NCBI RefSeq assembly: GCF_007066085.1 | Contig: NZ_CP041405.1 | Coordinates: 4,853,001 to 4,917,000, forward strand | DNA length: 64,000 nt | DNA from: Paenibacillus thiaminolyticus | Lineage (GTDB): Bacteria > Bacillota > Bacilli > Paenibacillales > Paenibacillaceae | Direction of reading: 5' to 3' | Shown here: positions 1 through 64,000 of the stretch, piece by piece | How the letters are laid out: each line of letters opens with the position of its first letter | Position numbering within the stretch: position 1 is the first letter of the stretch | Made by a program: the position numbers and the translations under genes | The notes under the pieces: generated by a model | Databases searched by the model: none | The model's input: the letters and a program-made list of their open reading frames with translations, nothing else | Told to the model about the DNA's origin: nothing

Positions 1-842
1 AGCCTTCCGGCGGCGAGCGGACGGTAACGGACGAGCTTGGCCATGAAATCAGAATTCCCGCCGAGCCCAAGAACATTTTCGCTCCCAACATGGAAGATTC
101 CTTGCTCAAGCTGGGCGTCAAGCCGATAGCGCAATGGTCCAACGGGAACATGGGGCATGATTACCTGCAAGAGGAATTGAAGGACGTGCCGAAGCTTGAT
201 CTCTCGGGAGGACTGCCATCGCCGGAGACGTTAATGGCTTACAATCCTGACTTGATTATTTTGCATACGGACACCTATGCCCAGAACGGGAACTATGAAA
301 GCTACTCCAAGATTGCGCCAACCTATGTATTCAAAAATGCTTCCGGAAATATTGAGAAATCCCTCACTGCCATTGGAGATCTGCTTGGCAAAACCGAGGA
401 GGCCAATAAGGCGCTGGAGGCTTATCAGCAAAAAGTGAAGGAAGGCCGGGAAAAGCTGAAGGAAGCGGTCGGAGACAAAAAGGTGGCGATTATCCGCTTT
501 GCCCATAAAGGCGTCAGCCTGATGGGCGGCCAATACTTGTGCGGTTATGTCGTGCACCGCGATCTGGAGCTCGGGATATCCAATCTGGTAGGGAATGAGA
601 ATAGCGCCAGCATATCTATGGAGATTCTCCCGGAATTGGACGCGGACTATATTTTTGTTCTCAATGCCTATAACCAGGGGACGGAGCGCATGACAGAAAT
701 GATGGAAAGTCCAATCTGGAAGAGCATGCCTGCCGTCAAGGAGGGCCATGTATACGAAGTCAGCAATAAATATTGGCTTGGCAGCGGGCTCATCGCTTAC
801 GAAAAAATTGTAGACGACACGGTTCGGCTGCTGACGGAATGA
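1..842 (+). CDS. Iron-siderophore ABC transporter substrate-binding protein (FeuA-like), 5' truncated
   Basis: The reading frame is already open at the window edge (first full codon at base 3), so the signal peptide and lipobox lie outside. The visible start reads as the first strand of a periplasmic-binding-protein fold (TVTDELGHEIRIPAEPKNI), the usual start of the mature part in FeuA-type receptors. The rest fits the helical-backbone family that binds ferric catecholates. A BesA-like esterase begins 13 bp downstream and is followed by the dhb genes, so the substrate is probably the ferric form of the siderophore made by this locus. That substrate is inferred from position. The partner permease and ATPase genes are not in the window. 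Confidence 0.88.
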   Translation, partial: PSGGERTVTDELGHEIRIPAEPKNIFAPNMEDSLLKLGVKPIAQWSNGNMGHDYLQEELKDVPKLDLSGGLPSPETLMAYNPDLIILHTDTYAQNGNYESYSKIAPTYVFKNASGNIEKSLTAIGDLLGKTEEANKALEAYQQKVKEGREKLKEAVGDKKVAIIRFAHKGVSLMGGQYLCGYVVHRDLELGISNLVGNENSASISMEILPELDADYIFVLNAYNQGTERMTEMMESPIWKSMPAVKEGHVYEVSNKYWLGSGLIAYEKIVDDTVRLLTE

Positions 843-855
843 GCGGGGGGATAAC

Positions 856-1704
856 ATGACACGGAACATCATTACGCTTGATCAGCTTGCGCGCCGCCAG
901 GTCGGCATTCCCCGCGCGGAGCAGTGGACGCTGCGCTCGCGGGCCGAGAACCGCACCTACCGGATTATTGTGGCGCAGCCGGAGGGGGAGCCCCCTGCTT
1001 CGGGATATCCGGTGATCTATTTGCTGGACGGCAACTCGGTATTCGGAACGATGGTCGAGGCGGTGCGCCTGCAGAGCCGCCGTCCTGACAAGACGGGAGT
1101 GGCTCCGGCAATCATTGTAGGAATTGGCTATGAGACGGAGGCTTCCTATGCGCCGAATCGCTTTTACGATTACACGCCGGTTCCGAATACGGAGTACAGG
1201 CGCAGATCCGATGGAGCAGAGCTGCCTGAACAAGGCGGGGCAGTTGCGTTCCTCCAATTCATCGAGGAGGAGCTGAAGCCGCAGATCGCAAGCGAGTTCC
1301 GGATTGACCGGAACAGGCAGACGATATTCGGGCACTCTCTCGGCGGTCTGTTCGTGCTGTATGCGTTATTAACGAAGCCGGATGCGTTCCGGCACTATAT
1401 TGCAGGCAGTCCGTCCATCCATTGGAGCAAGGAATATTTGCTGGAGCAGGAGGAGACATTCACGGCCCGTGTGCGGGAGGAGCCCGTCAACGTCCGGCTG
1501 CTGCTCGGAGTCGGGGAGCAGGAGAAAAGCCATGTCGCCCGCAATTGCGACAGCGCCAGGGAGCTCGCAGAGCGACTGTCTTCTCTCTCCGACTGGGGAG
1601 TGAGCGCCGTATATCAAGAATTTGAAGATGAAGGGCATGTCTCGGTGCTGCCGATTCTGATCAGCCGGGCATTGCGGTTTGCCCTGCATCCGGAACAACA
1701 ATGA
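856..1704 (+). CDS. besA: Siderophore trilactone esterase, BesA-like alpha/beta hydrolase
   Basis: A 282-residue alpha/beta hydrolase of the Fes/IroE/BesA esterase family. The nucleophile elbow GHSLGG puts the catalytic serine near residue 161, and the conserved [10 protein letters not shown] segment near residue 55 is typical of the family. The start has a purine-rich Shine-Dalgarno (GCGGGGGGAT) just upstream. There is no signal peptide, so it acts in the cytoplasm. BesA hydrolyses the ester lactone of imported ferric bacillibactin so that iron can be released. Its place between the receptor gene and dhbA matches the besA-dhb arrangement of Bacillus and supports co-regulation with the siderophore genes. 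Any Fur box would lie upstream of the window. Confidence 0.85.
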
Positions 1705-1717
1705 GGGGTTGACTAAG

Positions 1718-2506
1718 GTGGAGTATCCAGGAATCAAGGGAAAAGTCGCATTGGTTACCGGCGCTGCCCAAGGCATCGGGGAAGCGGTGGCGCGGTCGCT
1801 TGCCGGACTCGGGGCGATCGTCGCGGCCGTCGATCAGAACGCCGCGGGCGTCGAGAAGCTCGCAGCCGAACTGCGCGGCGCGGGGAATTACCGTGCCGCA
1901 GCATACCCGGCAGACGTGGGAGACCGGGCGGCCGTGGAAGAAGCGGTGGAGCGAATCGAACAGGAGCTGGGTCCGATTGAGATTGTCGTCAATGTGGCGG
2001 GGCTGCTGCGGGCAGGGCCCATCGAGTCGCTTACCGATGAAGATTGGCAGGAGACCTTCAGGGTCAACGTCAACGGCGTATTTTATGTGTCCCGCGCTGC
2101 CGTCAGGCACATGGCGCTCCGCGGTTCCGGAGCCATTGTGACCGTAGGGTCGAACGCGGCCGGGGTGCCGCGGATGCATATGTCAGCCTATGCGGCTTCG
2201 AAGGCGGCCGCAGCCATGTTCACCAAATGTCTCGGGCTGGAGTACGCCCGGAACCATATCCGCTGCAATATCGTAGCGCCCGGATCCACGGACACGGACA
2301 TGCAGCGGGCGTTATGGAGCGGCAATGACGGCGCGGCGGCCGTCATTAGCGGCTCGCCGGAGGCGTTCCGCTTGGGTATCCCGCTTCGCAAGCTGGCCAT
2401 GCCCTCAGATATTGCCGATGCGGTGATCTTCCTCGTATCCGACCGGGCGCGGCATATTACGATGCATGAATTATGCGTCGACGGCGGTGCGACCTTGGGG
2501 TGCTGA
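1718..2506 (+). CDS. dhbA: 2,3-dihydro-2,3-dihydroxybenzoate dehydrogenase
   Basis: A 262-residue short-chain dehydrogenase, close in length to B. subtilis DhbA. The NAD-binding motif is TGAAQGIGE near residue 14 and the catalytic YxxxK is in YAASKAA. It oxidises 2,3-dihydro-2,3-dihydroxybenzoate to 2,3-dihydroxybenzoate (DHB), the last step of DHB formation. The frame is open from an ATG at 1679, but that start overlaps the esterase gene. GTG at 1718, nine bases after GAGGGG, gives the family's normal N-terminus ([15 protein letters not shown]) and is preferred. TTG at 1709 abuts the GAGGGG and is unlikely. The next gene starts 25 bp downstream. Confidence 0.93.
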
Positions 2507-2531
2507 GATAGATGGAAGGGAGACGGTTGAA

Positions 2532-3785
2532 ATGCTGAAATATGACGATGCGGCTCTTGCGGCTTCTGCCGCAGAGCTGCTGGAGCAATACCGGACGGGA
2601 ACGTCCTTCTTTTTTTCTTCGCCCGAACGGACTGTGCTGGCGCGGGGAGAATGGGCGCGGGTGCCCGTACAAGAGGGGCTGGACGGGTGCCATCGCCTGC
2701 CCGAGCGCGTGGCGGCTCTTCTCGCCGTGGCGAGACAGGCGGGCCATGCCATACCGCTCGTTGCAGGCGCAATTCCATTCGCTCCTGCGAAGCCCGCGCA
2801 GCTCATCGTCCCGAACGATGTGCAATGGGCAGGACCGTTGCGCTTCGATACCGGCCTGCTGCGGGAACAGCCCGTGGCATCGGCATGGGAGATCCAGCCG
2901 ATTCCGGAGCCGGACAGATTTATGGATGGCGTGAACGAAGCGCTGGCCCGTCTTGGCGAAGGCGCGCTTCAGAAGGTGGTGCTGTCGAGAACGCTGCGCA
3001 TGACGGCGCCGGAAATTGTCGATGTCCATCAACTGTTGCGCAATTTGGCTGGTCATAATACCCATGGTTATACGTTTGCGGTCGATTTGGCGGCGGGAGA
3101 TGACAGCGCGGCGGAAGCACACACGGGGCGCACCGGTCCCCGCACGCTGATAGGGGCCAGCCCGGAGCTGCTCGTCACGAAGACAGGGGGGCGGGTGACG
3201 GCCAATCCGTTGGCAGGCTCCGCGGCCCGCAGCGATGATCCCGATGAGGACAAGCGCAGGGCGGCTGCGCTGCTCGCCTCCGGCAAGGACAGGCATGAGC
3301 ATGAAGTCGTGATCGATGCGGTCGTCGCCGCGTTGCGTCCCTATTGCCGGGCCTTGCATGTTCCCGCCGGGCCGTCGCTCGTGCAGACGAAGACGATGTG
3401 GCATCTCTCCACCAACATAACCGGGGAGCTTGCCGATCCTGCGGTTTCATCGCTGGAGTTGGCCATGGCGCTTCATCCGACGCCTGCGATTTGCGGAACA
3501 CCCACGGATCTCGCTCGCGCCGTGATTAAGGACATCGAGCCCTTCGAGCGGGATTACTATACAGGCGCAGTCGGTTGGTGCGACGTGAATGGAGACGGGG
3601 AGTGGGCTGTCACGATCAGGTGCGCGGAGGCGGAAGGACGGACGCTGCGCCTGTTCGCCGGAGCGGGAATCGTCGCCGGCTCGAACGCGGCCTCGGAGCT
3701 TGAGGAGACATCGGCCAAGTTCCGCACGCTGCTGCTTGCCATGGGAGTGGATCAAGAACAATGTTCAACGGTGAAGGAGAGATGA
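2532..3785 (+). CDS. dhbC: Isochorismate synthase
   Basis: A 417-residue chorismate-utilising enzyme converting chorismate to isochorismate, the first committed step to DHB. The early motif [11 protein letters not shown] is characteristic of DhbC/EntC/MenF proteins. The C-terminal chorismate-binding domain includes [11 protein letters not shown] and [14 protein letters not shown], which hold conserved active-site and magnesium-binding residues. The frame is open from 2466, but ATG at 2532 with GAAGGGAG about nine bases upstream gives the normal N-terminus and avoids overlap with dhbA. The stop overlaps the Shine-Dalgarno region of dhbE, indicating translational coupling. Confidence 0.93.
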
Positions 3786-3787
3786 GC

Positions 3788-5416
3788 ATGGTGCTGCCGG
3801 GATGCCCTGCATGGCCGGAAGAATGGGCCGAACACTACCGCGAGCTGGGATGCTGGCGCGGAGAGACGTTCGGCGGAATGCTGCGTCAGCGCGCCGCGGC
3901 TCACGGGGATCGCGTTGCTATCGTCAGCGGCGATCGGCGGATAAGCTATGCGGAGCTTGATGCCAGCGTGGACCGCCTCGCTGCCGGATTCCGCAACTTG
4001 GGGATTCGGCCGCGTGATCGGGTTATCGTTCAGCTGCCGAATATTCCGCAATTTTTTGAAGTTATTTTTGCGCTGTTCCGGTTGGGGGCCCTGCCCGTCT
4101 TCTCGCTGCCGGCGCACCGCAAGAGCGAGATCGTCTATTTATGCGAATTCACCGAAGCCGCGGCTTATATTATCCCTGATACCGACATGGGATTTGATTA
4201 CCGGAAGCTTGCCGATCAGGCGCGGGAGGCGGCTCCAGGCTTGCGCCACGTGATTGTGGCGGGGAATCCGGGGAAGTACGCGGCGCTGGACGAGCTGTAT
4301 GCCGAGCCTGCGGACGACATCGAGGGGCCGCGGCCCGAGGATGCTGCCTTTTTCCAGCTTTCCGGCGGGACGACCGGGCTTCCTAAGCTGATTCCCCGCA
4401 CGCATGATGATTACATCTACAGTCTGCGGGTGAGCGCCGAGATCTGCGCTCTGGATGGGAACAGCGTCTATTTGGCGGTGCTTCCCGTCGCTCATAACTA
4501 CCCGCTCAGCTCGCCGGGAACGCTGGGAACGCTCTATGCCGGCGGCAAGGTTGTGCTGGCGCCTGGAGCCAGCCCTGACATCGCGTTCCCCCTTATCGCG
4601 AAGGAATGCGTCACAATTACAGCCGTCGTGCCGCCGCTGGCCTTGATCTGGCTCGATGCGGCGGGATCCCGCCGTGATGACCTGTCTTCTCTTCAGGTCT
4701 TGCAGGTAGGCGGAGCCAAGTTCAGCGCGGAGGCGGCCAAGCGGGTACGCGATGCGATGGGGTGCACGCTGCAGCAGGTCTATGGAATGGCGGAAGGGCT
4801 GGTGAATTACACGAGGCTGGATGATCCGGAAGACATTGTCGTGAACACGCAAGGACGGCCGATGTCGCCATATGATGAAATCCGGCTGGTCGATGACGAT
4901 GACTGCGATGTCGGGCCGGGGGATACGGGGCATCTGCTGACGCGCGGGCCTTATACCATCCGCGGCTATTACAAGGCCGAGAAGCATAACGCCAGGGCGT
5001 TCACGACCGACGGATTTTACCGTACGGGCGACTTGGCCCGATTGACCTCATCCGGTTATCTGGTCATTGAAGGCCGGGCGAAGGACCAAATTAATCGCGG
5101 CGGAGACAAGGTGGCGGCCGAAGAAGTAGAGAATCACCTTCTGGCCCATCCCGGCGTGCACGATGCGGCGGTGGTGGCGATGCCGGACGAGTTCCTCGGG
5201 GAGCGCACATGCGCCTTCGTTATTCCTTATCCGTCCTCGCCGCTGACGGCTGCTGAACTGAAAGCCTTCCTCAGGGAGCGAGGGTTAGCAGCTTACAAAA
5301 TCCCCGATCGGGTGGAGCTCACGGATTCGTTCCCGAAGACGGGGGTTGGCAAGGTAAGCAAAAAGGCGCTGCGCGAGCTTATTGCCAGTAAGCAGCACGC
5401 GCTCGCCGATCTGTGA
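3788..5416 (+). CDS. dhbE: 2,3-dihydroxybenzoate-AMP ligase
   Basis: A stand-alone adenylation enzyme of about 542 residues that activates DHB as the acyl-adenylate and loads it on the aryl carrier domain of DhbB. The ANL-family core is complete: [16 protein letters not shown] is the phosphate-binding loop, [12 protein letters not shown] follows, then YRTGDLAR and the C-terminal [13 protein letters not shown] with the catalytic lysine. Three in-frame ATGs occur at 3761, 3782 and 3788. The last sits eight bases after AAGGAG and begins [20 protein letters not shown], as in DhbE. The 3782 ATG overlaps the dhbC stop but is only two bases from the Shine-Dalgarno. Confidence 0.93.
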
Positions 5417-5442
5417 AAATAACGATGAAAAGAGGGGATATT

Positions 5443-6423
5443 ATGGCTCTTCCTTCCATATTGCCTTATCCGATGCCTGCGGAGTCTGAACTGCCGGCCA
5501 ACAAGGTGGCCTGGACGCCCGATCCGAAGCGGGCCGTTCTTCTGATTCACGATATGCAGCAATACTTCGTCGACGCTTTCAACGCAGATGAATCGCCTGT
5601 CCCGGAATTAGTAGAGAACATCCGGGAGCTTCGCGCGCAATGCGCCGCGCTCGGCATCCCTGTCGTGTACTCGGCCCAGCCCGGCGGACAGAGCCCCGAA
5701 CGGCGCGGATTGCTATGCGATTTCTGGGGACCGGGCATGAATGACGGGCCAGATCAGAAAAAAATCGTGGAACCGCTGGCTCCCGGCGAGCAGGATATCG
5801 TGGTGACGAAATGGCGGTACAGCGCGTTTCAAAAAACAGAGCTGCTCGATATCCTGCGCCAGCAGGGCCGGGATCAATTGATTGTGTGCGGCATTTATGC
5901 ACATATTGGATGTCTCATGACCGCATGCGAAGCATTCATGCAGGATGTGCAGCCTTTCTTCGTCGCCGACGCTGTCGCGGATTTCTCGGCAGACAAGCAT
6001 CGGATGGCTCTCGCTTACGCCGCCGAACGCTGCGCGGTCACGATTACGACCCGGCATCTCGTCGAGGATCTGGCCCGGTTGGGGGATTCGGCGTCTATTT
6101 CTGAATCCGCTCCGGCGTCTGAGCCGAGCCTTCAGGCCCCGCCCGAAGGAGAGCCCTTGCCATTGACGCGGCAAGCGGTGCGCGTTGAAGTGGCAGGACT
6201 GCTGCAGGAGCATCCGTCCCGGATTGCGGATGATGACAACCTGATTCATATTTGGGGACTGGATTCGATCCGGATTATGAGTCTGATCGAACGTTGGCGC
6301 CGCGGCGGAACCGAGGTAAGCTTCTCGGAGCTGGCCGAACGCCCTACATTGGCCGACTGGTGGCAGCTTATATCTTCCCGGATGAGCCGCTCTTTGCCGA
6401 ACGGCGATTATTTTACTGTATAG
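5443..6423 (+). CDS. dhbB: Isochorismatase fused to an aryl carrier protein domain
   Basis: A bifunctional protein of about 326 residues. The N-terminal 205 or so residues are an isochorismatase-type hydrolase ([13 protein letters not shown] with the catalytic aspartate; [15 protein letters not shown]). It cleaves isochorismate to 2,3-dihydro-2,3-dihydroxybenzoate and pyruvate. After a Ser/Ala/Pro-rich linker, the C-terminal aryl carrier domain has the phosphopantetheine site in [10 protein letters not shown] (serine near residue 275). DHB is attached there for transfer to DhbF. ATG at 5443, five bases after AGAGGGG, is preferred to the GTG at 5413 that overlaps dhbE. Confidence 0.93.
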
Positions 6424-6438
6424 AAGGAGGCGATGCTC

Positions 6439-9400
6439 ATGCATGATCTTGATGGTGGCCGCTGGCCTTTGTCAGGGGCGCAGTCGGGCATTTGGTTCGC
6501 GCAGCAGCTTGATCCGGACAACCCGATATTCAATACCGGAGAATACATTGACATCCGCGGACCTGTTGACCCGGATCGCTTCGAGACGGCGGTACGCCAG
6601 GCCGTAATGGAGGCGGAAGCGCTGCACGCGCGCTTTGAGGAGGATCAGGACGGTCCTTGGCAGACGATCGTCCCGTCATCCGATTGGACGATGCATAGGA
6701 TCGATGTCAGCAGCGAGGAGGATCCGCATGCAGCGGCAGAAGCCTTGATGAAGCACGATCTGGCTCAGCCTGTTGACCTGCGCCGCGGTCCGCTGTTTAC
6801 CGAAGCGTTATTCAAGCTTGCGCCCGATCGGTTCTATTGGTACCAACGCATTCATCATATTGTCATCGATGGTTACGGCTTCTCGCTATTGACGCGAAGG
6901 GCGGCGCAAATTTATACGGCGCTCGCTCATGATTTGCCGTTCAGTGAAGGGGCATTCGGTTCGTGGCGCTCGGTCCTGAAGGAAGATGCGGCTTATCGCG
7001 CATCGGAACGGCTGGAGCGGGATCGGCAATTTTGGCTGGCCCGCTTCCCCGATCATCCGGAAGCGGCCAGTCTGGGCGATCGGACTCAGCGCACGTCGCG
7101 AAGCTTCCTACGCCAGTCCATGGAGCTGCCGTCAAGCGTCATGGACGCTTGGCAGGCGGCCGCAAGCGGAATGGGGACAAGCTGGCCCGACGCCGTGTTG
7201 GCCGCCGCTGCGCTCTATGTGCATCGGCTCGCCGGCACGGACGACGTCATACTCGGCGTGCCGATGATGTGCCGCCTCGGTTCCGCGGCGCTGCGCGTTC
7301 CCGGCATGGTAATGAATCTGCTGCCGCTGCGTGCCGCCGTCCGGCCGGATATGAGCGTGAGCGAGCTTGTGGGGCAGATCTCCGGGAATATGCGCGAGAT
7401 CCGAAGGCATCAGGACTATCGGCATCAGGATCTGCGGCGCGACCTGAAATTAGTGGGGGACAACCGGAGGCTGTTCGGACCTCTCATCAATATCATGCCG
7501 TTTATCGAGGAACTGAACTTTGCCGGATACCGCGGCAGCATACGCAATCTGGCGGCCGGTCCTGTCGATGATCTGACGATTCATGTCTCCTGCGGCTCCA
7601 GCGGGAGCGGGCCGCGCATCGACTTCGATGCCAACCCCGCAATCTACGATGCAGGTGAGCTGAGCGCGCATCTGCGCCGCTTCCTGCATGTGCTGGACAA
7701 GCTGGCTGCGTCCGATCCCGGCCAACCGATCGGCCGCCTGGATCTGCTGCTGCCTGAAGAACGTCTTCAGGTGGTGGATGCATGGAATGACACCGCCCAC
7801 AGGCTGGCGCAATGGAGCGTGCCGGCATTGTTCGAGGAGCAGGCAGCGAGCACGCCCGATGCCGTGGCGGCGATCTTCGAAGATACATCGCTCCGTTATG
7901 CGGACTTGAACGCGCGCGCCAACCGGCTGGCGCATCTGCTGATTGCGCATGGCGCCGGCCCGGATCGGATCGTGGCTCTGGCCCTCCCGCGTTCGCTCGA
8001 GATGGTCATCGCCATCCTGGCGGTGCATAAGGCGGGAGCGGCTTATTTACCGATCGATCCGGATTATCCGCCCGCCCGGATTGCCTATATGCTGAATGAT
8101 GCCGCTCCGATGTGCCTCGTTACGGTCCAGGAGGCAGACTCCAGGCTGTCTGGTTCCGGCCCAATGCCGAAGATCTTGATGGATGAACCTGCGACCAGGG
8201 ACCGCCTGGAACGGCAAGCCGAACACAATCCGAATGACGCCGACCGGATATGCCGCTTGTCGCCGCTTCATCCGTCTTATGTCATTTACACCTCCGGATC
8301 GACGGGCAGACCGAAGGGCGTCTTACTTACCTTCGAAGGACTGGCCAACCTGCTGTTATGCATGCGTGGGCGGTTCGCGCTGGATGACCGGGATCGGCTG
8401 CTGTCCGTGACGACGATCTCCTTCGATATTTCCGTCATGGAGGTGCTGCTGCCGCTCACGACGGGCGCCAGCATCGATATCGCTCCGAAGGATACGATTC
8501 TGGATCCGCAAGCGCTGGCCCGGATAATCAAAGAAACGGGGGCCACGATTATGCAGGCGACCCCGACGCTATGGCAGGCGCTTGCCGCCAGCCATCCCGG
8601 CAGCTTCGACGGGCTGACGGTGATAACCGGGGGCGAGGCCTTGCCGATCGGGCTCAAGCTTGCTCTGCAAGATCTGGATTGCGAGGTGAATAACCAATAC
8701 GGCCCAACGGAGACGACCATTTATTCGACCGCTGCCTTGCTGGGTCCGGAGCGCACGGGTAAGCCGTCTATTGGGGGGCCGATTTGGAATACGAGGCTGT
8801 ACGTGCTCGATGCGGCGCTGCAGCCGGTTCCGCCGGGGGTCGCGGGGGAGCTGTACATTGCGGGCGCCGGGTTGGCGCGCGGCTATCTGGGCCGGCCGGA
8901 GCTGACGGCGGAGCGGTTCGTGGCGGATCCGTTCGGGCCTCCGGGCACCCGGATGTATCGCACGGGCGATCTCGTGACATGGCTGGCTGACGGCTCCATT
9001 GATTATTTGGGGCGTGCTGATCATCAGATTAAGCTGCGCGGCTTCCGCATCGAGACAGGCGAGATTGAGGATCTTCTCGTCCGGCATGCCGACGTCGCGC
9101 AAGCTGCGGTGATCGTCCGGGAGGATCGGCCGGGGGAGCGGCGCTTGGCCGCTTATGTCGTTCCGGCCTCGCCTTCCGGGATCGATCCGGACGCTTTGCG
9201 CCGCTACGCTGCCGGCCAGCTGCCTGACTATATGGTTCCCGCGGCGATCGTCATGCTGGATGCCATGCCTCTGACGCCGAACAAGAAGATTGACCGCAAG
9301 GCGCTGCCTATGCCCGATTCTGGACAAGCAGCTGCAGGGCGCGGACCCCGCACCCCGCAGGAGGAGATGCTCTGCGCACTGTTCGCCGAGGCGCTCGGAC

Positions 9401-12400
9401 TGCCCCGCGTCGGCATCGATGATGACTTCTTTGCGCTGGGCGGCCATTCCTTGCTTGCCGGGAGAGTCATCCTCCGCATACGCGAGTCGTTGGGCGCCGA
9501 CCTAAGCATTGGCAGCCTTTTTGAAGAGCCTACGGTGGCGGGGCTTGTCCGGCGGCTGGACGATTCGCGGGAAGCCCGGCCGGCTATGCGTCGAGCCAAG
9601 CGGGAGGACGATATTCCGCTGTCCTTCGCCCAACGGCGGTTATGGTTCTTGTATCGTCTGGAGGGACCGGCTCCGACTTATAATATTCCGCTGGTCGCCC
9701 GCCTGTCCGGTGAGCTGGACATTCGTGCACTGGAGGCGGCTCTCGGCGATGTGGCGGACCGGCATGAGACGCTGCGTACCGTGTTCCCCAATGATGCATC
9801 CGGCGCCTCGCGCCAGCTGATTCTGGATGCCGGCGAGGCACGCCCTCGGCTGATCTTGACCAAGACCAGCGAGGCGGAGCTGCCTGAACGGCTGAAGGAA
9901 GCCGTCCGCTACCGCTTCCGGCTAGCGGACGAGCCTTCGCTTCGGGCCGAATTGTTCGAGCTTGGGCCGAATGAATACGTGCTCCTGCTGCTCCTGCACC
10001 ATATCGCCGGGGACGGATGGTCGCTGTCTCCGTTGACGCGCGATCTGTCTGCCGCCTATGCGGCACGCAGCCGTGGCGAGCATCCGGCATGGCCGCCTCT
10101 TCCGGTTCAATATGCGGACTACGCAATCTGGCAGGAGCGCCTGCTGGGAAGCGGCGGAGATGCTGACAGCCTGATGGCCCGCCAGCTTGAGTTCTGGACG
10201 CGAACGCTCACAGGGTTGCCGGAGGAGTTGGACTTGCCGGCCGATTACCCGCGTCCGGCAGCGGCCAGCCATCAAGGCGGCACCATCCGTTTCCATATTA
10301 ACAAGGAGCTCCACGGCCAGCTCTTGGATCTGGCCCGAGCTGGCAAGGCGAGCCTGTTCATGGTGCTGCAGGCCGCGCTGGCCGTGCTTCTGACGCGGCT
10401 GGGCGCGGGCACCGATATTCCGATCGGCAGCCCGATAACCGGCCGGAACGACGATGCGCTTGACGGTCTAGTCGGCTTGTTCATCAACACGCTGGTGCTT
10501 CGAACCGATACGTCAGGGGACCCCAGCTTCCGCGAATTGCTTGCCAGGGTCCGCGAGGTGAATCTGAACGCGTATGCGCATCAGGATGTGCCGTTCGAGC
10601 GTCTCGTCGAAGCGGTGAACCCCGTTCGCTCCCGTTCTCGGCATCCGCTCTTTCAGATTATGCTGGTGCTGCAAAATACGCCGGCTCCCGCGCTCGATTT
10701 GCCGGGCGTTGCAGCCAGCCTTCAATTGGAAAGCGCGGACACGGCGAAGTTCGACCTGACCGTGGAGCTTCAGGAACGCCGCGATGCGAATGGCGGACCA
10801 GACGGATTGGACGGCATGGTGGAATACAGCGCCGATTTGTTCAAGCGCAGCACGGCCGATGCGCTGGCGGCCCGCTATGTGCGCGTGCTGGAGTCGGCCG
10901 CTGCCGCACCGGACAAGCCGATGGGCCAGCTTGATATTTTGATGCCGGAAGAGCGGCGGCGCATCCTGACGGAATGGAGCGCTCCCGAAGCTGCAGCGCA
11001 GCCGCCGGTCACCATTCCGGAGCTGTTCGAGGCCCAGGCCATTCGTTCGCCGGAGGCGGCAGCCGTCGTTCATGAAGGCAGCGCACTGAGCTATGAGGAG
11101 TTGAACCTGCGGGCGAACCGGCTCGCGCATCTGCTCATGGCGGAGGGGGTAGGTCCCGAGCAGCTCGTGGCATTGGCCCTGCCTCGGTCTATCGAGATGG
11201 TTGTCGGCGTATTGGCCGTGCTCAAGGCGGGTGCCGCCTACCTGCCGCTCGATCCGGATTATCCCGCCGAGCGGATCGCTTATATGCTGGAGGATGGAGC
11301 ACCGTTGTGTATGGTGACGAACGCTCAAGTATCCTCCAGGCTGCCGGAGGCCGGAGGCCTGCCGCGGATCGTGCTGGATGAGGCCGCTGTCCATGAGCGG
11401 CTGCGGGAGCAATCCTCTGCCAACCCAAGCGCTCAGGAACGCAACGGGCTCCTGTCTCCGCTCAGTCCGGCCTATATCATCTATACGTCGGGGTCTACGG
11501 GCAAGCCCAAAGGTGTCGTTATCCCGCACCAAAATGTCGTGCGCTTGTTCGCGTCCACCCGGCACTGGTTCCGCTTTGGAGCGGAGGATGTATGGACCTT
11601 GTTTCATTCGTACGCATTCGATTTTTCGGTATGGGAGATCTGGGGTGCGCTCCTGCATGGAGGCCGTCTCGTCGTCGTGCCTCATACGGTAAGCCGATCG
11701 CCGGACGAATTCCTGCGCTTGCTCGCGCAAGAGGGCGTGACCGTCCTGAATCAGACGCCGTCCGCCTTCTATCAGTTGATGCAAGCCGAGCGGGAACAAC
11801 CCGGGTTAGGGCAGACGCTTTCCCTGCGGTATGTTATTTTCGGAGGCGAAGCGTTGGAGCTGGGCCGGCTGGAGGACTGGTATCGCCGCCATCCGGATCA
11901 TGCTCCGAGATTGATTAACATGTACGGCATTACGGAGACGACTGTCCATGTCAGCTACAATGAGCTGGATCGGGACAGTGCCGCCCCGGGAGCCAGCAGC
12001 TTAATCGGCGGGCCGATACCGGATCTGCGAGTGTATGTGCTCGACGGGGCGCTGCAGCCGGCTCCGCCCGGAACGGCGGGGGAAATGTATGTTGCAGGCG
12101 CTGGTCTGGCCCGCGGTTACTGGGGCCGTCCGGGATTGACGGCAGAGCGGTTCGTCGCCGATCCGTTCGGCCCGCCGGGCAGCAGAATGTACCGCACCGG
12201 GGATGTGGCGAAATGGCTCGCTGACGGCACCCTGGATTATGTGGGCCGCGCCGATCATCAGGTGAAGATTCGGGGCTTCCGCATCGAACCGGGCGAGATC
12301 GAAGCCGTGCTAGCCCGTCATCCCGAAGTCGCCCAGGCGGCCGTCGTGGTGCGCGAGGACCGGCCGGGGGACAAGCGGCTGGCCGCTTATGTGGTGTTCG

Positions 12401-13647
12401 CCGCGGGCGCAAGCCTCGGGCCGTCCGAATTGCGCCGGCATGCCGCCTCCCAGCTGCCCGATTACATGGTGCCGTCCGCGATTATCGGCATCGACGCGCT
12501 CCCGCTCACCCCGAACGGCAAGCTGGATCGCCAGGCGCTGCCGGCGCCTGAGCTCGCCCTGGAGTCGGACGGCGGCAATCCGAGAACGCCGCAGGAAGAG
12601 GTGCTGTGCGATCTGTTCGCCGAAGTGCTCGGGGTGCGGCGCGTAGGGATCGACGACAGCTTCTTCGAATTGGGCGGTCATTCGCTGCTGGCGGTTCGCC
12701 TCATTAGCCGCATCCGCGAGGCGTTGGGCCGGGAGCTTGGCATCGGCAGTCTCTTCGAGGCGCCGACGGTAGCCGGGACTGCGGAGAGGCTCGATATGGA
12801 CGGAGGTCACAGCGCGCTGCAGGTGCTGCTGCCGCTCCGAACCTATGGCGCGCAGCTGCCGCTGTTCTGCGTGCATCCTGCGGGCGGGCTGAGCTGGTGC
12901 TACGCCGGCCTGATGAAGCATCTCGGCATGGACTATCCCATCTACGGCCTCCAGGCCCGGGGCATCGCCCAAGCGGAAGAGCTGCCGAAGACGCTGGAGG
13001 AGATGACGTCAGATTATATAGAAGCCGTTCGCTCGATTCAGCCGCACGGTCCTTATCGCCTTCTGGGCTGGTCTCTGGGGGGAAATGTGGCGCATGCGAT
13101 GGCTGTCCAGCTGCAAGAAGAGGGGGAAGAGGTCTCGTTTTTGGCTATGCTCGACGCTTACCCGAGCCATTACCTCCCGATTCGGGAAGAGCCGGATGAG
13201 GAGGAGGCGTTGACCGCGCTGCTTGCCTTGGGCGGCTACGACAAGGACAGCATTGGCGGCGTTCCGCTTACGGTCGCGAACGCGATCGAGATACTTCGAA
13301 GCGACAGCAGCGCTTTGGCTACGCTTGACGAAGCAACCATTTTGAATTTGAAAAAAACGTATGAGAACTCGGTCCGCCTTCTCGGAGCCTATACTCCGCG
13401 CCGATTCGAGGGGGAGCTTCTGTTCTTCCGCTCGACGATTATACCGGATTGGTTCGATCCGATTGAGCCGGAGATGTGGATTCCTTACATAGGCGGACGG
13501 ATCGATCGGCATGATATCGCCTGCCGGCATAAGGACCTGTGTCAGCCAGGGCCGCTTGCCGAGATCGGCGCGACGCTTTTGGCCAAGCTGAATTCCGCGA
13601 ACGGCGCGGCCGCCAGACAAGATGGGAGGGAGCTAATCCATGAGTAA
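6439..13647 (+). CDS. dhbF: Dimodular siderophore NRPS (C-A-T-C-A-T-TE)
   Basis: A 2402-residue nonribosomal peptide synthetase with the DhbF layout. Approximate domains: condensation 1 (10-440, HHIVIDGYG), adenylation 1 (455-960, [14 protein letters not shown]), carrier 1 (GGHSLLAG, about 1002), condensation 2 (1057-1490, HHIAGDGWS), adenylation 2 (1520-2015), carrier 2 (GGHSLLAV, about 2074), thioesterase (2140-2400, GWSLGG). The ten specificity residues read by hand for adenylation 2 are DFWNIGMVHK, the known threonine code. Those of adenylation 1 read DIMQIGQIYK, near but not equal to the B. subtilis DhbF glycine code DILQLGLIWK. The product should be a trilactone of DHB-amino acid-threonine. 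The start at 6439 lies eight bases after AGGAGG. Confidence 0.95.
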
Positions 13648-13867
13648 TCCTTTTGAGCAAGCGGACGGCGCTTATCTGGTGCTAATTAATGAGGAGGGGC
13701 AATATTCGTTGTGGCCTGCCTTCGCCGCGGTGCCGGATGGATGGAGTACGGTCTTGGGGCCGGAGACGCGTCAGGGGTGTCTGGACTATATCACCTTGCA
13801 TTGGACCGACTTGCGGCCCCGCAGCCTGCGCGATTCTTCGGATCCTGTCCATGGAGCAACGCAATGA
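13640..13867 (+). CDS. MbtH-like protein
   Basis: A 75-residue MbtH-family protein, small cytoplasmic partners that bind NRPS adenylation domains and help their folding or activity. The signature is clear: [10 protein letters not shown], then VPDGW, then CLDYI and WTDLRPRSL, with the conserved tryptophans in place. Its ATG overlaps the end of dhbF by eight bases, so it is translationally coupled to the enzyme it probably serves. The C-terminal residues after RPRSL are not conserved in the family. Confidence 0.93.
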
Positions 13868-15309
13868 AGGCAGGATTGAACCCGAAAACGGCCGTATGCA
13901 TCGTATACGTGGCGGCCATGTTCACGGTGGCCATGGACGCCACCGTCCTGAACGTTGCGCTGCAGACGATCAGCCAGGAGCTGCAAGTGCCTCCGGCCGC
14001 ATCGGGAGTGCTCAATGTGGGCTATCTGGTAAGCCTCGCTGTCGTCCTGCCGGCTGCAGGCTGGCTGGGTGATAAGTGGGGGACCAAACGTGTTTTTATG
14101 CTCGCGCTCGCCTTGTTCACGGGAGCCTCGGCACTGTGCGGCTTCGCCGGCAGTTTGACGGCGTTGACCGTTTTTCGGGTCGTGCAAGGGATCGGCGGCG
14201 GGCTGCTTACTCCGATAGGAATGGCGATGCTGTTCCGCATGTTCCCCCCGCAGGAGCGGGCCAAAATATCTCGGGCACTCATTCTCCCGATCGCGGTTGC
14301 ACCTGCGGTCGGGCCGATTCTTAGCGGGCTGCTTATTGAGCATCTGTCGTGGCGCTGGATATTTTATGTCCATTTGCCGATCGGGATTCCCGCCTTGCTG
14401 TTCGGTATCGTCTTTTTGAAGGAGCATCGGGAGCATGAGGCGGGACGCCTTGATGTTCGGGGCCTCCTCTTGTCGGCGCCTGGTCTGGCTCTGTTGATGT
14501 ATGCCCTTAGCCAAGGTCCTATGCAGGGCTGGGGTTCTCCCGCGATCTGGACAACGGGGGGAATGGGTCTCATCCTGATAGCGGCCCTTGTCGCCGTCGA
14601 GCTGCGGGTGAAGCAGCCGCTGCTTGATCTGCGGTTGTTGGGCGACCGCTTGTTCCGTACCGCAGGTCTCGTCGCCATGTTTTCTGCGGCGGGCTTGCTC
14701 GGCATGCTGTACGTGTTCCCGCTAATGTACCAGAATGCGCTGCATGCCTCGGCGCTCGATACCGGCTTGACCACCTTCCCGGAGGCGCTTGGCCTTATGC
14801 TTGCTTCTCAGCTTGTGCCGTGGACCTATCCGAGGCTAGGGCCGAAGCGCGTCATGGTTATGGGGCTATTGTGCACGGCAGTCTTCTTCGTGATGCTGAG
14901 CACGGTCGGCCCTCATACGAATCCATGGCTGATTCGGAGCCTGCTGTTCGGTGTCGGCGTCTTTTTGGGCCATACGGTCGGCGCCGTTCAGATAGCGGCC
15001 TTTAGCAATATTCCGCCTGCATCGATGGGCCGCGCCTCGACCTGGTTCACCGTACAGAACCGGCTGGGGCCGGCCATAGGCTTGGCGATTCTGTCCGGCA
15101 TTCTTGCATTGGCGGGAACCCACACGATAAATGCCGCTGGAGGCATAGAACCGAATATCATGGCGTACCGTGCCGCTCTGCTCGGGGCCGCAAGCTTTCT
15201 GCTCATGGGCCTGTGCTGTGCGTTGTGGATTCGCGACAGCGATGCGGCCGCCACCGTTGCGAAGCAACCCCCGGTGAAGCCGGATGGGGAAAAATCGGTT
15301 CAAGCGTGA
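13864..15309 (+). CDS. MFS transporter, DHA2/EmrB type, likely siderophore exporter
   Basis: A 481-residue integral membrane protein with about fourteen hydrophobic segments. It begins with the DHA2 motif [16 protein letters not shown] and carries the motif A-like loop [13 protein letters not shown]. Related proteins are proton-driven multidrug or siderophore exporters. The ATG shares an ATGA overlap with the MbtH-like gene stop and has GGAG upstream. The frame is open from 13711, but the segment before 13864 overlaps the MbtH-like gene and is not membrane-like. As the last gene of the siderophore operon, just before a terminator, its likely role is export of the catecholate. That is inferred from context. 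Confidence 0.85.
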
Positions 15310-15341
15310 AATGAAGCAAGCGATGAAGCGGCAGGGGTAAC

Positions 15342-15379
15342 AGACCTTGGTTCAGTACGCTGAACTGAGGTCTTTTTTC
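15342..15379 (+). terminator. Rho-independent terminator of the siderophore operon
   Basis: A long hairpin with arms AGACCT..GTTCAG and CTGAAC..AGGTCT around a short TACG loop, followed by a run of T. It lies about 30 bp after the exporter gene and closes the operon. Confidence 0.85.
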
Positions 15380-15625
15380 GTTGTCTGGGTTGGTCCCCTT
15401 CCTTATGCACATGGAATTACCGAACCGCGAAGCGGACTGAAATTATTTTTTTCACGCCACCTGGTTGTACTTATCCCTTCCGGATCTCCTCTATATATGA
15501 AAGAACACATATCGCGCAGGGCAGGGCAGTCATCTTAACCGGGGAGACCGCCGCGGGGGATGCGCGCCGCTCTTCCTTATCCTAATGATGATTCCGGTCT
15601 GCGCGGCCAAATTGGAGGAGGTGTA

Positions 15626-16717
15626 ATGATGATTCGATGTTCGCAATCCGACAAACCAATCGTGACCGTGCCCAATGTTGTCCCCCAGATTCATGTTTAC
15701 GGGAAAAAAAGCGGAACGACCCGCTTCTTCCTCTCGGACAACCCGGAGACGATCAGCAGCGTCACGACGTCATTCACGAACGGCTTTGCCACGCTGTGGC
15801 ATGATACCGTCCGGGGAAGGAAGCGCGTGCAATACCGGCTGTTCGTATGGCATCTGAACCAGACGGGAGCTCCGATTACATTCGGCGTCACGGTCGAGAA
15901 CGCATCCTGCGGCAGCCCGATACGCGTTCGCCAAGTCAAGCATTCCATCGGCGTGATTGCGGACTTCCCCGCACTCGGCAGATGCTCTGCCAAGGCACTG
16001 CTCGGGCGTACGCTCGCCCCGCTTATTCCCGACGACCGCTCGATCCGCGGCGGGCAGACCGGGCTGGTGAAGGAATGGCTCGTCCCTGACGGAGAACTGG
16101 TAGGCGGCGTGATGGAATTTACGCTGTCCAGTCCGAAGGAGCTTGATTACCGGGTGCGCACCGTGGCCGCCAATCGTCCGGGGGCCGATGTAAGGCTCAA
16201 TCATACCCCGGTCGTGCCCGCCTATCGGACGGCCGAGGGCAAGTCGCACCCGCGCGGCTCCTGGGACTTCTCCGACATCGAAGGCTTCGCGGATCCGGCG
16301 TGCTCGCAGCCTGTCACGTATGTCGCCGGAAGCGGGAGCATGAGCTTCGCCATCCATAACGGCGGCAATGATAATCTGATGACGGCCGCTTCCAGCTATG
16401 ATCCGGCGAATGCGGAAGTGGCGAACAAGGGACATTACGGCGTTATCTACAAGCTGAACCTTGCCCTTAGCAATCCGCATCCTCAGCGCAAGACGGTGAC
16501 CGTCTACTTGACGGGACGCGGAGGGCCTTACGCGGGAGCCGTTCGCTGGAACCGGGGACGAACCTATGGAGTGCCCCGGCTGTCGCCCGCCGTAGAAGCG
16601 GTCGAGGCCGCGACGGTCACCATTCCGGCCCGGCGCACAGTAGCTTGCCCTGTCTATGTGTCGACCGCAGGCGCCTACAGCACGCCGGCCGCAGTCTTAT
16701 GCGTTACGCGCGAATAA
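15626..16717 (+). CDS. Uncharacterised 363-residue protein
   Basis: I do not recognise this family. The start at ATG 15626 is supported by a strong GGAGGAGG site; the frame is also open upstream to 15560. The protein has no signal peptide and no clear membrane segment. It is rich in beta-prone stretches (ITFGVTVENASCG, RKTVTVYLTGRGGPYAG), suggesting a beta-sandwich architecture. Motifs such as RGSWDFSDIEG and GSGSMSFAIHNGGNDNL may be useful search handles. Codon use matches the GC-rich core genome. It stands alone between two terminators, after a 316-bp gap from the exporter gene in which I see only the operon terminator and no convincing promoter. Confidence 0.75.
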   Translation: MMIRCSQSDKPIVTVPNVVPQIHVYGKKSGTTRFFLSDNPETISSVTTSFTNGFATLWHDTVRGRKRVQYRLFVWHLNQTGAPITFGVTVENASCGSPIRVRQVKHSIGVIADFPALGRCSAKALLGRTLAPLIPDDRSIRGGQTGLVKEWLVPDGELVGGVMEFTLSSPKELDYRVRTVAANRPGADVRLNHTPVVPAYRTAEGKSHPRGSWDFSDIEGFADPACSQPVTYVAGSGSMSFAIHNGGNDNLMTAASSYDPANAEVANKGHYGVIYKLNLALSNPHPQRKTVTVYLTGRGGPYAGAVRWNRGRTYGVPRLSPAVEAVEAATVTIPARRTVACPVYVSTAGAYSTPAAVLCVTRE

Positions 16718-16734
16718 GAATCCAATCCAACACT

Positions 16735-16765
16735 GCGCCCTGATCGCCGATCAGGGCGTTCTTAT
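16735..16765 (+). terminator. Probable terminator after the uncharacterised gene
   Basis: A perfect 10-bp inverted repeat (CGCCCTGATC, 3-base loop, GATCAGGGCG) followed by TTCTT. The T tract is short, so the strength is uncertain. Confidence 0.6.
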
Positions 16766-16853
16766 GGAAATAAAAATATAGAGGAGAATTTTCAGCGGCC
16801 GTGGGATTATGAATCCCGCCGAACGAGGGGTGACGGCGGGAGCGGCGATATTG

Positions 16854-17558
16854 TCAGCCCATATATACGAATTCTTTGTCAAGGTTTTCAAATCCAATTT
16901 CTTGATGTAAAACCTCTTCCAACTCGTCTAACGAAATCAGCCCGGATAAAGTTAATTCGTTGCCATTCGGAATGTTGTATTTATAGTCAAACAAGTCCCG
17001 GTTGTATATTTCTTCTATTTTTGCGGCTTGGCGCTGGCTTAAATACGGTTTATGAGTTCTCAGCATATTAAATAAATTCGCTTTCAAATCACCGCCTTCC
17101 GCTGCGCTTGAATACTCATCAATTTCAGCAACACACTCTAATAGTTTCCGAAAAATAAAATCTTGCAGGTTTTTGGCCAATATACTCGCACTTTCACTAT
17201 CATGCGGAACCAAAGTAACAGGAACATTTTCCACGCACTGTTGATCAAATTGGAATACATATAAGTCACCTCCGCCTGTCATCGCAAAGGGAACAAATTG
17301 AAATTCAGGTTTTGTCGCTCTGTAATCTTCCGGGTCTTTTAACTCTTCAATCTTTTCTACGATTTGATTCAATTCAAGAAGTTCAATGTCATCTCCGAAT
17401 AACAACAGTGGCGGGTTGCTTTTAAATTTTTCCCAGTAAGTAGCATGCCAATTGGGTCCATATTCTCCCCAATCAAGCATTCCATCGTCGTATAGTCTTT
17501 TATACAAATCAGGGTATTTGACACCAAATCGTTGCTCTATTTGTTCTATTTGATTCAT
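16854..17558 (-). CDS. SMI1/KNR4 (SUKH) family protein
   Basis: A 234-residue acidic cytoplasmic protein. The segment PEFQFVPFAMTGGGDLYVFQF followed by VPVTLVPHD is typical of SUKH-superfamily domains, many of which are immunity proteins to secreted toxins. The N-terminal MNQIEQIEQRFGVKYPDLYKRL resembles the first helix of these domains. The start has AAGGAGAGAACAT directly before ATG. The gene is markedly more AT-rich than its neighbours, which suggests acquisition. No toxin gene is adjacent, so it is either a solitary immunity gene or a SUKH protein with another role. Residues after about 150 are not assigned. Confidence 0.7.
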   Translation of the reverse strand: MNQIEQIEQRFGVKYPDLYKRLYDDGMLDWGEYGPNWHATYWEKFKSNPPLLLFGDDIELLELNQIVEKIEELKDPEDYRATKPEFQFVPFAMTGGGDLYVFQFDQQCVENVPVTLVPHDSESASILAKNLQDFIFRKLLECVAEIDEYSSAAEGGDLKANLFNMLRTHKPYLSQRQAAKIEEIYNRDLFDYKYNIPNGNELTLSGLISLDELEEVLHQEIGFENLDKEFVYMG

Positions 17559-17657
17559 ATGTTCTCTCCTTAAGTCATGTTCGTGCGCCTAATGTATGCT
17601 CAAGTGTGAATCTCCGCCGATTTTGAGGAAAATTCGATTCGTCAAGCAGCCGGGACA

Positions 17658-18098
17658 TCATTCGTTCCGGCCGGAATATGCGGCAGCGCCGGGGCTGCGC
17701 AAAGCTTGAATTGCGGGCCACGTGAAAGAGGCCAGATTGTCCGGCAGCTCCGATAATGGGAACCAGCGCACATCCTTCAGCGCTCCGCCTTCTTCGCGGT
17801 TGCTGGCATCGCCCGCGACGACACGGGTCTCGAAGATGACCGAGATCCAATGCTCGCCCCGGCCCGGATCGATCGTCTCGGCGGTGCAGAGCAGCCGCTT
17901 CACCTGGATGTGAAGCCCGACCTCTTCCAACACCTCGCGAACGGTCGTATCCTCCAGCGTCTCGTATAAGTCCACCTTGCCTCCGGGAATGCTCCATTTG
18001 TCCTTCTCCGGCTGGCGTCCCCGCAGCACAAGCAGAATCTCGTTCGCTTCATTCATAATAACGGCGCCGACGCCGATTCTTGGTAAGGATGTTTCCAT
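17658..18098 (-). CDS. Nudix hydrolase
   Basis: A 146-residue Nudix protein. The box is complete: GGKVDLYE, then seven residues, then REVLEEVGL, providing the metal-binding glutamates. The family hydrolyses nucleoside diphosphates linked to another moiety; the substrate here is not evident. The frame is open back to 18275, but ATG at 18098 has AGGAGAAC on the coding strand just upstream and gives a normal N-terminus (METSLPRIGVGAVIM). It is divergent from htpG, about 170 bp from the htpG promoter. Confidence 0.85.
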   Translation of the reverse strand: METSLPRIGVGAVIMNEANEILLVLRGRQPEKDKWSIPGGKVDLYETLEDTTVREVLEEVGLHIQVKRLLCTAETIDPGRGEHWISVIFETRVVAGDASNREEGGALKDVRWFPLSELPDNLASFTWPAIQALRSPGAAAYSGRNE

Positions 18099-18268
18099 TT
18101 TTGTTCTCCTATGAAACTCTATTTTGGGATGATTAGCGAGGCTTCGGGAATGGGCCTGCCTCGTGTTTACTATACATCCAGGCGTCCAAGCAGGCAAATG
18201 AGAGGTGCATTGACAAGCTGCAAGCAGCGAAGAGAAGGAGAAGTTGCTTTCTCTTATGCTTGAACATA

Positions 18269-18298
18269 TTGACACCCAAATTTAGTATATGATATATA
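18269..18298 (+). promoter_or_regulatory. Probable SigA promoter of htpG
   Basis: TTGACA at 18269-18274 and TATATA at 18293-18298 with 18 bases between. The CIRCE operator begins about ten bases downstream, around the expected transcription start, the usual arrangement for HrcA repression. Confidence 0.65.
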
Positions 18299-18308
18299 AA
18301 AGGAAGTG

Positions 18309-18335
18309 TTAGCACTCGTTCGTCTAGAGTGCTAA
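18309..18335 (+). promoter_or_regulatory. CIRCE operator (HrcA binding site)
   Basis: A perfect TTAGCACTC-N9-GAGTGCTAA inverted repeat, the consensus CIRCE element bound by the heat-shock repressor HrcA. It lies between the promoter and the htpG start. Confidence 0.95.
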
Positions 18336-18365
18336 AAAAGAAGTGTTATCGAAAGGAGACCCATC

Positions 18366-20246
18366 ATGGCGAAAAAACAATTTAAAGCAGAGTCGAAACG
18401 ACTGCTCGAGATGATGATCAACTCCATTTACACCCAGAAGGAAATCTTTTTAAGAGAATTGATCTCCAACGCCAGCGACGCGATCGATAAAATCTACTAC
18501 AAAGCCCTGACCGACGATCAACTCGTGTTCGACAAAGACAGCTATTACATCCGAATTACCCCGGACAAGGAGAACCGGACGCTGACCATCTCTGACACGG
18601 GGATCGGCATGACGAAGGACGAACTCGAGAACAATCTGGGCGTTATCGCCAAGAGCGGATCATTCGCCTTCAAGAACGAGAACGAGCTTAAGGACGGCCA
18701 TAATATTATCGGGCAGTTCGGGGTCGGCTTCTATTCCTCATTCATGGTGGCGGATGTCGTGACTGTCATCAGCAAGCCGCTGGGCGGCGAAGAAGCGTAC
18801 AAATGGGAGTCGAAGGGCGCCGACGGATATACGATCGAGCCATGCGAGAAGGATTCGGTAGGAACGGACATTATTTTGAGAATCAAAGAAAATACCGAGG
18901 ATGACAGCTACGATGAGTATCTGGACGATTACCGCCTGAAATCGATCATCAAAAAATATTCCGACTTCATCCGCTATCCGATTAAGATGGATGTGAAGGG
19001 GCATCGGCCGAAGGAAGACGCCGAGAATGAATTCGAAGAATATACGGAAGAGCAGACGGTCAACAGCATGGTTCCGATCTGGCGCAAAAATAAAAACGAG
19101 CTGACCGCGGAAGATTACGAGAACTTCTATGCCGAGAAGCGGTACGGCTTCGACAAGCCGATCACCCATGTCCATATCAAAGCGGACGGCGCTGTCGTCT
19201 ACAATGCGATTCTCTTCATTCCGGAGAAGACGCCGTTCGATTATTATACGAAGGAATACGAGAAAGGGCTGGAGCTGTATTCCAACGGCGTCCTCATCAT
19301 GGACAAATGCGCCGATCTCCTGCCGGATTATTTTAGCTTCGTCAAAGGGATGGTCGACTCCGAGGATCTGTCGCTTAATATTTCCCGGGAGATGCTGCAG
19401 CATGACCGTCAGCTCAGCCTGATCGCCAAAAATATCAAGAGCAAGATCAAGAGCGAGCTGCAGCGCCTGATGAAGGATGATCGGGAGAAATACGAGCAAT
19501 TCTATGAATCGTTCGGCCGTCAACTGAAATACGGCGTATACAGCGATTACGGCATGAACAAGGAAGTGCTGCAGGACCTGCTCCTGTTCCGCTCCTCGAA
19601 GGAGAAAAAGCTCGTCAGCCTGGACGAGTATATCTCCCGCATGCCGGAAGATCAGAAGTATATCTACTATGCGTCCGGCGAATCGATCGACCGGATCGAG
19701 AAGCTGCCGCAGACGGAACTGGTGGCTGACAAGGGCTATGAGATTCTGTACTTCACCGATGATATCGACGAGTTCGCGATCAAGATGATCATGAGCTACA
19801 AGGAGAAGGAATTCAAATCGGTCTCCAGCGGCGATCTCGGTATCGACGCGGACGACAGCGAGAAGGAATCCGACACGGAGAATAAGGACAATCAAGAGCT
19901 GTTCGATGCGATGAAAGAGATTTTGAAGGACAAAGTGAAGAACGTGAAGGCATCGAAGCGGCTGAAGTCCCATCCGGTCTGCCTCTCTAGCGAAGGCGAA
20001 TTGTCCATCGAGATGGAGAAAATTTTGAAGGCGATGCCGAACAGCCAGGATGTTCAGGCGGACAAGGTGCTGGAAATCAACGTCAACCATGACGTATTCC
20101 AGTCGTTGCAGGACGCGCTGGCGAACGACCGCGAGAAGCTGAGCCTGTACACGAACCTGCTGTACAATCAGGCGCTGCTGATCGAAGGGCTGCCGATTGG
20201 CGATCCGGTACAATTCACGAATGATATTTGCAAAGTGATGGTATAG
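18366..20246 (+). CDS. htpG: Molecular chaperone HtpG (Hsp90)
   Basis: A 626-residue bacterial Hsp90 of full length. The GHKL ATPase motifs are present near the N-terminus: [18 protein letters not shown] and [13 protein letters not shown]. The middle-domain motif NISREMLQ and a normal dimerisation domain follow. It is an ATP-dependent cytoplasmic chaperone. The start is preceded by GAAAGGAG. Regulation is visible: a SigA-like promoter overlapped by a perfect CIRCE element indicates HrcA control. In B. subtilis htpG is outside the HrcA regulon, so control differs here. Confidence 0.97.
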
Positions 20247-20262
20247 ATGAGGGCAAGGAGAG

Positions 20263-20297
20263 AACCCGATGCTGGCGTTAGCCGGTGTCGGGTTTTT
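20263..20297 (+). terminator. Rho-independent terminator of htpG
   Basis: Hairpin with arms AACCCGA..GC.GGC and GCC.GG..TCGGGTT around GTTA, followed by five T, about 16 bp after the htpG stop. Confidence 0.85.
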
Positions 20298-20433
20298 GGC
20301 GTACGCCAGGCATGGGCGTCATCTTTAGGGTGAACGTCCCGAAAGGGAACTGGCTTGCTCCATCTGAGGATTGTTTTCACATACGGTGATGTGTATGCAG
20401 AGGCGGGGGGAATCTCCCCCCACCCGCAATGGA

Positions 20434-21930
20434 TCATGCTTCTTCTACATTTGTATGCAACAGTTTCAAGCTGGTATCAAACTCTTGTTCGATAGCTTCG
20501 TCCCGTTGATAGGTAAACAGGCTTATGACAATACTGGCGATAAGGTTGACGATAAATCCGGGAATGATTTCGTATATATCCTTAGTAATTTGCAAGTCAA
20601 TGTTTTTCCAGATAATCACGGTTGCTGCACCTGCTAACATTCCGGCAATGGCACCCCAATTGGTCATTTTTCTCCAGTACAGGCTTAATACGATAACGGG
20701 GCCAAAGGAAGCGCCAAAACCGGCCCAGGCATAAGCGACGAGACTTAAAATGGTTTTATTCTCACCGCCCAACGCGAGCAGGCAGGCGATGACTGAAATC
20801 GTTAGAACAGCCATTCTTCCAAAGAACACAAGTTCTTTATCAGAGGCATTTTTACGCAGAATCAGCTTATATAAATCTTCTGTTAATGCACTAGAGGTTA
20901 CAATGAGCTGAGAAGACACCGTGCTCATTATGGCAGCCAATACAGCAGCAAGGACTATTCCGGCAATAAACGGATGGAATAAAATTTGTCCAAGTTGAAT
21001 GAAGACAGCTTCTGGATTAGACAATATATAATTTGTTTGTGTAAAAAAAGCAAGACCAATCAATGCTGTTAATGAAGCGCCAAGTAATGAGGCAACCATC
21101 CAGCCCATACCGATACGTCGCGCAGTTTTGGTCTCCTGTACAGAGCGGATGGCCATAAAGCGGACGATAATATGTGGTTGACCAACATAGCCAAGTCCCC
21201 AGGCAACTGCGGAGATGATGCCGAGCGCAGTGGTGCTAGTAAATAAATCCAGGAGGGACGGATCTATGGATCTGATTGTATCAACTGTGTTGGCCAACCC
21301 ACCCGTCTCGCTCATCGCTAACAACGGCACAAGGATAAGGGCAAGCAGCATGATAAGCCCTTGGACAAAGTCCGTCCAACTGACAGCAAGAAAGCCCCCA
21401 AACAATGTATAGGCAACAACCACTCCGGAAACGAGGAGCAGCCCCGCTAGGTAAGGAAGGGAGAAGGAGTTTTCAAAAAAGACGGCTCCTGCCACCATAC
21501 CTGAGGAAATATAGAATGTAAAGAAAATAAGGATAACAATGGAGGAAACGATCCGCAGAAGTTTGGTGCTATCCTTAAATCGATTTTCCAAAAACGACGG
21601 AATGGTAATGGAATTTCCGGAAACTTCCGTGTATGTGCGCAAACGCGGGGCAACAAACAGCCAGTTAAGATAGGCCCCAACCGATAAGCCAAGGGCAATC
21701 CAGGTATTTGACAGTCCCGTCAGGTAAATTCCTCCCGGAAGCCCCATTAACAGCCATCCGCTCATATCGGCAGCCCCAGCACTTAAAGCGGTTACAGCAG
21801 GCCCTAAGGAACGTCCCCCTAACATATAGTCCGTCAAGTTTGTCGTTTTGCGGAAAGCATACCACCCTATACCCAGCATCGTTGCCATATATATCACGAT
21901 GGCAATCATTTTTAGGGTATTTTCTGACAT
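20434..21930 (-). CDS. putP: Sodium/proline symporter (PutP/OpuE type)
   Basis: A 498-residue member of the sodium:solute symporter family with about thirteen membrane segments. The N-terminus is typical of PutP (MGIGWYAFRKTTNLTDYMLGGRSLG-like, with ALSAGAADMSGWLLMGLPG). It imports proline with sodium for nutrition or osmoprotection; the two roles cannot be separated from sequence. ATG at 21930 has GAGGTGGGAGA immediately upstream, so it is preferred over the in-frame ATG at 21963. It is convergent with htpG; the 137 bp between them holds the htpG terminator and a G/C-rich hairpin near 20402-20425 without a T tract. Confidence 0.88.
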   Translation of the reverse strand: MSENTLKMIAIVIYMATMLGIGWYAFRKTTNLTDYMLGGRSLGPAVTALSAGAADMSGWLLMGLPGGIYLTGLSNTWIALGLSVGAYLNWLFVAPRLRTYTEVSGNSITIPSFLENRFKDSTKLLRIVSSIVILIFFTFYISSGMVAGAVFFENSFSLPYLAGLLLVSGVVVAYTLFGGFLAVSWTDFVQGLIMLLALILVPLLAMSETGGLANTVDTIRSIDPSLLDLFTSTTALGIISAVAWGLGYVGQPHIIVRFMAIRSVQETKTARRIGMGWMVASLLGASLTALIGLAFFTQTNYILSNPEAVFIQLGQILFHPFIAGIVLAAVLAAIMSTVSSQLIVTSSALTEDLYKLILRKNASDKELVFFGRMAVLTISVIACLLALGGENKTILSLVAYAWAGFGASFGPVIVLSLYWRKMTNWGAIAGMLAGAATVIIWKNIDLQITKDIYEIIPGFIVNLIASIVISLFTYQRDEAIEQEFDTSLKLLHTNVEEA

Positions 21931-22012
21931 TCTCCCACCTCGCTTAAAATGGTTATCATTCAATATATAACCATTACATTAACATGTTGACCTGAATTTC
22001 GAAACAGCCAGG

Positions 22013-22336
22013 ATGGGTGGTTATGCTACAGCTATGGGATTTCTGGCTATGGCGAGAAATTACACTGCTTTGGGGTGGGCATCAGCTATTCTCGCAGTAC
22101 TCGCTGAAATGGAATTCGGTGGAAAAAGCTTACTTTCGAAGTATCTTGATAACGGAAACAGATACTTAATCGAACTTCTTACCTTCATGGATAAAAATAA
22201 ACAATATGATATCATCAGAGTAAAGCTTCCATTTCTTCAGTACTACCATGTTGATGGTGATATTCGATTCGTTATTGGCCAGGGCCAAGTCACCGGGGTT
22301 CATTATCGTGGTGGTGACTGGGCTACTGATCAATAA
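22013..22336 (+). CDS. Unrecognised 107-residue protein, possibly a remnant
   Basis: I cannot assign a family. The first 30 residues are moderately hydrophobic (MGFLAMARNYTALGWASAILAVLAEM) and the rest is soluble-looking, ending VIGQGQVTGVHYRGGDW. The start is weak, with no good Shine-Dalgarno, and the frame is blocked upstream by a TAA at 21980. It may therefore be the 3' part of a lost longer gene. It ends just before a strong bidirectional terminator. Confidence 0.4.
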   Translation: MGGYATAMGFLAMARNYTALGWASAILAVLAEMEFGGKSLLSKYLDNGNRYLIELLTFMDKNKQYDIIRVKLPFLQYYHVDGDIRFVIGQGQVTGVHYRGGDWATDQ

Positions 22337-22347
22337 TCTAGGTAGAA

Positions 22348-22385
22348 AAGTAAGAGATAACTGTATGTTATCTCTTACTTTCTTC
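22348..22385. terminator. Bidirectional terminator
   Basis: A 14-bp near-perfect hairpin (AAGTAAGAGATAAC, loop TGTAT, GTTATCTCTTACTT) with T-rich sequence after it and A-rich sequence before it. It serves the convergent genes on both sides and overlaps the 3' end of the minus-strand gene. Confidence 0.8.
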
Positions 22386-22847
22386 TATTTCCTTTAAAAA
22401 TTGGTCTAGGAATTTTAATTTATCAAACATGAATTCATTTGTAATTTTGTATTCTTTAGTTTTGGATTTTTCATAATCATGTAGTGAAATTTCCCCATTC
22501 TCAGAAATAATAAATTCCAATAACTCTCCGTCTTCCCCCTTAATCCTAAGTTGATAGCTTGGAGGCCCAGGGAAAGCATGAGCAAAAGTGGCCTTTTTAA
22601 CTTTTATTTCAGGAAGTGATTTCATTACTAATTCAATTTCTTTTTTATCTTTTACACTTCCAAGACTATAGTGTTGTATCTCTTTCGATTTTAGTATATA
22701 GATAGAGTCAATTTCTGTTCCTTCAATGTGCTCCATAATCAAATCATTAAATGAGAAAGATCTAGTCTGATCGTAAAATCTGGTCCCGTACACACAAAAC
22801 CATAATATAATTGCAATATAGATGATAGGCCTCTTATATTTTGACAT
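22368..22847 (-). CDS. Membrane-anchored small protein, paralogue A
   Basis: A 159-residue protein with one N-terminal membrane segment (PIIYIAIILWFCVYG, about residues 7-21) and a hydrophilic outer part, probably anchored and exposed outside. ATG is preceded by GGAGGGAAC. The segment SFNDLIMEHIEGTEIDSIYI resembles SFNELIKEHVNEEEIEYLFL of the protein at 23984-24457, so the two are paralogues lying on opposite sides of a transposase remnant. AT-rich compared with the core genes. Function unknown. Confidence 0.65.
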   Translation of the reverse strand: MSKYKRPIIYIAIILWFCVYGTRFYDQTRSFSFNDLIMEHIEGTEIDSIYILKSKEIQHYSLGSVKDKKEIELVMKSLPEIKVKKATFAHAFPGPPSYQLRIKGEDGELLEFIISENGEISLHDYEKSKTKEYKITNEFMFDKLKFLDQFLKEIEESKR

Positions 22848-22914
22848 TCTGTTCCCTCCTTAATTATTTGCAATTAATACACTCCCTACATTTTACCAGG
22901 AAATATCAATTACA

Positions 22915-23590
22915 GAACCACCCTGAATCCGCTTCCCGGCATACATCAACCCACGGTCACTCACCCGGATGTTCCACGAGGTTCATCAAATCCTTAGGCC
23001 TCAAGCGCGTGCCGTCCTCACCCACACTCCGTCAGCGTCTGGATTCGGCGGCGGCCAGCAGTTACGATTGGCAAACCATTTTGCTGGAAGAGTCGGCAGA
23101 CTTACTGTGTGCACTTAACGTCCCGCTAACGCCTGTTCATGCTACAAGTCCAGAGAGGCAAGCGTTATCCTGACTGCCACTGGATCTGGACGTTTCGCCG
23201 TTCGACAATAGCAATACCCGGAAAGAAGGCCCTGACGTAGGTGGAGGGCTATGCTCCTTTTTTGCTTATCTGGCACAGGAAGGGTATGGGGTCAACGTCA
23301 ATCTGCGCGAAGGCGTGAAGAACGAGAAGGCAAGCGCGTTTACCTGGGCTCCATGGAAATGGACCGACAAAAAGTTGGAGCGCCCCATTCGCGTAGTCTA
23401 CCAGGTGATTGAACGAACCGTGGAAGCCGATGGACAAATCCTGCTGGTGCCCAAGATTGAGGTGCAGGTGTTTTTCACCACACTACGGTGTCCGCCTTGG
23501 CAAGTGATTAAGCTTTTCCGTGACCACGCTACCAGCGGCAGTTTCACAGCGAACCCTTATAAAGCAAAAGCAACTACTAATCACTAGCAT
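22915..23590 (+). mobile_element. Decayed IS1380-family transposase remnant
   Basis: Conceptual translation gives fragments matching the IS1380 transposase pattern as I know it: GLKRVPSSPTLRQRLDS, WQTILLEESADLL, then LDLDVSPFDNSNTRKEG, CSFFAYLAQEGYGVNVNLRE, and later VIERTVEADGQILLVPKIEV and VIKLFRDHATSGSF. The frame contains an in-frame TGA near 23171 and an internal deletion after about 23315, so no functional transposase can be made. Terminal inverted repeats were not identified. The latter part (23315-23587) is still an open frame of 90 codons but is only the C-terminal piece. Confidence 0.8.
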
Positions 23591-23689
23591 CTTATTCCAA
23601 ACGTATGGTAATGTGGGAAATGGTGGGATGAAACGGCGGAAAAATATTTCAAAAGAGGGAGGTGAAATAGAATGTAGGGAAGGCAAGCA

Positions 23690-23920
23690 GTGGATTTTTC
23701 GGAACTGACACAATATTTTAATGGCATACGTTCCAGTATTGGGAATGTCGCGGATCGAACCGGGCAATCGCTGTGGAAAGTAGAAGTGCAGTTGGGCCAG
23801 TTAACGAGACAACTGGAAAAAATGAATACCCTACTTACCGTGCTCGTCGTAGTTGTTATCGTATATTTGGTGGTTAAGCTGATCATGTTCAAAAAGCATA
23901 AATCGCAAGCTTCTCAATAA
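23690..23920 (+). CDS. Small single-pass membrane protein
   Basis: A 76-residue protein starting at GTG 23690, six bases after AGGGAAGG. The first 45 residues are hydrophilic and helical (LWKVEVQLGQLTRQLEKM looks like a short coiled coil). A strong membrane segment (LLTVLVVVVIVYLVVKLIMF) follows, then a basic tail. This suggests a C-terminally anchored cytoplasmic protein. Family and function not recognised. It lies between the transposase remnant and paralogue B. Confidence 0.6.
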   Translation: MDFSELTQYFNGIRSSIGNVADRTGQSLWKVEVQLGQLTRQLEKMNTLLTVLVVVVIVYLVVKLIMFKKHKSQASQ

Positions 23921-23983
23921 ACCAATGAAAGGGAGGGTGACTTTCCGGAAAAATACGGGAAAGCCACACTTCTTCTTGTCGTT

Positions 23984-24457
23984 GTGTTCATCATTGGTGC
24001 ACTGTATATTCCCAAGCTAAATCATACGGCCAAAGTGATTTCATTTAATGAATTGATTAAAGAGCATGTTAACGAAGAAGAGATCGAATATCTCTTCCTT
24101 AGTAAATCGATTATGGGGGAGAGGGAACGAGTACTCCGGATTTATTCCAAGATTGAAATGAAAAGGGAGGATAACCCAGAACGTCTGTCTCAGAAGGAAA
24201 GGATTTACTTGAACTTCGGGAATGTGTATGGACTGCAATACGTGATAATGGTTACTGACCTTGGAATCGTGGATACATTCGATTATAAGTACGCCGCTTA
24301 TTCGAACACGAACCCGGTGCTGGAACTCCAGTGCCGGGTTCTTTTGCTATATCCGCTGCACTGCAGCCGAATAGTTTTTCTCTTTTTTCGAAACTTTTTT
24401 CCTCCAAAAAAACACAATAACGAGCCTTTACTTTTCCTACGAGATGGTCTAAGATAA
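23984..24457 (+). CDS. Membrane-anchored small protein, paralogue B, probably damaged at both ends
   Basis: The GTG at 23984 falls inside the hydrophobic anchor. The frame continues upstream to about 23936 as GDFPEKYGKATLLLVVV without an obvious start, while the nearest Shine-Dalgarno/ATG (23925) is in another frame; a frameshift may have removed the start. The central part SFNELIKEHVNEEEIEYLFL matches paralogue A (22368-22847). At the 3' end the frame runs straight through a strong terminator hairpin (24310-24346), so the original stop was probably lost and the last 50 or so residues are not native. It may be a pseudogene. Confidence 0.45.
   Translation: MFIIGALYIPKLNHTAKVISFNELIKEHVNEEEIEYLFLSKSIMGERERVLRIYSKIEMKREDNPERLSQKERIYLNFGNVYGLQYVIMVTDLGIVDTFDYKYAAYSNTNPVLELQCRVLLLYPLHCSRIVFLFFRNFFPPKKHNNEPLLFLRDGLR
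24310..24346 (+). terminator. Rho-independent terminator
   Basis: Hairpin with arms GAACCCGGTGCTGG and CCAGTGCCGGGTTC around AACT, followed by TTTT. It lies inside the annotated tail of the preceding frame and upstream of the mnt promoter, so it separates the two units. Confidence 0.75.
24427..24455 (+). promoter_or_regulatory. Candidate mnt operon promoter
   Basis: TTTACT at 24427-24432 and TAAGAT at 24450-24455, 17 bases apart. GATAAT at 24453 is an alternative -10. The MntR-box-like palindrome begins about ten bases downstream. Confidence 0.45.
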
Positions 24458-24464
24458 TAAATAA

Positions 24465-24480
24465 GTTTCCCTAGGAAAAC
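24465..24480 (+). promoter_or_regulatory. MntR-box-like palindrome
   Basis: GTTTCCCTAGGAAAAC is a near-perfect palindrome close to the B. subtilis MntR operator pattern (TTTGCCTTAAGGAAAC). It overlaps the expected transcription start of mntB and mntR is encoded nearby, so manganese-dependent repression is likely. Confidence 0.65.
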
Positions 24481-24520
24481 ATTTTTGTTCAGAAACATAT
24501 TTTATGGGGGAGGGAAAAAT

Positions 24521-25264
24521 ATGCGTCAAACTATAGATGTTAATAATTTGCACATATCGTATTACGGAAAAGAGGTCATCAAGGATGTAAGCTTCTCGCT
24601 GCAGACCGGCAAGCTTATCGGCATCCTCGGGCCGAATGGGGCGGGCAAGTCGACATTGATGAAGGCCATGCTCAATCTCATTCCCCGCGACGGCGGCGAG
24701 ATTACGCTGGGGGGAGAGCCGCTTACCTCGATGCGTAAAAAAATCGCCTATGTGCCGCAGCGCTCTAATATCGATTGGGACTTCCCTATTATCGTGAAGG
24801 ATACGGTGCTGTTGGGGACGTTCCCGACCCTCGGCCTCTTCCGGCGGCCGGCCAAGCAAGATAAAGAATGGGCGCTCGAATGTCTCCGCAAGGTCGGCAT
24901 GGAGAAATTCAAAAACAATCAGATCGGCGAGCTGTCCGGCGGCCAGCAGCAGCGGGTGTTCCTGGCGCGTGCGCTTGCCCAGAAGGCGGAGTACTTCTTC
25001 CTTGACGAGCCGTTTGTCGGAATTGATGTCGCCAGCGAGAACGTCATCATCGATATTTTGAAGACGCTGCGGGATGAAGGGAAGACGGTGTTCGTCGTCC
25101 ACCACGATTTGAGCAAGGTGGAAAGCTATTTCGACAATCTGATATTGATGAATAAGGAATTGATCGGCTGCGGGCCGGTCGATCACGTCTTCCGCCCGGA
25201 ATTGATGCAGGAAGCCTATCAGACGCCGTTTACGATGATAGGGAAATTGGGGGTTGGAATGTGA
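24521..25264 (+). CDS. mntB: Manganese ABC transporter ATP-binding protein
   Basis: A 247-residue ABC ATPase of the metal (zinc/manganese/iron chelate) family. Walker A is GPNGAGKST, the signature motif is LSGGQQQR, Walker B is YFFLDEPF and the H-loop is VVHHDLS. It energises uptake through the MntC permease. ATG at 24521 has GGGGGAGGG upstream and is preferred to the in-frame start at 24485. The stop overlaps the start of mntC. An adjacent MntR-like operator and the mntR gene support manganese rather than zinc as substrate. Confidence 0.92.
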   Translation: MRQTIDVNNLHISYYGKEVIKDVSFSLQTGKLIGILGPNGAGKSTLMKAMLNLIPRDGGEITLGGEPLTSMRKKIAYVPQRSNIDWDFPIIVKDTVLLGTFPTLGLFRRPAKQDKEWALECLRKVGMEKFKNNQIGELSGGQQQRVFLARALAQKAEYFFLDEPFVGIDVASENVIIDILKTLRDEGKTVFVVHHDLSKVESYFDNLILMNKELIGCGPVDHVFRPELMQEAYQTPFTMIGKLGVGM

Positions 25265-26124
25265 TGGAATTTATCCAAGATTTAATGGCCTATGAGTTTT
25301 TGCAGCGAGCTTTTGTCACTTCGATTATTGTAGGTATTATTTGCGGCGTTATCGGCTGCTTTATCGTATTGCGCGGGATGGCGCTCATGGGGGACGCAAT
25401 CTCTCACGCCGTTCTGCCGGGTGTGGCCATCTCCTATATGCTGGGGATCAATTACTTCTACGGGGCGGTAGTCTCGGGGATATTGACGGCGGTCGGGATC
25501 GGAGTCATCAATCAGAACAGCCGCGTCAAGAGCGATTCTTCCATCGGGCTGGTGTTCTCCGCCGCCTTTGCTCTCGGCATCATTCTCATTACGAGCGCCA
25601 AGAGCGCCACCGACTTGACGCAAATTTTGTTCGGGAATGTCCTGTCGGTACGGGCATCGGATATGTGGCTGACCGTTGCCGTCGGAGGCATCGTGCTGCT
25701 GGCGGTCCTGCTCTTCTACAAAGAACTGCTGGTCTCGAGCTTCGATGAGACGATGGCTGCGGCTTATGGATTGAAGACGCGCCTTATCCACTATTCCATT
25801 ATGGTTCTGCTGACACTTGTCACGGTAGCGTCCTTGCAGACGGTTGGCGTCATTCTCGTTGTCTCGATGCTGATTACGCCGGCGTCCACCGCGTACTTGC
25901 TCACGAACAGACTGTCCACGATGATTGGGCTCGCGATGTTCTTCGGCGCCTTGTCTTCGATGATCGGCTTGTATGTCAGCTTTCTCTACAACCTGCCGTC
26001 CGGCCCGGTTATTGCCTTGGCGACGACGTCTATCTTTGTGCTGGCGTTCCTGTTCTCTCCGAAGCAAGGAGTGATTCGGCGCATGCTGAAGATGAACAAG
26101 CGAAGAATGGCCGTCGGGAAGTAA
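25264..26124 (+). CDS. mntC: Manganese ABC transporter permease
   Basis: A 286-residue ABC-3 family metal permease with about eight or nine membrane helices. The N-terminal half has the conserved CFIVLRGMALMGDAISHAVLPG segment, in pieces such as GDAISHAVLPG. ATG 25264 overlaps the mntB stop by one base; a GTG at 25261 in the same frame is also possible. Only one permease gene is present, whereas B. subtilis has mntC and mntD, so this one probably forms a homodimer. Confidence 0.92.
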   Translation: MEFIQDLMAYEFLQRAFVTSIIVGIICGVIGCFIVLRGMALMGDAISHAVLPGVAISYMLGINYFYGAVVSGILTAVGIGVINQNSRVKSDSSIGLVFSAAFALGIILITSAKSATDLTQILFGNVLSVRASDMWLTVAVGGIVLLAVLLFYKELLVSSFDETMAAAYGLKTRLIHYSIMVLLTLVTVASLQTVGVILVVSMLITPASTAYLLTNRLSTMIGLAMFFGALSSMIGLYVSFLYNLPSGPVIALATTSIFVLAFLFSPKQGVIRRMLKMNKRRMAVGK

Positions 26125-26171
26125 TAACGGGATAAGGATAAATTTATGATAACAAAAAGGAGTTCAGGAAA

Positions 26172-27155
26172 ATGAAAATGTTACAAAAATTCATGCTGCT
26201 GTCAGCGATGGCAGCCCTGCTGGTGCTGGCCGCGTGCGGGCAAGCGAATTCGGGCAAATCGGGGGATGTTCCTGCCTCTTCGGATTCAGCTTCCGAGTCT
26301 GCCACAGAAGGACCGCTTAAAGTCGTCACTTCCTTCACGATTCTCGAGGACTTCGCCCGGGAAATCGGCGGCGAAGATGTAGAGGTTCACAACCTGGTGC
26401 CAACGGGCACGGATCCTCATGAGTACGAACCGCTGCCGGAGGATATTAAAAAAGCGACGGATGCGGATGTCCTTTTCTATAATGGCTTGAATCTGGAGGG
26501 CGGCAAAAGCGGCTGGTTCTTCAAAATGGTCGAGTCCGTCGGCCAAAAAGAGGAGAATGTGTTCAACCTGACAGAACGCGTAGAACCGATGTATATCGGC
26601 GGCAAAGACGGCCATGAGGAAGAGATTAACCCGCACGCATTCATCGACCCTGCCGTCGGCATCAAGATGGCGGAGGATATGCGGGATGCGCTCATGAAGA
26701 AGGACCCTGCACGCAAAGAGAATTACGAGAAGCGGGCAGACGAATATATCACCAAGCTCACAGAGATTGATAAGGAATATGAAGAAAAAATCAATTCCAT
26801 CCCGGAAGAGAACCGTATCCTCGTTACGAGCGAACGCGCATTCCAATATATGACGACGCATTATGGACTGAAGGAAGCGTATATTTGGGAGATTGACACG
26901 GAAGAGAACGGCTCGCCAACCCAGATTAAATCGCTGGTTGAATTTATTAAGGAGCATAAAGTACCGGTCCTCTTTATTGAATCCAATGTGGACCCGCGGC
27001 CAATGGAGACCGTCTCGAACGAGACAGGCGTCCGCATCGCCGAGAAGCGGATCTACTCCGATGAGATCGGGCAGCGGGGAGAAGAAGTCGATACGTATAT
27101 CAAATATTTGGAATATAACCTTGAACTTATGCATAGCGAATTAAGCAAATCATAG
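26172..27155 (+). CDS. mntA: Manganese-binding lipoprotein (ZnuA/MntA family)
   Basis: A 327-residue cluster A-I substrate-binding protein. It begins with a lipoprotein signal peptide ending in LVLAAC, so it is anchored outside the membrane. Metal-ligand motifs are GTDPHEYEPLPEDIKK (histidine), INPHAFIDP (histidine), a glutamate in FIESNVDP, and the final acidic residue in RIYSDEIGQ. It lacks the long His-rich loop of zinc-specific ZnuA. The start follows AAAAAGGAG. Gene order here is ATPase, permease, binding protein, unlike mntABCD of B. subtilis. Confidence 0.92.
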   Translation: MKMLQKFMLLSAMAALLVLAACGQANSGKSGDVPASSDSASESATEGPLKVVTSFTILEDFAREIGGEDVEVHNLVPTGTDPHEYEPLPEDIKKATDADVLFYNGLNLEGGKSGWFFKMVESVGQKEENVFNLTERVEPMYIGGKDGHEEEINPHAFIDPAVGIKMAEDMRDALMKKDPARKENYEKRADEYITKLTEIDKEYEEKINSIPEENRILVTSERAFQYMTTHYGLKEAYIWEIDTEENGSPTQIKSLVEFIKEHKVPVLFIESNVDPRPMETVSNETGVRIAEKRIYSDEIGQRGEEVDTYIKYLEYNLELMHSELSKS

Positions 27156-27166
27156 AAGGATGAAGC

Positions 27167-27206
27167 CAAGTGTGCTTCCGTGACTCACCGGAGAGGAGCA
27201 CGCTTG
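27167..27206 (+). other. Intergenic hairpin between mntA and mntR
   Basis: An imperfect inverted repeat (CAAGTGTGCTTCCG and CGGAGAGGAGCACGCTTG) with an 8-base loop and no T tract. It could partly terminate or process the mnt transcript before mntR. Confidence 0.4.
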
Positions 27207-27264
27207 AAGCATGAACTGCCGGTAGGCAACGAGCCTGATCGCGATTCAGAAAAGGGGGGAGGGC

Positions 27265-27675
27265 ATGCGAACCCCGGGTATGGAGGATCACCTCGAACAG
27301 ATCTACCTGTTGACCAGAGCCAAAGGGTTCACAAGAGTATCGGATATCGCGCAAGCTCTGTCCATTCATGATTCCTCCGCTTCCAAAATGGCGCAGAAGC
27401 TAGGGAGAACGGGATATGTGCAGTACGAGAAATACGGGAGAATCTGCTTAACGGATAAAGGGTTCCAGGTGGGACAGCAACTGTTCAACCGGCACCAATT
27501 GCTGGAGAAGTTTTTGCGGCAGATTGGTGTTCAGGAGGAACAGATCCATCAGGAAGTCGAGCAGATTGAGCATCATTTCAGTTGGAGCACGATTGCCCGG
27601 ATTCAAGAGCTTGTCCGTTTTTTTGAAGAGGAGCCGATCGTGCTGAGGGAGTTCCACAAAAGGCAGACGCTCTAG
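27265..27675 (+). CDS. mntR: Manganese-responsive transcriptional regulator MntR
   Basis: A 136-residue DtxR-family regulator. An N-terminal winged helix (FTRVSDIAQALSIHDSSASK) is followed by a dimerisation domain. All six metal ligands known from B. subtilis MntR are present at the same numbering: D8, E11, H77, E99, E102 and H103. With manganese bound it represses uptake genes, here presumably mntBCA through the palindrome at 24465. The start follows a strong AAGGGGGGAGG. It is 109 bp after mntA and may share its transcript, which would give negative feedback. Confidence 0.95.
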   Translation: MRTPGMEDHLEQIYLLTRAKGFTRVSDIAQALSIHDSSASKMAQKLGRTGYVQYEKYGRICLTDKGFQVGQQLFNRHQLLEKFLRQIGVQEEQIHQEVEQIEHHFSWSTIARIQELVRFFEEEPIVLREFHKRQTL

Positions 27676-27733
27676 CTTGGTCTGGATGGCTGCCTGACTG
27701 CTTTCAAGACAGTGCACACTCTGCAGCCGGGCT

Positions 27734-28297
27734 TCAGCATCCGCCGAAGGCGTCGAGATGCTCTTCCTCTGCGATCGCCTGAATCTCTTCGGCCCCGATG
27801 CGGAGGTACATATAACCGTCCTGGGCCTGCTTCTGCAGCGCGCGCTCCTGGACGAAGCGGGGGCTCGCTTCCCCAGCGTCTTCATCGTAGACGAGAAGAA
27901 TGCCGTCGGTCTTGCGGAACAACAGATCGTCTCTGGCGACGAACTGCCATTTTCCGATGTAAGGGCCGTTGCTGACTGCGCCGTAATAATCGACCTGTTG
28001 TATAAGCTGCTCGAAGAATGCTTTTTTCTCTTCATTCCATTGGTCCGCCTGCTGGCTGTAGGCCGTAATGATCGAGCATTTGAGATGCGGGTATTGCGCC
28101 TTCAGCGCGAGCGCGGCTTCGCAAGCCCACAGATCGACCCCGTATTGGCCCGGGGTGATGACCCATTCGAGCCCTTCCTCCAGCAGGGGGATCAGCCGGG
28201 CTGCGATCGCTTTGCGAATGTAAGGGATGCCTTGATGCTTGTTATTGTAAATGCCGAGCTCATGAGCGCGGTAGCCGGTAACAAATAAGTTTTTCAA
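27734..28297 (-). CDS. ypsA: SLOG-domain protein YpsA
   Basis: A 187-residue protein of the DUF1273/YpsA family. The nucleotide-binding-like start LFVTGYRAHELGIYN, the GLEWVITPGQYGVDLWACEAAL core and the KTDGILLVYD segment are all typical. YpsA-type proteins are linked to cell division and stress in Bacillota; the biochemical activity is unclear. TTG at 28297, five bases after GGAGGCAG on the coding strand, gives the usual N-terminus and is preferred to the in-frame ATG at 28330. It is convergent with mntR. Confidence 0.88.
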   Translation of the reverse strand: MKNLFVTGYRAHELGIYNNKHQGIPYIRKAIAARLIPLLEEGLEWVITPGQYGVDLWACEAALALKAQYPHLKCSIITAYSQQADQWNEEKKAFFEQLIQQVDYYGAVSNGPYIGKWQFVARDDLLFRKTDGILLVYDEDAGEASPRFVQERALQKQAQDGYMYLRIGAEEIQAIAEEEHLDAFGGC

Positions 28298-28414
28298 GTG
28301 GACTGCCTCCAAGTATGGAATCATCGTCAATCGTTCGTTCTAATCCACTATTATACATGAGGCGGCATGAATGTGCCGCAGGCAGGGCGGCATGCGCCGC
28401 CGCCCGTGCCAGCA

Positions 28415-28451
28415 GATGGCTTCCGAGTGACTCGGGAGTCATCTTTTTTTT
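28415..28451 (+). terminator. Rho-independent terminator, + orientation
   Basis: A 13-bp imperfect hairpin (GATGGCTTCCGAG, loop TGA, CTCGGGAGTCATC) followed by eight T. It would stop + strand transcripts before the toxin island; the minus-strand ypsA promoter region lies just downstream of it in the reverse sense. Confidence 0.75.
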
Positions 28452-28614
28452 GTTCCTGTCCGCCGCTTGATTAGATACAAAAACTGAAAAACTTGGCCAA
28501 ATGTGCCGATATCATTAGTAACCTTCAATGGATATTTATTCAAGTTTATCGAAGAATGGGAAGTTGGCGGGACGAGCATAAAAATCTGGCGACGATTCAA
28601 GGAGGAGTCAGGCG

Positions 28615-29271
28615 ATGACGCATCTGGATAAGAAGATTATTGAGCTAGAGCAGGCGAAGAAAAGGCTGGAGCAGCAGAACAGCCGCAGTCAGGAGGGCCA
28701 GGAGGACGCGGAGCGCGAGGCGCAAGCCGAACGGCACGCGGCCCGTGAGGAGAGGGAAGCGCAGTGGCGGAGGGAGATTCGGGAAGGAATGCGGAGCGGC
28801 CGCCTCGACATCGCGGGCACTTCCGTCGAATTCCAGCCGGCAAGCTTTTTTCAACCGGGTATTCGTTTCTTGTTCCCTGGGGAGTTTCTCGTCTGCGCGC
28901 TTGATACCGAGCAGCAGAAGGTGTACCGGAACGAAGCCCATGCCGTCAATATCCTCTTGCAGTACACGGATCACCCCGGGCAGCCCATCGATATGACAGC
29001 GATGAAGAGCGAGATGATTCGCAATATGAAGAGCATGGAGCTGAATACCGAATGGGTGGAGGATGGCATGAAGGAGGTGAACGGACGGCCGATTCACTAC
29101 TGCGCATTTTTGAACCCGGTGGCGCACGGGAAGGTATTTAACTTTTTGTTTTTTGCGGATGCGGGGCGCAAGCGGCTTATCGGGAACATCAATTGCAACG
29201 GGAAGGACAGCAAGCTGTGGTCCTGCATTGCCCAGGAAATGATCGATTCGATGGAGGTGGCGCGCAGATGA
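28615..29271 (+). CDS. DcrB/DUF1795-like protein with N-terminal coiled coil
   Basis: A 218-residue cytoplasmic protein with no signal peptide. Residues 1-60 are highly charged and coiled-coil-like. Residues about 65-218 resemble the DcrB/DUF1795 fold (HAVNILLQYTDHPGQPID, VNGRPIHYCAF, LFFADAGRKRLIGNINC, WSCIAQEMIDSMEV). In Proteobacteria that fold includes Eag chaperones, which bind hydrophobic segments of type VI effectors. It is first in a run that contains VgrG-like, PAAR-like and VgrG-Rhs proteins, the last with hydrophobic segments, so an effector-chaperone role is plausible but inferred. The start follows AAGGAGGAG. Its stop overlaps the start of the VgrG-like gene (ATGA). Confidence 0.65.
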   Translation: MTHLDKKIIELEQAKKRLEQQNSRSQEGQEDAEREAQAERHAAREEREAQWRREIREGMRSGRLDIAGTSVEFQPASFFQPGIRFLFPGEFLVCALDTEQQKVYRNEAHAVNILLQYTDHPGQPIDMTAMKSEMIRNMKSMELNTEWVEDGMKEVNGRPIHYCAFLNPVAHGKVFNFLFFADAGRKRLIGNINCNGKDSKLWSCIAQEMIDSMEVARR

Positions 29272-30764
29272 GCGTATCGCAATTATCTTATCAAAATGTG
29301 AGAATTGCCCCTTTTCCCCATATGCAGCTGTTGGAGATGTCTATCGTGCAAGAGGTGAACGAGCATGGGAAGCTTACGTTCACGGGCCGAATGCCGGAGG
29401 ATCATAAGGACAATGATCTGTTCGCGATGAATGAGCAGACGCCGGTTCAAGTCGTGCAGATCACGGAGCAGGGCGAGGAGCGGGTCTTATTCTCCGGTAT
29501 TTTGTCGGAGATGCGGATCGAGAAGTCGCGGGAGGTCTATTCCGTCTATGCGGAAGCGCTCACAAGCACGGTCATGCTCGATATCCGCGTGAAAAACCGG
29601 TCGTTCCAGGACGCCGCGATGACCTACAACCAGCTCGTCCGCCATCTGGGCGGCGATTACTCGAATTACGACGTGAACTATACGTCGGAACAAAATCCTC
29701 CCCTCGGCGCCTTGGTCGTGCAGTACAAGGAAACGGATTGGGCCTTGCTGAAAAGATTGGCCTCCCGTCTTGATACGGTGGTCGTGCCGGCCGAGAACTT
29801 CAAGGACATCAAATTCAGCTTCGGTCTGCCGGATACCGGGGCGGTCAAGAAGCTGTCTCCTTCCAACTATGTCATTACGAAAAAGCTGGCCGACTATATG
29901 AGCTACCACAAAAATGTCCGCCGCAATGCGATGGAGAGCGATTTTATTTTCTATGAGCTTACGACGGATCAGTGGCTGCATCTGGGCGATGCCGTTGATT
30001 TCCAAGGGGCGCGGCTCTATGTCGGCAAGGCCGTGTCCACGATGGACCGGGGAAGCGTCAAGCACACCTACACGATTACGACCCGCAAAGGCTTGAACCG
30101 GCAATCGCCGTACAATGACGCGATCCGCGGCGCATCGATAGGCGGCACGGTGCTGGCCATTAACCGCGACAAGGTGAAGGTGCGGCTTGATATCGACAAG
30201 GATCAGGATGCCGGCAAGGCTTGCTGGTTCCCGTATTCCACCGTCTATGCCTCCGCGGACGGCAGCGGCTGGTATTGCATGCCCGAGGCGGGCGACAGCG
30301 TCCGGGTGACGTTCCCGAGCGAGCGGGAGGAGGAGGCGTTCGCCATCAGCTCGGTCAACTCGTATGCGGGAGAGCCGGCAGGAGGCGGACCGCAGGCTAG
30401 CCTGGGAGCAATGTCCGGCGGCGGCTCTGCGGGCGGGGGATCGCAGGATCGGATGGGCGATCCGAATGTCCGGTATTTCCGCAACTCTTCGGGCATGGAG
30501 GTCACGCTGGCCCCCGGCCATGTGTTGATTTCCGCGAATAACGGCCAGGCGACGATTCGGCTTGCCCAGGACGGCTCGATTACGATCGCCGGGCAGAACG
30601 AGGTCTCGCTGACCTCGAAGGAGAACGTGACCATCCGGGCGGACAAGACGCTGATGATGACCGCAAGCGAGGAGATCGCGATCGAGAGCCAGAAAGGCGG
30701 CAAGATCGTGCTCAACAGCGGGGGAGACGCGGAGTTGAAGGGGAACAAAGTACTTACGAACTAG
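29268..30764 (+). CDS. VgrG/Pvc8-family spike-like protein
   Basis: A 498-residue protein of the VgrG/phage late-control gpD superfamily. It has the gp27-like part (VQEVNEHGKLTFTGRM, AMTYNQLVRHLGGDY, VVQYKETDWALLKRLASRLD), an OB-fold region (VLAINRDKVKVRLDIDKDQ, CWFPYSTVYAS) and a C-terminal gp5-like beta-repeat region (VLISANNGQATIRLAQDGSITIAG in parts, then ENVTIRADKTLMM). A Gly/Ser-rich linker lies around residue 380-400. Such proteins form the needle tip of contractile injection machines. The first 440 or so residues resemble the head of the Rhs protein at 33207. ATG at 29268 is preferred to the open start at 29193 that overlaps the previous gene. Confidence 0.85.
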   Translation: MSVSQLSYQNVRIAPFPHMQLLEMSIVQEVNEHGKLTFTGRMPEDHKDNDLFAMNEQTPVQVVQITEQGEERVLFSGILSEMRIEKSREVYSVYAEALTSTVMLDIRVKNRSFQDAAMTYNQLVRHLGGDYSNYDVNYTSEQNPPLGALVVQYKETDWALLKRLASRLDTVVVPAENFKDIKFSFGLPDTGAVKKLSPSNYVITKKLADYMSYHKNVRRNAMESDFIFYELTTDQWLHLGDAVDFQGARLYVGKAVSTMDRGSVKHTYTITTRKGLNRQSPYNDAIRGASIGGTVLAINRDKVKVRLDIDKDQDAGKACWFPYSTVYASADGSGWYCMPEAGDSVRVTFPSEREEEAFAISSVNSYAGEPAGGGPQASLGAMSGGGSAGGGSQDRMGDPNVRYFRNSSGMEVTLAPGHVLISANNGQATIRLAQDGSITIAGQNEVSLTSKENVTIRADKTLMMTASEEIAIESQKGGKIVLNSGGDAELKGNKVLTN

Positions 30765-30805
30765 TGTGGCACTAAAGGCGCTCCGCGCAGAAAGGGAGAT
30801 TCGCC

Positions 30806-31951
30806 GTGACAAGAGATGAGGCGCTGCGGCATTGGACGGATACGGCCGTTGCCGCGAAGCGGTGGGAGCAAATGCATGCGCTCCATCAGAGCGTGATGAG
30901 GGACAGAGACAGGCTGGCGGCGGAATTCATCGCGTCGTTCAAGCACCTATGCCGTCACATTCGGCGCATGCAGGACGAGAAGCGCAAGGGAAAAATCAAA
31001 TACATTCATTACTCGGCGCTGCGGAGCCGCCTCATGAGCGGCGATCACCGCTGCCGGATTGATGCGTATGACAGGCAGTGGTATGCGGATGCCGCGGACT
31101 GTTCCGCCGAATATGATGCAGGTTGGGCGTTCGGCCGCCTGGACGAGTTCACGCGCGCGATTGCGGAGCAGGGCAAAAGGTATGTCGGCAAGGTGCTGCC
31201 AGCCGATGTGGAGGCGGTCATGCGGGGCGAGGCCGTCTGGTATACGGCCTACCTCGTCAAGCTGGCCCGCCATGCGGTAAGAGAGGCGGTTCGCAGCGAC
31301 GAGTTCGCGGCCATCGACAAGGAAGACGAGCTCTACATCATGGTCGGCGAGTACAAGGACCGGAGCGAGCTGGTCTATCGCTATGAGGCCCGGGAGAAGG
31401 GCAGCCGCGAGATGCGGGAGATGCTCTCCGCGGGCCAGCGGAGCGAATATGTCTATGAAGTATTCAGCGGGACGGATCTGAGCGGGATGTATTTCTCCTT
31501 GCTCAACTTCAGCTACGCGAATCTGTCCGCAAGCACGCTGGCCGGCAATGCCATCTGGGGCTGCGCGTTCATCGGCTCGGACTTCCGCGGGGCCAATCTG
31601 GAAGGAGTCGATATGAACCGCAGCATCGTGCATGGGGCGAGCTTCAAGGAGGCGAACCTGCGGAACGCGAGCCTGGAGCATATTCAGGGAGGACTGTCCT
31701 TCCCGGCGCCGGAGGAGCTTCATATTCCGCCCTTCATGGAGACGAGCTTCCAGGATGCCAATCTGGAGCATGCGAGCTTCCGGGGGGCCGATCTGCGGGG
31801 CGCGGATTTCCGGGGCGCGGCTTTAAGGCAGGCATGCTTCACCGAGGCGGGACTGGAAGGCGCGATATTTGCGGCCGAGGATGTGAGGCATCTCGGCTTG
31901 AGCGAGCGGCAGCTCGCGGGCATCGTGATTGCGGAAGGGTGCCGGGCCTGA
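30806..31951 (+). CDS. Pentapeptide-repeat protein
   Basis: A 381-residue protein from GTG 30806 (AAAGGGAG seven bases upstream). The first 215 or so residues are charged and helical with no recognised domain. Residues about 225-350 contain pentapeptide repeats with the A(D/N)LXX pattern, for example FRGANLEGVDMNRS and FRGADLRGADFRGAALRQA, which form a right-handed quadrilateral beta-helix. Pentapeptide-repeat proteins often accompany VgrG genes in effector loci, perhaps as adaptors. No signal peptide. The role here is inferred from position only. Confidence 0.8.
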   Translation: MTRDEALRHWTDTAVAAKRWEQMHALHQSVMRDRDRLAAEFIASFKHLCRHIRRMQDEKRKGKIKYIHYSALRSRLMSGDHRCRIDAYDRQWYADAADCSAEYDAGWAFGRLDEFTRAIAEQGKRYVGKVLPADVEAVMRGEAVWYTAYLVKLARHAVREAVRSDEFAAIDKEDELYIMVGEYKDRSELVYRYEAREKGSREMREMLSAGQRSEYVYEVFSGTDLSGMYFSLLNFSYANLSASTLAGNAIWGCAFIGSDFRGANLEGVDMNRSIVHGASFKEANLRNASLEHIQGGLSFPAPEELHIPPFMETSFQDANLEHASFRGADLRGADFRGAALRQACFTEAGLEGAIFAAEDVRHLGLSERQLAGIVIAEGCRA

Positions 31952-32019
31952 TGCGCCGCGATTCGGCGGGGGCATACGACTGATCAGGAGTGATCAAATG
32001 GATAGGGGGCGGGAGGTAT

Positions 32020-32628
32020 ATGGACTATTTCATCATTGCGCAGGATGAGAGCGCGGATCAGCAATTCCGCTTCGCCGGCTTGAAATCGACGAATAAAATC
32101 ATCGAGGTGACGCCGGATCAGGCGGACGATATTCAGGACATTACCATCGTATTCGTCGAGGGCCAGGCCGACAGCGTCTACCCCGATTATATCGGCAAGC
32201 CGGTCGTGCTGGTGGCGGATGAGGTCAAAAAAGTGCTGGAGCTGCATGATCCGAAGCTGGTGTTCAAATGCGCCATCCTGTCAGACCCGAAGCACAGCAT
32301 GCAGAAGGTATACTGGCTCCTGCTGCTGCCGAGGGTCGACTGCTTGTCGGAGCGGACGGAGTTCCAGAAGACGGGCGCGGTCAAGCGCATCGTCATCGAT
32401 CAGGCGAAGGCTGCCGGACATGCCATTTTCCGGGTTCAAGGCTTGCTGGAGAAGCATGTCTTCATCCCTCTCGATGTGGCCGAGAGTCTGCTGCGAAGGG
32501 AGCTGCTGGGGATTCGGCTGGAGAAGGTGGAGCAAGATCGTGGAGATTCGGACGTATCCCAATCGGACGTATCCCAATCGGATGCATTCCGACCGGGCGC
32601 ATTTAAAGAAGGAGCGGTGCGCTCGTGA
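32020..32628 (+). CDS. Imm11 (DUF1629)-like protein
   Basis: A 202-residue protein starting at ATG 32020 after GGGAGG. The sequence DYFIIAQDESADQQFRF, KIIEVTPDQADDIQDIT and AKAAGHAIFRVQGLLEKH with RRELLGIRLEKVE resembles the Imm11/DUF1629 family. That family was named for immunity proteins but is frequently found as a fixed partner of VgrG and pentapeptide genes. It precedes the PAAR-like gene and is GC-rich like the structural genes, unlike the AT-rich immunity genes downstream, so an adaptor role is as likely as immunity. The tail has a short tandem repeat (DVSQSDVSQSD). Confidence 0.6.
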   Translation: MDYFIIAQDESADQQFRFAGLKSTNKIIEVTPDQADDIQDITIVFVEGQADSVYPDYIGKPVVLVADEVKKVLELHDPKLVFKCAILSDPKHSMQKVYWLLLLPRVDCLSERTEFQKTGAVKRIVIDQAKAAGHAIFRVQGLLEKHVFIPLDVAESLLRRELLGIRLEKVEQDRGDSDVSQSDVSQSDAFRPGAFKEGAVRS

Positions 32629-32674
32629 TTGATAAGCCGAGCGTTCATAGACGGAAAGGCAAGGAGGAATAGAT

Positions 32675-33184
32675 ATGCATGAAATGATAGCGGACGGCGG
32701 AGGCGGCGAGGGTCAAGCCGAGCCGAAATATGTGGTGCACGGCGCCTTCTGCGCCTGCAGCCAGGGAACGCGCCCCGCTCGGCTCATTATCCCGGCGAGC
32801 CACGGGGATTACATCCATGATCAGCCGCAATTGAATGTAGAGGACCAGGTGCCAATGGTCAATATCCGTCCGTTCGGACTATGTCAGAGCACGCAGAATC
32901 CTGCCGTGCAGGCCGTCATCGACGCGCTACCGCCGATGCCGAAGCAGGAGGAGGCCGGGTGGTTCGCCAGCCTGTTCATCAAGAAGGAGGCTCCGCCGCC
33001 GGAAGAGGTTCCGGTGCCCGTATGCGTAGCGATGTGCGTGCCCAATGTGACGCCGGGGATGCTCTGGCAATCGGGCAAGGAGAACGTGTTGGTCGAGGGT
33101 GCGCCCGCCCTGCTGAGCGACGGATGGATTACTTGCGCATACGGGGGCCTCATCACGATCGTGCACGACGGGCAAAGGGAATAG
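32675..33184 (+). CDS. DUF4280 PAAR-like protein
   Basis: A 169-residue cysteine-containing protein of the DUF4280 family. Features are an early VVHGAFCACSQGT, then GLCQSTQNPAVQ, CVAMCVPNV and a C-terminal LVEGAPALLSDGWITCAYGG that resembles a PAAR repeat. PAAR-like proteins cap the VgrG spike and sharpen it. The start follows AAGGAGG. It sits 22 bp before the VgrG-Rhs gene and is probably co-transcribed with it. No signal peptide, which fits loading on an intracellular machine. Confidence 0.8.
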   Translation: MHEMIADGGGGEGQAEPKYVVHGAFCACSQGTRPARLIIPASHGDYIHDQPQLNVEDQVPMVNIRPFGLCQSTQNPAVQAVIDALPPMPKQEEAGWFASLFIKKEAPPPEEVPVPVCVAMCVPNVTPGMLWQSGKENVLVEGAPALLSDGWITCAYGGLITIVHDGQRE

Positions 33185-33206
33185 AACCTCGAGGAGGGGG
33201 AAGAGG

Positions 33207-36200
33207 ATGAGGATTCGTTACGGGGGAGTAATCCTCGAACTCCCGGTTGAGCTTCAACGCCTGACCGGGCTTGTTTTAACGAGAGAGGTCAATGAACATA
33301 TCCAGCTTCAGTTCAGCGCCATCATCCCGGAAGAGAAGAAGGACAGTTATATTCATGAACTCGGGTACGGATCGCCGATTATCGTCTACCGGGAGCTGGA
33401 GGACAGCAGTGAACCGGACAGCGGGAGCCGGCAAGGGGAAGTGTTGTTCCACGGCCCGATCCGCCGGATGGATATCCAGTGTGTGCGCGGTGTGTATACG
33501 CTGCAGGCCGAAGCCTGTTCCTATACGTGGGCGATGGACATCGAGCGCAAGCGGCGCTCGTTCCAGCGGGTCGATATGACCTATGCCGATGTGATTGAGC
33601 AGGTGCTGCAGGACTATCCGCATGCCAATATGCAGGATCATGCGACGAATCACGCCCGGATTGGCGGGCTGATTATGCAGTATGACGAGACCGATTGGCA
33701 GTTCATCAAGCGGCTGGCCTCGCATTTCGGCGCTGTCGTGGTGCCGGATGCGGCTTCGGGAAGCGCTCGCTTCTCGCTCGGCGTATCTGCGGATCGGGAA
33801 CCGGTGGAGGTTAGCGATGCGCAATATGTCATCCGGAACGACTTCCGCCGCAGCCTGCTGGCGCGGACGAACGAGAATCCGGAGCTGCAGGAGACCGACT
33901 TCATCAGCTTCGAGATCGACACGCCGCTCTGGCTTCCGTTAGGGGGACGCGTCAGCTTCGCCCGGAGGCCGTTCGTTATCCGCGCCGCCGCATCAGCCGT
34001 GCGGGACGGCCTTCTGCGCCACACGTATACATTCTGCACCGCCGATGGAATCAGACAAGGCTATCGGTCCAATCCGCGGATTCAAGGCTTGTCGCTGGAC
34101 GGGACGATTACGGACATCTCGCGCAACCGCATTCGGGTGCAGTTGGCCATCGATTCCGCCCAGGCGAAGGGCGATACATGCTGGTTCCCTTATTCGACGG
34201 GGATAGACAACCAGATCTCGTACCTGATGCCGAAGCCGGGCTCGGGCGTCAAGCTGCATTTCCCGACGGTGAATGAGAGAGAAGCCATTGCGATCGGCTC
34301 GGTCAGGAAGGGAGGCGAGGCGAGCAAGTACGGGCATAAGCAGTCCGACCCGAAGGTGCGATCCTTAACGAATGATACGGGCAAGGAAATGAAGCTGACC
34401 GGACAGGATGTCGTCTTCAGCGCCAATGACGAGGGCAGCATCAAGGTGCGTGTGTCTGGAGACGGCACCGTGGAGATCGCCGCGGATACCGATCTATACC
34501 TCAGCGCCGCAACTGCTGTGGCGCTTGGGGCCAGCGAGAGCGCTGCGGCGGAAGCGGCTGCGGCCGTGCCGAAGCGAATCTCGATCTCGGCGGGGGAAGA
34601 TGTGTTCATCAGCCGGAGTCCGGGGGAATACGTCGATCCGGCGCATGCGATCGCAATCCAGGATTCGACTTATGTTCAAGGAGCGAAGATTATCTATCTG
34701 GGCGAGCCCGGCGAACCGCCTGCCGAGACCTTCGACGACAGTGCTCAGCTGGCCGAGGACGCCAAGCTGATGGAGGAGGTTAACGCTCAGGCGCTGGCCT
34801 ATCGCGAGGCGTGCATTGCCAAGGCGGAGGCGGCGAAGAGCAAGTTCGGGTTCGGCGCCATCGCCTTGGTGGTCGGCGTCGTCGCGGTAGCGGTCGCGAC
34901 GGTTGCGACCGGAGGCGCCGCACTGCCGCTAATCGTCGGCGCCGCCGGCACCGTCTCGGCCATCGTGGGCGCGAGCGAGATCGCGGAGGGCCGGGAGGAT
35001 TTCGCCAAGGCTCAGGTCGGCGATCTGAGCCAATCCTATAACTTCATGCGGGATACGGTGCTCGGCGGCGACGAGGAACTGTACAATATCGTCAAATACG
35101 GCTCGGTCACCATTTCCGTGCTGGGCGGAGGCTTCTTGGCCGGGGGCACGACTTTGTTGGCCGGCGGTGTGACCGGCGGGACGATGAGTGCGGGGATAAC
35201 AGCGATATTTGATCCGTACCAGCCATTGGACGGCACCTTCAGTTGGAAAGCGATGGCCGGGCATTATTTGAAGAGCTTCTATAACGGGGCCTTGGCCGGA
35301 ACGCTCTCGGCCGGCGTGTTGAAGGGTGTTCCGTGCGGGGCCGGTCCGCTCACCCAGTTCGGCGGCAGATATAGTGCAAGCTTCGTGGCTTCAAGTGTGC
35401 TCGATATCAGCAATTCCGGCGATGTGAATTTCCTGAACAATGCGGTAAGCAGCGTATTCGGCGCGGCGTTCTCCTTCATGGGAGGAAAAAGCCGGATCGG
35501 CCGCTACGGCGCGTCCGTCACCGGGGATATGGCTGGAGGTTCCGCGATCCAGCTTCTGCAGAACGGGACCATCGACAAGGATACTTTTTTTGACCAATTG
35601 AAAAAGTCCCTCGTGAGCAATGTCGGAAATCTGGTGACGAGGTTAGACCCGATTGATGTCGCCAAAGGCCGGTTCTATCTGCAAGCGACTGATCTGGTCG
35701 TGCATGATATCGGTGATACGCTGGAGCTGACGCGCAGCTTCAATTCGCAGAACCCGTTCGTGGGCATGCTGGGCAAAGGCTGGCTTAGTTCGCTGGAGAG
35801 CTCGCTGACCCGGGTAGAGGATCGCGCCTTCCTTATCTGTATGGATGGCCACTATGAGAGCTTCATCCTCCAGGAGGGCGAATGGCGCAATGAACGGTCG
35901 GGAGCGCTCGATTACCGGTTAGTCGAGGAGCCGCGCCGAGGGAGATATGTCGTCAAGCATCAACGATACACGTATGTCTATGACGGGTCCACCGGACGGC
36001 TGGTCTCGTTCACCGACGGCAACGGCAACCGCACGGAGCTGGAATATGAGGAGGAAGGCCTGCGATCGTTGACGACGCCAGGCGGCAAGGAGCTTGCTTT
36101 TACCTGGAGGAACGGCAAGCTCGCCGCGATCACGGACAACATCGGGCGCATGGTCGAATACCGGTATGCGGGCGATCTGCTGGCCGGGGTCACCTACCCG

Positions 36201-39200
36201 AACAAGGGCGAGGTCACTTACGCCTATGATAGCGAAGGGCGTCTCACTTCGATTACCGATCAGAATGGCCATACCTATGTGCGCAATGAGTACGACCACG
36301 CCGATCGGGTCATTCGCCAGTATGACGGCGAGGGCCATGTCGCGGATATCGTCTACGACGAGCGGGCCAGGATGACGACCTTTACGTTTCATGCCACCGG
36401 AGTCGTGGAGACGTACAAATACAACCGCGATTATTTGGTTACGGAAGCGCACTACGATGACGGCACGCAGGAAGCCTACACCTACGATGCCTGGCAGAAC
36501 AAGGACAGCCATACGGCCGCCAACGGCACCGTCACGCGCTGGGTGTACGATGCCTATGGCCATTTGCTGGAGGAGGTTCGGCCTGATGGCACGAAGGTGG
36601 AGCACCAGTACGACGAAGACGGGAACCGGATTCGCACGGCGACGGCCGGTGGCAGCGAGACTTGTTACGCCTACGATACCCAGGGGAATCTGCTGGAGGA
36701 ACGGGTGCGGATCGACGACACGAACGAATCCGTCACCGCTTATGAGTATGATGAATTCGGACGGCTGATCCGCCGCATCGATCCGATGGGCCAAGCGACA
36801 ACGTTCCGGCATGAGGTCAAGCATACCGATGCGCCGACCTTCGTACAGGATGCGGAAGGCCAGCAGTTCAAGTATGGCTATGACGCCGCGGCCCGGATGA
36901 CGAGCATTACGACCTCCTACGGCACGGTGGAGATTGCCTACAATGTGCTGAACCAGCGGACGCGCATCATCGATGCGGCCGGCAACACGACGGTGCTGTT
37001 CTATGATCCGATGGGCAATGTGATCAAAAAAGTGCTGCCGAACGAATATGTGGAGCGCTTGGGCAACGGCATCGGGACGGAATATCGCTACGACTTCATG
37101 GACCGCCTCATTCGGACAACGGATCCGATGCAGAACGAGCAGCGGGTCATGTACGATATCCATGACAATCTGGTGAAGGCCGTCCATCCGAACGAATATA
37201 GCCGGACAGAGGATGACGGGGCCGGAGTCGAATATGAATACGATCACCGGAACCGCCGCATCCGGAGCTTGTTCCCGGACGGCGGCATCGCCCGCACGAA
37301 GTATGATGCTGTCGGCAATATCATCAAGACGATCGATCCGGAACGGTATAATCCTGAGACTGATGATGGTCCGGGCACCGAGTATGTCTATGATGAGATG
37401 AACCGTCTCGTTCAGATTACCGATCCAGAGGGGCATGTCATCAAGCGCTTCTTGTATGACGAGGAAGGCAGAGTCGTCAAAATGATCGATGCCCGCGGGT
37501 GGCTAAGCGGGGAGACGGATGAAGAGCGCTTCGGCACGCTGTATGCCTATAACCGGGCCGGCTGGCTGGTCGAGAAGCGGGAGCCGATCGAAGCCGAGGG
37601 CGGGGCGATCCTGTACAAGCTGACCTTGTACCGGCATGACCAGGCGGGCCGTCTCGTGGAAGAGCGGCGGACGGCGGAGCATGTCGGGGCGACCGGGTAT
37701 GCGAGCCGGTACCATCGTATCCGCTACCGGCATGACAAGCTGGGCCGGGTCATCCTGGTCGAGGATGATACGGGAGCCGAGATCCGCTACACCTATGATT
37801 GCTTGAATCAGGTTACGTCCGAGCGGCGCAAGCTGAGCGAGCAGAAGGAACAAGTCACCCGCTATCAGTACAACGCGGTCGGGCTGCTAGAACGCAAAAT
37901 CGATCTGATCGATGCGGAAGATCTGGCGGAGGGCCGCTCGTTGAGCGGAAGCGAGGATAAGATCGCCGCCGTGACCTCCTATCGCTATGACCGGAACGGC
38001 AATATGATCAAGCTGGTCACGCCGGAAGGCTATGAGACCGAGATCAGCTACGATCGGGCCGATCGCATCATTCAGATTAGCCGCCGGGAACGCCAGGACA
38101 GCAAGGCGCGGAGTGTCTACTTCAAGTATGACCGTGCGGGCAATGTGCTGGAGGAGACGGATACGAACGGCCACCGCGTGGCCTATAGCTATGATCTGAT
38201 GAATCGCCTCATCCGCACGACAGGCAAGCGGGGCGAGACGACGCGCCTGTTCTATGATCGGACGGGACAGATCATCAAGCGGGTGTCGCCGAACCAGTAT
38301 AATCCGCTTACGGATGACGGCGACGGCACTATATACCGTTATGATGCGTTGAACCGGCTGATCGAGGTTCGCGATGCCTGCGGTCAGATCGTGGAGCAGA
38401 ACCGTTATAATCAGGCGGGCGAGTTGATCCGAAAGCTGAGCGAAGGCATTGGCGTGGAATATACGTATACCATCGGCGGCCGGGTGAAGCAGATTCGCAC
38501 CGCGGAGGCTGCAGCCCGCGGCAAGGTAAGCCAGGAGTACACGTACGACGCGCTTGGCAATATTACGGGCGTCGTGGACGGCGAAGGGAATAGGACGTGC
38601 CACAGCCTGGACGCATGGGGCAACATACGGGTGCTCACTCGTGCGGATGGAAGCGAGGAGCGGTACAGCTACGACCGTGCAGGAAATATCATTAGCTCCA
38701 CGGACGCCAACGGCCATACGACCTTGTACCGCTACAACAGTCTGGGCAAGCTGGCGGCGGTGGAGGATCCGTCGCAGCAGCATATTGAGTACCAATACGA
38801 CCGCCAGGGCCGGCTGACGCGGCAGGTCGATCGCAACGAGCGCGTTATCGAGTATGCGTACAACTTCGACGACCAACTGGTGAAGCGAAGAGAAGCCGCA
38901 GGAGGCGCGGAAGAAATCTACGTCTACAACGAGGATGGCATGCTGCGAACGGCCGGCAATGATCGGATGCGGTATGACTATACGTATACGCCGGACGGCA
39001 GATTGGCGGCGAAGTATATAAGCGAACCGCCGCTTGGCATCCGCCGCAAGGGCGAATGGGCTGGATCGCCTCCGTTCGCGGACCCGTTGACAAGTCCCGG
39101 AGCGAATGGAGCGGCCGCTCCCCAGTCTTGGCATCCGATGGATGCGCTTGAGCCGGAGGCTGCGGGTGCGGGTATGCGTAAACTGCTCGAGTTCCGCTAT

Positions 39201-40802
39201 GACCCGGACGGACAGGTAACCGGGTTGACCGACGCCGCAGGCAGACATACGGAATACCGCTATGATAAAATAGGCCGTATCCAGGAAGTTCTGCAGGGCC
39301 GGGAACGTCTCGCGCAGTACCGCTATGGCGAAGGCAACCGCATCGCCTCCATTCTGTACGGAAGCGGGATCAGCGTCGAATACGGCTATGACCGGGACGG
39401 CCAGATGACGAGTCTGCGGGCGGCCGGCCAAGACGGCCGGGACCTGATGCGCCATACGTACAGCTACGACAATAACGGCAACCAGATTGCCAAGATGGAG
39501 CATCATCAGCTTACCCTTTACAGCTATGACCGCTTGAACCGCTTGCAGGAAGTGGATTACGGCAGCGGCGCCCAGGAGTCGTATAGCTACGACCCGGCGG
39601 GGAACCGCATCCGCCGCGTGCTGGACGGACATGCCACAAGCTATGCCTACGACAGCCGCAACCGTCTGCTGTCGCTGCTCGAGGACGACGGTAGCCGCAC
39701 CGAATTCGAGTACGACCGCCAGGGCAATTTGCTCTTCGAACGCTCTGGCTGCGCCATGACGACCTATGCCTATGACGCGTTCAATCGGACCGCGCAGGTC
39801 GAGATGCCGGACGGCAGCTATGTCCGCCATGACTACGACCCGGAAGGGCTGCGTAGCGGCATATGCGAGAACGGCGTGACCAGCCGCTTCGTGTTCGACG
39901 GCTGGAACATGGTGAACGAGTTGGACGAGGAGTGGAACGCGAAGGCCTCCTATGTGCGCGGTCATGAATTGCTGGCGCAAGTGGACGGCCAAGGAGATGC
40001 CTACTACTACCTGAACAACCAGCACGGCGACGTCGTGCATATCACGAATCGGCTGGGCGGCATCGTCAACAGCTACGAGTACGACGCCTTCGGCCATACC
40101 TTGTCCGCCACCGAAGGCATCCCGAACCGCTTCCGCTATGCGGGCGAGCAGTTCGACCCCGTCACGCAGCAATATTACCTGCGCGCGCGGTTCTACAACC
40201 CGGTCATTGCCCGGTTCACCCAGGAGGACGAGTACCGCGGCGACGGCCTGAACCTGTACGCGTACGTGGGTAACAACCCAATTCGGTATGTGGACCCGAG
40301 CGGGTATAGCAGCCAGAATGTTGGTTGCGGTGGTGGCGGTAAGAAGGAAGGGCCTTATGGAGGACAAAATAAATCTGATTTTAATGAGTTTACAGAAATA
40401 ACGTTAAAATACAAACCCGAAATGCCTAAATATCAATTTATTAGAAAAGCTCAAGCTCTTCAAAAATTGGGAGATGAAGGAAAATTAGTCAAGGCACAAA
40501 ATCCTGTATCAAGAGATAGAAGTGTTACGAAGAATTATAGACAAGATCTAATTAAAAGGATTTGGAAGCAATATGGAAGAAATAATCGAGACTTTGCAGA
40601 TAGGCTAATAGATAAAATTACCGATCATAAAAAAATGCAACCTGATCACATTTGGGAATTGCAGCTTAATGGTCCAGATAATGTAAATAATCTCAAGTTT
40701 TTGGACTCATTTACAAATGAGGATATTGGATTGAGGCAAATCTGGCCACAAATAAGAAATTTACCAGTAGGTACAAGAATTAAAATAAAGATAGAATTAT
40801 AA
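33207..40802 (+). CDS. VgrG-Rhs polymorphic toxin with nuclease-like tip
   Basis: A 2531-residue multidomain effector. Residues 1-450 are VgrG-like, related to the protein at 29268. About 546-595 and 632-668 are strongly hydrophobic Gly/Ala-rich segments. A DUF6531-type start lies at about 814-869 (DPIDVAKGRFYL). Rhs/YD repeats span about 920-2300. The Rhs core motif (RFRYAGEQFDPVTQQYYLRA) ends at DPSGYS (residue 2368). The C-terminal 163 residues are the toxin tip, with PDHIWELQLNG and NNLKFLD resembling His-Me-finger (HNH-like) nucleases. Base composition switches sharply from GC-rich to AT-rich right after DPSGYS, so the tip is an exchangeable cassette. The immunity gene follows 13 bp later. 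Confidence 0.88.
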   Translation: MRIRYGGVILELPVELQRLTGLVLTREVNEHIQLQFSAIIPEEKKDSYIHELGYGSPIIVYRELEDSSEPDSGSRQGEVLFHGPIRRMDIQCVRGVYTLQAEACSYTWAMDIERKRRSFQRVDMTYADVIEQVLQDYPHANMQDHATNHARIGGLIMQYDETDWQFIKRLASHFGAVVVPDAASGSARFSLGVSADREPVEVSDAQYVIRNDFRRSLLARTNENPELQETDFISFEIDTPLWLPLGGRVSFARRPFVIRAAASAVRDGLLRHTYTFCTADGIRQGYRSNPRIQGLSLDGTITDISRNRIRVQLAIDSAQAKGDTCWFPYSTGIDNQISYLMPKPGSGVKLHFPTVNEREAIAIGSVRKGGEASKYGHKQSDPKVRSLTNDTGKEMKLTGQDVVFSANDEGSIKVRVSGDGTVEIAADTDLYLSAATAVALGASESAAAEAAAAVPKRISISAGEDVFISRSPGEYVDPAHAIAIQDSTYVQGAKIIYLGEPGEPPAETFDDSAQLAEDAKLMEEVNAQALAYREACIAKAEAAKSKFGFGAIALVVGVVAVAVATVATGGAALPLIVGAAGTVSAIVGASEIAEGREDFAKAQVGDLSQSYNFMRDTVLGGDEELYNIVKYGSVTISVLGGGFLAGGTTLLAGGVTGGTMSAGITAIFDPYQPLDGTFSWKAMAGHYLKSFYNGALAGTLSAGVLKGVPCGAGPLTQFGGRYSASFVASSVLDISNSGDVNFLNNAVSSVFGAAFSFMGGKSRIGRYGASVTGDMAGGSAIQLLQNGTIDKDTFFDQLKKSLVSNVGNLVTRLDPIDVAKGRFYLQATDLVVHDIGDTLELTRSFNSQNPFVGMLGKGWLSSLESSLTRVEDRAFLICMDGHYESFILQEGEWRNERSGALDYRLVEEPRRGRYVVKHQRYTYVYDGSTGRLVSFTDGNGNRTELEYEEEGLRSLTTPGGKELAFTWRNGKLAAITDNIGRMVEYRYAGDLLAGVTYPNKGEVTYAYDSEGRLTSITDQNGHTYVRNEYDHADRVIRQYDGEGHVADIVYDERARMTTFTFHATGVVETYKYNRDYLVTEAHYDDGTQEAYTYDAWQNKDSHTAANGTVTRWVYDAYGHLLEEVRPDGTKVEHQYDEDGNRIRTATAGGSETCYAYDTQGNLLEERVRIDDTNESVTAYEYDEFGRLIRRIDPMGQATTFRHEVKHTDAPTFVQDAEGQQFKYGYDAAARMTSITTSYGTVEIAYNVLNQRTRIIDAAGNTTVLFYDPMGNVIKKVLPNEYVERLGNGIGTEYRYDFMDRLIRTTDPMQNEQRVMYDIHDNLVKAVHPNEYSRTEDDGAGVEYEYDHRNRRIRSLFPDGGIARTKYDAVGNIIKTIDPERYNPETDDGPGTEYVYDEMNRLVQITDPEGHVIKRFLYDEEGRVVKMIDARGWLSGETDEERFGTLYAYNRAGWLVEKREPIEAEGGAILYKLTLYRHDQAGRLVEERRTAEHVGATGYASRYHRIRYRHDKLGRVILVEDDTGAEIRYTYDCLNQVTSERRKLSEQKEQVTRYQYNAVGLLERKIDLIDAEDLAEGRSLSGSEDKIAAVTSYRYDRNGNMIKLVTPEGYETEISYDRADRIIQISRRERQDSKARSVYFKYDRAGNVLEETDTNGHRVAYSYDLMNRLIRTTGKRGETTRLFYDRTGQIIKRVSPNQYNPLTDDGDGTIYRYDALNRLIEVRDACGQIVEQNRYNQAGELIRKLSEGIGVEYTYTIGGRVKQIRTAEAAARGKVSQEYTYDALGNITGVVDGEGNRTCHSLDAWGNIRVLTRADGSEERYSYDRAGNIISSTDANGHTTLYRYNSLGKLAAVEDPSQQHIEYQYDRQGRLTRQVDRNERVIEYAYNFDDQLVKRREAAGGAEEIYVYNEDGMLRTAGNDRMRYDYTYTPDGRLAAKYISEPPLGIRRKGEWAGSPPFADPLTSPGANGAAAPQSWHPMDALEPEAAGAGMRKLLEFRYDPDGQVTGLTDAAGRHTEYRYDKIGRIQEVLQGRERLAQYRYGEGNRIASILYGSGISVEYGYDRDGQMTSLRAAGQDGRDLMRHTYSYDNNGNQIAKMEHHQLTLYSYDRLNRLQEVDYGSGAQESYSYDPAGNRIRRVLDGHATSYAYDSRNRLLSLLEDDGSRTEFEYDRQGNLLFERSGCAMTTYAYDAFNRTAQVEMPDGSYVRHDYDPEGLRSGICENGVTSRFVFDGWNMVNELDEEWNAKASYVRGHELLAQVDGQGDAYYYLNNQHGDVVHITNRLGGIVNSYEYDAFGHTLSATEGIPNRFRYAGEQFDPVTQQYYLRARFYNPVIARFTQEDEYRGDGLNLYAYVGNNPIRYVDPSGYSSQNVGCGGGGKKEGPYGGQNKSDFNEFTEITLKYKPEMPKYQFIRKAQALQKLGDEGKLVKAQNPVSRDRSVTKNYRQDLIKRIWKQYGRNNRDFADRLIDKITDHKKMQPDHIWELQLNGPDNVNNLKFLDSFTNEDIGLRQIWPQIRNLPVGTRIKIKIEL

Positions 40803-40815
40803 GAGGTGAAAGTTA

Positions 40816-41301
40816 ATGAATGAAACATTAAAAAAAATTATTGAAAAAACTCGAATTGCTCTAGAATCAGATCCAGATGGGCCTGTTATAGGAAAAATTA
40901 GGTCGGGGAAAGAGGTTGATTTTGAGAAAATTAAAGGTCCGAAAGATTACTATGATTTTTTAGGTATTAGTAATGGGGCAAGATGTGGTGCTATAGACCT
41001 GTTCCCATTAGAAACCATGTCAGGAAGTCAAAGTCTATTGGAATTTATAGAAAATCCAGAAGATGCTAAAGAACAGTGGATTTATATAGGTCAAACTCTT
41101 TATGAGCCACTGCTAATAAACGAGTTAGATGGATTGGTTTATCAATTTTATGAGGGTCCGCCTCTTGAAAAAGGGGAATGTTATGGTACATTTGATTGTT
41201 TTTTGTTGAATTATGTATTTGGAAAGAAATATAGTGAAATAATTCCAGATGCTGATAATGATGATTGGTTCCAGTTACTAAAGAAATTGCAAATTGTATA
41301 G
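40816..41301 (+). CDS. SUKH (SMI1/KNR4) immunity protein for the Rhs tip
   Basis: A 161-residue acidic AT-rich gene, 13 bp after the Rhs toxin, with AAGAGGTGAAAG before its ATG. The pattern KGPKDYYDFLGISNGARCGAIDLFPLE and WIYIGQTLYEPLLINE fits the SUKH superfamily, the most common immunity class for nuclease toxins. It presumably binds and blocks the nuclease-like tip of the preceding protein in the cytoplasm. Pairing is inferred from adjacency and matching base composition. Confidence 0.82.
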   Translation: MNETLKKIIEKTRIALESDPDGPVIGKIRSGKEVDFEKIKGPKDYYDFLGISNGARCGAIDLFPLETMSGSQSLLEFIENPEDAKEQWIYIGQTLYEPLLINELDGLVYQFYEGPPLEKGECYGTFDCFLLNYVFGKKYSEIIPDADNDDWFQLLKKLQIV

Positions 41302-41303
41302 CT

Positions 41304-41519
41304 ATGCAATTAAGAACTGCCCTACTTGTTCCAGGATATTACACATTCAATGAGAAAGAGCAACGAAGCATGAAAAAAGTCCTAGAAATGTGCATGGAAG
41401 ATAAAAAAACGAATTTTGAAGGGGTTATTATGGGGTTAACTATGCCTTTTGAAAGTGATATCGTGGACTGGAAGGCTTTTTTTGAAAATATCTACAAGGA
41501 ACTATTTGGAGAAAAATAA
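41304..41519 (+). CDS. Small unassigned protein or fragment
   Basis: A 71-residue frame from ATG 41304, in a different frame right after the SUKH gene, without a clear Shine-Dalgarno. The frame is also open into the end of the SUKH gene. The sequence (ALLVPGYYTFNEKEQRSMKKVLEMCMED) looks like real protein, perhaps the end of another immunity gene joined here by recombination. Family not recognised. Confidence 0.4.
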   Translation: MQLRTALLVPGYYTFNEKEQRSMKKVLEMCMEDKKTNFEGVIMGLTMPFESDIVDWKAFFENIYKELFGEK

Positions 41520-41957
41520 GGACTAATTCTGGATTCCGCTCCTCGACTGGTACTGGTTTAAAGAACACCCGTAGGATGCACTGGTATTATTCCACAAAAG
41601 GTCACAAGTAAGCTTCAGGGTCAAAAATTTAATAGTTTTGTCTTTTTCATAATTTCTTGAATGACTTTGTATTTGGTGAGCGATATATTGAGGTGGGGGG
41701 AAAGATGAATGGTATAATCTTCTGAAATCATCTGAACTTTTTTAAACCATTTGAAGTGTTAACTTTTATGAATAATTTGATTGTTTAATACACCCTAGAC
41801 AGGGTGCCAATTTGATAGCGAACTTTAGGATTTTATGCACCAGCACTGCTACCTCACCAAAAGGCATGGGGAGAGGGGGAAATTCGGGACACTACTCCGA
41901 CGTATTGCTTGGACAGACCTTTAATAATGAGATGATTGTGAAAAATGAGAAAATACC
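41520..41957. other. AT-rich intercistronic stretch, no gene recognised
   Basis: I see no complete gene. A short open stretch at 41531-41611 ends in RRMHWYYSTKGHK before a TAA and could be the 3' scrap of an old toxin tip; this is weak. The rest lacks promoters or repeats I can support. Confidence 0.4.
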
Positions 41958-41996
41958 AAGCGCTGCATCCTGACATTCAGGTGTGCAGCGCTTTGT
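41958..41996. terminator. Bidirectional terminator
   Basis: Hairpin with arms AAGCGCTGCA..CCTGA and TCAGG..TGCAGCGCTT around CAT, T-rich on both outer sides. It ends the minus-strand repressor gene and any + transcript from the Rhs unit. Confidence 0.75.
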
Positions 41997-42226
41997 TATT
42001 TACGTTTTTTGCTTGGCGGGTAAGGCTCCTTAAGATCCGTTCGGTTTAAAAGATAGTCTGTACTCGTGTTGTGCAGATCAGCCAGTTGGATTAGGATTCT
42101 GGTTGGTATGTCAACATCACCGCGTTCGTAGTTGCTGTAAATACGTTGGCTGCAATTGAGATATGCGGCGATTTGTGTCTGTGTCATGTTCTTCATTTCT
42201 CGCAGATCTCGAATTCGTTTGTACAA
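41996..42226 (-). CDS. XRE-family transcriptional repressor
   Basis: A 76-residue protein consisting almost only of an HTH_3 domain (IRDLREMKNMTQTQIAAYLNC with recognition helix SQRIYSNYERG, then ILIQLADLHNTSTDYLLNRTD). TTG at 42226, six bases after GAGGTG on the coding strand, gives the usual MYKRIRDLRE start; an in-frame ATG lies at 42247. It is divergent from the broken gene at 42340, and two matching operator-like palindromes lie between them, so autoregulation and control of that gene are likely. It resembles phage-type repressors. Confidence 0.8.
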   Translation of the reverse strand: MYKRIRDLREMKNMTQTQIAAYLNCSQRIYSNYERGDVDIPTRILIQLADLHNTSTDYLLNRTDLKEPYPPSKKRK

Positions 42227-42253
42227 TTGTACCACCTCAAATATCATTATAGT

Positions 42254-42297
42254 TTAGCGATTAATTCGCTATTTACTTTTAGTGAAATATTCGCTAA
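42254..42297. promoter_or_regulatory. Paired operators TTAGCGA-N5-TCGCTA(A)
   Basis: Two interrupted palindromes with the same half-sites and the same 5-bp spacer: TTAGCGA-TTAAT-TCGCTA at 42254-42271 and TTAGTGA-AATAT-TCGCTAA at 42279-42297. Their centres are 25 bp apart. They lie in the divergent promoter region of the XRE repressor and are its probable binding sites. Confidence 0.65.
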
Positions 42298-42339
42298 ACT
42301 AACTTCAAGGCACTGATTATAGAAGAGAGGGGTGCACAT

Positions 42340-42606
42340 ATGAAAACCATCTTAGGAGAACTGTATCACGGTAATCTTTGCCCGGAAGCGCAGATCGTAT
42401 CCAAAAATCCGGCATGCCATGACACGACTCAAAAAATTATGGAGGAGATGAAAAGGTGGCGGGAGCGACTGCCCGAAAGCGAGTAAGATCAGCTTGAAGA
42501 TTTGATGAATTTGGTTGCTGAAATGAATGCGCCGGATTCTTTTGTATACGGCTTTAAACTGGGAGCAATGATGATGATCGAAGTTTTAGGCGCTGGGGAG
42601 AAATAA
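42340..42606 (+). pseudogene. DUF6809-like gene with an in-frame stop
   Basis: From ATG 42340 (GAGAGGGG upstream) the frame reads MKTILGELYHGNLCPEAQIV, as in DUF6809 proteins. It hits TAA at 42484, then continues in the same frame as DQLEDLMNLVAEMNA and FVYGFKLGAMMMIEVLG to TAA at 42604. The intact protein would be about 88 residues. One nonsense change separates the two halves, so only a 48-residue N-terminal piece can be made. It is under the paired operators of the divergent repressor. Confidence 0.75.
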
Positions 42607-42681
42607 GGGACGGGGACAGTGAAGACTATGTGCGCGAGAGCTAGAATCGGTGCTGGGAGAGTCCAGAAGGAAACGGTTATA

Positions 42682-42996
42682 CTGTCGCTGCTTGAGGACG
42701 ACGGCGGCCGGACCGAGTTCGAGTACGACCGCTCCAGGGCAATTTGCTTTCCGAGCGTTCTGGCAGCGCTATGACGACTCTATGCCTATGACGCGTTCAA
42801 CCGGACCGCCAAGGTCGAGAAGCCGGACGGCAGCTATGTCCGCCATGAATACGACCCGGAAGGACTGCGCAGCGGCATATGCGAGAACGGCGTCACCAGC
42901 CGCTTCGTGTTCGACGGCTGGAATATGGTTACCGAGCTCGCCGAGGAGTGGAATGCGAAAGCCTCCTGTGTGCGCGGCCATGAATTATTGGCGTAG
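42682..42996 (+). pseudogene. Displaced rhs fragment A, 5' part (frameshifted)
   Basis: Near-identical to the 3' part of the main rhs gene from about 39669 on (SLLEDDGGRTEFEYDR, then YDAFNRTAKVEKPDGSYVRH, GLRSGICENGVTSRFVFDGWNM). It carries a frameshift near 42740-42780 and an in-frame TAG at 42993-42995 where the main gene has a glutamine codon. The open frame resumes at 42997 and leads into a second toxin tip. It is a silent donor cassette rather than a complete gene. Confidence 0.85.
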
Positions 42997-43815
42997 GTGG
43001 ACGGCCTTGGAGATGCCTACTACTACCTGAACAACCAGCACGGCGACGTCGTGCATATCACGAACCGGCTGGGCGGCATCGTCAACAGCTACGAGTACGA
43101 CGCCTTCGGCCATACCTTGTCCGCCACCGAAGGCATCCCGAACCGCTTCCGCTACGCGGGCGAGCAGTTCGACCCCGTCACGCAGCAATATTACCTGCGC
43201 GCGCGGTTCTACAACCCGATCATTGCCCGGTTCACCCAGGAGGACGAGTACCGCGGCGACGGCCTGAACCTGTACGCGTATGTGGGTAATAACCCGATAC
43301 GGTATGTGGACCCGAGCGGGTATTCGTGTGAGGAAAAAGGGAATGTTTATGGCAAGGGTGAAAATTTTGATGCTATAAGAGGTTATAGGGGAAGAGATTT
43401 AACTAATTTACCAAAAGAGTATCTAATTGATCCTAGATTAATGGTTGAAATGAATTATAAAGGTAAAGGCGCTTCGGGAACGAATTCAGCTGGTTGGGAA
43501 AGAAACTCAAAAAAATTCTTTAAAGAATTGCTTAAGAGAAACCCAGAGTTTTGGAGCGAAAAAAATACATCGGAAATTAGGAGAGGTAGGGCTCCAGAAG
43601 TTGATGAGCACTTTGTAAAATATTTTCCTCAATATATGGATTATTTAGAAGATCCATTGAGACACCATCATATTGGAGAAGGTGGCCAAGCCGCAGCTTT
43701 GCCAGTCACATTGCACCCTGGCTATGGTGGGGTTCATAATATTGAAAAAGAATGGGGAATAACAGGCGTGGATGATATAATTGCAAACAGATTAGATACC
43801 TTATTAAGGAGATGA
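42997..43815 (+). CDS. Orphan Rhs C-terminal tip with GHH/LHH-like nuclease
   Basis: A 272-residue open frame starting at GTG 42997, directly after a TAG in fragment A. Residues 1-108 copy the main Rhs core through DPSGYS. The rest is a different AT-rich toxin. It ends with PLRHHHIGEGGQAAALPVTLH and GYGGVHNIEKEWG, resembling HNH/endonuclease VII-type tips with a conserved HH pair. There is no Shine-Dalgarno of note, so expression is doubtful. Recombination in the shared core could place this tip on the main rhs gene. A SUKH-4 gene follows after six bases, the likely cognate immunity. Confidence 0.75.
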   Translation: MDGLGDAYYYLNNQHGDVVHITNRLGGIVNSYEYDAFGHTLSATEGIPNRFRYAGEQFDPVTQQYYLRARFYNPIIARFTQEDEYRGDGLNLYAYVGNNPIRYVDPSGYSCEEKGNVYGKGENFDAIRGYRGRDLTNLPKEYLIDPRLMVEMNYKGKGASGTNSAGWERNSKKFFKELLKRNPEFWSEKNTSEIRRGRAPEVDEHFVKYFPQYMDYLEDPLRHHHIGEGGQAAALPVTLHPGYGGVHNIEKEWGITGVDDIIANRLDTLLRR

Positions 43816-43821
43816 TTCGGT

Positions 43822-44367
43822 ATGATTTCACCACGCGAGTTTAGGAAGAAATGGGATTCCGAAAAAAATGGAAAACTTATTAATTATTCTGCTGAGCACC
43901 TTGAGAAATTACCACTCTCAAAAGAAGATAGATTATTTTTGAGCGAAGCTGGATTACCCGCGTCTGCTCCTCCATATCTAGAATTTAAAACAGTACAAAA
44001 TTTATATGATCAAAAAAATAACAATTGTAAAGTGAAAGAGGAATATCTCCCAATAGGTACTACAGGGGGAGGCGATTATGTCTATATAAACACATATAAT
44101 AGGAACATAATATATCTCGACAGTGGAAATCAAAATAAAGAAGTTTTCATTAACTCCACTATTAATCAACTTGCTGAATGTATACTTTTATTTTCAAATA
44201 TGATAGATAAAGCTATTGATACAAATGGTGAAGACGCTTATCTTGATAATGATATTCCTCCTGAGTTAATAACTTGGATTACGAATGAAATAAAGCGTGC
44301 AGATCCAAAATCTCTAGAAGAAGGAGCATTTTGGCACACAGAACTCAAAGAATTAATAAATGAATAG
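43822..44367 (+). CDS. SUKH-4-like immunity protein
   Basis: A 181-residue AT-rich gene seven bases after the orphan tip, with GGAGATG overlapping the end of that tip. The start PREFRKKWDSEKNGKLINYS, then LSKEDRLFLSEAGLPASAPPYLEF and the PIGTTGGGDYVYIN segment fit SUKH-4 immunity proteins. It presumably neutralises the GHH/LHH-like nuclease tip. It may be kept to protect against siblings that still deploy that tip. Confidence 0.78.
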   Translation: MISPREFRKKWDSEKNGKLINYSAEHLEKLPLSKEDRLFLSEAGLPASAPPYLEFKTVQNLYDQKNNNCKVKEEYLPIGTTGGGDYVYINTYNRNIIYLDSGNQNKEVFINSTINQLAECILLFSNMIDKAIDTNGEDAYLDNDIPPELITWITNEIKRADPKSLEEGAFWHTELKELINE

Positions 44368-44402
44368 GTTTTTTGAAAAAAGGATTAGTATTAGGTTGAA
44401 GG

Positions 44403-44439
44403 GCCCCAAAAGTGAGAAATTAAAAGAAACTTTTGGGGC
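44403..44439. repeat. Inverted repeat after the SUKH-4 gene
   Basis: An 11-bp perfect inverted repeat, GCCCCAAAAGT and ACTTTTGGGGC, with a 15-base A-rich loop. There is no T tract, so it may be a weak terminator. Confidence 0.5.
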
Positions 44440-44542
44440 TATGGACTTAAAGCGATACGTTCCGGAAGGATTTTGTATTACTGGTTTCTGTATTTGATTC
44501 ATTTTGGATCCCAAGCAGTTACTATATTGAAAAATAAATATG

Positions 44543-44778
44543 ATGGAAGTTAATTTTGGAGACCTTCCGAGCGTGAATCCAGACTTTCGTCAATAGCTTA
44601 ATAAAATGAAATTGAGGTTGTTATTTATGAGTACAGATGAAGTGGCACCTCCGTGTGAAGTCCTTGACGCTCTTATAAATAACACAATTATACCGATTCT
44701 TAAGCAATTGGAAGAGATAACGAGGAGAAGAGTTTTCAGTTAATAGATTTATATGGAGAACAAAAGTCAAGCGCCTAA
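44543..44778 (+). pseudogene. Small unknown gene broken by a nonsense codon and a frameshift
   Basis: The frame from ATG 44543 (MEVNFGDLPSVNPDFRQ) meets TAG at 44594 and continues in the same frame as LNKMKLRLLF, MSTDEVAPPCEVLDALINN and ILKQLEEI. A one-base shift near 44725 then links it to NEEKSFQLIDLYGEQKSSA and a TAA at 44776. The joined product would be about 78 residues. An internal ATG at 44627 gives a 38-residue piece. Family unknown. From 44779 to 45055 I see only an open stretch ending at 44951 without a start. Confidence 0.45.
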
Positions 44779-45055
44779 CTCAACCAATAAGAATAAGATT
44801 TAGACCTACCTTCAACTCCGAACAATTAAAGTTTCAGGTTGAAGCTGTTTTTTCAAGGACATTTCACCAGAAGGAACAGGATGCTCAGGTTTCTGGACAA
44901 AAGGTAAAGTTAACACTGATAATCTCAAAGTATCAAGAACTCCTTGGGTAGCGTAGTAAAATGTGTGGCAATGGAAAGGGGGAAGTAGGGTTACTTTTAA
45001 AAATATGATTCCGGCTTTCACGCAAAATAATTTCAAACCTAACATACCATTAATT

Positions 45056-45096
45056 GAGGCTTATTTCCGTTTTATTAAGATGGAATAAGCCTTTTT
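45056..45096 (+). terminator. Recurring terminator-like repeat, copy 1
   Basis: Arms AGGCTTATTTCC and GGAATAAGCCT followed by TTTTG. The same hairpin core recurs at 46631 and 48227. Here it lies immediately before rhs fragment B. Confidence 0.65.
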
Positions 45097-45109
45097 GTAT
45101 AATAAGCAT

Positions 45110-45375
45110 AACCAGCACGGCGACGTCGTGCACATCACGAACCGGCTGGGCGGCATCGTCAACAGCTATCGAGTCCGACGCCTTTGGCCATACCTTATCT
45201 GCTTCGAAGGCATCCCGAACCACTTCCGATATCCGGGCGAGCAGTTCGACCTCGTCATGCAGCAATAGTACCTGTGCGCGTGCTTCTATAACCCGGTCAT
45301 TGCCCGGTTCACTCAGGAGAACGAGTACCGCGGCGACGGTCTGGACCTGTACGAATAGGCGTATGGGGAAAAAAC
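45110..45375 (+). pseudogene. Displaced rhs fragment B
   Basis: Corresponds to the main rhs core from about 40017 (NQHGDVVHITNRLGGIVNSY) to the LYAYVGN region. It has insertions, several stop codons (for example TAG within the QYYLRA motif) and ends in a TAG near 45357. It has diverged more than fragment A, so it is older or unselected. No toxin tip is attached. A Syd-family immunity gene follows. Confidence 0.85.
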
Positions 45376-45428
45376 CAGGTTTTTGCAGATAGACTTCAAT
45401 TATTATTGACAATTAAGAGGTGATTAGG

Positions 45429-45968
45429 GTGAGTGTCAAAGAAGAATTAGCCCATTATTATGATGAATTACTGAGTTACTGGAATAATACTTTTGGAACT
45501 TTACCAAAGATCCCATTTGATGAAGAGGCTAATCCCTTATTATATCAAGGCGAACCGGATGAAGATGAGTATGTCTCTTGGAAGCCGATAGTAAAAGAAG
45601 AGCAGGAAGATTTTGAAGCGATTGAGACGAATATTGATTTACATTTACATTCATCTATAAAGGAGTATTTTAATTCCTTTTGGTTTTTAAACCTTCAGGG
45701 TTTTTATAATTCAAAGTTAATTATTCTAGAACCTGTTGAACCAGGTATGGACATTAATAATTTTTTTGTTAATCAAAAAAAATACGAGGAACATCAAGGA
45801 AAAATAATAAAAAATATTCAACTTGGTTACATTTCACCAGAGAATATGGCAGTGATGGTCAACAACGAGACTGGAGAAATTCTACAAGAAGATTTTGAAA
45901 CAGGGCATACTACTGTGATTGCCAAATCTTTAGAAGAACTTATTAAAGGCTTACGAGTCACAAGATAA
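45429..45968 (+). CDS. Syd-family (SUKH superfamily) immunity protein
   Basis: A 179-residue AT-rich protein from GTG 45429, nine bases after AAGAGG; an in-frame GTG at 45420 abuts that site. It aligns by eye with Syd along its length: EEANPLLYQGEPDEDEYVSWKPI, then SIKEYFNSFWFLNLQG, ISPENMAVMVNNETGEI and TVIAKSLEELIKGL. Syd-like proteins are common immunity proteins of polymorphic toxins. It follows a ruined rhs fragment with no tip, so the toxin it answered has been lost here. A fragment of a close relative lies at 53630. Confidence 0.78.
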   Translation: MSVKEELAHYYDELLSYWNNTFGTLPKIPFDEEANPLLYQGEPDEDEYVSWKPIVKEEQEDFEAIETNIDLHLHSSIKEYFNSFWFLNLQGFYNSKLIILEPVEPGMDINNFFVNQKKYEEHQGKIIKNIQLGYISPENMAVMVNNETGEILQEDFETGHTTVIAKSLEELIKGLRVTR

Positions 45969-45974
45969 AATTGA

Positions 45975-46342
45975 TTGATAATATATGAAAGGTGGGCTTC
46001 TGCCCTAGGAGTGAATTTTGATGTATATATTTACTCTCTAGTATCTTTAGGAGGTAAGCCAATTCCAAAGTACTTGGAAAGCACATATATGATGTTAAAA
46101 AGTACTTTTCCTAATGGTATTGGAGATGAGGAATACTTTCCACTCATTTCCTTGCTTTACGAGTATATGTCTGACAGAAATTTAGCTAAGGTTATTTCGT
46201 CAATCACTGAAAAAGACATAACTATCACTATTAATGACATTCAAAAACAGTGTCAGCAAACCTCGCAAGTGATGAAGTCATAGATAATATTAGAGCGAAA
46301 CTTCTTCGTCATGGTTTTGAAGAGTGGACGGAAGAGGAATAA
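45975..46342 (+). pseudogene. Frameshifted DUF3349-like small gene
   Basis: The frame from a TTG at 45975 encodes KYLESTYMMLKSTFP, GIGDEEYFPLISLLYEYMSD and LAKVISSITEKD. After about 46250 it runs into a different ending and a TAG. A one-base shift there continues as ASDEVIDNIRAKLLRHGFEEW to TAA at 46340, which looks like the native end. The spacing of helices resembles DUF3349-type proteins, but that is a weak match. There is no good start or Shine-Dalgarno. It lies just after the Syd-like gene. Confidence 0.5.
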
Positions 46343-46351
46343 ATACTGTGA

Positions 46352-46386
46352 CCTTGAATGCTTCAGACATTCAAGGTTTTCTTTAT
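46352..46386 (+). terminator. Rho-independent terminator
   Basis: A perfect 9-bp hairpin (CCTTGAATG, 7-base loop, CATTCAAGG) followed by TTTTCTTTATTT, ten bases after the preceding frame ends. Confidence 0.8.
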
Positions 46387-46873
46387 TTGTGGGGCTACCC
46401 AGTGTGGAGTGAAGAATAGCACACATAACCCATGTATTTGTTCACGAGGCATTAAGGCACAAGCTAAATTACTGGAAAAAATATACAACAAACTTGAGGA
46501 AGAGGTAGATTGGGGGCTAATTGACAACATTGATCTCAAGACTGTTTAATTGTTTAGATTAAGAAGTGGTTTCCCAAAATACAGCCACCGAACCAAACAC
46601 TAAACAACTTGAAAATCACACTTGCTAACTAAAAGCTTATTCCACTTTGAAGATAAGGAGGAATAAGCCTTTTTTCAAAGTAGGGTAAGAATATAGGGAA
46701 GAAAATAACTAACAGAGGAAAAGGCAGGATTATTAAGCTTTGATACAATTACCATATGAGGCGGCAATGGAATCTCCACAGTTACCCACCGTATGGAAGA
46801 ATGTCCACGAAATTGAAATTATGAACTCGATTAGATTTAGCAGACCGAATTCGGCTTTATAAGAGGGGGTGTT
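46387..46873. other. Remnant-bearing stretch without an intact gene
   Basis: Open pieces without credible starts: the end of a frame reading AKLLEKIYNKLEEEVDWGLI to TAA at 46547, and about 40 codons at 46740-46862 ending in RFSRPNSAL. Both look like ends of lost cassette genes. The stretch also holds copy 2 of the terminator repeat (46631-46676). Confidence 0.4.
46631..46676 (+). terminator. Recurring terminator-like repeat, copy 2
   Basis: Arms GCTTATTCC and GGAATAAGC with a loop containing ATAAGGA, followed by six T. Both arms and the loop motif match the copy at 48227. Confidence 0.7.
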
Positions 46874-47230
46874 GACCGGAAGGGCTGCGCAGCGGCATTT
46901 ACGAGAACGGCGTCACCAGCCGCTTCGTGTTCGACGGCTGGAATATGGTGAACGAGTGGACGAGGAGTGGAACGCCAAGGCCAGTTATGTACGAGGCCAT
47001 GAATTAATGGCGCAAGTGGACGGCCAAGGAGATGCCTACTACTACCTGAACAACCAGCACGGCGACGTCGTGCAGATCACGAACCGGGATGGGCCGTATC
47101 GACAACAGCTACGAGTACGACGCCTTCGGCCACACTTTGTCCGCCACCGAAGGCATCTTTCGAACAGCTTCCGCTACGCGAGCGAGCAGTTCGACCCCGT
47201 CACGCAGCAATATTACTTGTGCGCGGTTCG
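46874..47230 (+). pseudogene. Displaced rhs fragment C
   Basis: Matches the main rhs gene from about 39837 (EGLRSGICENGVTSRFVFDGWNM) to the QYYLRA motif, then ends abruptly. At least three frameshifts are visible (after the WNMVNE region, after HITNR, and after TEGI). No toxin tip or immunity gene follows; the next gene is nfi on the other strand. It marks the distal end of the rhs array. Confidence 0.85.
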
Positions 47231-47371
47231 AAATACGGTAGACTTTCTTCATAGAAATATCATCGACGTACTAACTTACGTAGATCTGTTAATGTGCTAT
47301 TAACTTCTGGTATCGGTAAGAAGAAGATGGGCCCTGCCTTGAGTTTTACAAGGCGATCTTACTCCTCTTAC

Positions 47372-48079
47372 TCAAGTCCCGCTCTCCTCGGTTTTCATAT
47401 TCTTTTGAATTTGGGACAACACTCTATTAACAAGTTGATCAGCTTGCCGAGTTGTTTCTGGTAAACGATATTTGGGAGAGAGCTTTAATATCCATTCGCA
47501 GGCTGTTGCTAGGGAAATGCGATGACCGATAGACACGAAAATAGGCTTAATATTTTCCTGAGTCCTTAAAACATTACCAATTATGTCACCGTTATCAACT
47601 AATGGAGCGATAGCTCCTCTGTTTTGTTCAGGGGCTTGGAACTCGCCTACTAACCTAGTTTTCCCGCATCCAATCGTAGGAATGTCAAGTAGAACTCCCA
47701 AATGGCTCGCTAATCCAAACCGTCTGGGATGTGCAACTCCCTGTCCATCACAAACAATCAGTTGGGGAGGAGTTTTTAATTGGTTGAATGCTTTAAGTAT
47801 CGGAGGCAGTTCTCTAAATGAAAACAATCCTGGAATGTAAGGGAAGTGAGCAGTGTCCACAACCACTACTGACTCAACTATAGTTAGTGAAGTAGCATTC
47901 AAAATAACAATTGCTGCAATTAATTTATCATCCTTTTTGCTGTACGCTACGTCTACTCCGGCAACATAATTGATTTCAGCAAAGTGATCTTCCTTTATAA
48001 CTTTTAAGGATAACTCTTGCTGTAAGTTGATTGCGTCTGCTTCCGACAGTTCCCATGTATGTTTTAATATTTGTTCCAT
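47372..48079 (-). CDS. nfi: Endonuclease V
   Basis: A 235-residue deaminated-base repair endonuclease that nicks near deoxyinosine. Family motifs are present: INYVAGVDVAYSKKD with the catalytic aspartate, PYIPGLFSFRELPP, LIVCDGQGVAHPRRFGLASHLG and the GCGKTRLVGEF segment. The ATG lacks a strong Shine-Dalgarno; AGGGAC lies upstream. It is chromosomal housekeeping, though AT-rich here, between the rhs array and the fructose operon. Confidence 0.9.
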   Translation of the reverse strand: MEQILKHTWELSEADAINLQQELSLKVIKEDHFAEINYVAGVDVAYSKKDDKLIAAIVILNATSLTIVESVVVVDTAHFPYIPGLFSFRELPPILKAFNQLKTPPQLIVCDGQGVAHPRRFGLASHLGVLLDIPTIGCGKTRLVGEFQAPEQNRGAIAPLVDNGDIIGNVLRTQENIKPIFVSIGHRISLATACEWILKLSPKYRLPETTRQADQLVNRVLSQIQKNMKTEESGT

Positions 48080-48226
48080 TATAGAGTCCCTTCACCAAAA
48101 ACATTTGGATTTTTAACGGTTTGTTATTAGATTAACTATCTAACAATTATATAACAAAGTTAGTCTATTAGGGGGCCTACCTCAGCAACTAGTAAGGCAA
48201 TAATGGTTTTGAATAAACTCTTTTAA

Positions 48227-48270
48227 TGGCTTATTCCAACTTTACAATAAGGAGGAGTGAGCCTTTTTTC
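48227..48270 (+). terminator. Recurring terminator-like repeat, copy 3
   Basis: Arms GGCTTATTCC and GGAGTGAGCC (two G.U pairs) with AATAAGGA in the loop, followed by six T. It lies between nfi and fruR, with no + strand gene directly upstream. Confidence 0.6.
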
Positions 48271-48290
48271 TCCCGCATTTTGTCATAATC

Positions 48291-48357
48291 TGATTGAATT
48301 TGAACGAAAGGTGAACGTTAATAATAAAATATGATTGTTTTTGATTGAATATGATTG
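48291..48357 (+). promoter_or_regulatory. Phased TGATTG repeats upstream of fruR, probable FruR operator
   Basis: TGATTG occurs at 48332, 48342 and 48352, exactly 10 bp apart, and again at 48291, about four helical turns further upstream. DeoR-family regulators bind direct repeats of about this spacing, so these are the likely FruR sites. They probably overlap the fru promoter. Confidence 0.65.
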
Positions 48358-48404
48358 ATTTTTGTTGGCGGTTTCAATACAATAGCGTTGAAGGAGATGA
48401 TAAG

Positions 48405-49157
48405 ATGTTAACCCCGGAACGACATCGAATTATTTTGGAACTGCTCAAGGAAAAGGGAGTCGTCAAGATTCAAGAGCTCGTTCATGAGACCGCTTCCTCC
48501 GAAGCAACGATTCGGCGAGATCTGAGCCATCTGGAAAGCGAGAATCTGCTGAAGCGGGTTCACGGCGGTGCAGCCCTGCTCCAAGGTAAAGGGATGGAAA
48601 CTTCTTTAAGTGAAAAATCCACCAAGCAGTTAAGTGAAAAGAAACAAATCGCTGAGCTTGCCGTGTCTCTTATTCAAGACGGGGATTGCATTTATCTCGA
48701 TGCCGGGAGCACCACCTACGAGATGATTCCTTTGCTTGTTGATAAAAAGGTGACCGTCGTAACCAATGGACTTATGCATCTTGAATCTCTTTATGAATAT
48801 GACATTCAGGCTTACGTTGTTGGGGGAAAGATAAAGGGGCTCACCAAAGCGTTAATTGGCAGTCAAGCAGTACGCGGCTTGCAGGATTATAGATTTGACA
48901 AATGCTTTCTTGGCACCAATGGCATTCATGAGGAGCTTGGCTATACGACGCCAGATCCCGAAGAGGCCAACATCAAGAAGATGGCGCTCCATTTATCCGA
49001 GAAGAGCTACATCGTTGCCGACAGAAGCAAGTGGAACAAGGTCTGCTTTGTACAGTTCGCGGCTATCGATGAGGCAGCGCTTGTTATTGATCAGTTGGAA
49101 CCGGAAGAAGAGAGCTCCATTAACAACAAGACGAAAGTAATAAAGGTTGTGAAATAA
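48405..49157 (+). CDS. fruR: DeoR-family fructose operon repressor
   Basis: A 250-residue DeoR-type regulator. The N-terminal winged helix is ERHRIILELLKEKGVVKIQE with SSEATIRRDLSHLE. The C-terminal sugar-phosphate domain contains DAGSTTYEMIP, VVTNGL and IVADRSKW. The effector is expected to be fructose-1-phosphate. ATG 48405, just after AAGGAGATGATAAG, is preferred to the in-frame ATG at 48345, which lies in the operator region. The gene ends directly at the fruK start, so it is co-transcribed and probably autoregulated. Confidence 0.9.
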   Translation: MLTPERHRIILELLKEKGVVKIQELVHETASSEATIRRDLSHLESENLLKRVHGGAALLQGKGMETSLSEKSTKQLSEKKQIAELAVSLIQDGDCIYLDAGSTTYEMIPLLVDKKVTVVTNGLMHLESLYEYDIQAYVVGGKIKGLTKALIGSQAVRGLQDYRFDKCFLGTNGIHEELGYTTPDPEEANIKKMALHLSEKSYIVADRSKWNKVCFVQFAAIDEAALVIDQLEPEEESSINNKTKVIKVVK

Positions 49158-50084
49158 ATGATTTATACAATGACGCTCAATCCTTCGATTGATTACTACG
49201 TGTACGTGGACCAATTCCAGGTTGGCGGGTTGAATCGAATGACGAAAGATCAGAAATATCCGGGCGGTAAGGGCATTAATGTCTCGCGGGTATTATCCCG
49301 GATCGGCGTACCCACGAAAGCCCTTGGATTTGTCGGTGGCTTTACGGGACAGTACATTCAAGACGGTTTGAATAACGAAGGCATCGAGACCGATTTTGTG
49401 AAGGTCGAAGGAGATACCCGGATTAACATCAAGCTGAAGACCGGGGAAGAGACCGAGATCAATGGCGCAGGTCCTGCCATCTCGAAAGATAAGGTCCACG
49501 AACTGCTTGCCAAGATTGAGGGGATGAGCAACGGTGACACGCTGGTCCTTGCAGGCAGCATTCCTTCAAGCTTGGACGCAGGGTTATACCGCGATATCAT
49601 GAGGCGCTGCATGGATAAGGGCATTCGAGCCGTTGTCGATACAAGCGGCCAGGTCATGCTTGAGCTGCTGCGCTACCGTCCGTTTCTCGCAAAGCCCAAT
49701 CAGCAGGAGCTGGGAGAATTCTTCCATGTGAACATTGAATCCTTAGAGGATGTCTTGCGCTATGGCCGCCAATTGGTTGATCGGGGTGCACAGCATGTCA
49801 TTGTCTCCATGGCTGGTGACGGCGCAATGCTTATCACCACTGAAGCAGCCTACGTGGCGAATGTGCCGCAGGGCAAGGTGATCAACTCGGTAGGTGCAGG
49901 AGACTCGCTCGTTGCAGGCTTTATCGGATGTTATGCCGTAACCGGCTCCATTCAGGAGGCTTTCGCCTATGGCGTCGCAACCGGGAGTGCAACGGCATTT
50001 TCAAGTGACTTGTGCAAGAAGGAATATATTGAAGAACTGCTTCCGCAAATTAAACTGACTCAAGTGGGGGAGAGTGCATCATGA
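49158..50084 (+). CDS. fruK: 1-phosphofructokinase
   Basis: A 308-residue PfkB-family kinase that phosphorylates fructose-1-phosphate to fructose-1,6-bisphosphate. The first PfkB signature is YPGGKGINVSRVLSRIG and the second, with the catalytic aspartate, is INSVGAGDSLVAGF. Its ATG follows the fruR stop with no gap, and its stop overlaps the fruA start by four bases, so all three genes are coupled. Confidence 0.95.
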   Translation: MIYTMTLNPSIDYYVYVDQFQVGGLNRMTKDQKYPGGKGINVSRVLSRIGVPTKALGFVGGFTGQYIQDGLNNEGIETDFVKVEGDTRINIKLKTGEETEINGAGPAISKDKVHELLAKIEGMSNGDTLVLAGSIPSSLDAGLYRDIMRRCMDKGIRAVVDTSGQVMLELLRYRPFLAKPNQQELGEFFHVNIESLEDVLRYGRQLVDRGAQHVIVSMAGDGAMLITTEAAYVANVPQGKVINSVGAGDSLVAGFIGCYAVTGSIQEAFAYGVATGSATAFSSDLCKKEYIEELLPQIKLTQVGESAS

Positions 50085-51952
50085 GAATTACAGATCTACT
50101 GAAGCAGGACACGGTCATCCTCGATCTTCATTCGACGGGGAAAGAAGCGGTTATTGATGAGCTGATTGCTAAGTTAGACGAAGCGGGACGCTTAAGCGAT
50201 CCTAAGGCTTTTCGAGAAGCGATTATGCTTCGTGAAAGCCATAGTACAACAGGGCTTGGGGACGGAGTGGCCATCCCTCATGCGAAGACGGTTGCGGTTA
50301 AGGGGCCTGCGATATGCTTTGGGCGATCCGTCGAAGGCGTGGATTTTGAGTCGCTGGATGAGCAGCCGGCGCATTTGTTCTTCATGATCGCTGCGACGGA
50401 TGATGCGCATGATACCCATGTCGAGACGCTGTCAAGATTGTTTACCCTGCTGGATGAGAATATGCGTGAGGCAATGCTGAAGGCAACTTCGGTGGAGCAA
50501 TTGCTAAGCATCGTGGATCAGCGTGAAAATGAAGTGCTGGCAGAGCAAGCGTCGAGTGAAGCTTCTGCTGCGAATGCTCGGCCGGCATCTGAACAGGATC
50601 GTCCATACCTTATTGCTGTAACGGCCTGTCCGACAGGCATCGCTCATACCTATATGGCCGCGGATGCGTTACAGCAGAAGGCGAAGGATATGGGCATCGA
50701 TATTAAGGTCGAGACCAACGGTTCGACTGGTGTTAAAAATGGGCTGACCGCAGATGACATTGTTCGGGCTACGGCGGTTATCGTGGCCGCGGATAAGCAA
50801 GTCGAGATGAATCGTTTTGCCGGTAAGCATGTGGTTCAGGTTCCGGTTGCGGATGGAATTCGCAAGACCGGGCAGCTCATTGAGCGGGCACTCAAGCAAG
50901 ACGCACCTGTTTACCGCGCCTCCGGAGAAAAGACGGAGCAGAAAGAGGGCAGCGGCGGGAAGCGCGGCGTCTACAAGCACCTGATGAACGGGGTAAGCAA
51001 CATGCTTCCATTCGTTGTTGGGGGCGGCATCTTGATAGCGTTATCATTCCTTGTTGGAGGAATTAACGCCGAGGGTGAGATCGCAGAGCTTCTATCCATG
51101 ATCGGGAAAGCCGCCTTTATGTTTCTAGTGCCGATTCTGGCTGGCTTTATTGCAAGCAGTATCGGAGACCGCCCCGCGTTTCTGCCGGGTATTGTGGGCG
51201 GTTATCTTGCGGCTGAAGCCGGTGCCGGCTTCCTTGGCGGGCTCGTTGCCGGATTCCTGGCCGGTTATGTTGTTGTTCTGTTGAAGCGTCTCCTACAGAA
51301 CCTGCCTCAAGCCTTGGAAGGAATTAAGCCAGTTCTGCTATTCCCGCTGCTAGGGTTGCTCATCGTGGGCATCTTGATGGTTACGGTCGTTAATCCGCCC
51401 GTCGCGGCTTTGAACGGCATGATGACGGATTGGCTGAACAGCTTGAATGGAGCAAATGCGATTCTGCTCGGTCTAATCCTAGGCGGTATGATGGCGGTCG
51501 ACATGGGCGGCCCGATTAACAAAGTAGCCTTTACGTTCGGGATTGCAGCGATTGAAGCGGGCAACCTCGGTCCTCATGCTGCGGTCATGGCAGGCGGTAT
51601 GGTTCCGCCGCTAGCAATCGCACTGGCGACAACGTTCTTCAAGAACAAGTTCACCGAGAGCGAGCGGAAATCCGGCGTGACCAACTATGTCATGGGTTTG
51701 TCGTTCATTACGGAAGGAGCGATTCCATTTGCTGCGGCTGATCCGCTCCGTGTACTGACGAGCTGTATTCTTGGATCTGCGATTGCGGGCGGTCTCGCGA
51801 TGGCCTTCGGCATTACGCTCCCTGCTTCACACGGGGGAATCTTCGTTATCGCTTTAGTCAATAAGCCATTCCTGTATCTTCTTGCGATATTGATCGGTTC
51901 GATCGTATCCGCCCTTACGCTTGGCGTATGGAAGAAGACAGTAAGAGTCTAA
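50081..51952 (+). CDS. fruA: PTS fructose transporter subunit IIABC
   Basis: A 623-residue fused phosphotransferase permease in A-B-C order. EIIA spans about 1-150, with the phosphorylated histidine at residue 67 in GVAIPHAKT. EIIB spans about 175-275, with the active cysteine at residue 183 in TACPTGIAHTY. EIIC spans about 290-620 with around eight or nine membrane helices (MLPFVVGGGILIALSF). It imports fructose and releases fructose-1-phosphate for FruK. The ATG overlaps the fruK stop. Confidence 0.95.
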   Translation: MRITDLLKQDTVILDLHSTGKEAVIDELIAKLDEAGRLSDPKAFREAIMLRESHSTTGLGDGVAIPHAKTVAVKGPAICFGRSVEGVDFESLDEQPAHLFFMIAATDDAHDTHVETLSRLFTLLDENMREAMLKATSVEQLLSIVDQRENEVLAEQASSEASAANARPASEQDRPYLIAVTACPTGIAHTYMAADALQQKAKDMGIDIKVETNGSTGVKNGLTADDIVRATAVIVAADKQVEMNRFAGKHVVQVPVADGIRKTGQLIERALKQDAPVYRASGEKTEQKEGSGGKRGVYKHLMNGVSNMLPFVVGGGILIALSFLVGGINAEGEIAELLSMIGKAAFMFLVPILAGFIASSIGDRPAFLPGIVGGYLAAEAGAGFLGGLVAGFLAGYVVVLLKRLLQNLPQALEGIKPVLLFPLLGLLIVGILMVTVVNPPVAALNGMMTDWLNSLNGANAILLGLILGGMMAVDMGGPINKVAFTFGIAAIEAGNLGPHAAVMAGGMVPPLAIALATTFFKNKFTESERKSGVTNYVMGLSFITEGAIPFAAADPLRVLTSCILGSAIAGGLAMAFGITLPASHGGIFVIALVNKPFLYLLAILIGSIVSALTLGVWKKTVRV

Positions 51953-51969
51953 TTTGTTCCAAATATAAC

Positions 51970-52008
51970 GGCCGTTCCAAGCATGCGAACCCTCGGAACG
52001 GTCTTTTT
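51970..52008 (+). terminator. Rho-independent terminator of the fru operon
   Basis: Arms CCGTTCC and GGAACGG with a 16-base loop, followed by TCTTTTTC, about 20 bp after fruA. Confidence 0.8.
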
Positions 52009-52042
52009 CTGATCTTGTGCATGAAAACTACATGCAAAGTCA

Positions 52043-52930
52043 TTATTTTCTCAGTCCAAATTCCTTTATTTTATTTTCGACAAAAAGTGTGAAGGTATAT
52101 TGTTTTTTGAGCTTGAACAGCATAATGGCTTGTTCGAAATCCGCTAATGCCGATGTATGCTGCTTTAAAAAATAGTGATTTAACCCTCTTTCATAATACA
52201 GCTCTCCAAAAAGATAGAGAGAATTGTATTTCAAGCATTGTTCGATTCCTTTGCTGCAATAGTGTATACAGTTGTGATAGTCCTGACTTCTTGATAACGA
52301 ACGTGCGAGCGCGTAGATGTTTTTGATTGGCAATGTCCTGTCTTCGATATAATAGTGCCGATGAATATGGCGGTACGTCCAATGTAAAATACGCAGAGCC
52401 TTCCGGTTCTGGCTGGATTCAGACAGCAAGATGCCAATACTGTTAATAATCGTCAATTCCTGTTCCGAACAAAACTTTAAGCATTTGCATGTTTTTCTTA
52501 ATGCTGTTTTCAGCATCGTTAAGCATGAATCGAAGTCCTTAGAGGAATAGTAATGAGATACCGCTTTCGCCCAGAGAAGGAATTGCTGATCTTCGGATGC
52601 TTCAAAAAGATGGCTTTCTTCTTCCAGAATCTTCATCACTTGTCCGAAATCATTTTCTTGAATAAAGGAGTGGACAATAAATTTAATATTATTTTTGTAG
52701 GTGATATTGGAATCGTTATGGATATCAAATAAATATTTTACATTTACTCTTAATTTTTTGGACAGTAAGTATAATATAAAGCCAGATGGTATCTCTCGCC
52801 CATTTTCAATGTTGCTGATATGAGGTTGCGTACAGATCCCCTTCGCTAACGCCTGCTGACTCAACCCTTGCTTCAGACGCAATTCTTTAATAATTTTCCC
52901 GATTTCAATAGTATTTAACGTATAAACCAT
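52043..52930 (-). CDS. PlcR-like HTH regulator with helical (TPR-like) repeats, RRNPP family
   Basis: A 295-residue protein. Residues 8-65 form an XRE-type HTH (IIKELRLKQGLSQQALAKGI, then TQPHISNIENGREIP). The rest is all-helical with TPR-like units, for example LFGELYYERGLNHYFLKQHT and SALADFEQAIMLF. Size and layout match PlcR, a cytoplasmic regulator activated by a re-imported peptide. The start follows AAAGGGGGA on the coding strand. It is divergent from a 46-residue secreted-peptide gene about 300 bp away, the expected pheromone partner. Several cysteine and histidine residues lie around 145-185. Regulated targets cannot be named. Confidence 0.75.
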   Translation of the reverse strand: MVYTLNTIEIGKIIKELRLKQGLSQQALAKGICTQPHISNIENGREIPSGFILYLLSKKLRVNVKYLFDIHNDSNITYKNNIKFIVHSFIQENDFGQVMKILEEESHLFEASEDQQFLLWAKAVSHYYSSKDFDSCLTMLKTALRKTCKCLKFCSEQELTIINSIGILLSESSQNRKALRILHWTYRHIHRHYYIEDRTLPIKNIYALARSLSRSQDYHNCIHYCSKGIEQCLKYNSLYLFGELYYERGLNHYFLKQHTSALADFEQAIMLFKLKKQYTFTLFVENKIKEFGLRK

Positions 52931-53109
52931 ATAGTTCCCCCTTTACACAATTTTACACTTGTTTATCTGATCCTGGAGGAAATATGCTTGTCCTGGTTGG
53001 GAACTTCAATTCCTCCTTTTGTATTTTTCGGAATAATTCAGCTGTATTTTTATGGCTTTTCGGTAATGATCTTTTCACTTCCCTGCCGATTTGGGCCGGA
53101 TTCCCGACG

Positions 53110-53127
53110 GTTTCACATTATTGAAAC
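53110..53127. promoter_or_regulatory. Candidate operator palindrome upstream of the peptide gene
   Basis: A perfect interrupted palindrome GTTTCA-N6-TGAAAC about 100 bp before the peptide start, in the intergenic region shared with the PlcR-like regulator. It does not match the B. cereus PlcR box, but its position suits an operator. Confidence 0.4.
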
Positions 53128-53226
53128 AGAATATAACTATCCTTATTTATCGATCGAATTCGAACCATGTTATCGTTAAATTAGAATTAGTGAATAAATA
53201 GCTATGTAAGAAAGGGGAAAAATGAT

Positions 53227-53367
53227 ATGAATAAGATCGCGAGTGCATTTTTGATTATCGCCTTATTTTTTGGTTATCAGCAAGCAGCTTCGCCCGACAC
53301 CGATTCATCATCAACAGCCGTAAAATTGGAATTGCGCAGTGACCATCATCTGATTGGAGGGCATTAA
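53227..53367 (+). CDS. Candidate PapR-like secreted signalling peptide precursor
   Basis: A 46-residue frame from ATG 53227 with AAAGGGGAAA upstream. It starts MNKIASAFLIIALFFG, a basic-plus-hydrophobic signal sequence, followed by a Ser/Thr/Asp-rich segment and a C-terminus KLELRSDHHLIGGH. This layout (signal, pro-region, short C-terminal peptide) is that of PapR-type precursors that are exported, trimmed and re-imported to activate PlcR-like regulators. It lies divergently beside exactly such a regulator. The mature peptide is not known; the last 5-9 residues are the natural candidates. Confidence 0.6.
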   Translation: MNKIASAFLIIALFFGYQQAASPDTDSSSTAVKLELRSDHHLIGGH

Positions 53368-53543
53368 GGAAGTTTTGCTAATCATCTTGAATGGTGTAAT
53401 TTCATCTGCCGCAAGTACGATTCCGTATGCATCCGAATCTTATACCGTTACGATGTAACTAAGGAATCTAAGAGAGGAATAGCCAGTCAAAATTGACGAA
53501 CAAGCCTCAGCGACTTAATGACCTGAATACAGGAAAAATTGCA

Positions 53544-53576
53544 CCTCTCTCACGAATAATGTGAGGGGGGATTTTC
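53544..53576 (+). terminator. Probable terminator after the peptide gene
   Basis: Arms CCTCTCTCAC and GTGAGGGGGG (some G.T pairs) around GAATAAT, followed by ATTTTC. It closes the short + unit beginning with the peptide gene. Confidence 0.6.
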
Positions 53577-53629
53577 ATGTTCTAGGCCGCTCGGGATTAT
53601 TGGAGCTGCCGGTTCAAATCACAATAGAA

Positions 53630-53712
53630 CAAAAAAACCATATGATGAGGCTGCCAACCCGATGTTGTACCAGAGTGAACCCGATGAAGAAGAATATATT
53701 TTTTGGACCCTT
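53630..53712 (+). pseudogene. Fragment of a Syd-like immunity gene
   Basis: One frame reads KPYDEAANPMLYQSEPDEEEYIFW, in pieces clearly related to EEANPLLYQGEPDEDEYVSW of the Syd-like protein at 45429. Nothing else of that gene remains. It is about 6 kb beyond the visible end of the rhs array, suggesting the array once extended further or moved. Confidence 0.7.
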
Positions 53713-53812
53713 TTCGGTATATTCAAATTAGGTTCATTTCACCGGGAGGTGCAGCTTTAAGGCGGAGCGATATGATATAAATCACATTTTATATTTTAAA
53801 TGTGTCTAAATA

Positions 53813-53842
53813 TTGACACTAATTATGACGCCGTGATATTAT
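53813..53842 (+). promoter_or_regulatory. Promoter for the transporter/dehydrogenase/paa series
   Basis: TTGACA at 53813-53818 and TATTAT at 53837-53842, 18 bases apart, in an AT-rich stretch. It is about 385 bp before the first gene, implying a long leader. Confidence 0.6.
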
Positions 53843-54226
53843 AACGTTAAAATAACGCACCATCGAAAAAACGTATTATAATTTGCGATGAACCTCAAGA
53901 AAAACCACGATAACCGATTGCAAGCTCCAGCACGACAACGCGCATCTACGCTATCTTTACACGCTTACGTACATCTCCGCATCTAAGCTACCAGGCAGCA
54001 GCGCTTAGCTTCGAGGGCAAGCGCAACTCACATTATCCTTCCATGCGAACGCAGAATACAGACGTGCACGAATGAACTTTCCATGAAGCATCAGAGGAAC
54101 ACATTTCATGTCTCGATGACCGCAAGAGAGCTTTACACTCAGACAACTCGCCAATACGCTTATTATCTATTTCTTATCTTGAAAGCGCAATCAATTACAA
54201 TCCTTATTGTAAAGGAGCGAGATTGG
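53843..54226 (+). other. Long untranslated leader, unassigned
   Basis: About 380 bases between the promoter and the lipoprotein start, with no convincing gene. It holds a hairpin at 54001-54024 (GCGCTT and AAGCGC arms) and a small ACAAT/ATTGT inverted repeat just before the Shine-Dalgarno (around 54198-54211). I looked for a T-box antiterminator motif and did not find one. The frame of the lipoprotein is open back to 54083, but that part has no Shine-Dalgarno. Confidence 0.4.
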
Positions 54227-55231
54227 ATGAAACCGTTTTTTTCGATTGTTATGGTTTGTTCACTGCTGCTGCTGGCGGCATGCGGGAATTCGAGCGAACC
54301 GAAGGACACGGGCAAGAATGAGGACGGTAAAAAGGTGGTCAAGATCGGCATTGCGCAGTACGCGAATCATCCTTCACTGGATGGGGCGAGAGAAGGCTTT
54401 TTGCAGGCGTTGAAGGATGCCGGGTATGAGGAAAATGTCAATTTGCAAGTGGATTTCCACAATGCGCAGGGTGACATGAACAACAACCTCACAATAGCCC
54501 AAAAGCTGGTCGGCGACAAAAACGACCTGATCCTGGCGATCGCCACGCCGACCGCGCAGGCGGTTGCGAAGGCGACGAAAGACATTCCCGTTCTATTCAC
54601 GGCCGTGACAGATCCGGTCACATCGAAGCTGGTCGACAGTCTCGAGAAGCCGGGAGGCAATGTGACAGGCACGCGCGACACGAATCCGGACGCGATCAAG
54701 AAGACGATGGAGACGATCAAGAAATTTTTTCCTGAGGCCCGCAAGATAGGCGTCATTTACAATTCCGGCGAGCAGAACTCTGTTGTCAACGTCGCTAACG
54801 TCAAGCAGGTGCTGCAAGAGGGCGGACTGGAGACGGTCGAGGCCACCGTAACGAACAGCTCCGAGGTGAAGCAGGCCGCCGATTCACTGGTAGGGCGCGC
54901 GGATATTATCTATCTTACGTCGGATAACACGGTCATTTCGGCGCTCAGCTCGGTCGTGTCGGTCGCGAATGACAAGGACATTCCGCTGTTCTGCGAGAGC
55001 AGTGAATCGGTCGGGGAAGGCGCATTCGCATCGATCGGATTCCAGTACTACGATCTGGGCTACACGACAGGCAAGATGGCGGTGGAGGTGCTGAAGGGCG
55101 CATCGCCAGCAGACATCCCTGTCCAGTTCTCCGAGAAGCTTGATCTGATGATTAATCCGAAGGCGGCGGAGGCGCAAGGAATTACTTTGACGGAAGAGAT
55201 GACACAAGGCGCAATCCTGATTGAGAAATAA
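54227..55231 (+). CDS. ABC transporter substrate-binding lipoprotein, TrpX-like (DUF534)
   Basis: A 334-residue lipoprotein with signal peptide and lipobox LLLLAAC. The mature part follows the ABC_sub_bind/DUF534 pattern: KIGIAQYANHPSLDGAREGF, IATPTAQAVAKATKDIPVLF, TAVTDPVTSKLVDSLE and YLTSDNTVISAL. Members such as TrpX bind tryptophan or related aromatic compounds; the ligand here is not proven. ATG 54227 follows AAAGGAGCGAG and is preferred to 54083. Permease and ATPase genes follow directly. The downstream phenylacetyl-CoA genes make an aromatic ligand attractive. Confidence 0.85.
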   Translation: MKPFFSIVMVCSLLLLAACGNSSEPKDTGKNEDGKKVVKIGIAQYANHPSLDGAREGFLQALKDAGYEENVNLQVDFHNAQGDMNNNLTIAQKLVGDKNDLILAIATPTAQAVAKATKDIPVLFTAVTDPVTSKLVDSLEKPGGNVTGTRDTNPDAIKKTMETIKKFFPEARKIGVIYNSGEQNSVVNVANVKQVLQEGGLETVEATVTNSSEVKQAADSLVGRADIIYLTSDNTVISALSSVVSVANDKDIPLFCESSESVGEGAFASIGFQYYDLGYTTGKMAVEVLKGASPADIPVQFSEKLDLMINPKAAEAQGITLTEEMTQGAILIEK

Positions 55232-55258
55232 GTCGTTCCAAATTAGGAGGATGCAATC

Positions 55259-56215
55259 GTGCTATATGCGCTGACGGGTTCTTTGGAAGCAGGGGTCATT
55301 TACGCGTTGATGGCCCTGGGCGTTTACTTAACGTTTCGGATTCTCGACTTTCCCGATTTGACCGTCGATGGCAGCTTTGCCACCGGCGGAGCCGTGGCGG
55401 CGGTCATGATTACGTCCGGCTATTCCCCGCTGCTCGCCACATTGGGCGCGCTGCTGGCCGGATGCGTGGCAGGAACCGTAACCGGCCTGCTGCATACCAA
55501 AGGGAAAATCAATACGCTGCTGTCCGGTATTATTTCGATGATTGCTTTGTATTCGATCAATTTGCGGATTATGGGCAAGGCGAATACGCCGCTATTGGGG
55601 GAGAACACCTTGTTCACGCAGCTTGCCTCCTTCTTGTCCAGCTTGCAGCCGATGGCGATTTTGGCAGCCGTAGGAATATTCGTCCTGCTCATCAAATGGG
55701 CCATCGACTGGTTCCTGGATACGGAGATTGGCTTGGCGATTCGCGCCACCGGCGACAATGCGAAAATGATCCGCAGTCTCTCGGCCAACACCGACAATAT
55801 GAAAATTATCGGGCTCAGCCTGTCCAACGGATTGGTAGCGCTATCCGGCGCGCTTATCGCCCAATATCAAGAATTTGCGGATGTCTCGATGGGGATCGGA
55901 ATTATCATCATCGGCTTGGCCTCCGTCATTATGGGGGAAGCCGTCTTCGGCCATGCTTCCATCCGGTGGGCGACCTTCGCCGTAATCGGAGGAGCTATCC
56001 TTTATCGCCTCATTATTATGCTCGCTCTCCGCATCGGGTTGGATCCGAATGACCTGAAGCTGCTGACCGCCGCGATTGTGGTCTCCGCCCTCGTCATGTC
56101 GCGGGTTCTCGCTACATGGAAAGACAGGCGGGTGAAGTCCTCCCAGGAAGATGTTCCGCATGTGCCCATCGACATCGACCAGGGAGCAAGGGGGGAAAGC
56201 CATGCTGAAACTTGA
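55259..56215 (+). CDS. ABC transporter permease, TrpY/LivH-like
   Basis: A 318-residue permease of the branched-chain-amino-acid type with about eight or nine membrane helices. It begins LYALTGSLEAGVIYALMALGVYLTFR-like, with the family segment RILDFPDLTVDGSFA. GTG 55259 lies eight bases after AGGAGG. The C-terminal 35 residues are hydrophilic and overlap the start of the ATPase gene by 14 bases. Confidence 0.88.
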   Translation: MLYALTGSLEAGVIYALMALGVYLTFRILDFPDLTVDGSFATGGAVAAVMITSGYSPLLATLGALLAGCVAGTVTGLLHTKGKINTLLSGIISMIALYSINLRIMGKANTPLLGENTLFTQLASFLSSLQPMAILAAVGIFVLLIKWAIDWFLDTEIGLAIRATGDNAKMIRSLSANTDNMKIIGLSLSNGLVALSGALIAQYQEFADVSMGIGIIIIGLASVIMGEAVFGHASIRWATFAVIGGAILYRLIIMLALRIGLDPNDLKLLTAAIVVSALVMSRVLATWKDRRVKSSQEDVPHVPIDIDQGARGESHAET

Positions 56216-56990
56216 CGGGATTCGGAAAGTGTTCAACCGCAGGACGGCGAGCGAGAAGATCGCTTTGCAACATACGAATCTGACGCTTCGCGAGGGCGAT
56301 TTCGTATCGATTATCGGTTCTAATGGAGCGGGCAAGTCCACGCTGATGAATATTATCTCGGGCGGGATGGCGCCGGATAGCGGGACCATCGAGATCGACG
56401 GCGAGAACGTAACCGGCCTCTCCGAATTCGAGCGCTCGCGCAAGATCGGACGCGTGTTCCAGGACCCGATGGCCGGCACGGCGCCGACGATGACGATCGA
56501 GGAGAATCTCGCGGTCGCCTTCTCGCGCGACAAAAGACGCACCCTGCACCGGGGCGTGAACAAGAAGCGGAAGGAGCTGTTCCGGGAGAGCCTGGCGTCG
56601 CTGCATCTCGGGCTCGAGAACCGGCTGTCGGCCAAGGCCGGACTGCTGTCAGGCGGCGAGCGGCAGGCGCTAAGCCTGCTGATGGCGACCTTCACGCAGC
56701 CGAAGGTGCTGCTGCTGGATGAGCATACGGCCGCACTTGATCCGGCGCGGGCGCAGTTGATTACGGCGCTGACGAAGGAAGTGGTCGAGCGTTCCAACTT
56801 CACGACGCTGATGGTGACGCACAATATGCAGCAAGCCATCGAGCTCGGGAACCGCTTGATTATGATGGATGCCGGCCAGATTATTTTGGATGTGCCGGAA
56901 GAGGAGAAGAAGCATCTGACGATCGAAGTGTTGTTGCAAAAATTCGCCCAGTTGAAGGGAGTGGCGGATGACCGCTTGCTGTTGGGATAG
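56202..56990 (+). CDS. ABC transporter ATP-binding protein, TrpZ-like
   Basis: A 262-residue ATPase. Walker A is GSNGAGKST, the signature motif is LSGGERQAL, Walker B is KVLLLDEHTAALDP and the H-loop is MVTHNMQQ. The glutamate after Walker B is present, followed by HTAALDP instead of the usual PTAGLDP; this HTAALDP form is seen in the TrpZ-like group. ATG 56202 after GGGGGAAAG is preferred to the upstream open start. The next gene begins 23 bp later with no terminator between. Confidence 0.88.
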   Translation: MLKLDGIRKVFNRRTASEKIALQHTNLTLREGDFVSIIGSNGAGKSTLMNIISGGMAPDSGTIEIDGENVTGLSEFERSRKIGRVFQDPMAGTAPTMTIEENLAVAFSRDKRRTLHRGVNKKRKELFRESLASLHLGLENRLSAKAGLLSGGERQALSLLMATFTQPKVLLLDEHTAALDPARAQLITALTKEVVERSNFTTLMVTHNMQQAIELGNRLIMMDAGQIILDVPEEEKKHLTIEVLLQKFAQLKGVADDRLLLG

Positions 56991-57013
56991 ATAAAAAAGG
57001 GGAGGGAGCGGTA

Positions 57014-58165
57014 ATGATGATTCAAAGTCAGGGGCATCCGTCTGCCCCGCCAATCGAAGAGCAGGCAGGAGCGGGAACGCGGCATGAAGACATGCGAGGG
57101 CTGCTTGAGCCTTATCAGGTGCTGGCGCCGGACGGGGAGCTTCGCCACCCTATCGAGGGGGCCATTGACGAGGATCTGATGATACAAATGTACGAGAACA
57201 TGGTGCTGGCAAGAATGTTCGATCGGAAGGCGGTCAACCTGCAAAGGCAGGGCCGAATGGGCACGTACGCCCCTTATGAAGGCCAGGAAGCTTCGCAGGT
57301 CGGGAGCGCGCTGGCGCTGTCCCCCAATGATTGGTTGTTCCCCAGCTATCGCGATCACGCTGCCGCGATGACGCATGGGCAGGCGCTTAGCCGCGTCCTT
57401 CTCTATTGGATGGGGCATATGGAGGGCTCCATCAGTCCGGAAGGCCGCCATATTATGCCGCCGTGCGTGCCGATAGCCACGCATTTGACGCATGCCGTAG
57501 GCACGGCGTGGGCCGCCAAGCTGAAGGGGGAGAAGCAGGCGAGCATCGTGTACTTCGGCGAAGGGGCGACCTCGGAAGGAGACTTCCACGAGGCTTTGAA
57601 TTTTGCCGGGGTGTATCAGACCGCCACCGTCTTCTTCTGCCAGAATAACGGGTACGCGATCAGCGTGCCGTTCCATGCGCAGTCCGCTTCCCGGACGATC
57701 GCCCAGCGCGCGGCCGCTTACGACATGCCGGGGGTGCGGGTGGATGGCAACGATGTGTTCGCCGTATGGCTGACCGTGCGCGAAGCGATTGAGCGTGGCT
57801 TGGACGGCGGCGGACCGACGCTTATCGAGGCGGTCACGTTCCGTTACGGGCCGCATACGACCAGCGACGACCCGCGCAAGTATCGCGATCAGGCCCGGCT
57901 ATCCGCCGAGTGGAGGGAGCAGCGCGATCCGATAGAGCGCTTGAAGCGGCATCTCGTGAAGAGGGGAGCCTGGAGCGAGGAGCATGAGGAGCGTCTGGCG
58001 GAGCGGGTCAGCGGCCTGATCGAGGCCGCGGTCGTGGAGGCCGAGAGCTATCCGAATTCCCGGCCTGAAGATATGTTCATGCACGTAAGCGCTGACATGC
58101 CGTGGTCTGTGGCCGAACAGCGGGAACAGAGCGGCCTGTGTGCGGAAAGGCAGGGTGAGGCATGA
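57014..58165 (+). CDS. 2-oxoacid dehydrogenase E1 component, alpha subunit
   Basis: A 383-residue thiamine diphosphate-dependent E1 alpha subunit of the PdhA/BkdAA type. The cofactor motif is GEGATSEGDFHEAL through CQNNGYAIS. The phosphorylation-loop-like region is FRYGPHTTSDDP. With E1 beta it decarboxylates a 2-oxoacid and transfers the acyl group to lipoyl-E2. The substrate cannot be read from sequence: pyruvate, branched-chain or aryl-pyruvate are all possible. Co-location with paa genes favours an aromatic 2-oxoacid. ATG 57014 follows GGGGAGGGAG; a second ATG is directly adjacent. Confidence 0.9.
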   Translation: MMIQSQGHPSAPPIEEQAGAGTRHEDMRGLLEPYQVLAPDGELRHPIEGAIDEDLMIQMYENMVLARMFDRKAVNLQRQGRMGTYAPYEGQEASQVGSALALSPNDWLFPSYRDHAAAMTHGQALSRVLLYWMGHMEGSISPEGRHIMPPCVPIATHLTHAVGTAWAAKLKGEKQASIVYFGEGATSEGDFHEALNFAGVYQTATVFFCQNNGYAISVPFHAQSASRTIAQRAAAYDMPGVRVDGNDVFAVWLTVREAIERGLDGGGPTLIEAVTFRYGPHTTSDDPRKYRDQARLSAEWREQRDPIERLKRHLVKRGAWSEEHEERLAERVSGLIEAAVVEAESYPNSRPEDMFMHVSADMPWSVAEQREQSGLCAERQGEA

Positions 58166-59145
58166 GCCGGAGGTTTACGATATTGCAAGCGATTCATGAA
58201 GCGCTCGATCAGAAGCTGGCGGACGATCGGCGCGTCATGCTGACGGGCGAAGACATCGGCGTCAACGGCGGCGTGTTCCGGGCGACAGAGGGGCTGTTCG
58301 ACAAGTACGGCAAGGAACGGGTCGTCGATACGCCGCTGGCTGAAGCCGGCATTATTGGCTCGGCGATTGGGCTGGCGCTGAATGGCTTCATTCCGGTCGT
58401 CGAAATTCAATTTTTGGCCTTCATTTATCCCGGCTTCGAGCAGCTCATCACCCATGCGGCCCGCATGCGGTATCGGACGCGGGGACAGTACAATGTCCCT
58501 CTTGTCATCCGCACGCCATACGGAGCGGGAATCCGCGGGCCGGAGCTTCATTCGGAGAGCGTGGAAGCATTCTTCGTCCATACGCCCGGCCTCAAGGTGG
58601 TCGTGCCGAGCAATCCTTATGATGCCAAAGGCCTGCTCATTAGCGCCATCGAAGATCCCGATCCGGTTGTTTTTCTGGAACCGGCCCGGATCTATCGCGC
58701 CTTCAAGGAGGAAGTGCCGGAGGAGATGTACCGCATTCCGTTAGGGAAGGCGAATATCGTCCAGGAAGGCACAGACGTGACGCTGATATCGTGGGGGGCC
58801 ATGATGCGGGTGGCGCTTGAAGCGGCCCGGCAGCTGGAGCAGGAGAAGGGCTGGTCCTGCGAAGTCATCGATCTCCGCTCGCTGTATCCGCTCGATCGGG
58901 ATGCGATTGCGGCATCCGTGAAGAAGACGGGCCGAGCGCTGATTGTTCATGAGGCGCAAAAGACGGCCGGGGTCGGCGCGGAAATTGTCTCGCTGATCAA
59001 TGACGAAGCGCTGATGTATTTGCGGGCTCCGATTCAGCGGATTACCGGCTTCGATGTGCCGGTTCCGCAATTCTCGCTCGAGGATGTTTATGTTCCGACG
59101 GTTGAGCGGGTGAGAGCGGGAATCGCCACTGCAATTCAGTTCTGA
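58162..59145 (+). CDS. 2-oxoacid dehydrogenase E1 component, beta subunit
   Basis: A 327-residue E1 beta subunit with the normal transketolase-type pyrimidine-binding and C-terminal domains: MLTGEDIGVNGGVFRATEGL, TPLAEAGIIGSAIGLAL, TPYGAGIRGPELHSES and VVPSNPYDAKGLL. It pairs with the preceding alpha subunit in a heterotetramer. Its ATG overlaps the alpha-subunit stop by four bases, so equimolar synthesis is favoured. Confidence 0.92.
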   Translation: MSRRFTILQAIHEALDQKLADDRRVMLTGEDIGVNGGVFRATEGLFDKYGKERVVDTPLAEAGIIGSAIGLALNGFIPVVEIQFLAFIYPGFEQLITHAARMRYRTRGQYNVPLVIRTPYGAGIRGPELHSESVEAFFVHTPGLKVVVPSNPYDAKGLLISAIEDPDPVVFLEPARIYRAFKEEVPEEMYRIPLGKANIVQEGTDVTLISWGAMMRVALEAARQLEQEKGWSCEVIDLRSLYPLDRDAIAASVKKTGRALIVHEAQKTAGVGAEIVSLINDEALMYLRAPIQRITGFDVPVPQFSLEDVYVPTVERVRAGIATAIQF

Positions 59146-59167
59146 CCGTTCAGGAGGGGGAACGCAA

Positions 59168-60487
59168 ATGATAGAGTTCAAGCTTCCCGACGTGGGAGAA
59201 GGCATTCACGAAGGGGAAATCGGAAAATGGCTGATCAAGGAGGGAGAGCGGGTTGCCTGCGATCAGCCGATCGTCGAGGTGCTGACGGACAAAGTGAACG
59301 CCGAGCTGACCGCTCCGGCAGGCGGCGTAGTGCACAAGCTGATGTTCGCCGAGGGGGACGCTGTCCAGGTAGGCCAGGTGCTATTCCTTCTTGAAGCGGA
59401 GGGGCGCGTACCCATGGATGGATTGGGGACAGAAGCGGAACAGGCAGCCTCTGCCGTTGCCGATCCTCCGCCTCCGCTCGCAGTGCCCGTGCCGCCGGCC
59501 GCACCCGCATCCCCGGCAGGAAGAGTGCGCGCGGCCCCCTATGTTCGCCAGCTTGCGCGGCAATTGAATGTCGACATCGAGCAGGTGAAGGGGGGCGGAG
59601 CGGATGGCCGCATTACCGAAGAGGATGTGCGGCGCTATGCGGCGGCCGGCACGGCGAAGGAAGCGGAAGACTCTGACATGCCGCGACTGGATGCGGTTCT
59701 GCCTGTGCGGGAGCGGACGGAGACCGCTGCCCGGCCGCAGGATGCCGCTGCCCGGCTGGAGGCTGCCGGACTGGCGCCCGCTTGTCCCGAGGAACGGATT
59801 CCGCTGCGGGGCGTGCGCCTGAAGATCGCCGAACGGCTAGTCAAGGCGGTGACCATCATCCCGCATGTCACGCAGGTGGATGAACTGGAGGCCGATGCGC
59901 TGCAGGCGCTGCGCGAACGTCTTCAGCTGCTGGCGGCCGAACGGCAGGTGAAGCTGACGTACTTGCCGTTTTTTATCAAGGCGATCGTCATCGCGCTCAA
60001 GGAATTTCCGGCCTTCAACGCGTCGCTTGACGACGAGAGCAAGGAGATCGTCTTGAAGCGCTATTATCATATCGGGATTGCGACCGATACGCCGGACGGC
60101 CTTATCGTTCCGGTCATCCGGCACGCCGATCGGAAGACCGTCTTCGAGCTGGCGGAAGAGATTGGGCGGCTGTCGGAGCGGGCCCGCGCAGGGAAGCTGG
60201 CGCTGGAGCAGATTACCGGCGGCACCTTCACGATCAGCAACGTCGGGCCGATCGGCAGTCTGCTCGCGACGCCGATCATTAACCATCCGGAAGCGGCCAT
60301 TCTGGCGCTGCACAAGATGGAGCCGCGTATGGTTGTCCGCAACGGGGAAGGCGTCATCCGTCTCATGATGAATATGGCGCTCTCCTTCGATCACCGGATT
60401 ATCGATGGAGCGGATGCGATTCGGTTCACGAACCGGATCAAGCGGCTGTTGGAGCAGCCTGACTTACTATGGGCGGAGATGGTATAG
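59168..60487 (+). CDS. Dihydrolipoamide acyltransferase (E2)
   Basis: A 439-residue E2. One lipoyl domain spans residues 1-78 with the lipoylated lysine at position 42 (VLTDKVNAEL). An Ala/Pro-rich linker follows, then a peripheral-subunit binding domain at about 118-158 (APYVRQLARQLNVDIEQVKG with DGRITEEDVRRY). After a second linker comes the catalytic domain, with SFDHRIIDGADA holding the active-site histidine. It forms the core of the complex and transfers the acyl group to CoA. The start follows CAGGAGGGGG. It has a single lipoyl domain, as in BkdB. Confidence 0.92.
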   Translation: MIEFKLPDVGEGIHEGEIGKWLIKEGERVACDQPIVEVLTDKVNAELTAPAGGVVHKLMFAEGDAVQVGQVLFLLEAEGRVPMDGLGTEAEQAASAVADPPPPLAVPVPPAAPASPAGRVRAAPYVRQLARQLNVDIEQVKGGGADGRITEEDVRRYAAAGTAKEAEDSDMPRLDAVLPVRERTETAARPQDAAARLEAAGLAPACPEERIPLRGVRLKIAERLVKAVTIIPHVTQVDELEADALQALRERLQLLAAERQVKLTYLPFFIKAIVIALKEFPAFNASLDDESKEIVLKRYYHIGIATDTPDGLIVPVIRHADRKTVFELAEEIGRLSERARAGKLALEQITGGTFTISNVGPIGSLLATPIINHPEAAILALHKMEPRMVVRNGEGVIRLMMNMALSFDHRIIDGADAIRFTNRIKRLLEQPDLLWAEMV

Positions 60488-61930
60488 ATGGTTGTCGGCG
60501 AGATTGCAGTAGAAACGGAAGTTGTTGTTATTGGCGGCGGTCCGGGCGGGTATTCGGCGGCCATTCGCCTGGGCCAGTTGGGGCAATCGGTTGTTCTAGT
60601 GGAAAAAGAAGAGCTGGGCGGCGTCTGTCTTCATTCGGGCTGCATTCCGTCCAAAGCGTTGATTCATGCGGCCAGCCTATATGACGATGCCAAGTCGGCC
60701 TCCAAGCTGGGGCTGCGGCTCGACCCGGGGGCGCTTGCCTTCGATATGTCCGTATGGCAGCAGTGGAAATCCGGCATCGTCGGCAAGCTGCGAAGCGGCG
60801 TGGCACAGCTCTGCGCTGCCAACGGGGTTACGGTCGTGAAGGGGAGCGCCGTCTTCCTGTCCGCCGACCGCGTCGGGGTGGAGACGGAATCCGGCTTCGA
60901 GACCTATAAGTTCCGGCAGGCGATCATCGCCTCGGGATCACGGCCGCATCTCCCGGCATTCACAGCAGTTGGCGGTCCACGCATCCTCACTTCGGCGGAG
61001 GCGCTGGAGTCGGAGACTCTGCCGGAGCGTCTGGCCATTATCGGGAGCGGCTACATCGGCATCGAATTGGGCATGGCCTTCGCCAAGCTTGGATGCCGCG
61101 TGACGCTTATCGAGCGGGAGGAGCGTATCATCCCGCTTGTAGACGGCAGCCTCGCCGCGGAAGTGAAGCGGCGCGCCAGCAAGCTGGGAATGGTCATCAA
61201 GACGGGGACGGAAGTGCGCGCGGTGGCTGAGCATGACGATCATGTCGAGCTGCGCCTCGAATCGCGGCAGCATGTTGAGGAGAGCATCCTCTGCGACAAG
61301 GTGCTGGTGACGACCGGGCGCATGCCGAACACGGAGGGGCTCGGCCTTAGCCAGGCGGGGGTGCAGGTGGATGAGCGCGGCTATGTTCCGGTCGATGCGG
61401 AGTGCCGGACGAATGTGCGCCACATCTTCGCCATTGGGGATATTACGCCAGGGCCCGCTCTTGCCCACCGGGCCGCGAAGCAGGGCACGGTCGCCGCAGA
61501 GGTTATCGGCGGACTTCCTAGCGCCTTCGATTCGCCCTATGTGCCGTATGTCATTTTCTCCGATCCGCAGATTGCGGGCGTGGGGCTGACCCGGGCGGAA
61601 GCCGAGCGGCAGGGCATGAAGGTGAAGACGGGGCGCTTCCCGTTCCGGGCCAACGGATACGCGCTGGCGGCCGGGAAGACAGACGGCTTCGCGGAAGTGG
61701 TCGTCGACGCGGATTCCCACTTGCTGCTGGGCATGCACGCGGCAGGCGCGGATGCCGGCAGCTTAATCGGCCAAGGCGCGCTCGCACTCGAATTGGCGGC
61801 GAGAGCGGAAGATGTGGCCATGACGGTCCATCCGCACCCGACGCTCAGCGAAGGCTGGCTGGAGGCGGCAGCCGCCGCCTTGGGGCATGCCATACACATT
61901 GTGAATGAGAGGAGGCTGGAAGATGAGTAA
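60488..61930 (+). CDS. Dihydrolipoamide dehydrogenase (E3)
   Basis: A 480-residue flavoprotein that reoxidises the lipoyl group of E2 with NAD. The FAD-binding motif is VVIGGGPGGYSAAIRLGQLG. The redox-active disulfide is in GGVCLHSGCIPSKAL. The NAD-binding motif is IIGSGYIGIELG. The C-terminal HPHPTLSEGW carries the catalytic histidine and glutamate. It starts immediately after the E2 stop and ends with an 8-base overlap into paaA, so the complex and the epoxidase genes are one transcription unit. Confidence 0.93.
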   Translation: MVVGEIAVETEVVVIGGGPGGYSAAIRLGQLGQSVVLVEKEELGGVCLHSGCIPSKALIHAASLYDDAKSASKLGLRLDPGALAFDMSVWQQWKSGIVGKLRSGVAQLCAANGVTVVKGSAVFLSADRVGVETESGFETYKFRQAIIASGSRPHLPAFTAVGGPRILTSAEALESETLPERLAIIGSGYIGIELGMAFAKLGCRVTLIEREERIIPLVDGSLAAEVKRRASKLGMVIKTGTEVRAVAEHDDHVELRLESRQHVEESILCDKVLVTTGRMPNTEGLGLSQAGVQVDERGYVPVDAECRTNVRHIFAIGDITPGPALAHRAAKQGTVAAEVIGGLPSAFDSPYVPYVIFSDPQIAGVGLTRAEAERQGMKVKTGRFPFRANGYALAAGKTDGFAEVVVDADSHLLLGMHAAGADAGSLIGQGALALELAARAEDVAMTVHPHPTLSEGWLEAAAAALGHAIHIVNERRLEDE

Positions 61931-62906
61931 TCGGACGGACCCGGATAGAGCGCTGGACGACGAGCGTCTGGCGCATTTCCTGAACCGGATTGACCGGGGC
62001 GACAAGATTGAAGCGGACGATTGGATGCCAGACGATTACCGCAACCAGTTAATCAAGCTGATATCGATGCACGGCGTGAGTGAAATTATGGGAGCGCTGC
62101 CCGAGAAGGAATGGGTTCCGAAGGCGCCGACGCTGCGCCGCAAGCTGGCGATCATGGCCAAGGTGCAGGATGAGATGGGGCATGGACAGCTGCTGCTGCG
62201 CGTCGCAGAGGATCTGATGGCGCCGCTTGGCCAGACCCGTGAGGATCTGCTGCGCAATCTGTTCTCCGGGAAGTTGAAGTTCCACAACGTCTTCCATATG
62301 GAGGCGCCTACCTGGGCGGATGCCGGCGTCATCGCCTGGCTCGTCGACGGCGCGGCGATCATTACCCAGACGATGTCGCTGGAGACATCCTACGCGCCGT
62401 ATGCCCGCGCGCTCCAGCGCATCTGCGCGGAAGAGAAATTCCATGCTCAGCATGGGGAGAGCATCGTGCTGGAGCTGGCCGAAGGGACGCCGGAGCAGCG
62501 CCGGATGCTGCAGGAGGCAGTGAACCGTTGGTGGCCTTCCTTGCTGATGTTCTTCGGCCCGCCGGATGATGGGACCGTGTCCAGCAATCAGCAGCTGAAC
62601 ATGCGCTACAAGATTCGCTCGCAGACGAACGAGGAGCTGCGGCAGGCCTTTTTCAATAAATATGTGAACCGGATTTTTCATCTGGGCTTGACGCTTCCAG
62701 ATGACACGATCCGCTATGACGAAGCGGAAGGCGTCTGGCATTACCGGCAGCCCGACTGGGACCGCTTCGTGCAGATTGTGCGCGGGAACGGGCCTTGCTC
62801 GGCACAGCGGCTGCGGCTGCGGAAGACATCCTACGAAGAGGCGAAATGGGTGCGCGACGCGATGCTGGCGCCCCGCACATCCTATGCGGCAGGAGGAGCG
62901 ATATGA
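61923..62906 (+). CDS. paaA: 1,2-phenylacetyl-CoA epoxidase, catalytic subunit PaaA
   Basis: A 327-residue bacterial multicomponent oxygenase subunit with a ferritin-like di-iron fold. Iron ligands are in the helices containing KVQDEMGHGQLL and CAEEKFHAQHGE, both ExxH-type. PaaA with PaaC and PaaB converts phenylacetyl-CoA to the ring 1,2-epoxide. ATG 61923 follows GAGGAGG and overlaps the E3 stop. It ends with a four-base overlap with paaB. Confidence 0.95.
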   Translation: MSNRTDPDRALDDERLAHFLNRIDRGDKIEADDWMPDDYRNQLIKLISMHGVSEIMGALPEKEWVPKAPTLRRKLAIMAKVQDEMGHGQLLLRVAEDLMAPLGQTREDLLRNLFSGKLKFHNVFHMEAPTWADAGVIAWLVDGAAIITQTMSLETSYAPYARALQRICAEEKFHAQHGESIVLELAEGTPEQRRMLQEAVNRWWPSLLMFFGPPDDGTVSSNQQLNMRYKIRSQTNEELRQAFFNKYVNRIFHLGLTLPDDTIRYDEAEGVWHYRQPDWDRFVQIVRGNGPCSAQRLRLRKTSYEEAKWVRDAMLAPRTSYAAGGAI

Positions 62907-63244
62907 GCAGCGAACGTGAGGAGCAGTTTGCCATCTATGAGGTGTTCAGCCAGAAGAGCCCGTCTGCCGGCTTCGCGCACCAGTTCAGCTTGCTGGCGCC
63001 CAACCCGGAAGCCGCGCTCATGATGGCGCGGGAGAACTTCATGCGCCGCGAGCCCTGCATCAATATCTGGGTCGTGAACCGCGACGATATCCATGGATTG
63101 TCGCCGGAGGAACGGGCGAGCCTCGAACGGCTGGACAACAAAAGCTATCGCGAGACGAAGGGCTACGGCGATGTGCAATCGAGGTGGCGCATCCACAAGG
63201 AAGCGTACGAGAGTAAAGCGGATATCGTCCGGAAGGAGGGCTGA
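62903..63244 (+). CDS. paaB: 1,2-phenylacetyl-CoA epoxidase, structural subunit PaaB
   Basis: A 113-residue PaaB. The family pattern is clear: YEVFSQKSPSAGFAHQFSLLAPNPEAAL, in two pieces, then NFMRREPCINIWVV and YRETKGYGDVQSRW. PaaB bridges two PaaAC heterodimers and is required for activity. ATG 62903 follows AGGAGGAG; the upstream open frame to 62795 is inside paaA and is not used. Confidence 0.95.
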   Translation: MSSEREEQFAIYEVFSQKSPSAGFAHQFSLLAPNPEAALMMARENFMRREPCINIWVVNRDDIHGLSPEERASLERLDNKSYRETKGYGDVQSRWRIHKEAYESKADIVRKEG

Positions 63245-63245
63245 C

Positions 63246-64000
63246 ATGACAGAGCTTATTTGGACAGAGACGGCGGAAGAGGCCAAGCGCAGCCCGGAAT
63301 ATGCGCGGGCCTTGCAGGAATTGCTGCTCCAGATTGCAGACGATGACTATATTTTGGCTTACCGGGGATCGGAATGGCTAGGGCTGGCCCCTCACATCGA
63401 GGAAGATGTCGCCTTCTCGTCGATGGCGCAGGACATGATGGGGCATGCGGCGATGCTGTACGGGATGCTGGAGGAGCTGGGGGCCGGCAAGGCGGATGAT
63501 CTGGCGCATTTGCGCAGCCCGGAGGCGTTCCGCAATGCCATTCTGGCGGAGCGTCCGAACGGGCCGGGCGAGTATGCGGATGAGCCGCATTATGATTGGT
63601 CCTATGCGATTGCCCGCTGCTGCCTGTATGGCCTGTTCAAGGACATCCGGCTGGAAGCGTTGCGCCGGTCTTCGTATGTGCCGCTGGCGCAGACGGCAAG
63701 CAAAATGCAGCGCGAGCATCACTATCACATCCGGTATTGGCGCTCATGGTTCATGCGGCTGGCAGACAGCACGGACGAAGCGCGCTTGCGCTTGAACGCG
63801 GCTGTGGCTCAGGTGTGGAGCGATGTCGGCAGCCTGTTCCCGCTTGGCAGCGAGGAGGAAGCAATCGTCCGCTTCGGGCTGAGCATAGGCGGCGACGAAT
63901 TGGCGCGGCGGTGGAAGACGGCGGCGCAGAGCTTGTTCGAAGCGAGCGGGCTCGTATGGCCGGGAGACTGGGCCATTCCTGTCCGGAATGGACGCGACGG
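63246..64000 (+). CDS. paaC: 1,2-phenylacetyl-CoA epoxidase, subunit PaaC (3' truncated by the window)
   Basis: The frame starts one base after the paaB stop, with AAGGAGG overlapping the end of paaB, and is open to the window end (251 codons visible). The ferritin-like fold of the non-catalytic subunit is recognisable (LQIADDDYILAYRGSEWLGLAP, AQDMMGHAAMLYGML, MQREHHYHIRYW). PaaC stabilises PaaA in the heterodimer. paaD/paaE and the later pathway genes would be expected downstream. Confidence 0.93.
   Translation, partial: MTELIWTETAEEAKRSPEYARALQELLLQIADDDYILAYRGSEWLGLAPHIEEDVAFSSMAQDMMGHAAMLYGMLEELGAGKADDLAHLRSPEAFRNAILAERPNGPGEYADEPHYDWSYAIARCCLYGLFKDIRLEALRRSSYVPLAQTASKMQREHHYHIRYWRSWFMRLADSTDEARLRLNAAVAQVWSDVGSLFPLGSEEEAIVRFGLSIGGDELARRWKTAAQSLFEASGLVWPGDWAIPVRNGRD

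Follow-up and report, generated by a model that had tools for sequence, protein, structure and literature searches.

How does a single gene come to be followed by several partial copies of its own core, with differing sequence behind them? We address this question for a VgrG-like/Rhs fusion gene of Paenibacillus thiaminolyticus, which lies within a stretch of 64,000 nucleotides (the window) taken from a 6.6 Mb single-contig genome.

The main gene and the fragments behind it

The fusion gene runs from 33207 to 40802 on the forward strand and encodes a protein of 2531 aa. Its constant part leads into a toxin tip, and a probable immunity gene and three core fragments (A, B and C) follow. The features on which the argument rests are these, in window coordinates:

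29193..30764, forward strand: second VgrG-like gene, with GPD, OB domain and DUF2345
32675..33184, forward strand: DUF4280 gene, directly preceding the main gene
33207..40310, forward strand: constant part of the main gene, with a VgrG-like (phage GPD) N-terminus, DUF6531 and the Rhs/YD-repeat core (PF05954, PF20148, PF05593, TIGR03696)
40311..40802, forward strand: main-position toxin tip, 163 aa, of which 10-16 aa are a shared linker
40816..41301, forward strand: SUKH-1/SMI1-like gene (E 0.0045, below the Pfam cut-off), probably the immunity gene for the main tip
42682..43323, forward strand: core fragment A, core nt 6463-7101, 93.0% nucleotide identity, frame broken upstream of 42997
43324..43815, forward strand: orphan tip A, a Tox-HNH-HHH nuclease-type toxin (PF15637, 8e-49), open, the same as the active tip of the relative G007
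43822..44367, forward strand: orphan immunity gene A, SUKH-4 (PF14435, 1.7e-11)
45110..45353, forward strand: core fragment B, core nt 6811-7054, 90.2% nucleotide identity
45354..45419, forward strand: toxin remnant at B, the end of a Tox-HNH-HHH-type toxin, the remainder missing
45420..45968, forward strand: orphan immunity gene B, Syd/SUKH-2 (PF07348, 2e-20), intact
45975..46283, forward strand: small reading frame after the Syd gene, with a weak DUF3349 match
46876..47225, forward strand: core fragment C, core nt 6634-6981, 90.9% nucleotide identity, without a tip

The motif DPSGYS forms the end of the Rhs_assc_core block and is reached at 40310 in the main gene. The core has a GC content of about 60% and the tips one of about 30%, and the drop takes place within some 50 nt past this motif. 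A preliminary description of this DNA had set the switch in composition exactly after DPSGYS; it is indeed near, but a shared linker of about 49 nt in the intact gene and about 41 nt in A, common to several unrelated tips, comes first. Past the motif, the first 50 nt have 56% GC and the following 50 nt 22% in the intact gene, compared to 40% and 30% in fragment A. A Pfam search placed the main tip in no family above the cut-off, and a sequence search with the first 500 residues of the main protein returned no solved structure. Judged from its sequence and position, the gene behind the tip is probably its immunity gene; a homologue of this SUKH-1-like gene adjoins the homologous tip in all seven loci compared in other genera.

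When the own genome of 6.6 Mb was searched with 39600-40310, the four matches obtained (E 0 to 1.7e-89) all fell within this one locus, so that chance is excluded as their origin. An assembly artefact was ruled out as well, both by the single-contig genome and by the equal anatomy in other assemblies. The search and the alignment together bear out what the preliminary description had reported, namely three partial copies of the core downstream. These are homologous to it at the nucleotide level (90.2-93.0%), with A and B beginning where it had placed them and C, by alignment, at 46876. The toxin or immunity sequence that it had placed between the fragments is present as a full pair at A, but B retains the immunity gene and a toxin remnant and C has neither. 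An open frame (42997-43815) leads from the core end in fragment A into a different AT-rich tip, and toxin domain (PF15637) and immunity gene (PF14435) follow each other in the order of polymorphic toxins. At B, residues 153-187 of a tip from a P. alvei protein record (P0005) match 45286-45417 (E 6e-6). The upstream junction of fragment B is also present at the first fragment (f1) of G007, and G007 has the same 3' end and flank as fragment C. Main gene and A are 99% identical close to the end of the core (40112-40260). Gene conversion between the two was considered for this tract and is not supported, as the main gene agrees at 67-70 of 70 positions per bin with the five other main-position copies aligned.

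The ten upstream genes tested (24485-33184) comprise a zinc-uptake-like ABC operon, a metal repressor, the second VgrG-like gene, a pentapeptide-repeat gene, the DUF4280 gene and three genes without a family; no sheath or baseplate gene is among them. The DUF4280 gene may have a PAAR-like role. Gram-positive bacteria are not known to have a type VI system. The two sheath genes of the genome belong to one distant cluster, about 2.7 Mb from the locus, where tail-like reading frames surround them and some 15 kb separates the two (G000:C1 2187678-2203670; L068, L069). This cluster could be a prophage remnant, a tailocin or an injection system. DUF4280 genes number three in the genome, and all have GPD/VgrG-like genes within a few kb; such clusters lie at 863 kb, 3501 kb and 4886 kb of G000:C1, and no recognisable sheath match was found near the first two. 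A helix-turn-helix regulator gene (41996-42247, reverse strand) is located between the main cassette and fragment A, and an endonuclease V gene (47372-48079, reverse strand) between the array and deoR-fruK-like genes. The latter follows the array in G007 too, and had no match in the stretches fetched from G016 and G008. Near the start of the window (90-15309) there is a siderophore-like cluster with a chorismate-binding enzyme, an isochorismatase, an AMP-binding enzyme, a two-module peptide synthetase of 2404 aa and a transporter. No RNA families at the gathering threshold and no tRNAs were found in the window.

Cores, fragments and tips in the genus

Among 19 genomes of the genus, our own included, nine matched the core end. 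Two of these (G002 and G017), which matched over about 30 bases only, were dropped from the counts, and a full-length core alignment was obtained in seven: the window, G003 (P. apiarius MW-14), G007, G008 (P. dendritiformis G25-126), G009 (Paenibacillus sp. 2.1), G011 (P. profundus YoMME) and G016. Core fragments occur in six of the seven and number 18 in the stretches fetched (three in the window, two each in G007 and G016, three in G009, one in G008 and seven in G003); the contig of G011 stops 1.3 kb past the core. All 18 derive from the 3' part of the 7,104-nt core, none matches its first 4,856 nt, and 13 reach the core end. In G008 and G009 the fragments and the full-length gene are on separate contigs. 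The full-length gene of G009 (contig C9, L054) lies apart from a fragment array with partial deoR-fruK matches (C8, L055/L056), which suggests either a rearrangement at the locus or an assembly effect.

All seven main-position tips differ, and pairwise they share at most their first 73 nt (blastn, E up to 1e-5). A fixed order of tips without variation in the relatives, against which the preliminary description had set its own reading, was thus not seen. None of the 18 other genomes of the genus contains the main tip of the window. Its homologues occur in eight genomes of three other genera (nine of 394 genomes, our own included), where a homologue of the core end stands directly upstream of the tip in seven of seven loci and a further core-end fragment lies beyond the immunity gene in four of the seven.

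Orphan cassettes are preserved to very different degrees. The toxin frame is open in A of the window, in f1 of G007 and in f1, f3 and f4 of L060 in G003. The toxin of the Syd-type cassette, of which B is the example in the window, is deleted there, split over two frames in f2 of G016 and shortened in G003 and G009, and the record from P. alvei carries a homologous toxin on a full-length gene. The Syd immunity gene itself is intact in the window and in G016 and broken in G003 and G009, that is, intact in two of its four orphan places. Between the window and G016 its divergence is mostly synonymous (dN 0.026, dS 0.186, 179 codons). Terminator-like stems (GGCTTATTCC...GGAATAAGCCTTT) recur at 45058 and 48228 of the window, at 9904 of L055 and at 14374, 12328 and 16341 of L059 and L060 (reversed). 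Two of them are located just upstream of core fragments (B in the window, f2 in G003), and these stems perhaps mark the old 3' end of each cassette.

Age and probable site of the exchanges

Several tips that are orphans in one genome occupy the main position in another, two of them together with their immunity gene. The orphan pair A of the window (43324-44367) is the active tip and immunity gene of G007, with identities of 98.98% and 99.08%, compared to 91.9% for the spacer, 95.5% for the endonuclease V gene and about 95% for the core. This tract of 99% identity stops shortly past the immunity gene. Synonymous divergence between the window and G007 is 0.0195 for the A pair (344 codons) and 0.160 for the core (2365 codons; Fisher p 5.1e-9), and the DUF4280 and endonuclease V genes together give 0.113 (404 codons; p 1.7e-4). 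As the dS of the pair is far below that of core and neighbors, the pair must have changed hands after the lineages of the window and G007 had split.

The same is seen over a larger distance between G007 and G011. The orphan f1 pair of G007 and the main-position pair of G011 differ by a dS of 0.207 (320 codons), while the cores of the two genomes have a dS of 1.12 over their first 1994 codons (p 2.4e-26). The frame of the G011 main gene is interrupted near codon 2060 in this draft, so that its tip stands at the main position and is perhaps not expressed. Two protein records extend the series. The core of P0003, named as P. apiarius, and the main gene of G003 are 97.8% identical, and the active tip of the record is the orphan f3 tip of G003 in 145 of 145 residues; a swap within a species rests on this single record, as one genome per species was available as DNA. 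P0002, named as P. dendritiformis, carries the tip of the first core fragment on contig C8 of G009 (99.4%). A tip can therefore be dissociated in one genome and attached to the full-length gene in another, as A is relative to G007 and f3 of G003 relative to P0003, and the dS comparison gives core and tip separate histories. The preliminary description had placed recombination in the shared core, and tip dS far below that of the carrying cores supports recombination at or near it.

Where within the core the exchange occurs can be narrowed with less certainty. Comparison of six pairs within the close group gave a dN of 0 and a dS of 0.04-0.11 for codons 2276-2344. Over the last 23 codons, which hold few synonymous sites, dS is 0.37-1.03 between different tip-linker classes and 0.15-0.34 within one class. 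This pattern is compatible with crossing over inside the conserved block, the final 70 nt or so moving together with the tip, although the dip at codons 2276-2344 is not unique, as other bins of 150 codons go down to a dS of 0.04.

Probable displacement of cassettes and its alternatives

Comparison establishes fragments homologous to the 3' part of the core only, differing tips at one locus, pairs that are orphan in one genome and main in another, and pairs much younger than the cores that carry them. On this basis we consider it very probable that toxin tip and immunity gene of the Rhs locus are swapped together, through homologous recombination within the conserved 3' stretch of the core. 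A newly arriving cassette, made up of core 3' end, tip and immunity gene, would recombine into the core of the full-length gene, and its tip would then be the expressed one. The old tip would end up downstream, together with its immunity gene and a short piece of core, all of them without the start and the delivery region. Displaced toxins would tend to decay while some immunity genes remain intact, and an intact displaced pair such as A could return to a full-length gene, by copying or by recombination, within its own species or in a related one. Recombination might involve a circular or other intermediate and use the machinery of the host, and the toxins may be directed against rival bacteria. 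A search for a plasmid or phage carrier gave no near match, and the stretch between the main cassette and A (41302-42681), considered as a mobile unit, is single copy in the genome. In this strain, a new tip would have been gained and A displaced. Insertion here is the simpler reading, given that G007 carries A at its main position and that none of the 18 congeners searched has the main tip of the window; the alternative is a deletion in the line of G007, and the preference is one of parsimony.

Fragments that are homologous, equally oriented and decayed might also be left by tandem duplications of the whole rhs gene that eroded from the 5' side without any exchange of tips. Such an origin is very improbable and we reject it: in six genomes none of the 18 fragments retains anything of the first 4,856 nt of the core, the orphan tips are unrelated or distantly related to the main tip, and the pairs of tip and immunity gene are far younger than the core. 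The displaced cassettes might form a working silent switch: by recombining with the main core, downstream fragments would regularly bring an orphan tip to expression within a culture, as in pilin variation. That A is intact and serves as an active tip in G007, that P. apiarius MW-14 has as an orphan the active tip of a second P. apiarius record, and that the same has been demonstrated for Salmonella (PMC3967940) speak in its favor; we nevertheless hold it to be unlikely here, as a simple crossover of the deletion type would cost the main cassette and could hardly be undone, and B and C are unusable. It is similarly doubtful that the cassettes constitute a working silent reservoir for a whole group of Paenibacillus species, in which intact pairs move as units between silent and expressed positions, and from species to species, through the short hyperconserved core block. 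If they do, a single culture would hold cells with switched tips.

Selection might instead keep the immunity genes alone, so that the array is a store of antidotes against the tips of neighbors and the orphan toxins are debris. Cassette B would suit this well, as its toxin is gone, its Syd gene is intact and has diverged from the copy in G016 mostly at synonymous sites, and a homologous toxin is carried by a full-length gene in the P. alvei record. The open toxin frames of A, of f1 in G007 and of f1, f3 and f4 in G003 are not expected of debris, and the broken Syd copies of G003 and G009 are not expected of guarded antidotes; we regard a pure antidote store as improbable. The preliminary description had called the array an archive of tips acquired or displaced by recombination. 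Its observation is confirmed and the displaced-tip reading is supported and largely right; the word archive suits A, as a re-usable tip, but not B and C, which have decayed.

The phenomenon itself is already known. Displacement of Rhs C-termini was described in Serratia marcescens and E. coli by Jackson et al. in 2009 (PMC2935791), where core recombination and circular intermediates are proposed and the S. marcescens locus has three fragments with a core about 91.6% identical at the protein level. The enterobacterial loci described there share with ours a GC-rich rhs gene of full length, behind which partial cores with unlike AT-rich tips are found, as well as a tip that is associated in one strain and dissociated in another. 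Our locus differs from that account in belonging to a Gram-positive Paenibacillus, in the fusion of the Rhs core to a VgrG-like hub, in the recognition of the immunity genes and in the use of synonymous divergence to date the tips relative to the core. Koskiniemi et al. (2014; PMC3967940) reported recombination between main and orphan regions in passaged cultures of Salmonella Typhimurium LT2. LT2 likewise has an orphan core fragment with toxin and immunity gene downstream of the main gene, and what is an orphan in one serovar occupies the main position in another; there recombination in culture was shown by experiment, and here by genome comparison alone.

Truncated duplicates with other tips have also been described for Rhs proteins of Gram-positive bacteria. 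Parts of two reports cover the WapA orphans of Streptococcus suis (2025; PMC12704120), where old pairs are stated to be shifted downstream by new ones, and the truncated lrhA genes found in Listeria seeligeri (2023; PMC10327511). Both proteins have other N-termini and export routes than the one studied here, and these parts of the reports give no dating of tips relative to the core. In the accessible part of their survey of polymorphic toxins, which does not mention this locus, Zhang et al. (2012; PMC3482391) described variable C-terminal toxins that diversify when they recombine with stand-alone cassettes. The immunity genes of the SUKH superfamily at A and B and the HNH/Endo VII-type toxin at A are shared with systems covered there. 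In the open-access literature, we found no title on this Paenibacillus Rhs locus. What is new is a Gram-positive, VgrG-like-fused example with a dated series of exchanges.

C-terminal displacement, best described in Gram-negative enterobacteria, is thereby extended to a VgrG-like/Rhs fusion of the Gram-positive genus Paenibacillus. A pair that is orphan in one genome and main in another, and several times younger than its carrier gene, makes the rate and the range of exchange measurable. Moreover, an intact Syd gene beside a deleted toxin provides a test case for the question of whether lost toxins leave useful protection behind.
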